Of a stretch of DNA of 34,188 nucleotides, positions 1-34,188 are shown piece by piece (position 1 is the stretch's first letter; every line of letters begins with the position of its first letter). The notes below the pieces were generated by a model. That model did no database searches and had not been told where the DNA came from. It saw only the letters and a list, made by a program, of their open reading frames with translations. A program made the translations under genes and the position numbers. The stretch spans positions 1 to 34,188 of the forward strand of contig JAJRDU010000243.1 of assembly GCA_028748685.1 (NCBI GenBank), written 5' to 3'. Source of the stretch: Methylococcaceae bacterium. GTDB lineage: Bacteria > Pseudomonadota > Gammaproteobacteria > Methylococcales > Methylomonadaceae.

Positions 1-299
1 GCATGACGGCCGAGAAACTCTACAGCATGGAAGAGGCGAGGGAACTGTATGCCAGAGGCATCGTGATGAACTGGGATGCCGCGCAATGGCCGGCGCAGCG
101 CGAATTTGTCGGCGAACTGACAGCGATCCTGAAACCCTTCCGCGGCGGCCAATGCCCGGTCAGCATCGAATACGTTTCAAATGACGCCAAAGCCTCTATC
201 CAGCTCGGCGATGACTGGCGGGTTAAGCCAAGCGATGAATTGCTGATCCGTCTGCGGCGGTTTTTGCCGGCCGAGGCGGTGCTTGTTAAATACCGGTAA
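1..299 (+). CDS. dnaE: DNA polymerase III alpha subunit, C-terminal end (partial)
   Basis: This is the last part of the replicative polymerase subunit; the 5' end lies outside the window. The visible residues carry the extreme C-terminal domain of DnaE: a segment like MEEARELYARG (E. coli has DEAREKYARG), then a PVSIEY strand and the LGDDWRVKPSDELL segment, which matches the DnaE ending (WRVSPSD in E. coli). The methionine encoded at position 3 is internal to the family alignment (E. coli has RMTAREVM there), so it is not a start. The stop is TAA at 297-299. As a core gene it marks the left chromosomal anchor of the inorganic-carbon island. The identification is by motif comparison from memory. 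Confidence 0.88.
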   Translation, partial: MTAEKLYSMEEARELYARGIVMNWDAAQWPAQREFVGELTAILKPFRGGQCPVSIEYVSNDAKASIQLGDDWRVKPSDELLIRLRRFLPAEAVLVKYR

Positions 300-394
300 C
301 TTGTCAATATCGCCTAAAACCGCTAGCCGCATGGGCTAATAATATACGCCGGCAATCGGGCGGGGCTTTCTCGCGCATTTGGTGGCTAGACAAG

Positions 395-467
395 CCGATA
401 ACATGCGCTAATTTCGACGACCGATAGGATGCTGCCGACGTCAGGAGGCGCATCGACGCGACCGTTG
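395..467 (+). repeat. Direct repeat copy 1 (73 bp)
   Basis: This copy is nearly identical to the sequence at 945-1019. It differs by two single-base insertions and a few substitutions, and shares long exact blocks such as GACCGATAGGATGCTGCCGA. Each copy holds short inverted elements (ATGCGC near the left end, GCGCAT near the right), so it could fold. The two copies lie 550 bp apart in the same orientation and bracket an AT-rich orphan gene. It is probably a member of a dispersed intergenic repeat family; I cannot name the family. Confidence 0.8.
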
Positions 468-492
468 CGCCTCGCCGCTGGCTCGGCACAAC

Positions 493-552
493 CTATCCGA
501 GGGACTCTCCATATCGCGTTGCTTCATCTATGGCTTTCAACGTATCAGACAT
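493..552 (-). pseudogene. Possible truncated gene start (19-residue ORF)
   Basis: A short frame, MSDTLKAIDEATRYGESLG then TAG, starts 12 bp downstream of the AT-rich membrane-protein gene on the same strand. It is preceded by a good ribosome-binding sequence (GGGGA, about 6 bases before ATG). The peptide reads like the start of a normal soluble protein and ends about 25 bp before the direct repeat. I infer that it is the 5' stub of a gene whose remainder was removed when the repeat region rearranged. A genuine small protein or chance cannot be excluded. Confidence 0.3.
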
Positions 553-564
553 AATTATCCCCAA

Positions 565-864
565 TTAAAAATAAATCTTCAATTTGTTAAAAATTGAAAA
601 TAAGAAACCTAGCAAAATAAAAAACCAACCCGCTCTATTGGAAACAATTAAAATACTTACATACTCTTGATCAGAAGTTAGATTTTTATTTTCTTTTTTT
701 GCCGCATAATATTCCGCCAATGTTTTTTTTTGAAATTTACTTGGCCAACATATTCCATCTGATCTTATGAGAAATACTATACCGATAAGGACAAGTCCGA
801 AGCTATTGCCTAGGGTGTCAAACCCATATTGTATAAATTTAGATATTGGTATAATTTCACTCAT
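565..864 (-). CDS. Small AT-rich membrane protein of unknown function
   Basis: A 99-residue product that I do not recognise. Two hydrophobic stretches are visible: residues about 18-35 (containing FGLVLIGIVFLI) and about 75-92 (containing WFFILLGFLFSIF). They are separated by a charged loop rich in lysine and glutamate (KKTLAEYYAAKKENKN), giving a two-helix hairpin topology. Base composition is strikingly AT-rich compared with the neighbouring GC-rich genes, and the gene sits between two copies of a 73/75-bp direct repeat. Both points suggest recent acquisition. A GGA-containing sequence lies about 8 bases before the ATG. The coding status is plausible because the frame is long for such AT-rich DNA and gives coherent membrane segments. 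Confidence 0.55.
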   Translation of the reverse strand: MSEIIPISKFIQYGFDTLGNSFGLVLIGIVFLIRSDGICWPSKFQKKTLAEYYAAKKENKNLTSDQEYVSILIVSNRAGWFFILLGFLFSIFNKLKIYF

Positions 865-944
865 AACTTTTCCACAAGTTAGTAGGTCGGCTTATTCGAA
901 CCAGGCAAGAGACTCGCCTGATTTGCCGTCGTAAGTAGTGTAAC

Positions 945-1019
945 CCGATAACATGCGCTAAATCTAGACGACCGATAGGATGCTGCCGACGTCAGGAGGC
1001 GCATCGATCGCGACCGTTG
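945..1019 (+). repeat. Direct repeat copy 2 (75 bp)
   Basis: Second copy of the repeat at 395-467, in the same orientation. It ends two bases before the -35 box of the promoter for the VPLPA-CTERM gene. The copies differ at the ATTTCGACG/AATCTAGACG segment and by one extra T in CATCGATCGCG. Confidence 0.8.
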
Positions 1020-1021
1020 TC

Positions 1022-1050
1022 TTGAAAATGACACAATTAATTCGTACTAT
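1022..1050 (+). promoter_or_regulatory. Sigma70-type promoter for the VPLPA-CTERM gene
   Basis: TTGAAA at 1022-1027 is followed by a 17-base spacer and TACTAT at 1045-1050, close to the consensus TTGACA-17-TATAAT. The start codon at 1088 follows 37 bases after the -10 box, with an AGGAA ribosome-binding site at 1077-1081. The local sequence is AT-rich, as expected for a promoter. Confidence 0.6.
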
Positions 1051-1087
1051 GCAAACCCATTTTTAACACTAGAACAGGAAGTTTTTT

Positions 1088-1732
1088 ATGCGTATTGCTT
1101 GGTTGTTATTTTGTATTTATGGGTTGTCGTTTTCCAATGCCCACGCTTCGACGCCGGTTGATCTCGGCGGCTCCACCACCTGCTCCGGCAGCCTATCGTT
1201 GGATGCCATCAACGGTTTGAATTTTAGCTGTAGCGGCGACCTTTCCTTGAGCGCCGGAAGTTTCACGTCGGACACTGGTATTTCCTTAAGTTCGCTGGGC
1301 AGTCTAACGCTCGACGCCTTCACACTGTCCGCGCCTAGCATCACGTTGAATGCGGCTTCCATTTTCTTCAAATCAAACGCCTCATTGACCGGGCATAACA
1401 TCAACATTTCCGCAAGCAATCTCGTACTCGACGGTCAAGTGATTCTGTTAGATGCGCCAGTCGATACTTCCACACCGTCAATCGTCTCGCCAGGAAGAAT
1501 TACGCTAAATCCCGGTGGAAATATCAGCATCGGCTCCGGCATTCGCGTCCCCCCTTCTTCTACACTAACCCCTGGAGGGGAAATTTTGATTGCCCACGGT
1601 GGGGATATCACGATAATGTCTGGAACGGCCATTACTAGCGTTCCACTCCCGGCCTCGTTTACCATACTGCTGACCGGCCTGCTGAGCCTGCTCTCCCTAT
1701 CCGGACGCTCGCTTACTCACAAAAGCCGCTAA
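1088..1732 (+). CDS. Secreted VPLPA-CTERM (PEP-CTERM-like) protein with repetitive beta-strand body
   Basis: A 214-residue exported protein. Residues 1-21 form a signal peptide ending in an AHAS-type cleavage site. The body (about 22-170) is rich in Ser, Thr, Gly and Asn, with repeated short strands such as GSLTLDAFTLSAPSITLNAA and GGNISIGSG, like the right-handed beta-helix of filamentous-haemagglutinin-type proteins. The C-terminus has the motif VPLPAS, a hydrophobic helix (FTILLTGLLSLLSL) and a basic tail (GRSLTHKSR). That arrangement is the VPLPA variant of the PEP-CTERM sorting signal, recognised by an exosortase and usually found in exopolysaccharide producers. Two cysteines (in TTCSGS and FSCSGD) may form a disulfide. 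Start choice is supported by the AGGAA site and the upstream promoter. The precise role is unknown; a cell-surface or matrix protein is likely. No exosortase gene is in the window. Confidence 0.75.
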   Translation: MRIAWLLFCIYGLSFSNAHASTPVDLGGSTTCSGSLSLDAINGLNFSCSGDLSLSAGSFTSDTGISLSSLGSLTLDAFTLSAPSITLNAASIFFKSNASLTGHNINISASNLVLDGQVILLDAPVDTSTPSIVSPGRITLNPGGNISIGSGIRVPPSSTLTPGGEILIAHGGDITIMSGTAITSVPLPASFTILLTGLLSLLSLSGRSLTHKSR

Positions 1733-1754
1733 TCGTCGCGCGCACCTTAGTACC

Positions 1755-1788
1755 GCAAGGAGAATCTCCAACGGCAGATTCTCCTTGC
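1755..1788 (+). terminator. Strong hairpin after the VPLPA-CTERM gene
   Basis: A perfect 13-bp inverted repeat (GCAAGGAGAATCT / AGATTCTCCTTGC) with an 8-base loop lies 23 bp after the stop codon. No T-run follows, so it is terminator-like rather than a textbook intrinsic terminator. It could also protect a 3' end. Confidence 0.55.
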
Positions 1789-2004
1789 CGGAACCTAACG
1801 TCGTCATCCCTCCAACATTCACATCACCTTGGCTAGGCGTTTTATAGCTCAAACGTCATCAGCGCCAAATTCCCCCCGACTTTTATCGTTTTTAGAAAAA
1901 AGCGGTTATCATCGAAACCAAACCGCGCCGAATCATAAACATGTTCCGCCCCCCTGTTTCTACGGCCGTTCCGACTAACCAAATCCTAAAATTCTGGAGT
2001 ATTG

Positions 2005-3630
2005 ATGGAAAACCGCAAGACTATTAACACTTTTGCAGATTTGAAAACCGGCTGGCGTAGCGACATCGCCGCCGGCTTTCTGGTGTTTCTGATCGCACTG
2101 CCCTTGTGTCTGGGCATCGCCGTGGCCTCGGGATTTCCGCCCATGGCCGGCATCATTTCGGCCATCGTCGGCGGTTTGCTGGTGTCGCGGATCAACGGTT
2201 CCTCTCTGACCATCACCGGCCCGGCGGCGGGTTTGATCGTGGTGATACTCACCGCCGTGGAATCACTGGGCCAGGGCGATGCCATGGCCGGCTACCGCTA
2301 TACCTTGGCGGCCATCGTCGTCGCCGGGATATTGCAAATGGTTTTGGGGTTCTATAAGGCCGGACGTCTGGCGGCTTTTTTCCCCTCGTCGGTGGTACAC
2401 GGCATGCTGGCGGCGATCGGCATCATCATCGTGACCAAACAGCTGCCGGTGATGGCCGGCGTCCATATCGAGGGCGGCGGCATGCTGTCCGGCATCGCCC
2501 AGCTTCCGCATGCACTGACCTATTTCATTCCGAAAATCGGCCTGATCGCCTTGGCCGGCGTGGCGATATTGATAGGCTGGCCGCAGGTTCAAAACCCTTA
2601 CTTGAGAAAAATTCCGGCGCCGATTTTGGTGATAGCCTCCGGCATGTTTCTGGGAAAGGCATTCGGTCTCGAGCACTTGCAACCCGAAGCCTTATTCAAG
2701 GCCCCCGAAGATTTGATCATAGGCGGCAACTTGTTGGTGAACATCCCCGACAGCCTGGCGGCAAGCCTGGTTTCGCCGGACTTTTCCAAGGTCGCCAGCT
2801 TCGCGTTCTGGGAAAGCGTCGTCACCATTTGCCTGGTCGGCAGCCTGGAAAGCCTGCTCAGCGCCGCTGCGGTGGACAAACTCGACCCCGAAAAGCGCTA
2901 TTCGGACCTGAACCGCGACTTACGCGCGGTCGGCATAGGCAATACCGTATCGGGCATGCTCGGCGGCCTGCCGATGATAGCCGAGATCGTCCGTAGCTCC
3001 GCCAACATCGACGCCGGCGCGAAAAGTGGCTGGTCCAACTTTTTCCACGGCGCATTTTTATTGGTGTTCGTGCTGCTGTTTCCGCATATTATCGACACGA
3101 TTCCGCTGGCATCCCTGGCCGCGCTGCTGGTTTACACGGGCTTCCGGCTGGCCTCGCCCGAGGCATTCGCCAAAACCCTGGATGTAGGCAAGGAACAACT
3201 GGCCTTGTTCGTGATCACCATCGCCGGCATCCTGGCAACCAATCTTCTGGCAGGCGTGTTGATCGGCATCGCCGCCAAACTGCTGATCCATCTCGGCAGC
3301 GGCGTTCCGCTGAAAAACCTGTTGACGATCTCCTACCGTCTGGATCGGAAACAGGCCGACACTTGCCTGATCAAAATCAGCGGCTCGGCGATATTCTCAA
3401 ACTTCATTTCATTGAAAAGCGAACTGGCGACCTTGCCAGACGGCAAGATCGTGATTTTCGACCTGACCGACGCCTACCTGATCGACCATACCGTGATGGA
3501 ATTCATAGACCACTACCAAGACGACTACATCGCTCGTGGCGGGCGCTGCGAAATTCATGGCCTAGAAACCCACGAAGCCTATTCGGAACACGAACTGGCG
3601 GCCAGAAAACGCAAAATAGCCGAAAGCTGA
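2005..3630 (+). CDS. SulP-family anion transporter with STAS domain (SulP1), candidate bicarbonate transporter
   Basis: A 541-residue inner-membrane transporter of the SulP/SLC26 family, which moves sulfate, bicarbonate or related anions, often with Na+ or H+. The N-terminal signature DIAAGFLVFLIALPLCLGIA and the ITGPAAGLIVVI segment are typical. About a dozen hydrophobic segments fill residues 20-430, and a C-terminal STAS domain follows (about 445-541, with KIVIFDLTDAYLIDHTVMEF). The start is ATG at 2005, with GGAG at 1996-1999; a TTG one codon upstream is less likely. It resembles the SulP gene at 28601 along its whole length, including a shared C-terminal segment with LAAR. It lies 89 bp upstream of hyfB on the same strand and may be co-transcribed with it. 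Bicarbonate as substrate is inferred from the surrounding dab and carbonic anhydrase genes; sulfate remains possible. Confidence 0.85.
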   Translation: MENRKTINTFADLKTGWRSDIAAGFLVFLIALPLCLGIAVASGFPPMAGIISAIVGGLLVSRINGSSLTITGPAAGLIVVILTAVESLGQGDAMAGYRYTLAAIVVAGILQMVLGFYKAGRLAAFFPSSVVHGMLAAIGIIIVTKQLPVMAGVHIEGGGMLSGIAQLPHALTYFIPKIGLIALAGVAILIGWPQVQNPYLRKIPAPILVIASGMFLGKAFGLEHLQPEALFKAPEDLIIGGNLLVNIPDSLAASLVSPDFSKVASFAFWESVVTICLVGSLESLLSAAAVDKLDPEKRYSDLNRDLRAVGIGNTVSGMLGGLPMIAEIVRSSANIDAGAKSGWSNFFHGAFLLVFVLLFPHIIDTIPLASLAALLVYTGFRLASPEAFAKTLDVGKEQLALFVITIAGILATNLLAGVLIGIAAKLLIHLGSGVPLKNLLTISYRLDRKQADTCLIKISGSAIFSNFISLKSELATLPDGKIVIFDLTDAYLIDHTVMEFIDHYQDDYIARGGRCEIHGLETHEAYSEHELAARKRKIAES

Positions 3631-3719
3631 TTTTTGTTTGCTAAGCTCGAGGTATAACAATACACTTCAATAAGGGTACTACCTCAACCGCAAGGCTAAC
3701 CTAAAACGCAGGAGCCGCG

Positions 3720-5834
3720 ATGTCGCTATTTTTCGCCTACCTATCCGTGGCCGCGGCGCTGATCTCGGCGCTGACGGCCCTGGCCACCAACCGGCGTTTG
3801 GCGCTCGATCATCTCTCGCAAACCCTGCTGCGTCGCTGGCCGGCGATACAAACCAAAGCGGACAAACTTTTATCCGAAACGGACTATGCCGAGCGGCACC
3901 GCAACAGCCTGTTCATCTTGCTCGGTATTTCCGGTATTTGCGCATTGCTGGCGGGAGCCGGCATATTGACCAGCAATACGATCGCTACCGATACCCTGCC
4001 GCTTGGCCTGCCCTGGCTGCACTGGCACATCCGCCTCGACCCTTTATCCGGTTTTTTCCTGTGCGTGCTCGGCCTGCCGCTGATCGCCGTCAGCCTCTAC
4101 GGACCGGGCTATGTTCGAGAATTCGAACACGGCAAATATTCGCTGGCGGTGCTCGGCTTGTTCACCGGACTGTTCGTGGCAGGCATGGAACTGGTCTTGC
4201 TGGCCGACGACGCCTTCGTGTTCATGATCGCCTGGGAACTGATGTCGGTCGCCAGCTATTTTCTGGTGGTTTTTCAACACGAACATGCCGCCAACCGGCG
4301 CGCCGGTTTTCTGTATCTGTTGATGGCAGTGATTGGCGCCATCGCCATCATCCTGGCTTTCGGCGTGCTGGCCGGATTCGGCGACGGCCTGACCTTCGAT
4401 GCGATGCGCGGTGCGGTGCTGAGCCCGGCATGGGCCAGCGTCGCCTTCGTACTGGCGCTGACCGGTTTCGGCATGAAGGCCGGCCTGGTTCCTCTTCACG
4501 CCTGGCTGCCGGAAGCGCATCCGGCCGCGCCTTCCCACATTTCCGCGCTGATGAGCGGCGTCATGCTGAAAATCGCGGTCTACGGCTTCATCCGTTTCGG
4601 TTTCGACCTGCTGGACCAAATCCATTGGCAATGGGGCGTGGTAGTGCTGATTGTCGGTTCGGCAAGCGCCGTGCTCGGCATACTCTACGCGCTACAGCAA
4701 CAGAATCTGAAACGCTTGCTGGCCTATTCGTCGGTGGAAAACATCGGCATCATCTTCACCGCATTGGGTTTGTCGCTAATCTTTCTGAGCAGCGGCCAGA
4801 CCGAACTGGGTACGCTGGGTCTGGTGGCGGCCTTGCTGCACTGTCTGAATCACGCCCTGTTCAAGAGCCTGTTGTTCCTCGGCGCCGGTGCCATCCTGCA
4901 TCAGACCCATGAACAAAGCCTCGAAAACATGGGCGGCTTGATTCATCGCATGCCGGAACTGGCGGCGACATTCCTGATCGGCACCCTGAGTATCGCCGCG
5001 CTGCCGCCCTTGAACGGTTTCGTTTCGGAATGGCTGATCTTTCAGACCGCTCTGCAAGCCGGCAACCTGGAAAGCGGCGTGCTGCGCAGCTTGATTCCTA
5101 CCGCCAGCGCCGTGCTGGCGCTGACCTCGGCACTGGCGGCTACCTGCTTCGTCAAACTATACGGCGTGGCATTTCTGGGTCTGCCGCGTTCCGAACATGC
5201 CGCGCATGCCCACGAGGTTCGTCATCGCGGTATGCTGGCGGGACCGGCGATGCTGGCCGCTTGCTGCGTATTATTCGGAGTATTACCTACGCCGCTGATC
5301 GGCGCCATGGGCAATCTGACCTTACAGTTGACAGGCTTCCAACTGCCCAATACTTCCGCGCTGGGCTGGCTATGGCTGACCCCGGTATCGCCCGAGACGG
5401 CCGCTTATGCGCCGTCACTAGTGCTGATCGGCACCGTCGCTGTCGGCTGGCTGTGCTATTACCTGCTTTACCGCCGCACGGGTCTGGAACCGCGCCGCGC
5501 CGAACCGTGGGATTGTGGCTTCGGCGGCTTGAACGCCCGGATGCAATACACCTCCGGGGCCTTCAGCATGCCTATCCGCCGCATCTTCCAGCCGGTCTAC
5601 GAAATTCGCGAAACCATCGATGAAACCAAGGAAGGCCCGGCGCAAACCCGCGTGACAGCCTTGCGTTATCATTTTCAGGTGCCGGATCGCGCCTTGCTGG
5701 TCCTGTACGAACCAGCCGGCCACGCCGTGCTGCGCCTGGCGCGCTGGGCCGGCGGCCTGCAGACCGGGAATATCCGCACTTATCTCGGTTATTCCTTTTT
5801 TACCTTAATCTTCCTATTGTGGGTAATCAGCTAA
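3720..5834 (+). CDS. hyfB: Hydrogenase-4-like membrane subunit B (antiporter-like)
   Basis: A 704-residue polytopic protein homologous to HyfB/HycC, the large NuoL/M-type ion-translocating subunit of group 4 hydrogenases. Key residues of the proton_antipo_M core are present: Glu173 in AWELMSVASY (helix 5), Lys253 in GFGMKAGLVPLHAWLPEAH (helix 7) and Lys284 in VMLKIAVYGF (helix 8). The C-terminal part (after about residue 590) has the HyfB-type extension, with WDCGFGG, a YEIRETIDETKEGPAQ amphipathic stretch and a final hydrophobic helix. A GGAG ribosome-binding site lies at 3711-3714. The stop overlaps the hyfC start by one base. It would form part of the membrane arm with HyfC, HyfE and HyfF. 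Because the catalytic partner HyfG has lost its metal site, the driving reaction is unknown. Confidence 0.9.
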   Translation: MSLFFAYLSVAAALISALTALATNRRLALDHLSQTLLRRWPAIQTKADKLLSETDYAERHRNSLFILLGISGICALLAGAGILTSNTIATDTLPLGLPWLHWHIRLDPLSGFFLCVLGLPLIAVSLYGPGYVREFEHGKYSLAVLGLFTGLFVAGMELVLLADDAFVFMIAWELMSVASYFLVVFQHEHAANRRAGFLYLLMAVIGAIAIILAFGVLAGFGDGLTFDAMRGAVLSPAWASVAFVLALTGFGMKAGLVPLHAWLPEAHPAAPSHISALMSGVMLKIAVYGFIRFGFDLLDQIHWQWGVVVLIVGSASAVLGILYALQQQNLKRLLAYSSVENIGIIFTALGLSLIFLSSGQTELGTLGLVAALLHCLNHALFKSLLFLGAGAILHQTHEQSLENMGGLIHRMPELAATFLIGTLSIAALPPLNGFVSEWLIFQTALQAGNLESGVLRSLIPTASAVLALTSALAATCFVKLYGVAFLGLPRSEHAAHAHEVRHRGMLAGPAMLAACCVLFGVLPTPLIGAMGNLTLQLTGFQLPNTSALGWLWLTPVSPETAAYAPSLVLIGTVAVGWLCYYLLYRRTGLEPRRAEPWDCGFGGLNARMQYTSGAFSMPIRRIFQPVYEIRETIDETKEGPAQTRVTALRYHFQVPDRALLVLYEPAGHAVLRLARWAGGLQTGNIRTYLGYSFFTLIFLLWVIS

Positions 5835-6787
5835 TGGCCTGGTTATTGGCAATACTCGAGACCTTGCTGTTCATAGCCGCCGCCCCGCTGCTGGCAGGAT
5901 GGATCAAACGCGTCAAATGCCGGCTGCAAAACCGCAAGGCACCGTCGCTGTTCCAGCCCTACCGGGATTTGCGCAAACTGTACCGAAAGCAGCCCATTAC
6001 TCCGCATTCCGCGTCGTGGATTTTCCGCGCCGCGCCCTATATCGTGTTTGCCTCCACGGTCCTGGCGGCCGCTTTCGTGCCGTTGGTGACGGTGAATCTT
6101 CCGACCGCGCGCATCGCCGACGTGATCGTGCTGGTGGGTTTTTTCGCGCTGGGCAGGACCTTTCAGGTACTGGCCGGCATGGACATAGGCACCGCCTTCG
6201 GCGGCATGGGCTCGTCGCGTGAGATGACGATCTCTTCGATGGCCGAACCGGCCATGTTGATGGCGGTGTTCACGCTGGCGATGAGCGCGCATACCACCAA
6301 TTTGTCCCAGGCCATGAATTACGTGCTGGATACCGGCCTGGTGTTGCGGCCATCCTTCGTGTTCGCGCTGGGCGGAATGATGCTGGTCGCCGTCGCCGAG
6401 ACCGGGCGGATACCGGTAGACAATCCAGCCACCCATCTGGAACTAACCATGATTCACGAAGCGATGATATTGGAATACAGCGGCCGCTGGCTGGCGCTGA
6501 TCGAATGGGCCAGCCAGATCAAGTTGATGTTGTACGGTGTGCTGATCGCCAATATTTTTTTTCCTTGGGGCATCGCCCAGGACTTTTCCTTACAGGCCCT
6601 GGGCTTCGGCGTGGCGATGATTGCGCTGAAACTGGCGGTACTGGCGGTATTGCTGGTGCTCTCCGAGGTGCTGTTCGCCAAAATGCGCATTTTCCGGGTG
6701 CAGGAATATCTGAGCTTCGCCTATCTGCTCAGCGTGCTGGGCATGCTGAGCCACATCATCCTGGAGGCCGCGCGTGTCCATCACTGA
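5834..6787 (+). CDS. hyfC: Hydrogenase-4-like subunit C (NuoH-like membrane anchor)
   Basis: A 317-residue membrane protein of the HyfC/HycD/NuoH family, which links the peripheral electron-transfer arm to the membrane arm. Strong signatures are GGMGSSREMTISSMAEPAML (residues about 123-142) and ETGRIPVDNPATHLELTMIH followed by EAMILEYSGR (about 189-218). Glu130, Glu138, Glu189, Glu203 and Glu209 are the kind of conserved acidic residues used in proton transfer. The chosen start, ATG at 5834, overlaps the hyfB stop (TAATG). An in-frame GTG at 5819 would add five residues but has no better ribosome-binding site. It overlaps hyfE by 14 bases. Conservation here is high, so the complex is probably still assembled. 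Confidence 0.9.
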   Translation: MAWLLAILETLLFIAAAPLLAGWIKRVKCRLQNRKAPSLFQPYRDLRKLYRKQPITPHSASWIFRAAPYIVFASTVLAAAFVPLVTVNLPTARIADVIVLVGFFALGRTFQVLAGMDIGTAFGGMGSSREMTISSMAEPAMLMAVFTLAMSAHTTNLSQAMNYVLDTGLVLRPSFVFALGGMMLVAVAETGRIPVDNPATHLELTMIHEAMILEYSGRWLALIEWASQIKLMLYGVLIANIFFPWGIAQDFSLQALGFGVAMIALKLAVLAVLLVLSEVLFAKMRIFRVQEYLSFAYLLSVLGMLSHIILEAARVHH

Positions 6788-7451
6788 TCTCGATCTCTAT
6801 GGCCAGGCCATCCTGCTATTGGCCGGGCTGATCGCCCTGACCTCGTTCCTGATGCTGGGCCAATCCCGGCTGGTGCGTCTAGTGGTGATTTTCGCCATGC
6901 AAGGATTTCTGCTGGCGGCGGCTACCGCGCTAGCGGCCGGAGTGCTGAATTATCCGCATCTTTATATTTCAGCGGCGCTTAGTCTGGTGCTGAAGGGTAT
7001 CGTAATCCCTTTCCTGCTGCATCGCTTGATCCGCAGGCTGGGCCTGCACCGGGTGATGGATACCATCGATCACCCGGCGCGAGTGATGATGGCCGGCGCG
7101 TCGCTGGTAGTATTCAGTTATTACGTCAGTTTGCCGGTGGTGGCGCATTCTCCGCTGGTGACGCTGAATGCCATCGCGGTCAGCCTGGCGGTGGTTTTGC
7201 TTGGCATGTTGCTGATGATCACCCGCCGCCAGGCCGTGGCTCATGTGGTGGGCTTCATGTCGATCGAGAACGGCTTGTTCTTCGCGGCGGTGGTTTCCAC
7301 CTACGGCATGCCCATGGTGGTGGAACTGGGCGTGGCTTTCGACGTACTGGTCGCCGCCGTGGTGTTCGGCGTGTTCTTCTTCCAGATCAGCGCCAGCATC
7401 GATTCGCTGAACGTCGATCAGCTCAGCAAACTCAGCGAGGTGGACAAGTGA
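6774..7451 (+). CDS. hyfE: Hydrogenase-4-like subunit E (NuoK-like)
   Basis: A 225-residue membrane protein with about seven hydrophobic helices, matching HyfE, a small NuoK-related subunit found in hydrogenase-4 and the related Ehr complexes but absent from E. coli hydrogenase 3. The signature region FMSIENGLFFAAVV (Glu165) and the following MVVELGVAFDVLVA (Glu184) carry the buried acids expected of this family. The start is GTG at 6774, supported by GGAGG at 6763-6767; it lies inside the end of hyfC. The stop overlaps the GTG start of hyfF (GTGA), indicating translational coupling. The presence of HyfE separates this complex from formate hydrogenlyase-1 (Hyc). Confidence 0.9.
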   Translation: MSITDLDLYGQAILLLAGLIALTSFLMLGQSRLVRLVVIFAMQGFLLAAATALAAGVLNYPHLYISAALSLVLKGIVIPFLLHRLIRRLGLHRVMDTIDHPARVMMAGASLVVFSYYVSLPVVAHSPLVTLNAIAVSLAVVLLGMLLMITRRQAVAHVVGFMSIENGLFFAAVVSTYGMPMVVELGVAFDVLVAAVVFGVFFFQISASIDSLNVDQLSKLSEVDK

Positions 7452-8914
7452 TCGCCGTCTACCTGATTTTGCTTATTCCCTTGATCGGCATGGGCTTGCT
7501 GGCCCTGCTCGGCGACAGCCCCAAGGCCGGCCTGATCAATACCCGCTGCAACCTCTTGGCTTTGCTGGCCGCTATCTGGCTGGCCGTCGACGTACTCTGG
7601 AACGGCCCCCAGCTTTCCATCGGCCGGATGTTGTATATCGATTCCTTCAACGTCTATCTGGTGGCGCTGACCGCCTTCGTCGGATCGACGACTTCGATTT
7701 TCTCCGGCCCTTACATGCAGCACGAACGCGACATCGGCCGGCTCACCGCCGCGCGCCTGAAACTTTATTACTCCATGTACCAGGGCTTCATGCTGGCGAT
7801 GTATCTGGTATTGACCACCAACAACATGGGCGTGATGTGGGTATCCATGGAAGGCGCGACGCTGGCCACCGTGCTGCTGGTCAGCCTGTACCGCTCCCCG
7901 GAATCCGTGGAGGCGGCCTGGAAATACTTCATCCTCTGCGGCGTCGGTATCGCCCAGGCCCTGTTCGGTACGGTGCTTCTGTATTTCGCCGCCGAACAGA
8001 AGCTCGGCGTCGGTGGTGACGCGCTACTATGGACGGAGTTACACGAACACGCCGGCGTACTCGATCCCGCCATACTAGGTTTGGCCTTCGTGTTTCTGCT
8101 GGTGGGTTACGGCACCAAGATTGGCCTGGTGCCGCTGCATAACTGGCTGCCGGACGCGCATTCCGAAGGCCCGACACCGATGTCGGCTATACTCTCAGGG
8201 CTATTGCTGAATGATGCGCTATATGCGGTGGTGCGTTGCAAGATGCTGGTGGACGGCTCGCTCGGCACCCACATGGCGGGCTATCTGATGATGGGCTTCG
8301 GCCTGCTGTCGTTCCTGGTGGCCGCGCTGTTCCTGCATCGCCAGACCGACATCAAGCGCCTGTTCAGCTATTCATCGATCGAACACATGGGCCTGATGAC
8401 CTTCGCCTTCGGCGTCGGCAGCCCCTGGGCCACCTTCGCGGCGCTGTTCCACATGACCACCCATTCGCTGACCAAGTCGGCGATCTTCGTCACGGTCGGC
8501 CATGCCGCGCAACTGGCCGGCACCCAGCGCATGGACAAGATACGCGGCCTGATTTTGACCCAGCCCAACATAGGCTGGGGATTGCTGATCGGCACCGTCG
8601 CCATCGCCGGTTTCCCGCCCTTCGGCGTGTTCGCCAGCGAATTTCTGGTACTGGTCGCCACCATGCACGATTACCCTTGGCTGACGCCTTTCCTGCTGCT
8701 GGGCATAGGCCTGGCCTTCGCCGGCTTATTCCGTCATATACAAGCCATGGTTTACGGCGAGGTTCCGGAAGGCCAAAAACCGATCGAGGCCAATCTCTGG
8801 CCGGTGATGTTGCATCTGGCGCTAGTGTTGTGGCTCGGGCTTTCTATCCCAGGCTTCCTGGGTAACTGGTTCAATCAGGCCACGCAATTGATTTCCGGAG
8901 GCTTGCCGCAATGA
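7448..8914 (+). CDS. hyfF: Hydrogenase-4-like subunit F (antiporter-like)
   Basis: A 488-residue NuoM/N-like membrane subunit of the HyfF type. It has Glu135 in WVSMEGATLATVLL, Lys224 in GYGTKIGLVPLHNWLPDAHS, and the family sequence SEGPTPMSAILSGLLLNDAL, where HyfF proteins carry Asn-Asp at the place of the usual helix-8 lysine. The start is GTG at 7448 with a GAGGTGG ribosome-binding region at 7437-7443, and it overlaps the hyfE stop by three bases. The stop overlaps the hyfG ATG. Together with HyfB it gives the complex two ion-translocating antiporter-like modules; the third one of hydrogenase-4 (HyfD) is not in this operon. Confidence 0.9.
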   Translation: MIAVYLILLIPLIGMGLLALLGDSPKAGLINTRCNLLALLAAIWLAVDVLWNGPQLSIGRMLYIDSFNVYLVALTAFVGSTTSIFSGPYMQHERDIGRLTAARLKLYYSMYQGFMLAMYLVLTTNNMGVMWVSMEGATLATVLLVSLYRSPESVEAAWKYFILCGVGIAQALFGTVLLYFAAEQKLGVGGDALLWTELHEHAGVLDPAILGLAFVFLLVGYGTKIGLVPLHNWLPDAHSEGPTPMSAILSGLLLNDALYAVVRCKMLVDGSLGTHMAGYLMMGFGLLSFLVAALFLHRQTDIKRLFSYSSIEHMGLMTFAFGVGSPWATFAALFHMTTHSLTKSAIFVTVGHAAQLAGTQRMDKIRGLILTQPNIGWGLLIGTVAIAGFPPFGVFASEFLVLVATMHDYPWLTPFLLLGIGLAFAGLFRHIQAMVYGEVPEGQKPIEANLWPVMLHLALVLWLGLSIPGFLGNWFNQATQLISGGLPQ

Positions 8915-10503
8915 CGACTAGAGGTATCGATGGCTTCGGATTGCTGTGCGAAAAATTCGAGTCTCAGGGGGTAGCGACCCGCCTGTACCACCCCGACCAA
9001 ATACCGCCGGCCCGCCTGCTCGAAATCAACCCTGCCGGCTGGGGCAAGGCCGCCGAAACGGCTCAACTTCAGCAGTGGCGTTGGTGTGGTGTCTGGGCTG
9101 AAGATCTTGAAGCCGGGCTGACCGTCAACGCCTGTCTGGAACATCAGGGCATTTATCTGATTTTGCGTACCCATTTGCCAGACGGACAAAATAGCCTGCC
9201 TTCCCAGGCGCCGCATTACTGGGCGGCCGACCGGCCGGAGCGGAACATTCAAGACATGTTTGGCATTCGCTTTGAGGATCATCCCGATCCCAAACGTTGG
9301 GTCCGCCATCAGGCCTGGCCTGAAGACGTTTATCCCCTGCGCCGGGATTTTCCGGTGGCGGGACGCCAAACCGAGCCAACGCCACCGGATAGCACTTACC
9401 CATTCCTGAAGGCCCACGGCGCCAGCGTCTACGAAATCCCGGTCGGCCCGGTGCACGCCGGCATCATCGAACCAGGGCATTTTCGTTTTCAGGCCATAGG
9501 CGAAACCGTGTTGCATCTGGAAGAACGGCTGGGTTACGTACACAAGGGTGTCGAAAAAATCGCCGAAGGCCGCGATCCGTCGAGCTTGGCAAGGCTAGCT
9601 GGACGCGTATCCGGCGATACCACGGTAGGCCATGCCTGGGCCGCCTGCCTGGCGATGGAGCGCGCCGCCGGCATCGAAGCCCCGCCACGCGCGGCTTTCC
9701 TACGCGGCATCCTGGCGGAGCGGGAACGGGTCATCAACCATCTGTGGGACTTGGGCGCGTTGTGCAACGACGTAGGCTTTGCCTTCGGTTATTACCAGTT
9801 CGGCCGGCTACGGGAATTGTGGGTACGGGAAAATCAGGCCTGTTTCGGCCACCGACTGCTGATGGACAGGATCGTGCCGGGCGGTGTAGCCTGCGACCTC
9901 ACCCCGGATACGGCCAAGCGCATGCGGCAAGCCATTGTCGCGCTGCGTAAGGAACTGGACGAACTGATCACAATACTCGACGGCAACTCTTCATTGGAAG
10001 ACCGCTTTCTCGGGGCCGGTTTCTTGTCACCCGAACTGGCGAGTGCCCTGGGGGCGGTGGGCTTCGTCGGCCGCGCCAGCGGCCAGAGTTTCGATGTACG
10101 CAAGGATGTTCCCTACCCGCCTTACCAGCAGTTGAAGGTGCGTGTGCCAATGGAGGATCAGGGTGACGTCTCCTCGCGGTTCTGGGTCAGACACAAGGAA
10201 TTGCGCGCCTGCCTGCGTCTGCTGGAACAAATGCTGGACGGCATGCCGGCCGGAGAGCTTGTCGCCCCGTGGCTGATCCCCGACGCGGACTCGGAAGGTT
10301 TTGCGGCGGTGGAAGGCTGGCGCGGCGAGATTTTGTGCTTCGTCCGCTTCGGTACGGACAACACCATTGGCCGCTATTGGCCACGCGACCCCAGCGTCAT
10401 CAACTGGCCGGCGCTGGAAAAACTGACTCTTGGCAATATCGTGCCCGATTTTCCGGTCTGCAACAAGTCGGTCAACGCTTCCTATTCCGGCCACGATTTG
10501 TAA
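8911..10503 (+). CDS. hyfG: Hydrogenase-4-like large subunit lacking the NiFe site (NuoC-NuoD-like fusion)
   Basis: A 530-residue protein with the layout of HyfG/HycE: an N-terminal 30-kDa/NuoC-like domain (about 1-150, ending in ERNIQDMFGIRFEDHPD and PLRRDF) fused to a 49-kDa/NuoD-like large-subunit domain. In true NiFe hydrogenases the metal is held by RxCGxC near the start of the second domain and DPCxxC at the C-terminus. Here the first motif reads RVSGDT (232-237: Ser234 and Thr237 replace the cysteines). The second reads NASYSG (522-527: Ser524 and Gly527 replace them). The rest of the fold is well kept, and the C-terminus ends three residues after that motif, without the cleaved tail. 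So this is not an active hydrogenase; it resembles the catalytic-like subunit of Ehr (energy-converting hydrogenase-related) complexes. The ribosome-binding site is GGAGG at 8897-8901. Confidence 0.9.
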   Translation: MTTRGIDGFGLLCEKFESQGVATRLYHPDQIPPARLLEINPAGWGKAAETAQLQQWRWCGVWAEDLEAGLTVNACLEHQGIYLILRTHLPDGQNSLPSQAPHYWAADRPERNIQDMFGIRFEDHPDPKRWVRHQAWPEDVYPLRRDFPVAGRQTEPTPPDSTYPFLKAHGASVYEIPVGPVHAGIIEPGHFRFQAIGETVLHLEERLGYVHKGVEKIAEGRDPSSLARLAGRVSGDTTVGHAWAACLAMERAAGIEAPPRAAFLRGILAERERVINHLWDLGALCNDVGFAFGYYQFGRLRELWVRENQACFGHRLLMDRIVPGGVACDLTPDTAKRMRQAIVALRKELDELITILDGNSSLEDRFLGAGFLSPELASALGAVGFVGRASGQSFDVRKDVPYPPYQQLKVRVPMEDQGDVSSRFWVRHKELRACLRLLEQMLDGMPAGELVAPWLIPDADSEGFAAVEGWRGEILCFVRFGTDNTIGRYWPRDPSVINWPALEKLTLGNIVPDFPVCNKSVNASYSGHDL

Positions 10504-10514
10504 CGAGGGTAGCC

Positions 10515-11042
10515 ATGCTGCGACTTTACTTTAAGATTTTCAAAACCGGCATGCTCACCGAAAAACTGCCGAAAGCCAAGCCGGCCCACGAAGCCGATCA
10601 AGCCGTAGAACAAATAGGACACGCGCTGAAAACCGTAGTCGACAGACGTTTCCGCGGCAGTCTGGCGATTCGCCAGGTGGATGCCGGTTCCTGTAATGGT
10701 TGCGAGCTGGAAATTCATGCCCTCAACAACGTCTATTACGATATTGAGCGCTTCGGCGTGCATTTCGTCGCCTCGCCGCGCCACGCCGATGTATTGATGG
10801 TGACGGGTCCGGTTTCCCGGCATATGGAAGCGGCACTGCGCCATACCTACGAAGCCACCGCCGATCCGAAATGGGTGGTTGCGGTGGGCGATTGCGGAGT
10901 TTGCGGCGGTGAATTCGGCGTGTCCTATGCGAGTTGTGGCGCGGTCGGCAATGTGATCCCGGTCGATCTCACCATTCCCGGTTGTCCACCCACGCCCCAG
11001 GCCCTGTTACAAGGTTTATTGTCTCTTTGCGGCCGCAGTTGA
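10515..11042 (+). CDS. hyfI: Hydrogenase-4-like small subunit (NuoB-like, one 4Fe-4S cluster)
   Basis: A 175-residue iron-sulfur protein of the HyfI/HycG/NuoB family. The four ligands of the proximal [4Fe-4S] cluster are visible: Cys60 and Cys63 in DAGSCNGCELEI, Cys127 in VGDCGVCGGEF and Cys157 in IPGCPPTPQALLQG. An extra Cys130 follows Cys127. The ATG at 10515 is preceded by GAGGG at 10505-10509, and the N-terminal 45 residues match the HyfI extension. It is the last gene of the block; no HyfH/HyfA ferredoxin-type gene follows, so the electron path to or from this cluster is not visible here. It ends 35 bp before the convergent SulP2 gene. Confidence 0.9.
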   Translation: MLRLYFKIFKTGMLTEKLPKAKPAHEADQAVEQIGHALKTVVDRRFRGSLAIRQVDAGSCNGCELEIHALNNVYYDIERFGVHFVASPRHADVLMVTGPVSRHMEAALRHTYEATADPKWVVAVGDCGVCGGEFGVSYASCGAVGNVIPVDLTIPGCPPTPQALLQGLLSLCGRS

Positions 11043-11077
11043 GGAAGCGCTACCGGCCCCCTCTTAGTTTAGGACGG

Positions 11078-12637
11078 CTAATGACCGGACGATGGCGCGA
11101 TGCCCTCGACGCTGAAGCCTTGTATTTCAACCTTTATATTATTGTCCGGCGCCGACAGTAAAAAGTCGGCGATAGTCTCCAGGATATCCTGATCGATGAA
11201 CAGAGCCTTGTTACCGTCAATCAGCAATTCGCTATCCTCGGCAATGCTGCTCAGATGTTTGCGCAACAGGGCCTTATTCAAAAAGGATACGTCCTTATGC
11301 AAGCGCAATAAATAGTGCGAGCCATGCTGTGTCAGGGTCATGGCTTCGTGGAAGTTGGCGCGCAATACGAAGAAGATGCCCACGCCCATGCCGATCACGA
11401 TGCCTTCCAGCAAGTCGGTCAACAGAATGGCGATTACGGTGATTGCAAAGGGTAAAAACTGGTTCCAGCCTTTACGGTAAAACTCCACCAGTAACGAGGG
11501 TTTTGCCAACTTATAGCCGGTCTGCAGTAGAATCGCCGCCAGACAGGCGAGCGGGATCATGTTTAGGTATTCGGCAAAGAACAGCACACTGACCATCAGC
11601 AGCAAGCCGTGAAAAAAGCTGGACATCCGGGTCTGGCCGCCGGCATTGATATTGGCTGCGCTACGCACAATGACCGCGGTAATCGGCAAGCCACCCACCA
11701 TGCCGCTGATGATGTTGCCCAAGCCTTGAGCCTTGAGTTCCCGATTGGTCGGAGCAATGCGCTTGTGGGGATCCAGCTTGTCGACCGCCTCGATGCTCAG
11801 CAACGTTTCCAGACTGGCGATGATCGCCAGCGTCGCCGCGACGCTATACACCTTGGGATTAGTCAAATAGCTGAAATCCGGCAAGCGTAACTGGGCAACG
11901 AAATTAGCTGTAGAACCCAGTTCCGGTAGCGAAACCAGATGGTGTTGTTCAATTGCCCATTCCGGGGCAAACTGCAGCGACCAAAGGTTGTAAGCCACGC
12001 CCCAAATAACCGCAATCAAGGGCCCTGGAATCATCCGCACGAGACGCAGGCGGCGTAACAATCGGGTTTCCCAAAGGATCAGTATCAGCAAGGCCACGGC
12101 GCTGACCAGGGTTGCGCCCGGCGAAATACCGTTCAAGGCTTGCAATAACTCGGAAAAACTCGAACCGGCCGTTTCCTGCATGTAGCTCTCGTCGCCGACA
12201 TAGCTGGCATCGAAGCCTGTGGCATGCGGTGTCTGTTTGATGATCAAAATCAAGCCTATCGCCGCCAGCATGGCCTTGATCACCGCGACCGGGAAAAACG
12301 CACCTATCAATCCGGCTTTCAGAAAACCCAGCGCCATTTGCATAACACCGGCTATAACCAGGCTCAATAAAAATACGCTAAACCCCCCGAGCGCTTCGAC
12401 GCCATTGAATACGATCACAGTTAGACCGGCGGCCGGCCCGGAAACGCTGAGATGCGAACCGCTGGCCCAGGCGACGATAAGCCCGCCTATGATACCGGCA
12501 ATGATGCCCGAAAACAGCGGTGCGCCCGATGCCAGGGCGATACCCAGGCACAGTGGCAAGGCAACCAGAAAAACCACGATGCTGGCCGAAATATCCTTGC
12601 TCAGGTTACTCAAATAATAATGGACATGGGATTTCAT
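11078..12637 (-). CDS. SulP-family anion transporter paired with carbonic anhydrase (SulP2)
   Basis: A 519-residue SulP transporter, clearly diverged from the other two in this window. It has the family start SIVVFLVALPLCLGIALASG, the VSGPAAGLTVIVFNGVEALG segment, the conserved IASLETLLSIEAVDKLDPHK and the NREL...GLGNIISGMVGGLP regions. The C-terminal portion (about 430-519) looks like a short, degenerate STAS domain. It starts 25 bp downstream of the beta-carbonic anhydrase stop on the same strand, with an AGAGAG ribosome-binding sequence, so the two are almost certainly co-transcribed. Pairing or fusion of SulP with beta-carbonic anhydrase is a recurrent arrangement and points to bicarbonate as substrate. 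Direction and co-ion are unknown. Confidence 0.87.
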   Translation of the reverse strand: MKSHVHYYLSNLSKDISASIVVFLVALPLCLGIALASGAPLFSGIIAGIIGGLIVAWASGSHLSVSGPAAGLTVIVFNGVEALGGFSVFLLSLVIAGVMQMALGFLKAGLIGAFFPVAVIKAMLAAIGLILIIKQTPHATGFDASYVGDESYMQETAGSSFSELLQALNGISPGATLVSAVALLILILWETRLLRRLRLVRMIPGPLIAVIWGVAYNLWSLQFAPEWAIEQHHLVSLPELGSTANFVAQLRLPDFSYLTNPKVYSVAATLAIIASLETLLSIEAVDKLDPHKRIAPTNRELKAQGLGNIISGMVGGLPITAVIVRSAANINAGGQTRMSSFFHGLLLMVSVLFFAEYLNMIPLACLAAILLQTGYKLAKPSLLVEFYRKGWNQFLPFAITVIAILLTDLLEGIVIGMGVGIFFVLRANFHEAMTLTQHGSHYLLRLHKDVSFLNKALLRKHLSSIAEDSELLIDGNKALFIDQDILETIADFLLSAPDNNIKVEIQGFSVEGIAPSSGH

Positions 12638-12662
12638 TGATGCTCTCTAAACAGTTGAACGA

Positions 12663-13295
12663 CTAATCGGCGTATTGATAAATCGGATGGATCTGGGTGT
12701 TGTAATCCAGCTTGATCAACTCGTCGATCAAACCGTCGTTCAGACCATACACCCAGCCATGCAACGTAGGTTGGTGCTCGTGCTTCCAGGCCCACTGTAC
12801 GATGGAAGTATGGGCCAGGCGATAAACCTGTTCGATGATGTTCAGCTCGATCATGCGATCGATTTTTTTCGCCGGATCGATCGCTTCCAGTTCGTCCTGG
12901 TGCAGGCGATAGACATCCTTGATGTGCATCAGCCATTTGTTGGCGATGACCAGATTGGATTTCTGCGGCTGTAACGCCGCCTTGACGCCGCCGCAACCAT
13001 AATGTCCGCAGACGATGATGTGCTTGACCTTTAGCACCTCCACCGCGTATTGCAACACGCTCAGACAGTTGAAATCGGTGGTGATCACCTGATTGGCGAT
13101 GTTGCGATGCACGAATATCTCGCCCGGTTGAGCGTTGACCACGGTTTCCGCCGGTACCCGGCTATCGGCGCAGCCTATCCACAAGAATTCGGGCTTTTGC
13201 TCCTGGGCTAGTAGCTTGAAAAAACCTGGATCTTTTCTGCTGACCTCTTCCGACCAGGCTTTGTTTTCCAGTAGTAATTTTTCGGGCGTAAGCAT
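12663..13295 (-). CDS. can: Beta-class carbonic anhydrase (Can type)
   Basis: A 210-residue zinc enzyme interconverting CO2 and bicarbonate in the cytoplasm. It closely follows E. coli Can: DPGFF, FLWIGCADSRVPAE, FVHRNIANQV, NCLSVLQYAVEVL, CGHYGCGGV and HGWVYG are all present. With the ATG at 13295 the zinc ligands number Cys42, Asp44, His98 and Cys101, with Arg46 pairing to Asp44, identical to E. coli Can numbering. That start also has an AAGG ribosome-binding site at a proper distance. An ATG three codons upstream (13304) abuts that site and is less likely. The gene stands 161 bp downstream of the nuoM-like block on the same strand and leads into SulP2. It probably balances CO2 and bicarbonate delivered by the transporters, or serves CO2-dependent carboxylases. 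Confidence 0.93.
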   Translation of the reverse strand: MLTPEKLLLENKAWSEEVSRKDPGFFKLLAQEQKPEFLWIGCADSRVPAETVVNAQPGEIFVHRNIANQVITTDFNCLSVLQYAVEVLKVKHIIVCGHYGCGGVKAALQPQKSNLVIANKWLMHIKDVYRLHQDELEAIDPAKKIDRMIELNIIEQVYRLAHTSIVQWAWKHEHQPTLHGWVYGLNDGLIDELIKLDYNTQIHPIYQYAD

Positions 13296-13456
13296 AAAAC
13301 TCATCCTTCATTGGCTAGTTTAAAATCGTGTAGATACGCTTTCAGTCCCCGCGTTCAATGAAACCGCGCAAAGACATGGAATTGCTCCGGCGAAAATATA
13401 ACATCGAATCGAAACCTTTTACCAGTCGCCCGTGCAATTTCCTTTTTCCCACCTTG

Positions 13457-15028
13457 TCATTCCTCATGCCGATTAGTTTCCGCGCTTGCCAGGCGTTTCG
13501 AAACGACCGGTTGAGCCTGGGTAATCATAACCGTTGGTCGATGCATAGACTGCAACCAGGCGTTCAAGGTCCCTTCCTGCAGCGATAAAACCCATTGCGG
13601 ATAAACCCCTAGGACCACTACCAACAAAGCCGGCAAAATCAGCACCATCAGTTCCCTTGCACGTAAATCCTGAGCTTGAGCCACAGCGGCACAGGCGACG
13701 GGGCCCCAAAAACCGCGCCGAACGAAACCCAGCACATAGGCCGCACCCAGCACGGCGGCAAATAGCGCCACCAGCGCCAGCGACGGGTAGGCCCGCAGGG
13801 TGCCGATGAAGATCAATAATTCAGCCGGGAAACCGTTGGTCCCCGGTACGCCGATACCGGACAACGCGAACAAAAAGAACAGCACCGTCAAACGCGGCAT
13901 GGGTTTCGCCAAGCCGCCGAGATGCACCAGTTCATTGCTGCCCAGGCGCTGCTGTATCATCCCGGCTATCAGCATCAGGCTGCCGGCGACGAGGGTAAAA
14001 TTGAAAAGCTGCATGATCGCACCTTGGATGGCCTGCAGGTTGAAAGCCGAGATGCCGACGATGACCAGGCCGACATGGCTGATGCTGGAATAGGCCAAAA
14101 GGCGCCGCAGATTAGTTTGCCGCAAGGCAATCAGCGCGGCGTAGACCATGGTCACCGCGCCAATGATCGCCAATAGCCAGCGATGCTGCAGGGCCGCGTT
14201 CGGCGCCAGCGGTATCGCGAAACGCACGATGCCATAGACCCCCAGTTTCAAGCCCAGCAACAAGGCGCTGATCTGTGTCGGCGCCTCCATGGCCGTGGTC
14301 GGCAGCCAGCCATGAAACGGCACCAGCGGCGCTTTCACCGCAAACCCCATCATCAACAATAGAAATACCGTTGTTTGCATCGCATCGCTCATCGGCGTGG
14401 TCAGCAATATAGGCAAGCTGAGCACCAGTTCGTCGGGAATTCCGCCGCCGGCGTAGCGAGCATGATTGATCGCCAGCATGACGATCCCGAACAGCAGCGG
14501 TACGCCGCCGAACAACATGTACAGCGTATATTTCATCGCCGCATGCCGCCGTTCCGCGCCTATGCCCCACAGGCCTATCAGGAAGAACAATGGCGGCAGC
14601 GTCAACTCCCAGAACAGGAAGAACAACGCCATGTCCAGCGCGGTAAACACGCCGATGGTAACGCTTTCCAGCGCCAGCATCAGCGCCAGATGAAAACGGT
14701 TTAAGTGTTGCACCGTGTTCCAGCCGGCGAGCAAGGTCATCAGGGTCAGCAATGCCGTCATGGGCAGGAACAGAATGGAAATCCCGTCGACGCCGAGTTG
14801 GTAACGGATGTTCAGGCCGGGTATCCAGGAATAATCTTCCAGTAATTGAAAACCGGCATGATCCGGATTAAAGCCGACCAGCGCGGCGATCGTTATCGAC
14901 AGTTCCAGGCCGGCGACCAACAGCGTAAGCCGTTTGGCCCAACGTTGATCACGGACGAAAATCAGCGCCAGCGCGCCAACCAAGGGCCAGACCAGGCACA
15001 ACGATAAAAGCGGCAAGCTGTCATTCAT
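13457..15028 (-). CDS. NuoM-like antiporter-type membrane subunit (NuoM-like 1)
   Basis: A 523-residue polytopic protein of the NuoM/MrpD (proton_antipo_M) family. It keeps the ion-path residues Glu141 (FFLFWELTLPPLFFLIG) and Lys232 (GFAVKAPLVPFHGWLPTTAM), and a helix-8 lysine in LLLGLKLGVYGIVRF. It is the last gene of the nuoM3-dabA1-dabB1-nuoM2-nuoM1 block; its ATG lies inside the end of the preceding gene (8-base overlap), so it is translationally coupled. No other complex I genes are near, so it is not part of a normal NADH dehydrogenase operon. By context I infer that it is an accessory membrane subunit of the DAB pump or a partner of the Hyf-like complex. Confidence 0.85.
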   Translation of the reverse strand: MNDSLPLLSLCLVWPLVGALALIFVRDQRWAKRLTLLVAGLELSITIAALVGFNPDHAGFQLLEDYSWIPGLNIRYQLGVDGISILFLPMTALLTLMTLLAGWNTVQHLNRFHLALMLALESVTIGVFTALDMALFFLFWELTLPPLFFLIGLWGIGAERRHAAMKYTLYMLFGGVPLLFGIVMLAINHARYAGGGIPDELVLSLPILLTTPMSDAMQTTVFLLLMMGFAVKAPLVPFHGWLPTTAMEAPTQISALLLGLKLGVYGIVRFAIPLAPNAALQHRWLLAIIGAVTMVYAALIALRQTNLRRLLAYSSISHVGLVIVGISAFNLQAIQGAIMQLFNFTLVAGSLMLIAGMIQQRLGSNELVHLGGLAKPMPRLTVLFFLFALSGIGVPGTNGFPAELLIFIGTLRAYPSLALVALFAAVLGAAYVLGFVRRGFWGPVACAAVAQAQDLRARELMVLILPALLVVVLGVYPQWVLSLQEGTLNAWLQSMHRPTVMITQAQPVVSKRLASAETNRHEE

Positions 15029-16562
15029 GATGCGGGACGTTCATATGGTGGCCATGGTGTTTCGGATAATGTTCGCCGATTTCGCTGGCTTCCTGATCTA
15101 TGAATTTCAGCCAGGGCGTCGTGTAAAAACCGGTGGCGATCAACAAGCCGCATATCGTCAGCGCGATGATGCGTTCCTTGACAATCGGGTGATTGATACT
15201 GCGATAGGGTTGGATCTTGCGTCTGGAATGGGCGATAAACAAGCGTTGGAAGGCCCATAGCAGGAAGCCCGCGGCCAGCACGTTACCCAGTAAAATGGCG
15301 ATCGCGGTCAGCCAGCCGTGCTCCTCGATGGTGCCTTCGATCAGAAGATGCGCGGCGTCGAAACCGGGAGTACCGGGCATCACCATGGTACTGAGCGCGG
15401 AAATCAGAAACAGCAAGGCGATGGTGGTGTTGGTCTCGAACAAACCGCCCAGTCGCGGCAGAAACGAAGTTCGGGTACGCTCGTAAATCAGGCCTATGCT
15501 GAACAGCATGCCGGCGGTCGCCAAGCCGTAGGCCACCGACAACAGGATGCTGCCTTCCAACGCGAAGTCGTTGAAGGAAAACACGCCGATGGCCAGCATG
15601 CCGGTATGGCTGATCACCGCGAACGCCAGCAAGCGGCGAATGTTGATCTGCATCAGCGCCAGCAGGGCGCCGTAAAAAATGCCGATCAGCCCGAGCGTGA
15701 CCACGAAATGCGCCCATTGCTCGGCGGCACCGGGCACCAGCGGCAAAATAAAGCGGATCATCGCGTAAATTCCGAGCTTCAGGCCGTGCAGGAATATCGC
15801 CGCGCTGGCGGCGGTACCGTGTTCGGCCAGCAGCGGCAGCCAGGCATGGAAGGGAAACAGCGGCGTGCGCACCGCAAACCCGAAAAACAGCAGGATGAAA
15901 ATCAAGGTTTCATTCGGAATCGCCAGATTATGGTGCTTCAGGGTCAGCCAGTCGAAACTCAGGGCCATGCCGTTTTCCGCCAGACCGAAACTCAATATCA
16001 CGAAGCCGGCCAGACTCATCGCCAGGCCAGATAGCCAATACTGCAATACCGCCTTCACCACCCGATTCCGTTGCTTGCCGGTGCCGGCAAACACGGTCAA
16101 CAACACCACCGGCACCAGTTCCAGCAAACACCAGAACCAGAATTGCAGCACGTTCAGCGCCGCGAATGCGCCTATCAAGATGCCCTGATAAGCCAGCAAA
16201 CAGGCGACGAACAATCTATCGTTGCGATGGCGGGTGATCAGCGTATAGACCAATGCCAGCAAACCCAGAATTGCGGCCAGCGGGATGAACAGAATATTGG
16301 TGCCGTCGACGCCGACCCGATAACTCAGGCCTAGAAAGTCGACGCTTTCGGCCAAGTGTATGCCGGGGGCTTCCGAATCGAAGGCCCAAAGCAAATAAAG
16401 GCTAAGCGCGACATTCAGCAGGGCACCGGCAAACGCCAGCCGCAAACTGTAATCGGGCTTGACGGTCAGCACTGCGGCCATCGTGAATAGCGGCACCAAG
16501 GTCAGCGCCGTCAAAATCGGAAATGCAGCGGCGGCCTGCCAGTAAACTATATCGGTCATCAT
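15021..16562 (-). CDS. NuoM-like antiporter-type membrane subunit with Lys-to-Arg change (NuoM-like 2)
   Basis: A 513-residue NuoM-family protein. The start ATG at 16562 overlaps the dabB1 stop (ATGA); longer readings would run far into dabB1. The core is diverged: the helix-5 glutamate is present as Glu148 in WCLLELVPVVLL, but the helix-7 lysine used for proton transfer is Arg232 (GFAVRTPLFPFHAWLP), and the sequence after it lacks the usual acidic/His pattern of WLPDAH. The helix-8 lysine is kept (FLHGLKLGIYAMIRF). The C-terminus is rich in histidine (HYPKHHGHHMNVPHHE), which may bind metal or be a chance feature. It is coupled to dabB1 upstream and nuoM-like 1 downstream, so the products probably act as a set. 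Confidence 0.83.
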   Translation of the reverse strand: MMTDIVYWQAAAAFPILTALTLVPLFTMAAVLTVKPDYSLRLAFAGALLNVALSLYLLWAFDSEAPGIHLAESVDFLGLSYRVGVDGTNILFIPLAAILGLLALVYTLITRHRNDRLFVACLLAYQGILIGAFAALNVLQFWFWCLLELVPVVLLTVFAGTGKQRNRVVKAVLQYWLSGLAMSLAGFVILSFGLAENGMALSFDWLTLKHHNLAIPNETLIFILLFFGFAVRTPLFPFHAWLPLLAEHGTAASAAIFLHGLKLGIYAMIRFILPLVPGAAEQWAHFVVTLGLIGIFYGALLALMQINIRRLLAFAVISHTGMLAIGVFSFNDFALEGSILLSVAYGLATAGMLFSIGLIYERTRTSFLPRLGGLFETNTTIALLFLISALSTMVMPGTPGFDAAHLLIEGTIEEHGWLTAIAILLGNVLAAGFLLWAFQRLFIAHSRRKIQPYRSINHPIVKERIIALTICGLLIATGFYTTPWLKFIDQEASEIGEHYPKHHGHHMNVPHHE

Positions 16563-18130
16563 CGGTATCCCAGCGCCACCATCAGTGTGATCAATACGAA
16601 CAAGGCCAGATAGCGCGGCCGCAACAACAACAGCTCGAAACGGTTCGCGGCGCGGCCCAGGCGGCGGCCGAGCCGAATCGAATCGCGGCCGATGCCGCGC
16701 AGAATAAAGCGGTATTCGAACCAGTGCAGCAAGGCAGCGGTCCATTCGGCCAGCTTTCCGGCCAGACCGCTGCCTTGCGCGAAGCGATCTTCTTCGCTAG
16801 TCAGGTTGGCGCCCATCTTTTGCTCTTCCCATTCCACCAACGAGGATATCGCCTTGATGGCCGGCGCAGGCGCGCCCAAGGCAGGATCGACGATATGCTC
16901 GTCGATGTAACGCATATCCCTGGCCAGTTGTTGGATAGGCTTGACCAGCATCCAGTCCATCGCCGCTTCCAGCCAGCCACGTTGCAGCGACACCATGAAC
17001 CCCCATCGACAGTTGGCTAGCATAGGCGAGACCGGCTTGGTGGGCCTCCCCCGGGTGTTGTGCAGGATCGACGGCGAGGTCAATAATAGATAACAGCGCA
17101 CCACCGCATGAGCGCCAAGATGCCAGGCCGCCAGAGTCCAGAAACCCAGTCCGCATTCCACAAACATCAGGCCCAGTTGCGCCGACGTGGCGAAAATCTG
17201 CGAGCTTTTGATGTCGGTCTGGCTCAATCCTACCCAATAGCTGTAAATCGTGGTCAGCGCGCCGACCACGGCCAGCACCCACATCGCCAGCGGCGCTTGT
17301 TCGAATAGTGGCCGCAATTGAATGATCAAAAATATCCCGGCATGTATCATCACCCCGCCGTAAAAAATCGCGCTGGACGGCGTCGGCCCTTCCATCGCTC
17401 GGGCCAGCCACGGCGTGAACGGCACTTGCGCCGATTTGGCGAACGCCGCCAGCGCAAAACTCAGCGCCAGCAAGGTGGCGTCGCCGTGATCCAAATCAGC
17501 CGCGCCGTTGTTGATCGCCCGCCAATCGGCGCTTTCCAGCCAGGCCAGGGCCAAACCTATCGCCAGAATAAATCCACCGTCGCCGACCCGGTTGGTGACG
17601 AAGGCCCTGGTGGCGTTGTGCGAGGCCACCGGCCTGTCATAGGCATAGGCGATCAACCAGTAGGAACACACACCGGCGATCTCCCAGCCGATGAAGCTGA
17701 ATACCGCATTGCCGGACAACACCAATAGCAACATCGCCGCCGCAAACAGATTCAGGATGAAAAAGAAACGATGAAAGCCGGCCTCGCGGTGCATGTAATT
17801 CACCGAAAATCGCATCACGATCAACAGCAGCAACGAGAACAGGCTGGCTAGTGCCAGATTGAAACCGCCGCTCGTCAGCTTGAAAGCAATAGCCAGCTTG
17901 CCGCTGTTTAGCCAGTCGCCGTAATGATATGAGGTGGCAAGCTTTCCAAACTGATCGCAAGCCAGCAATCCCAAGGCGGTGGCTACCGAAACACTAATGG
18001 CCAGCAACGTGATCCGCGCCGTCGCTTTCTCGCCGGATTCGCCGTCGATGATGTGGAAAAAATTCAGGCCGCCTACCAGCAGCGCGGCCAGCAGCGGTGA
18101 CAAAGGAATCAGAACCGTCCAGATAGCCAT
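16559..18130 (-). CDS. dabB: DAB inorganic-carbon pump membrane subunit DabB (NuoL-like), first pair
   Basis: A 523-residue NuoL/proton_antipo_M protein, read with ATG at 18130 just past the dabA1 stop, with GAGGG as ribosome-binding site inside the dabA1 end. Core residues are Glu150 in FSFIGWEIAGVCSYWLIAY and Lys232 in FAKSAQVPFTPWLARAMEGP, followed by the DabB/NuoL signature PTPSSAIFYGGVMIHAG. The C-terminal third is not the NuoL piston helix but a charged region (VEWEEQKMGANLTSEEDRF) and a final hydrophobic helix. DabB proteins are the cation-conducting partner of DabA; together they use the proton or sodium gradient to drive one-way hydration of CO2 to bicarbonate in the cytoplasm. Immediate linkage to dabA1 makes the assignment firm. 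Confidence 0.88.
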   Translation of the reverse strand: MAIWTVLIPLSPLLAALLVGGLNFFHIIDGESGEKATARITLLAISVSVATALGLLACDQFGKLATSYHYGDWLNSGKLAIAFKLTSGGFNLALASLFSLLLLIVMRFSVNYMHREAGFHRFFFILNLFAAAMLLLVLSGNAVFSFIGWEIAGVCSYWLIAYAYDRPVASHNATRAFVTNRVGDGGFILAIGLALAWLESADWRAINNGAADLDHGDATLLALSFALAAFAKSAQVPFTPWLARAMEGPTPSSAIFYGGVMIHAGIFLIIQLRPLFEQAPLAMWVLAVVGALTTIYSYWVGLSQTDIKSSQIFATSAQLGLMFVECGLGFWTLAAWHLGAHAVVRCYLLLTSPSILHNTRGRPTKPVSPMLANCRWGFMVSLQRGWLEAAMDWMLVKPIQQLARDMRYIDEHIVDPALGAPAPAIKAISSLVEWEEQKMGANLTSEEDRFAQGSGLAGKLAEWTAALLHWFEYRFILRGIGRDSIRLGRRLGRAANRFELLLLRPRYLALFVLITLMVALGYR

Positions 18131-18132
18131 GT

Positions 18133-21100
18133 TCACAAGCCCTCGGCCAAAACAGCTTGTTTGATCAACATGGTCTCCACCGGCTGGGTCTCCTGCCGAT
18201 AACAATCGGGCGAATCGTTCCGTAGCGGCAATTCAATATCCGCCGGCTGCCAGGCCACGAAACCTACCCCGCGTTGAAACACGCTGATTTCGCCGCTATC
18301 CGGGTCCTTGGCGCTGAGATGCGCCCAGCCGCCGCCTATCAGTTCCCGCAAACTTTCCTGGCGGCCATAGATTTGCTCCAGCACCGAAGTCTTGGCCTCG
18401 ACGATAATCTGCAGACGCATCGCTTCGTGAATTTCTATCATCTGCCGTGGCAAGCCGGTGCGCAAATCGCCGCCGGCCCCTTCCATCACCGCGAAGAAGC
18501 CTGTCAGGTTGTGCGGCACTTTCGACCCGCAGCCCAGGCGTTCATTATTGACGGTGGAGAAATAATATTCCAGATTGATGCCGGCTCCGACCGGGCCGAC
18601 CGCCAGCAAGATGCCTTCCAGCACGGTGCCGTCGGGATCCTGGGTCGGATCGTAGGAGATCAAAAACAAGCGGCGATCGAAGAACGCGCCCTGGGTCAGC
18701 GAGCGCCTGCCCACCAAGGCCGAGGCGTTGGTGGCATGGCCGAGTTCCGGGCGCGCCTGGGAGAAATCGGCCGCCCGCCCCAGGAAATGCCGCAAGGCCT
18801 GTTCCGGCGACGGCCGGAGGGGCGCCGAAGCCAGCCGCCTGCAGCGTTCGTGAGCCGACATGCGTTGTGCATGCCGCATTTGTTCGATGAATTTAGTCAG
18901 CGCCGGCCGGCGCGCGGGCGGCACATCGGCCTGGTCGTACCAGAGTATGTCTTCGTCGCAAGTGTTGTGCTCGGCGCCTATGAACCAGGTGTCGTCCGGA
19001 ATGATAATGCCGCACTCGACCAACAATTTGCGCACCTCGGGCCGGTTGGCCATCGCCGCGAACAGCCGGGCATTCGGTCCGCCGTGGCGGCCGCTACAGG
19101 CGCCGCAATCGTAGGCGGCCAGATGCGGATTGTTCTGGCTGATCGAACCATGGCCCATCAGCACCACCAACTCGGCAAAGCCGTATGTCAGGCCGGTATT
19201 TCTCAGGAAGCCGGCGATGCGTTCGGCCTGTTCCTGGTCGGTGAAACCTAGCCTGGGCTTCTCCGGCGTGGCCGGACTGCCGTTTGCATCGGCGTCGAAC
19301 CGCAAACGGGTGGAGGGTTCCGGCGCGACGATTTCGCCAACGGCACTCAGCAGACGCTGCTGAGTCTTGGGAAAAAAACTCTTCGCCAAAAGGCCGGCCA
19401 GTGTCAATGGTGCAAGCGCGTTGATCAAGGGATAGGACAGCAAGGCATCGCGGCGCAAACCGTGATGCAGCAGATCGGCGACACGCCGCTTGAGCTTAAG
19501 GCCTCGCCGATGACGACGCTCCCGGTTTTCCTGACCGACTTGGCTCTGTTCCCGAACATTATGGGACGGCGTCACCACCACCGGGCACAGCGCCGTGAGC
19601 CGGGTATCGTCCAAGCCTTGATAATTCATCGGTACGCCGAAGAAACCGGCCGCACCCAGGGTCTCGATCGCCGGATTCAATTCCTCCAGATGGCGGCGTA
19701 TACCTTCCTCCCTGTCGTCCATGCAGAACACGATTTGCGCTTCGGGACGGCTATCCCGCCGCGCCCAACGTCCTCGATCATGATTGGCATGCAAGGCTTG
19801 CAACAGCCGTTGTTGATAATGGCGTTCGTAGGCTTCGAGCCAGGCCTTGCTGCGTTGCGCCTGGTCAAAGCCGTCGATAATGTCCAGCCATTCCAGCAAT
19901 TGGGTTTTGCTCAAGGCCCGTAACGAGGCGGCGTTGAAATTCAGTAATCGACAGAGGAGGAACAAACGCCAGCCCTGATTGTAGACGCTGAGCTTATGGC
20001 CGTCCGCCAGCGGACTGTGGCGCCAGGTCCAGATGCGTTCGGCCAGGCTTCGCCAGGCCTGGGGGTTGCGGGCGGTATCGGCCAGCAAAGCATGCCCGCC
20101 CTGAGTCAGATATTCCGGCAATTCGCGCCGAAACAGCGCCCGCCTAACCGCAAATTCGGCCGAATATTTCTTGAAGTAGGCCAGCAGCTTGTCGAAACGC
20201 GCCTCGCAGCGCCACTGTTCACGGCAAAGCGGTTGGGCGTAAAGGCGATCCAAGGTCAGGCGTATCGCCAAATAATCGGCCAGTAGCGGCCGGGTAGCAT
20301 CGTCGGCCTGATAGCCGGGATGGGTTTGCCGCCAGTTGATCAAGCCCGACCAACCCGGCAGTTCCAGCGCCAAACGCTGTAGATAGCCCGGCCAGTGTTC
20401 GCTGGGAATCGCCAGCGCATTAAGCTGCTGAATGATCGCATCGACGGCATCGTCGGGCAGCGCCTCGGTGACGGTTTGCCAATCGCCCAGCTCTTGAAAC
20501 AGCGGCTGGGCGTCATAATCCAGACCGCGGCGCCAGGCTTGATACAAACCGAGGCTCTGACGTTGCGGCAAGCGCCAGGCGGCCATGCCTTCGTCCAGCA
20601 AGGAGCCGCAGAGACGAATCAATTGCGGCCGCACCGAATCCAGAATATCGGTGCCGCACAAGGCCTGCAATAAGCCGCGCAAGGTCAGGCTTTCGCCGAC
20701 TGGGTTAAACATAGCCTCGATTTCGGCGGCCGTCTGCCGCCGCATCTGCTCACCCACCGAGGCCTGATTGCCTTCGTCAAACCAGCTTTCCGCCTGCTCG
20801 GCGGAAAGATCGAGCAAATCTTCGGGATGCAGCTCGGGCATCCGCAATTCCAGTTTATCCAGCACACCATTCCACAGTTCGCGCGGCGTCTCACCATCGA
20901 AGGGGGCGACATCGAGCAGGCCTAGTTCCCTCGCCCGCCAATTGAACTGCGCCGGCGTTACGGGCTGCAAATCGTACAATAAGGCCAACCGGTAAAGTTG
21001 CGGGCGGCTAAGGGTTTTGCCATCGGCTTGGCAAACCACGGACGGCTCGGCTGCAAATTGCCGGGCCAGCACCGCGTCTATGTCTTCGTCGCTGATCCGG

Positions 21101-21333
21101 CCTTGGCGATGAAACTCGCGAAACTGCTGGTCGGATAAATAGCAATCAATGCCGGTCAACGCCGAAAACTCGGCCAAGGCCTGTTCAAACGGCAAATGCT
21201 GAAAGCCATGCAGGGTGTTGTGATGCACGAAGTCGTGTATCGGCGCCTGCCCCGGCAGCACATGATCGAGATGATGAATCGCGTCGAGGATGATGTCGCG
21301 CGGGGAGGCGTTATTCGAGGCGGAATAGCACAT
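18133..21333 (-). CDS. dabA: DAB inorganic-carbon pump catalytic subunit DabA (UPF0753/DUF2309), long form
   Basis: A 1066-residue peripheral protein of the DUF2309 family, distantly carbonic-anhydrase-like. The zinc site of DabA is intact: Cys537 and Asp539 in IVFCMDDREEG, His728 in VVLMGHGSIS and Cys743 in AAYDCGACSG. The His-to-Cys spacing of 15 residues is as in characterised DabA. Other conserved blocks are DFVHHNTLHGFQHLPFE near the N-terminus, NPAIETLGAAGFFGVP, NTCDEDILWYD and a C-terminal VGAGINLEYYFS...KVPHN...DLRTGLPRQMIEIHEA. This long form is the type seen in chemolithoautotroph DAB operons and is about 200 residues longer than DabA of the second pair. The ATG at 21333 is preferred to a TTG two codons upstream. 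The ribosome-binding site is poor. It couples to dabB1 downstream. Confidence 0.93.
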   Translation of the reverse strand: MCYSASNNASPRDIILDAIHHLDHVLPGQAPIHDFVHHNTLHGFQHLPFEQALAEFSALTGIDCYLSDQQFREFHRQGRISDEDIDAVLARQFAAEPSVVCQADGKTLSRPQLYRLALLYDLQPVTPAQFNWRARELGLLDVAPFDGETPRELWNGVLDKLELRMPELHPEDLLDLSAEQAESWFDEGNQASVGEQMRRQTAAEIEAMFNPVGESLTLRGLLQALCGTDILDSVRPQLIRLCGSLLDEGMAAWRLPQRQSLGLYQAWRRGLDYDAQPLFQELGDWQTVTEALPDDAVDAIIQQLNALAIPSEHWPGYLQRLALELPGWSGLINWRQTHPGYQADDATRPLLADYLAIRLTLDRLYAQPLCREQWRCEARFDKLLAYFKKYSAEFAVRRALFRRELPEYLTQGGHALLADTARNPQAWRSLAERIWTWRHSPLADGHKLSVYNQGWRLFLLCRLLNFNAASLRALSKTQLLEWLDIIDGFDQAQRSKAWLEAYERHYQQRLLQALHANHDRGRWARRDSRPEAQIVFCMDDREEGIRRHLEELNPAIETLGAAGFFGVPMNYQGLDDTRLTALCPVVVTPSHNVREQSQVGQENRERRHRRGLKLKRRVADLLHHGLRRDALLSYPLINALAPLTLAGLLAKSFFPKTQQRLLSAVGEIVAPEPSTRLRFDADANGSPATPEKPRLGFTDQEQAERIAGFLRNTGLTYGFAELVVLMGHGSISQNNPHLAAYDCGACSGRHGGPNARLFAAMANRPEVRKLLVECGIIIPDDTWFIGAEHNTCDEDILWYDQADVPPARRPALTKFIEQMRHAQRMSAHERCRRLASAPLRPSPEQALRHFLGRAADFSQARPELGHATNASALVGRRSLTQGAFFDRRLFLISYDPTQDPDGTVLEGILLAVGPVGAGINLEYYFSTVNNERLGCGSKVPHNLTGFFAVMEGAGGDLRTGLPRQMIEIHEAMRLQIIVEAKTSVLEQIYGRQESLRELIGGGWAHLSAKDPDSGEISVFQRGVGFVAWQPADIELPLRNDSPDCYRQETQPVETMLIKQAVLAEGL

Positions 21334-21427
21334 GGTCAAATCAATTCCATATTCATTGACAGGCCGAACGATGGTCTTCCAAAGGTAGCCGATTTTATAA
21401 AGTCTATTGGCCTTCTGAGCGTAGCTT

Positions 21428-21657
21428 GGGGTTTAACCCCGTATGCCGCGCCGAGCACCGGAGCTTTTGGCAGGATCAGCCCGAAGGGGCGATGCAAGGA
21501 TGCATCGCGTTGACGAAGGGGCAGGAGGCCCCTTTCGTCAACCCCTGACAAAAGTGAGGAGCGCAGGAAATAAGCGGCATCCGGGCCGCTTTTTCTTTGG
21601 ATACTTTCTTTTGGCGGAGCAAAAGAAAGTATCTCGGCTGTCGGTCCGAGAACCGAC
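21428..21657. repeat. Hairpin-rich intergenic element (dispersed-repeat type) between nuoM-like 3 and dabA1
   Basis: This fills most of a 364-bp gene-free stretch (21334-21697). Six inverted repeats follow one another: GGGGTT/AACCCC (21428-21440); GCGATGCA/TGCATCGC (21489-21508); GTTGACGAAGGGGC with its complement, one bulge (21509-21542); AAGCGGC/GCCGCTT (21572-21591); a perfect 14-bp stem GATACTTTCTTTTG/CAAAAGAAAGTATC (21600-21633); and GTCGGT/ACCGAC (21640-21657). In addition GAGCTTTTGGCAGG (from 21467) is nearly complementary to CCTGACAAAAGTGAG (to about 21558), so hairpins two and three sit inside a larger stem. I recognise the 14-bp-stem segment as a type common in intergenic DNA of many proteobacteria. 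Its role is unknown; it could attenuate transcription entering dabA1 or be selfish DNA. Confidence 0.75.
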
Positions 21658-21697
21658 TTCATAAAACTTTCGCGGCAGCGACACCTTATGAAGAGCA

Positions 21698-23170
21698 TCA
21701 CGGCAACCTCTCCCCAATCACCACCATCATTTTGCCGACCGTGGCGGTAGACAATTCGATCAAGGGCGCCGGCAGCAAGCCGAATAGCACGATGCCGCCG
21801 ACGAGGACGCCGGACGTCATCAGTTCCACCGGCTTGAGGTCGGCGATCTGCCGCATCTGCGGCTTCACGGGCCCCGTGAACAGCAGGCCGATGGTGCGCA
21901 TCGCGTAGGCGGCGCTGATCAGGATGCTGAGGCTGAAAAACACCATCAAGCCGCCCCATTGCTGGAAACCGCCGATCAGGGTATGCAGTTCGGCGATGAA
22001 ACCGACCGAGCCGGGCAAACCCATCGCCGCCAGCAAAGTCAGCGTGGTCAATGCGGCAAAACGCGGCATCACCTGCACCAGCGAACTGTAATCCTGAATG
22101 TTACGGGTATGGGTGCGTTCATACAGTAGACCGACCAGCAGGAACATCGCCCCGGCAATCAGGCCATGGGCGCTCATTTGCAGGATCGCGCCGCTAAAAC
22201 CGGCCTGGTTCAACGCGGCTATGCCCAACAACACCACGCCCATGTGACTTAGTGACGAATACGCCACCATCGCCTTCAAATCGCTTTGCCGCCAGGCCAA
22301 CAGACCACCGTAAATCATGCCAAACAGGGCCAAAAAAACCAGCAAGGGTTGGATCAATTGCGCGGCGACCGGCAACATCACCACCGCGCGCAGCAAACCG
22401 TAAGCGCCCATTTTCAACAGGATGCCGGACAGCAAAATGCTGATCGGACTCGGCGCTTCGACGTGGGCCAGCGGCAACCAGCCATGCAGCGGAAAGATCG
22501 GCATTTTCACGCCGAAGCCGATCAGGAAACCCAGCAGCACCAGCACCTGTTCGACCACCGGCATGTTTTGCGCCGCCTGTCCCATGGACACCATCAGCGA
22601 GCCTTGATGTTCCAGATCGTACTGGCTGATTGCCAGCAGGCTAAGCAGCATGAACACCGAACCACCCATGGTGTACAGCACGAAATTCAAGCTGGCGGCA
22701 TGGCGACGCTTGCCGCCCCAACGGTCGATCAGGAAGAACAGCGGGATCAGTGTCACTTCCCAAAAGATGTAAAACAGCGCCCAGTCCTGCGCCATGAACA
22801 CGCCGAGCATGCCGAATTCCAGCAACAGAATGGAGATGTGATAACCCTTGATGCTGTCGGTCACCGAGAAGGATGCCAGCAAGGCGATGGAGGTGAGCAA
22901 GGTGGCCAGCACCAGCATCGGCATGGACAAGCCGTCGACGCCCAGGGCGTACGCGCTGCCGAGTTTAGGATTGAGGGGATAAAATTCGCCGAACTGCAAT
23001 GCCGTGTTGCGGGCGTCGAATTCGGCCAGCAGCCAGCAGGCCATCAATAAGGCGCAACTGGTAAACAGATTGCTCAGGCTCCTGATCAAGCGGGTATTGT
23101 TTGCGGAAACGGGCACCAGCGATAGCGCCCCTAACGCCGGCAGCCAAAGCAATATGCTTAAAATTGTCAT
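21698..23170 (-). CDS. NuoM-like antiporter-type membrane subunit (NuoM-like 3), upstream of dabA1
   Basis: A 490-residue protein, the most canonical NuoM relative in the window. Glu138 lies in FYIFWEVTLIPLFFLID, Lys222 in GFGVKMPIFPLHGWLPLAHVEAPSPIS and Lys253 in LLKMGAYGLLR; the AYSSLSHMG and GAILQMSAHGLIAGAMFLL segments are standard. The ATG at 23170 gives the usual NuoM N-terminus (MTILSILLWLPALG); a frame extension to an ATG at 23221 adds a charged leader not expected for the family. The ribosome-binding site is only an A-rich GATAAAG. It precedes dabA1 on the same strand, but a 364-bp hairpin-rich element separates them. With the two NuoM-like genes after dabB1 it gives this DAB block three extra antiporter-like subunits. 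Confidence 0.87.
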   Translation of the reverse strand: MTILSILLWLPALGALSLVPVSANNTRLIRSLSNLFTSCALLMACWLLAEFDARNTALQFGEFYPLNPKLGSAYALGVDGLSMPMLVLATLLTSIALLASFSVTDSIKGYHISILLLEFGMLGVFMAQDWALFYIFWEVTLIPLFFLIDRWGGKRRHAASLNFVLYTMGGSVFMLLSLLAISQYDLEHQGSLMVSMGQAAQNMPVVEQVLVLLGFLIGFGVKMPIFPLHGWLPLAHVEAPSPISILLSGILLKMGAYGLLRAVVMLPVAAQLIQPLLVFLALFGMIYGGLLAWRQSDLKAMVAYSSLSHMGVVLLGIAALNQAGFSGAILQMSAHGLIAGAMFLLVGLLYERTHTRNIQDYSSLVQVMPRFAALTTLTLLAAMGLPGSVGFIAELHTLIGGFQQWGGLMVFFSLSILISAAYAMRTIGLLFTGPVKPQMRQIADLKPVELMTSGVLVGGIVLFGLLPAPLIELSTATVGKMMVVIGERLP

Positions 23171-23657
23171 TTTTTCTTTATCGCTTTTGTCAATTTGGAC
23201 GATATTTCTAAAGTTATCCATGGAAAATTGAGGTGATTATGAACCCCCAATAACGAGCTGACACTGTCTACCGAAAGACGTAAAAGAGCGGCCACGTTTG
23301 GCCAGATGAACATTTAATAACAACATCGAGGCCAAATGATACGCAAGGCACCGGCGTCACGCAACGCCGAGGGGCGTTTCGATGCGTACGAAGGCTATAG
23401 TCATCGCACTTCAAATTTCGGCAAATCAGTTCCCTCGCCCTTGCGGGAGAGGACAGGGAGGGGCTACAAACCGGAAGTTGAAGCGCGAAAGGGATATTTG
23501 GGAGCGGTAGCTGACCGCCCAAGGTCAAATTTGGACAAGTCAATCCAAGTGCCGGAATGGGCGTATGGCGAGGTTTTGCTCTCGCTGGAACAATAGGACT
23601 TTAGCCGCAACCGGCGGTTTTCGGTCGAGGCTAAAGCTTCACGGAATCAGTATGAGG
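23171..23657. other. 487-bp gene-free stretch with repeat-like sequence
   Basis: This lies between the end of dabB2 and the start of nuoM-like 3. It contains a TCCCTCGCCC...GGGAGAGG...AGGGAGGGG segment at 23431-23463, a pattern common in dispersed proteobacterial intergenic repeats, a long-loop inverted repeat TTTGGCC/GGCCAAA (23297-23336), and the hairpin listed at 23599-23646. A frame of 86 codons at 23336-23596 crosses the repeat, has no ribosome-binding site and shows no family features, so I do not call it. No convincing promoter for nuoM-like 3 was found. Confidence 0.5.
23599..23646 (-). terminator. Hairpin just after dabB2
   Basis: A perfect 8-bp stem CTTTAGCC/GGCTAAAG, with a long loop that itself contains ACCG/CGGT elements, begins 11 bp beyond the dabB2 stop codon. 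There is no T-run. It is a plausible end for the dabA2-dabB2 transcript. Confidence 0.4.
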
Positions 23658-25538
23658 CTATCGGGATTGATCCACGACACAGACTTCAGTCGGCCGTCCC
23701 ATGCACAACCTGAGGAATACCCTGGCGGCCGCGATACCGTTCACCACAAAAGCGATGGTGATCGGCGCCGCAAACCAGGGATGCTGATTGCTGGCGTGAA
23801 AAAGCAGCAAGTCCTGGCCGAGAAATGCCGGCGTAATCGGAAAGCCCACCAGGCCCAGAAAACTCAAGAACAATAGCAGGGACATTCCGGGCCTAGTTTC
23901 CGCCATGGCGCGATACACAAAAGGCGCTTCGGCAAAGTTTTCATGCTTGAGCATTCTGGCCAAGACCCATAAGCCCAGCAGCCAGGCCGGAACGATACCG
24001 GTCAAAAACAGCGCCACATCCGTCAAGGCCGCCGAATTCAGCAGCCAAACCGCAATCCCGGCCAGCAAGCTGCTCAAGGCAACGCCGTTCCAGACATTCA
24101 TTGGGCTGCGTTTCTCGCTAAACGCGCCGAAAGACACCAAAACCATCGCCAACGAAACCGGTATCGATAAATAAATCTTAACACCACCACTAACCGGCGC
24201 CAGCACTACCAAGCCCAGCAAAGCCAATGCCACCAACGCTTTTACTTTAAAACCCGCGGCATTGATTTTGGCACCGAGTTTTTTCAACGGATTCCAGAGT
24301 ATGTTCCGCACCAAACGCTCCAGATTACCCTCTTGCAAGGCAAATACGTATAAAGTGTTCTGTAAAACCTCCGGCAAGGTGCTGCGTATCGAAACCGGCA
24401 GAAATTGCAGGCTGCTGCTGTTCTTGATGTAGAAGTCGGTATCCACCGCGCCTTCCACCCGCAGCAAATGCGCGACGATCGATGGTGAAACCAGCAGCTG
24501 ATAGCAGCGTAGAAAGGCATTACCCATGAAATGCAGCAGCACCAAGGCTTCCAGACCCAGTGCCAGCTCCATGAACATGAAACCCACCTGGGTAATCGAG
24601 GCATAAGCTACTTGTCCCTTGATGTTGGACTGGGTTTTTTCCGACAGACTGGCCACGATCACGGTCAACAAGCCTATGCTAAATAGGATCAGTCGCGGCA
24701 GCACCTGATAGCTCCAGATCGGCATGGTGCGCAGCAACAGAAACACCCCCAGATGAATCGACAGCGCGCCGTAAAAAATAGCACTGGAAGGCGTCGGCCC
24801 TTCCATCGCCCTCGGTAGCCAGAAACTGAACGGAAATTGCGCCGATTTACCCGAGGCCGCCAGGATAATCAACCACGATAATACCGACAACGAAAGATAA
24901 CCAGCCGGCGGCATCGCATCGTTTTCGAACAGTCTGGAAAGTTCGCTGAAATGCGAGCTTTCATGGAACAACAAATGGCTCATCCAGGCGCCCAGTAGCA
25001 AGCCGACATCGCAAAACCGGTAAATGGTGTAGGCGCGCAAGGCGTTCCGCACCGGTTGCGGACGATGCCGGTAAAAGGCGATCAGCAAGAACGACGAGAT
25101 GCCGACGATTTCCCAGCCGGCAAACAACATGTCTATGCTGCCGGACAACACGATCAGATTAAGCCCGAACACGAAGCCGAATATGGTCTGGAAAAACCGT
25201 TTGTAACCCTGTTCGCGGTGTAGATAAACCCGGCAGTACTTGACGATAATGGCGAAGATGGTCCAGACGCAGAACAAATAAGCAGCCCCAACCTTATCCA
25301 GGTAAAACAGGATGGGAAAGGCGTAATCGCCCTGTTCGTATAGCGTGAACCAATGGTATTCATATTCGGGAAAACCGGCGACGGCCCACAGCGACAGCAA
25401 GGCAACGATGCTGACGCCCATCGCATGGCTAAACCAAAAACTGATCGTGGCGATTCTTTTTTCGTTGCCCTTGCTTAAAAATATCAACAGCAAGCCGAGC
25501 AAGGGTAAAAACTGGCAAGCCAGCAATAACTGATTCAT
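23658..25538 (-). CDS. dabB: DAB inorganic-carbon pump membrane subunit DabB (NuoL-like), second pair
   Basis: A 626-residue NuoL-type protein with Glu143 in MLFAGWEIVGISSFLLIAFY, Lys231 in LAASGKSAQFPFSFWLPRAM and the signature EGPTPSSAIFYGALSIHLGV. After the family core (to about residue 360) it has a cytoplasmic linker (TDFYIKNSSSLQFLPVSIRS) and about six further hydrophobic segments to the C-terminus, making it about 100 residues longer than DabB of the first pair. Its ATG overlaps the dabA2 stop (ATGA), showing tight coupling. It would form the cation-conducting half of the second CO2-hydrating pump. No NuoM-like gene is attached to this pair, unlike the first. Confidence 0.88.
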   Translation of the reverse strand: MNQLLLACQFLPLLGLLLIFLSKGNEKRIATISFWFSHAMGVSIVALLSLWAVAGFPEYEYHWFTLYEQGDYAFPILFYLDKVGAAYLFCVWTIFAIIVKYCRVYLHREQGYKRFFQTIFGFVFGLNLIVLSGSIDMLFAGWEIVGISSFLLIAFYRHRPQPVRNALRAYTIYRFCDVGLLLGAWMSHLLFHESSHFSELSRLFENDAMPPAGYLSLSVLSWLIILAASGKSAQFPFSFWLPRAMEGPTPSSAIFYGALSIHLGVFLLLRTMPIWSYQVLPRLILFSIGLLTVIVASLSEKTQSNIKGQVAYASITQVGFMFMELALGLEALVLLHFMGNAFLRCYQLLVSPSIVAHLLRVEGAVDTDFYIKNSSSLQFLPVSIRSTLPEVLQNTLYVFALQEGNLERLVRNILWNPLKKLGAKINAAGFKVKALVALALLGLVVLAPVSGGVKIYLSIPVSLAMVLVSFGAFSEKRSPMNVWNGVALSSLLAGIAVWLLNSAALTDVALFLTGIVPAWLLGLWVLARMLKHENFAEAPFVYRAMAETRPGMSLLLFLSFLGLVGFPITPAFLGQDLLLFHASNQHPWFAAPITIAFVVNGIAAARVFLRLCMGRPTEVCVVDQSR

Positions 25539-28138
25539 GAATGTCTTCCCGTAAATTGATGCACCGGAATCGTCGTGCCACGGCCGCCGATGATTTTTTC
25601 CGAGCGATTGGCAACGGGTACCTCAATCTCGGCCGGCAATTCGATCGCTTCCCAGCCGCTTTTGGTATACAAGGACAACGCCTTGCTGCCCGGCTGACAG
25701 GCGGCGACGCGTACCCAGTCGTTATCCGCCCATTCCTTGAGATCGCCGATGCGCGCAAACGCCATATCGATCACTTCACGGCTTTGTTCGATGACGATCA
25801 GCAAGCGCGCCGGTTCGTGAACTTCTATCATCTGTTGCGGCAGGCCGGTACGCAAATCGCCTTCCACACCATTGGCCACGCCCAGCAAACCGATGACGTT
25901 GTGCGGCAGCTTGGTGCCGGCGCCGTAAACCGAGTTATCCACCCTAGAAAACAAATACTCCAGGTTGATGCCGCCGCACACCGGAATGATAGCCGACATG
26001 ATTTTGACCAATATCTCGCCGGTCGCATCGGTCTCGGAATCGTAGGAATGCAGGAAAGCACGCCTGTCCATGAACAAATGCCGGGTTAAGGCCCTGCGGC
26101 CGACGATACAATACAGATTGTTGGAATGGTTGTACTCGGGACGCGGCTCGAAAATCGAAGAGGCTCTGGCGATCACGTGATCATGCGCCTCCTCGCTGGA
26201 ATGCGATTGAGGCCCCAATTCGAACCAGCGGCAACGTTCTCGGGCATTGCGCTGTAAGGCGTGCTGCATGGCCTGTTTAAAGGCGTGTAATTCCTTGATA
26301 GGATGCTTGGCGAGATCCTGTTGATCGAAATAGGTGATTTCGTCGCGGCTGGTATTGTGCAGGGCGGGAACGAAGCGAGTGGTGTCGGGAATAGCGATGC
26401 CGCGTTCCCGCAATATTTCCCGCACCCCGTCATGGTTAGCCATCCAGGCGAAAGCCCGTGCATTCGGCGCCCCCGGTTTGCCGGAGCAGGCGCCGCAATC
26501 GTAAGCGGCGAAATGCGGGTTGTTGACGCTGCTGGAACCATGCGCCACCACCACCACCAGTGGAGCAAAATCCTTAGTCAAGCCAATATTGCGCAACAAG
26601 CCGCCGACACGATCGGCCATTTCCGGCAAGGAGAATCCCAGCAGATAACCGTCTTCGGTCGGCTCATCATTTTCGCGCAATAGATGCAGATGGGTATGCG
26701 CCTCTCCTACCTCGCTCAAGGCCTTGATGCCCGGCAACTTCAAGGTAGGACGAAACACATTCCAGGCCATCCTGGCCGCATAGCCCAGACCCAGCGTCTG
26801 GGTATAGAGCCAACCGCGAAACATCGAATGCGCGCTGAAGTGCATTTTGCCGAACTCGGGGCTCTTGGTTTTCTTCTCGGCCTTGGGCTTGGCGCTGCCT
26901 TCGCGTATCAGATGTTTGGGCTTAATCACCACCGGGCACTGAGCCACCGGATAGGCGTCGTCCAGGCCCTGATAGAGAAAATCGATGCCGAAAAACCCCG
27001 CCGCGCCGAAGGTTTCGATGGCGGGATTAACTTCCTCCAGGTAACGCCGCAAGGAACATTCACGGTCGTCGATGCAGAAAAAGGCCTGCGCCTCGGGAAG
27101 CGGCTTGGAAACAGAGTCCTGCTTAGCGGGAAGCGGCGACTGGTTTTTCAACGCGGCCAGCAGTTCACTGTGCAGCGACCATTCCATCGCCTCGTGCCAG
27201 ACTCTCATTCGCAGCGGCACATTCGGCCGCAACACGTCGCCATCCAACAACGGTATCCCCTGTAAATTAGGCAGAGCGGCAATATTGAGGAAACCATCAC
27301 CCTTTCTGATATGAACGAACGCCAGTTCGCAGAGCAGTTCTACCGCCAGCATTTCCTTCAACGAAATCCGCCGCCGCGCCAACAAGGATTTGGGGCTTTG
27401 CTCGACTATTCTCACCATTCCCGACCAGCCGGGATGTGCCAACAGCACTTCCAGCAAATACTGCTCGTAAAGCGCTTCAGAACCCACCATTTTCTGCAAA
27501 CAATGCTTAATGACTTCATCCGGACTCTGATTTAACAGCTCACGCACGGCCAGCTCATTAAAGGGATACAGCGGCAGCAAGCTGTTTTGCGCAAGCCGCA
27601 ACACACAATCCCAGAAACGCTCGCCATTTTTCGGCAGCGTCCAGCGGCTGATGCCCTGATCGAGAAAATTGGCCAGCAAACGAAACAGGATGGGATGCAC
27701 CATCGCATTGAGATCGACTTCCATCCGGTTCATCCAGGCATTGCGAATGCCGTGATTGACCAGGGAAACTGGGGGGTAATGGCTACGTCTATCCTGATCG
27801 AACAAGGTAGAACGCAAGGCCTGCGTTTGTTCTTCGCTACATCCGGCCCGCTCCAGTGCCCAATCCAGCGCGTGCTGTTTGATCCGCCCTTCCCGAAACA
27901 TGCGCTGATAATCGTCGAGCGGCAAATAACTGCGCGCACCAAACAGTTTGCCAGCCACCGACACACCTTCGTGGAACGGTAGATGCTGAAAGGCATGCAG
28001 GGTATTGTGATGGATAAAATCCTTGATCGGCCCTTGGGTCGGCAGCCAGTGGGCCAGGTGGTCGATACTGGCATCCAGGTCGAACACAGGCGAATGCTGA
28101 TGCAGGTGATTGTCTTCTAAGTACATGTGACTGGTCAT
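25535..28138 (-). CDS. dabA: DAB inorganic-carbon pump catalytic subunit DabA (UPF0753/DUF2309), short form
   Basis: An 867-residue DUF2309 protein with a complete zinc site: Cys355 and Asp357 in AFFCIDDRECS, His533 in VVVAHGSSSVNN and Cys548 in AAYDCGACSGKPG (15 residues between His and the last Cys). Shared DabA blocks are DFIHHNTLHAFQHLPFHEG, NPAIETFGAAGFFGID and GGINLEYLFSRVDN...KLPHNVIG...DLRTGLPQQMIEVHEP. The length matches the shorter class found in many bacteria, including Bacillus-type members, and differs from the 1066-residue form here, so the two are not a recent duplication. The start could be ATG 28138 (AGGAA almost adjacent) or ATG 28126 (12-base spacing). It is divergent from the SulP3 gene across a 462-bp gap. 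Confidence 0.92.
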   Translation of the reverse strand: MTSHMYLEDNHLHQHSPVFDLDASIDHLAHWLPTQGPIKDFIHHNTLHAFQHLPFHEGVSVAGKLFGARSYLPLDDYQRMFREGRIKQHALDWALERAGCSEEQTQALRSTLFDQDRRSHYPPVSLVNHGIRNAWMNRMEVDLNAMVHPILFRLLANFLDQGISRWTLPKNGERFWDCVLRLAQNSLLPLYPFNELAVRELLNQSPDEVIKHCLQKMVGSEALYEQYLLEVLLAHPGWSGMVRIVEQSPKSLLARRRISLKEMLAVELLCELAFVHIRKGDGFLNIAALPNLQGIPLLDGDVLRPNVPLRMRVWHEAMEWSLHSELLAALKNQSPLPAKQDSVSKPLPEAQAFFCIDDRECSLRRYLEEVNPAIETFGAAGFFGIDFLYQGLDDAYPVAQCPVVIKPKHLIREGSAKPKAEKKTKSPEFGKMHFSAHSMFRGWLYTQTLGLGYAARMAWNVFRPTLKLPGIKALSEVGEAHTHLHLLRENDEPTEDGYLLGFSLPEMADRVGGLLRNIGLTKDFAPLVVVVAHGSSSVNNPHFAAYDCGACSGKPGAPNARAFAWMANHDGVREILRERGIAIPDTTRFVPALHNTSRDEITYFDQQDLAKHPIKELHAFKQAMQHALQRNARERCRWFELGPQSHSSEEAHDHVIARASSIFEPRPEYNHSNNLYCIVGRRALTRHLFMDRRAFLHSYDSETDATGEILVKIMSAIIPVCGGINLEYLFSRVDNSVYGAGTKLPHNVIGLLGVANGVEGDLRTGLPQQMIEVHEPARLLIVIEQSREVIDMAFARIGDLKEWADNDWVRVAACQPGSKALSLYTKSGWEAIELPAEIEVPVANRSEKIIGGRGTTIPVHQFTGRHS

Positions 28139-28600
28139 TTCCTAGTATTTAAACCTCGGCCGCGCGGAAAAGTCTTCGCGATGAAATGTTCACATCGACG
28201 GATCAAGCCGCAAACAGCGATGTCTCAGGAATATGCATAAGCCATGCCGATTTATAAGGCATTGTTTTTTCTTTGTCATTCGCCATTAATTGTCGAATCA
28301 ATGGTGGAATTGGCCGGTCCAGGCGGTTGGTTTGCACCAATAACCACAAGCATTCGGTGAATTTTTTTGCAAAAACAACCTGATTTCCTGGGCACGAGCG
28401 CATTTTGAATTGCAGGATCAGACACCGGGTCAATTGAACCAAGCAGATGGTGCTTATGAACCAACCTCACCCTCGCAAGCAGGCTGCTTAGTCTTCATTT
28501 TCGGCAATATGCTTCACCACAGCTCGGCCAGCCCAAGCATCGATGGAAGTGGCACATTTTTCGCTGGACTTTGGTTTTCCATGGTGCAACGAGAGAAAAT
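28139..28600. other. 462-bp divergent intergenic region (dabA2 / SulP3)
   Basis: Two divergently read genes, dabA2 (-) and SulP3 (+), start from this stretch, so it should hold both promoters and any shared operator. It is more AT-rich than its flanks (for instance around 28250-28290 and 28345-28400). I saw no promoter match good enough to call and no clear operator palindrome. An in-frame ATG at 28571 would extend SulP3 by ten residues but lacks the family context. No gene or RNA is evident. Confidence 0.4.
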
Positions 28601-30247
28601 ATGTCCACTTCATCTCCAACCGCTCCGCCGAAAACCGGCATTCCCGGCCTACTTGAAAACTGGCGCCGCGATCTGCTATCGGGTTTTCTGGTGTTCCTAA
28701 TCGCCCTGCCATTGTGCTTGGGTATTTCCATGGCTTCCGGCGTACCGCCGATGGCCGGCATCATAAGCGCGATCATTGGCGGCGTAGTCGTTTCGAGAAT
28801 CAGCGGTTCATTCGTCACCATTAACGGCCCGGCCGCCGGTTTGATCGTGGTAATTTACGATTCGGTCCAATCGCTTAGCCAAGGCGACGCCATGGCCGGT
28901 TACCGTTACACGCTGGCGGCGATCGTGGTCGCCAGTGTATTGCAAATATTTCTGGGCGTATTTAAAGCTGGCAAGCTGAGTGCGTTTTTCCCGTCCGCGG
29001 TGGTACACGGCATGCTAGCGGCGATCGGCATCATCATCATGGCCAAGCAAATTCATACGCTGGTTGGCGTCAAACCAGCAGCCCAAACCCTGCTGGGCAC
29101 GATCGCCGAGATTCCGCATTCCATCATGGAATTGAACCCGGAAGTTTCACTGATCGGTCTGTTAGGTCTGGCATTACTAATTGCCTGGGCAGTCATCAAG
29201 AATCCTATTCTGAAAATGGTCCCGGCACCCTTGTTGGTGGTACTGCTGGGCCTGGCCTTGGGACAATATTTCGATCTGGACCATATCCACCAGTACCTGT
29301 TTTTACCCGATGCCGAAATACTTCCGCATCACGAATTTACCGTAGGCCCGGCATTTCTGGTGGCGGTACCGGAAAACTTCATGTCCGGTTTTTACTTTCC
29401 CGACTTTTCCAAAATTGCCGACCACGAATTCTGGATCGCCGTAGTCGCTATCTGGCTGGTCGGCAGCCTGGAAAGCTTGCTAAGCGCCTCGGCGGTCGAC
29501 AAGCTCGATCCTTATAAACGTAATTCCAATTTGAATCGCGACTTAACCGCCGTCGGTGTCGGCAATTTGCTAGCCGGCATGATCGGCGGTTTGCCGATGA
29601 TTGCCGAAATCGTCCGAAGCTCCGCCAACGTCAACAACGGCGCTAAAACAGCCTGGGCCAACTTTTTTCACGGCGCATTTTTGTTGATCTTCGTCGCCTT
29701 GTTTCCACGGCTGATACACGAAATCCCGCTCTCTTCGCTCGCTGCATTGCTGGTATTTACCGGCTTCCGCCTGGCTTCGCCGAAAGAGTTTGCCAAGACC
29801 CTGTCGGTCGGCATGGATAATTTTGCGGTGTTCGTGATCACCATCATCGGCGTGCTGGCTACCGATCTGCTGATCGGGGTAGCGATAGGCATCGTCGCAA
29901 AATTGCTGATCCATATCAGCCGCGGCCTGAAATTACACAATATTTTCTCGCTGGTCCATGACGTTCATCAACCCGACGCCGATACTCACCATATTCAAAT
30001 CAGTGGCGCCGCGGTATTTTCGAACTTGATCTCCTTAAAAAGCCTGCTGGCGGATTTACCAGAAGGGAAATCGGTATTCTTCGATCTGACCGACGCCGAC
30101 CTGATCGACCATACGGTGATGGAGTTCATCGACCATTTTGCCGAGGAATACAACCATAACGGCGGAAAATGCGAAATTGTCGGCCTGGATAACCATCATA
30201 GCTATTCGAACCATCATCTGGCCGCCCGCCGCAGGGTCAATGTCTAA
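28601..30247 (+). CDS. SulP-family anion transporter with STAS domain (SulP3), candidate bicarbonate transporter
   Basis: A 548-residue SulP transporter. It parallels SulP1 throughout: GFLVFLIALPLCLGISMASG, PPMAGIISAIIGG, GPAAGLIVVI, QGDAMAGYRYTLAAIVVA, VVHGMLAAIGIII, GSLESLLSASAVDKLDP and the STAS segment FDLTDADLIDHTVMEFIDH are the same or nearly so. Both end in a motif with LAAR plus basic residues (HLAARRRVNV here). The ATG at 28601 with GAGAG just upstream is preferred over an ATG at 28571. It is divergent from dabA2, which suggests joint control with the second DAB pair, and a strong hairpin follows the stop. Bicarbonate uptake is inferred from context; sulfate cannot be excluded. Confidence 0.86.
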   Translation: MSTSSPTAPPKTGIPGLLENWRRDLLSGFLVFLIALPLCLGISMASGVPPMAGIISAIIGGVVVSRISGSFVTINGPAAGLIVVIYDSVQSLSQGDAMAGYRYTLAAIVVASVLQIFLGVFKAGKLSAFFPSAVVHGMLAAIGIIIMAKQIHTLVGVKPAAQTLLGTIAEIPHSIMELNPEVSLIGLLGLALLIAWAVIKNPILKMVPAPLLVVLLGLALGQYFDLDHIHQYLFLPDAEILPHHEFTVGPAFLVAVPENFMSGFYFPDFSKIADHEFWIAVVAIWLVGSLESLLSASAVDKLDPYKRNSNLNRDLTAVGVGNLLAGMIGGLPMIAEIVRSSANVNNGAKTAWANFFHGAFLLIFVALFPRLIHEIPLSSLAALLVFTGFRLASPKEFAKTLSVGMDNFAVFVITIIGVLATDLLIGVAIGIVAKLLIHISRGLKLHNIFSLVHDVHQPDADTHHIQISGAAVFSNLISLKSLLADLPEGKSVFFDLTDADLIDHTVMEFIDHFAEEYNHNGGKCEIVGLDNHHSYSNHHLAARRRVNV

Positions 30248-30252
30248 ATTAA

Positions 30253-30299
30253 TTTCGGCGCAAGGCACTTGTCGGACGACAATGCGCCTTGCGCCGAAA
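30253..30299 (+). terminator. Compound hairpin after SulP3
   Basis: A perfect 14-bp inverted repeat (TTTCGGCGCAAGGC / GCCTTGCGCCGAAA) encloses a second small stem (TTGTC/GACAA at 30269-30282). It starts 6 bp after the SulP3 stop codon. No T-run follows on the + strand, but stem strength and position make it a likely transcript end, separating the carbon island from dusB. Confidence 0.6.
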
Positions 30300-30542
30300 G
30301 CACACTTCCAAGCCAGCCCTGACATCTAAAATCAACTCGCTCCGATCGTGTTGATTTGACACCAACCCTCTCGCGATTCTCTTCCTACCCCACCTTTACC
30401 GGCTTAGGCTTTTTAAGCGCACTCAATCGCGGCGATCGGACGAGTAAATATTCGCTTGGGCACAGACTGCCGCTTATTTTCAAGTCGTTAATCACCCCAT
30501 TTTCGGGTATCATGTGCGGCCTTTTTCGACAGCTCTTCGCTC

Positions 30543-31517
30543 ATGCAAATCGGCTCGTATCAACTCCCCAACAACCTGCTGCTGGCGCCGATGGCCGGGA
30601 TTACCGACGGCCCGTTCCGGCAATTGTGCACGCAATTTGGGGCTGGATTGACCGTTTCGGAAATGGTAATTTCCAATGCCGGCTTGCAACATCACCCCAG
30701 AACCCTGAAAAAAACAGATTTCAGTGGCGGCGGCTTGCGTTCCGTTCAGATCCTGGGCACCGATCCGCGGCAAATGGCCGAGGCCGCCCGGCTCAATAGA
30801 GATCGTGGCGCGCAAATCATCGACATCAACATGGGCTGCCCGGCTAAAAAAGTCTGCTCGGCGGCGGCCGGATCGGCGCTGATGAAGGATGAAGCCCTGG
30901 TCGAAAAAATACTGTCGTCGGTCGTCAACGCGGTGGATATACCCGTCACCCTGAAAATCCGCACCGGCTGGGATCTGGCCAATCGCAATGCGGTGAATAT
31001 CGCACGCATCGCTGAAAATAGCGGCATTCAAGCCCTGACGATTCATGGCCGCAGCCGCGCCTGCAAATTTAACGGCAAGGCCGAATACGACACCATCAAG
31101 CAGGTCAAACAAGCCATCAACATTCCTGTCATTGCCAACGGCGACATCGACAGCGCGGAAAAAGCCAGGAAAGTGTTGAACTACACCGGCGCCGACGCGG
31201 TAATGATAGGCCGAGCAGCGCAAGGCAAACCGTGGATTTTCCGGGAATTGTACGCAAAACTGCATGGGCTCCCTTACGCGCCGCTTTCCTTGACCGAGAT
31301 CAAAACCCTCATCAACCAGCATCTGGACAATTTATACTGTTTTTACGGCAAGGCCAGCGGTGTTAGAATTGCCCGCAAGCACATCGGCTGGTATTTCGAT
31401 CAGCTAGGAGCGTTGCCGGCCATGCAAAAAACAGCAATCAATCAAGCTCTGCAACCCGAGCAACAGCTCGCCCTGGTCAACGCGTCGTTTAATTTCATCA
31501 CCCCACGAGTCGCCTAG
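30543..31517 (+). CDS. dusB: tRNA-dihydrouridine synthase B
   Basis: A 324-residue FMN enzyme that reduces uridine to dihydrouridine in the D-loop of tRNAs. Signatures are LAPMAGITDGPFRQLC at the N-terminus, IIDINMGCPAKKVCSAAAGSAL (with the catalytic cysteine in KKVC), LKIRTGW, IHGRSR, VIANGDI and GRAAQGKPWIFRE (phosphate binding of FMN). The length is typical for DusB. Its stop (TAG 31515-31517) directly abuts the fis start. The dusB-fis operon is a long-standing gammaproteobacterial arrangement and is good evidence for the class of the organism. A TATCAT sequence about 30 bp upstream of the ATG may be a -10 box, but no convincing -35 accompanies it. Confidence 0.95.
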   Translation: MQIGSYQLPNNLLLAPMAGITDGPFRQLCTQFGAGLTVSEMVISNAGLQHHPRTLKKTDFSGGGLRSVQILGTDPRQMAEAARLNRDRGAQIIDINMGCPAKKVCSAAAGSALMKDEALVEKILSSVVNAVDIPVTLKIRTGWDLANRNAVNIARIAENSGIQALTIHGRSRACKFNGKAEYDTIKQVKQAINIPVIANGDIDSAEKARKVLNYTGADAVMIGRAAQGKPWIFRELYAKLHGLPYAPLSLTEIKTLINQHLDNLYCFYGKASGVRIARKHIGWYFDQLGALPAMQKTAINQALQPEQQLALVNASFNFITPRVA

Positions 31518-31781
31518 ATGAAAGCACAAGCAATCAACACATTAAACGGCAACGGGAACACACTTTCGGCCCATGTGCGCCACTGCGTGGAAGACTATTT
31601 TGCCCAACTTGATGGCCACGACTCGTCGGGCTTGTACAGTCTGGTACTGGCCGAAGTGGAAAAGCCGCTACTGGAAACCGCGCTGAAGCACTCCGACTTC
31701 AATCAAAGCAAAGCCGCAAAAATCCTGGGCCTGAGCCGCAGTACCCTGCGCAAGAAGCTCGAACTTTACGGCATCGGTTAA
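31518..31781 (+). CDS. fis: DNA-binding protein Fis
   Basis: An 87-residue nucleoid-associated regulator. The C-terminal half holds the family helix-turn-helix: PLLETALKHSDFNQSKAAKI followed by LGLSRSTLRKKLELYGI, nearly identical to other Fis proteins. The N-terminal arm is shorter and different from the 98-residue E. coli protein, as usual outside enterics. It starts immediately after the dusB stop and is co-transcribed with it. In gammaproteobacteria Fis tunes rRNA and growth-phase gene expression. Confidence 0.95.
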   Translation: MKAQAINTLNGNGNTLSAHVRHCVEDYFAQLDGHDSSGLYSLVLAEVEKPLLETALKHSDFNQSKAAKILGLSRSTLRKKLELYGIG

Positions 31782-31814
31782 ATTCTTTCCTATTCCCCCC
31801 TTCTTGAGGTTTGC

Positions 31815-33395
31815 ATGAATACCCACTTGGGCATAAACAAAAAAGTGACCCGCGCGCTGGTCAGCGTTTCCGATAAAACCGGTATCCTGGAGTTTTGCCG
31901 AGAACTGAATAATCTGGGCATCGAATTGCTGTCCACCGGCGGCACGGCCAAGTTGCTGGCCGAAAATAACGTTCCCGTCACCGAAGTCTCGGATTACACA
32001 GGCTTCCCGGAAATGATGGATGGACGGGTAAAAACCCTGCATCCCAAGGTCCACGGCGGCATCCTGGGCCGGCGCGGCATCGATGATGCGGTGATGGCCG
32101 AGAGCGGCATCAAGCCTATCGACATGGTAGTGGTCAACCTGTATCCCTTCGAGCAAACCGTCGCCAAACCGGATTGCGACCTGGAAACCGCGATCGAAAA
32201 CATCGACATCGGCGGCCCGAGCATGATTCGCGGCGCGGCCAAGAATCACAACGACGTGGCCATTGTCGTCGACCCGGCCGACTACGCAGCGACGCTGGCC
32301 GAACTACAAGCCAACGCCGTGACATTGAGCCACGACACCCGCTTCAAGCTAGCGCTGAAAAGTTTCGAGCACACCGCCCGTTACGACACGATGATTGCGG
32401 CTTACCTGAGCAAGGTCGTCGACGCCGGCAATTTTCCTGAAACTTTGAACCTACAATTCCACCACCTGCAAAGCATGCGTTACGGCGAAAATCCGCATCA
32501 AAACGCGGCATTTTACGGCGAGAAGTATCCGCCGGCCGGCAGCATCGCCAGCGCCAAGCAGTTGCAAGGCAAGGAATTGTCCTACAACAACATCGCCGAT
32601 GCCGACGCGGCGCTGGAATGCGTCAAAGCCTTCGACGAACAACCCGCCTGCGTGATTGTCAAGCATGCCAACCCCTGTGGCGTGGCGATCGCCGACAGCC
32701 TTTTCGACGCTTACAACCTGGCCTACGCCACCGACCCGACCTCGGCCTTCGGCGGCATCATCGCCTTCAACCGCGAACTGGACGAAAAAACCGCCGCCGA
32801 AATCGCCGGCCGCCAGTTCGTGGAAGTGATCATCGCGCCGGTCGTTTCCGAGGGCGCCAAAGCGGCGCTGGCGAAAAAACAAAATGTTCGCGTACTGGAA
32901 ACAGGCTCTTGGGCGAACAACAACGCGGCGGCACTGGAGTTCAAACGCGTCGGCGGCGGATTGTTGGTGCAGGACAAAGACACCGGCAGCATCACGGCCG
33001 CCGATTTGAAGGTGGTCACTAAACGCGTCCCGACCGAGCAGGAACTGGCCGATCTGCTGTTCGTGTGGAAAGTCGCCAAATTCGTCAAATCCAATGCCAT
33101 CGTCTACGGCAAGAACGGCCGGACCATAGGCATAGGCGCCGGCCAAATGAGCCGGGTGTACTCCGCCAGAATCGCCGGCATCAAAGCCGCCGACGAAGGC
33201 CTGGAAGTTCCCGGCTCGGTGATGGCTTCCGACGCCTACTTTCCCTTCCGCGATGGCATCGACGCGGCGGCGGCGGCCGGCATCACCGCGGTGATACACC
33301 CCGGCGGCTCGATTCGAGATCAGGAAGTGATCGATGCAGCCGACGAGCACGACATCGCGATGGTTTTGACCGGCATGCGGCACTTCAGGCATTAA
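31815..33395 (+). CDS. purH: Bifunctional AICAR transformylase / IMP cyclohydrolase
   Basis: A 526-residue enzyme for the last two steps of IMP synthesis. The N-terminal cyclohydrolase domain (about 1-200) has [37 protein letters not shown] and [16 protein letters not shown]. The C-terminal formyltransferase domain has LRYGENPHQ-type [14 protein letters not shown], the catalytic [31 protein letters not shown] and the ending [20 protein letters not shown]. The length is standard. The start is ATG at 31815, preceded by TTGAGG. It follows fis by 33 bp and may read through from that operon. Confidence 0.97.
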
Positions 33396-33401
33396 AAACA
33401 G

Positions 33402-33432
33402 GGCGAAAGCCTGCATTTCCTAGTCTTTCGCC
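33402..33432 (+). terminator. Hairpin between purH and sua5-like gene
   Basis: An 8-bp perfect stem GGCGAAAG/CTTTCGCC with a 15-base loop follows the purH stop by 6 bp and is followed by TTTAACCTTT. It is a weak intrinsic-terminator candidate. Confidence 0.45.
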
Positions 33433-33452
33433 TTTAACCTTTGGTCCTTAAT

Positions 33453-34188
33453 TTGAAACCTACCATTGTCACTCCAGAATCCATAGCCCACGCCGCCGAA
33501 CTGTTGCGCCAGGGCGAACTGGTGGCTTTTCCGACCGAAACCGTCTACGGCCTCGGCGCGGACGCTTCCAATCCCGAGGCGGTCGCCAAGATTTTCGCCG
33601 CCAAGGGCCGGCCGGCCGATCACCCCTTGATCGTACACATCGCCAGAGCCAAGCAAATCGATGACTGGGCCGAAGCGGTGCCGGAAGCCGCGTTGCGCCT
33701 GGCAGAAGCCTTCTGGCCGGGACCCTTGACGATTATTCTCAACAAAAAAGCGGAGGTGCCGCTAGCGGTGACTGGTGGCCAAAATACCGTGGCGTTGCGG
33801 GTTCCGGCCAATCCGGTGGCCTTGCAGTTGTTACAGGTTTTTGGTGGCGGCATCGCCGCGCCGTCGGCTAACCGCTTCGGACACATCAGCCCAACACAGG
33901 CCAAGCATGTCGCCGAGGAACTGGGGGATAGCGTTGCTTGTATCCTGGATGGCGGCCCTTGCGCCGTGGGCGTGGAATCCACCATCATCGATTTGACGGA
34001 CAAACACCCGGCCATACTGAGACCCGGCCGCATCACCCGCAGCCAGCTCAAGGCGGTGCTGCAAACCGAAATCCGCCTGTCCGCACAAACCAAGATAAGG
34101 GCGCCGGGGATGATGGCTGTGCACTATGCCCCGCATACCATGGCCCTGCTTTGCTCTTCCAATACATTGATAGCGATGATCGACGATC
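33453..34188 (+). CDS. L-threonylcarbamoyladenylate synthase, Sua5/YwlC type (partial, 3' end outside)
   Basis: An open frame running off the window, at least 245 residues. It makes threonylcarbamoyl-AMP from threonine, bicarbonate and ATP for the t6A modification of tRNA. Signatures are VAFPTETVYGLGADASNPEAV, IFAAKGRPADHPLIVHI, FWPGPLTIIL, VALRVPANPVAL, IAAPSANRFGHISPT, GVESTIIDL and RPGRITRSQL. After these the linker APGMMAVHYAPHT leads into the extra Sua5 domain, so this is the long Sua5/YwlC form, not short TsaC. The start is probably TTG at 33453 (second residues KPTIV); another in-frame TTG at 33441 is possible and neither has a clear ribosome-binding site. Confidence 0.9.
   Translation, partial: MKPTIVTPESIAHAAELLRQGELVAFPTETVYGLGADASNPEAVAKIFAAKGRPADHPLIVHIARAKQIDDWAEAVPEAALRLAEAFWPGPLTIILNKKAEVPLAVTGGQNTVALRVPANPVALQLLQVFGGGIAAPSANRFGHISPTQAKHVAEELGDSVACILDGGPCAVGVESTIIDLTDKHPAILRPGRITRSQLKAVLQTEIRLSAQTKIRAPGMMAVHYAPHTMALLCSSNTLIAMIDD

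Follow-up and report, generated by a model that had tools for sequence, protein, structure and literature searches.

The window analysed here, a 34,188-nucleotide stretch of contig JAJRDU010000243.1 (assembly GCA_028748685.1, Methylococcaceae bacterium), comes from a 77% complete MAG of 337 contigs and holds an operon of six structural genes in the order hyfBCEFGI, the same B-C-E-F-G-I arrangement as in the Hyq type. A SulP gene stands in front of the operon, and genes connected with inorganic carbon follow it:

2002..3630, + strand: SulP1 anion transporter, upstream of hyfB with an 89-nt gap (PF00916, 4.4e-54)
3720..5834, + strand: hyfB, antiporter-like membrane subunit (NF005086, 835 bits, over cut-off)
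5819..6787, + strand: hyfC, NuoH-like membrane subunit (PF00146, 1.1e-37)
6774..7451, + strand: hyfE, small membrane subunit (NF008556, 6.4e-22, below its own cut-off)
7448..8914, + strand: hyfF, antiporter-like membrane subunit (NF005045, 780 bits, over cut-off)
8911..10503, + strand: hyfG, NuoC-NuoD-like large subunit without NiFe ligands (530-aa ORF)
9604..9621, + strand: RVSGDT replacing RxCGxC, hyfG codons 232-237 (ORF and alignments)
10474..10491, + strand: NASYSG replacing DPCxxC, hyfG codons 522-527 (ORF and alignments)
10515..11042, + strand: hyfI, NuoB-like small subunit (PF01058)
11078-12637, - strand: SulP2, convergent with hyf (PF00916)
12663-13304, - strand: beta-carbonic anhydrase, convergent with hyf (PF00484; NF007756 over cut-off)
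13457..28138, - strand: two DAB-type inorganic-carbon sets with NuoL/M-like subunits (PF00361)
18133-21339 and 25535-28138, - strand: DabA pair (PF10070, 848 and 790 bits)
28550..28565, + strand: sigma-54-like -24/-12 element with one mismatch, preceding SulP3
28571..30247, + strand: SulP3, likely ATG at 28601 (PF00916-type; best PDB match 6ki1, 1.9e-23)

The hyfI start at 10515 was inferred from the reading frame and the spacing annotated in a relative (locus L182). Profile searches gave no DabA match inside the six-gene operon, and tblastn (E 1e-4) gave no match to HyfA, HyfH, HyfJ or HycB in the window or in related loci L002-L081; matches of this type were likewise absent from loci L114-L128 and L147-L173.

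Loss of the NiFe ligands in HyfG

Aligned with E. coli HycE (7z0s chain E, 2.7e-72), window HyfG places RVSGDT and NASYSG opposite RVCGIC and DPCYSC, with S234, T237, S524 and G527 facing HycE C241, C244, C531 and C534. The family alignment, made together with E. coli HycE and HyfG, comprises 157 rows, and 153 of them, the window included, have letters in all four ligand columns. None of these 153 scorable family rows retains two or more of the four cysteines (the columns hold 3, 3, 0 and 0 cysteines, first to fourth), nor does any of 29 further sequences. Both motifs are also missing in 80 relatives from named genome contigs, wherever the contig covers them (two of the 80 are cut at the HyfG C-terminus). 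As a positive control, all seven E. coli-like HyfG proteins from the same phylum search, 67-78% identical to E. coli HyfG, keep RVCGIC or RICGIC together with DPCYSC. The alignment with HycE and the family counts confirm the claim of the initial annotation that all four NiFe cysteines are replaced. The outcome it had named as refuting, intact CxxC pairs elsewhere in the protein, did not materialize: there is no substitute CxxC among the ten cysteines of window HyfG. The closest conserved pair, counted over 81 sequences, is C246 (81/81) with C242 (39/81), which are spaced CxxxC, and position 242 is alanine in the window. The other objection foreseen, sequencing or assembly error, might be raised for a MAG this incomplete and fragmented, but it has practically no chance of being correct, the same replacements being present in isolate genomes and MAGs of relatives.

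The surrounding fold is kept. The window encodes the NuoC-like domain (PF00329) of HyfG as well as the partner subunits, as had been described, and the AlphaFold2 model of HyfG (mean pLDDT 81.6, falling under 50 for residues 171-210 and 511-530, both at the old site) has 7z0s_E as its top Foldseek hit, with a TM of 0.84. HyfG ends at L530, opposite R537, the maturation cut site of HycE; of the 153 rows long enough to include this position, none continues beyond it, while HycE has 32 more residues. Such a C-terminal extension is also missing from some Ech-type enzymes.

The NiFe cofactor cannot be built without HypD. The 52 genomes that carry the complex include 24 in which this protein was not found, and the 40 carriers with at least 90% completeness and no more than 5% contamination include 23 such genomes; HypD is present in the window's own MAG and in eight named methanotroph genomes. 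Since nearly half of the carriers have no detected HypD, the Hyp machinery appears dispensable for the family, and at the level of gene content the HypD-less carriers separate the hyf complex from NiFe chemistry. The missing ligands and extension, the lack of HyfA, HyfH, HyfJ and HycB, and the distribution of HypD all support the earlier contention that this is neither a hydrogenase nor a formate hydrogenlyase. Judged from its sequence, the HyfG complex is very unlikely to act as either.

Relatives, names and gene neighbours

The complex belongs to a known six-gene type, Hyq/Ehr. In a tree drawn by a quick method from part of the collected rows (three truncated rows dropped; midpoint root for drawing only), a supported clade of 74 rows (SH-aLRT 99) holds window HyfG and rhizobial HyqG, including the pRL11 HyqG of R. 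johnstonii 3841. L129-L137 form a second cysteine-less clade, three of whose loci (L132, L134 and L135) have a HyfH-like gene, and this clade may lie nearer to some Ehr groups. Going by literature descriptions, the clusters of A. ferrooxidans, A. caldus, M. capsulatus and Hiromi 1 likely fall within the cysteine-less family as well.

Hyq was described as an "endo-hydrogenase" operon, hyqRBCEFGI, of Azorhizobium caulinodans and R. leguminosarum; in these papers (PMC2650096, PMC3357923), hyqR is the first gene, control is by NifA/sigma-54, and HyqG is without both CxxC pairs (Sprecher et al. 2012). The resemblance to Ehr proposed in the initial annotation was thus right in kind, though Hyq is the more exact name, and for Hyq the missing cysteines were already published in 2012. 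That annotation was silent on the 2012 report and on the genetics that ascribed hydrogenase activity to Hyq. Its prediction that automatic annotation would speak of a hydrogenase is borne out by relatives labelled "hydrogenase 4 subunit B/F", "formate hydrogenlyase" and "nickel-dependent hydrogenase large subunit". The complex is in fact widespread, yet routinely named a hydrogenase: it occurs in 45 of 369 sampled Gammaproteobacteria genomes, and 299 sampled Pseudomonadota genomes include 57 with the cysteine-less complex versus 7 whose E. coli-like HyfG is intact.

The Hyq papers (PMC2650096, PMC3357923) list three invariant cysteines, A. caulinodans 258, 491 and 497, which map to window positions 285, 517 and 523 by numbering offset and the R. 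johnstonii sequence. Cysteine is found there in 142/157, 113/155 and 36/155 family rows, respectively, and the window has C285 and C517 with A523 instead of the third. Because the wider clade is partly without them, these cysteines do not define it.

A SulP gene lies within 2.5 kb upstream of hyfB, on the same strand, at 40 of 61 testable related loci and is not there at the remaining 21; the association had been suspected from the window. For 38 of the 40 SulP-headed loci, the SulP adjoining hyf is closer to SulP3 than to SulP1 or SulP2. A sigma-54-like element precedes the inferred SulP start by 16-35 nt at 28 of 39 SulP-headed hyf loci; in the window, no such site was found before SulP1 and no hyqR was seen before hyfB. 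In loci from outside Methylococcales, hyf generally showed no SulP or other conserved partner. Among the neighbour ORFs (219 chosen, 156 listed, 142 scanned, a few of the loci being methanotrophs), SulP matched 4 of 142, one of these at methanotroph locus L058; no Pfam family matched more than 4, and no conserved carbon gene appeared beside hyf outside Methylococcales. Nitrogen fixation was rejected as a common factor, since only 20 of 52 carriers have a nifH match over the cut-off. Among the papers listed by searches of open-licence literature, none dealt with a SulP-hyf operon.

The old active site and its possible chemistry

The commonest residue has a mean share of 0.96, 0.79 and 0.87 in the three HyfG pocket stretches (176-195, 225-245 and 510-530), compared with 0.64 in 246-509 and 0.54 in 30-160; of the three, the first ligand loop (225-245) is the least conserved. 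D236, N518-K519-S520, N522 and Y525 are near-invariant, and basic residues in the pocket are invariant. From these patterns, the old NiFe pocket looks constrained rather than decayed. Published work names E193, R478, H284, E437 and R395 as FHL proton-path residues, and their equivalents are kept in the family (E187 157/157, R471 156/156, H277 156/157, E430 154/157, R388 142/157). HyfI has four cysteines at cluster positions in 113/113 rows. The membrane subunits are similarly preserved: HyfB E173, K253, K284, K382 and E437, which we take to be proton-pumping residues, are kept in 0.98-1.00 of relatives, HyfE K74, E165 and E184 and HyfF E135, K224 and K343 all stand at 1.00, and charged residues of HyfC are conserved.

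The reading that we favour, and consider reasonably probable, is that hyfBCEFGI encodes a six-subunit, proton-translocating complex of the Hyq/Ehr type, related to complex I and working by a chemistry other than that of NiFe. Because the metal-holding residues are missing, in close relatives too, the complex probably drives its proton pump in some other way. The HyfG pocket would bind an electron carrier or else a small substrate, polar or anionic, rather than H2; the single HyfI cluster and the chain of conserved charged residues would link the chemistry of this pocket to the movement of protons across the membrane. The operon comes with no ferredoxin subunit like HyfH or HyfA, so the redox partner would either be drawn from the quinone pool or bind HyfI/HyfG directly. 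The complex and SulP probably function side by side in Methylococcales, the complex supplying or spending proton-motive force for the uptake of anions (bicarbonate or sulfate).

It is possible, though on balance unlikely, that the complex is an energised inorganic-carbon pump in which, as in cyanobacterial NDH-1MS or DAB, the proton-pumping arm would drive the old pocket to hydrate CO2 or handle bicarbonate, partnered by SulP and carbonic anhydrase. Three SulP genes, a beta-carbonic anhydrase and two DAB sets are packed around hyf in the window, DabA2/DabB2-like genes occur near hyf in L011 and L033 also, and the A. caldus hyf cluster, a likely family member by description, adjoins a beta-carbonic anhydrase in its published description. 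In the ORF scan, no conserved carbon gene adjoined hyf outside Methylococcales. In three carriers the distance between RuBisCO and hyfG is about 16, 29 and 38 kb, but in three others that have both genes on one contig (G125, G358 and G136) it exceeds 1 Mb. The invariant basic residues would suit such a pocket, but no zinc-type ligand set was recognised in it. As proof of a carbon role, co-occurrence had to be rejected: over the 45 gammaproteobacterial carriers, neither RuBisCO (24/45 vs 162/324 others) nor DabA (12/45 vs 71/324) is significantly enriched. Among the 28 carriers that match best, RuBisCO-family matches are commoner (20/28 vs 166/341, p 0.03), a value that is uncorrected, depends on a threshold set once the scores were known and uses PF00016, which also catches RuBisCO-like proteins such as two weak carrier matches. 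A carbon-uptake role is attractive, yet unsupported by genome-wide co-occurrence.

A further proposal, put forward tentatively and itself unlikely, is that the complex represents a third kind of active site in the complex-I superfamily besides NiFe and quinone, a polar pocket that would couple small-anion chemistry (CO2/bicarbonate in methanotrophs, for example) to proton pumping, with SulP as partner and under sigma-54 control. The polar-pocket residues concerned are H182, E187, D236, N276, R471, N518-K519-S520, N522 and Y525.

That the complex is a redox-dead remnant, serving only as an Mrp-like ion antiporter or as a scaffold for a transporter, seems doubtful. The NiFe ligands and the complex-I quinone tyrosine are both gone, and electron-input subunits were not found in the window or in L002-L081, but few parts of the complex are as conserved as the pocket stretches and the HyfI cluster cysteines, which would not be expected of a remnant.

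The Azorhizobium "endo-hydrogenase" reading, an H2:quinone oxidoreductase with a non-canonical H2 site, is quite improbable for this family, though operon order and cysteine loss match Hyq. In the Hyq papers (PMC2650096, PMC3357923), hyq is linked genetically to H2 recycling and most microaerobic H2 evolution, deletion of hyq raised H2 evolution about 15-fold at 20 uM O2, and the authors attribute some 80% of microaerobic H2 output to hyq. The same sources, however, describe a delta-hyq growth defect that persisted with added H2, and their passages on H2 give measurements on whole cultures, not on purified complex. The incomplete conservation of the three Hyq cysteines also counts against this reading, while the carriers without HypD argue against a NiFe site, not against another H2 site.

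What the present analysis adds is the HypD test, the demonstration that the three Hyq cysteines are not universal, and the Methylococcales arrangement with SulP heading the operon. The published inferences of H2 recycling in Azorhizobium (PMC2650096, PMC3357923) and of formate-to-H2 conversion in M. capsulatus, a likely family member by description, rest partly or wholly on a complex of this kind. SulP-hyf operons in cultured Methylobacter and Methylomicrobium offer a genetic handle on the question, more than a decade old, of what drives the pump.

Comparison with known systems

The literature used in this analysis also includes PMC10880623, PMC2621215, PMC3826726, PMC517821, PMC4136832, PMC10974252, PMC6349859, PMC6688271, PMC9474812, PMC10284858 and PMC2930871. 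With the DAB and NDH-1MS carbon pumps, the hyf complex shares NuoL/M-type membrane arms and, in this window, genomic company, but the six-gene hyf operon differs from DAB in having no DabA match. HyfG resembles E. coli HyfG and HycE (hydrogenase-4 and -3) in fold and in its NuoC-NuoD fusion, and differs in lacking the four ligands, the C-terminal extension and matches to HyfA, HyfH and HyfJ. Complex I has homologous subunits in NuoB, NuoC and NuoD, and window N276 occupies the canopy position of NDUFS2 N185. That said, in the window the His of the complex I beta1-beta2 loop is replaced by Glu and the quinone Tyr of the NuoD RxDY motif by Gly, and HyfI has CxxC rather than the consecutive cysteines of N2.

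Ehr (energy-converting hydrogenase-related, ehrABCDLS), compared by description only, is related to group 4 and likewise has six subunits without NiFe ligands, here four membrane subunits with a large and a small one. In Hyq, the six structural genes stand in identical order, HyqG is without its CxxC pairs and falls in the same clade, and the R. johnstonii protein is about 45% identical to window HyfG. The window differs from it in having a SulP gene in front instead of hyqR, and in belonging to a methanotroph.

Loss of the NiFe ligands

All four NiFe-binding cysteines of the large subunit, HyfG, had been called replaced in the initial annotation, which proposed alignment with HycE. Aligning HyfG over 446 residues to the HycE chain in the structure of E. 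coli formate hydrogenlyase (FHL) confirms the replacements: S234, T237, S524 and G527 occupy the ligand columns C241, C244, C531 and C534. The family alignment contains 157 rows, namely the window protein, the 80 best of 336 loci on named genome contigs, 42 from sampled Gammaproteobacteria, 28 from a phylum sample and 6 from plasmids. None of the 153 rows with letters in all four columns has two ligand cysteines together, and six rows have a single one. HycE extends 32 residues beyond R537; 0/153 rows reaching that position go further, so nothing is left for a maturation protease to cut.

Because these rows are mostly best matches, lower-scoring matches were fetched as well. The RxCGxC and DPCxxC motifs are also absent from 26 further family proteins of the phylum sample, where 64 of the 69 genomes matching at 1e-40 or better were covered, and from three of the class sample (for one of the three, the C-terminus only). 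As a positive control, both motifs are kept in 7/7 proteins whose identity to E. coli HyfG is 67-78%.

NiFe hydrogenases need HypD to make their Fe(CN)2CO moiety. A HypD match is missing in 24 of 52 genomes carrying the complex, including 23 of the 40 carriers with completeness of 90% or more and contamination of 5% or less; the search did detect HypD in its controls, E. coli and three further genomes. The window's own MAG (3.68 Mb, 77% complete), most closely related to the Methylococcaceae, which are methanotrophs of the Gammaproteobacteria, does contain HypD, as do 8/8 named methanotroph genomes tested; there it presumably serves other hydrogenases, and the test thus bears on the family, not on this host.

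The old active-site pocket and its partners

The mean share of the commonest residue in the family alignment is 0.96 at residues 176-195, 0.79 at 225-245 and 0.87 at 510-530, compared with 0.64 at 246-509 and 0.54 at 30-160. D236 is found in 157/157 rows, N518, K519 and S520 in 155/155, Y525 in 154/154 and N522 in 154/155; one of the 29 later-fetched proteins (L244) differs at 518 and 525. Excerpts of the FHL paper name E193, R478, H284, E437 and R395 as proton-transfer residues (PMC9474812), all retained in the window as E187, R471, H277, E430 and R388, the last in 142/157 rows. The canopy Asp529 of HycE is Asn522 in HyfG, and where complex I has the Tyr of RxDY and a loop His, HyfG has Gly235 and Glu187. 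Judged by this conservation, the pocket looks constrained, not decayed.

The accompanying claim that the surrounding fold, the NuoC-like domain and the partner subunits are kept also stands. HycE is the top PDB match of the 530-residue predicted HyfG model, which has low-confidence stretches at the old NiFe site. HyfB and HyfF of relatives have conserved charged residues, which we take to be pump residues, and HyfI cysteines 72, 75, 139 and 169 (numbering of the conservation frame) occur in 113/113 rows.

Gene neighbourhood and possible function

The features of the window are as follows.

2002-11042, + strand: ORFs for a SulP transporter, hyfB, hyfC, hyfE, hyfF, hyfG and hyfI
Convergent to the hyf operon, - strand: second SulP and beta-carbonic anhydrase (profile matches)
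Beyond the beta-carbonic anhydrase, - strand: two DabA genes with NuoL/M-like partners
Beyond the DabA sets, + strand: third SulP (SulP3)

ORFs from hyfB through hyfG overlap by 4-16 nt, and a short gap precedes hyfI. Queries with E. coli HyfA, HyfH, HyfJ and HycB found no match anywhere in the window, and HyfD matched only the NuoM-like genes already listed there. The two DabA genes, side by side within 13457-28138 with several NuoL/M-like partners, differ from each other, and a further DabA lies on another contig of the MAG (C180). No RuBisCO was found in this MAG, which is 77% complete. A small secreted-looking protein at 1088-1732 matches nothing in Pfam or NCBIfam; its C-terminus bears what we take to be a PEP-like anchor motif. 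HyfG was the only 49-kDa/NuoD-type protein found by a PF00346 search of the MAG; the organism may lack a true complex I, or its genes may fall in the part of the genome that the MAG does not cover.

The initial annotation also pointed to homologues beside SulP genes. Of 61 testable loci (drawn from the best 80 of 336, window excluded, with 19 of the 80 too short or without hyfB), 40 have a same-strand SulP, sometimes a tandem pair, in the 2.5 kb upstream of hyfB, and 21 have none in that stretch. In 28/39 SulP-headed loci a sigma-54-like -24/-12 element, one mismatch allowed, is located 16-35 nt ahead of the inferred start of SulP, a start probably placed about 30 nt too early, as with SulP3. 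Such an element also lies within 500 nt before hyfB in 5/27 other loci, against 0.016 expected per region, and was found between SulP and hyfB in 0/41. None of these counts are independent because the loci are related. Outside Methylococcales no conserved hyf partner was found. In the window the element precedes SulP3, at 17.5 kb beyond hyfI; the scan found none ahead of the SulP upstream of hyfB. Some Methylococcales loci, among them L026, L031 and L050, encode a sigma-54-dependent response regulator, a histidine kinase and a DUF2490 protein close to hyf on the downstream side of hyfI, which suggests dedicated control.

With its NiFe ligands gone, its pocket constrained and its Fe-S and charged membrane residues intact, all read from sequence, we lean towards a complex that would couple proton translocation to non-H2 chemistry. 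A role in carbon uptake seems unlikely. The window island, with SulP, beta-carbonic anhydrase and DabA sets around hyf, counts for it, and RuBisCO is found in 20/28 best-matching carriers against 166/341 others (p 0.03, uncorrected), lying about 16, 29 and 38 kb from hyfG in three carriers. However, RuBisCO is more than 1 Mb from hyfG on the same contig in three other carriers, and the genome-wide tests count against such a role, both for RuBisCO (24/45 of all carriers, 162/324 non-carriers) and for DabA (12/45 and 71/324; among best-matching carriers 6/28 against 77/341).

Serious evidence against non-H2 chemistry comes from Azorhizobium, where the authors infer that the Hyq complex is an H2:quinone oxidoreductase. 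As given in excerpts of their papers, H2 evolution at 20 uM O2 rose about 15-fold on deletion of hyqRI, and under 1 uM O2 a hup mutant gave 61,000 units of H2 versus 14,000 without hyq (PMC2650096, PMC3357923). A direct NiFe role is nevertheless opposed by the missing ligands, by the carriers without HypD and by the growth deficit of delta-hyq, which by the same excerpts supplied H2 left about the same. The excerpts also report that H2 evolution remains in a nifK hup strain (56,600 units) and mention a second, uncharacterised H2 source (PMC2650096, PMC3357923); the effect is possibly indirect, via electron flow to another H2 source.

Relation to Hyq and Ehr complexes

A quick-method tree of 95 rows (part of the family rows), rooted for display only and carrying a long-branch warning from the program, places 74 family proteins in one clade (SH-aLRT 99). 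HyqG of Rhizobium johnstonii 3841 and that of Sinorhizobium fredii belong to this clade; outside it fall a second cysteine-less group and the NiFe enzymes of E. coli. That second clade of Hyf-like large subunits comes from nine loci (L129-L137), three with a HyfH-like gene. Six genomes (G040, G068, G207, G234, G267, G358) each encode several Hyf-like large subunits that lack the NiFe cysteines; G068 has two from one clade, and in the other five they come from different clades. The operon occurs on plasmids from rhizobia and Cupriavidus, and also on a 148 kb plasmid of Ca. Methylocalor cossyra (L182), flanked on both sides by transposases and annotated in part as hydrogenase-4/formate hydrogenlyase, with SulP absent from the stretch covered.

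Excerpts of Sprecher et al. 2012 describe three Hyq cysteines as completely conserved (PMC3357923). By numbering and the R. johnstonii sequence these are window positions 285, 517 and 523, and under wider sampling complete conservation fails (142/157, 113/155 and 36/155 rows).

The six-subunit complex appears in Ng et al. 2009 and Sprecher et al. 2012 under the name Hyq endo-hydrogenase, with R. leguminosarum listed as a carrier (PMC2650096, PMC3357923); the 2012 paper already reported both CxxC pairs missing from HyqG (PMC3357923). Ehr complexes, to which the window complex had originally been likened, are in excerpts of the Ehr papers likewise without NiFe ligands, their genes given in one as ehrABCDLS; the likeness holds in kind, Hyq type being the more precise name. 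Since Hyq and Ehr have already been described in this way, the central observation was known before, and the window complex is a further member.
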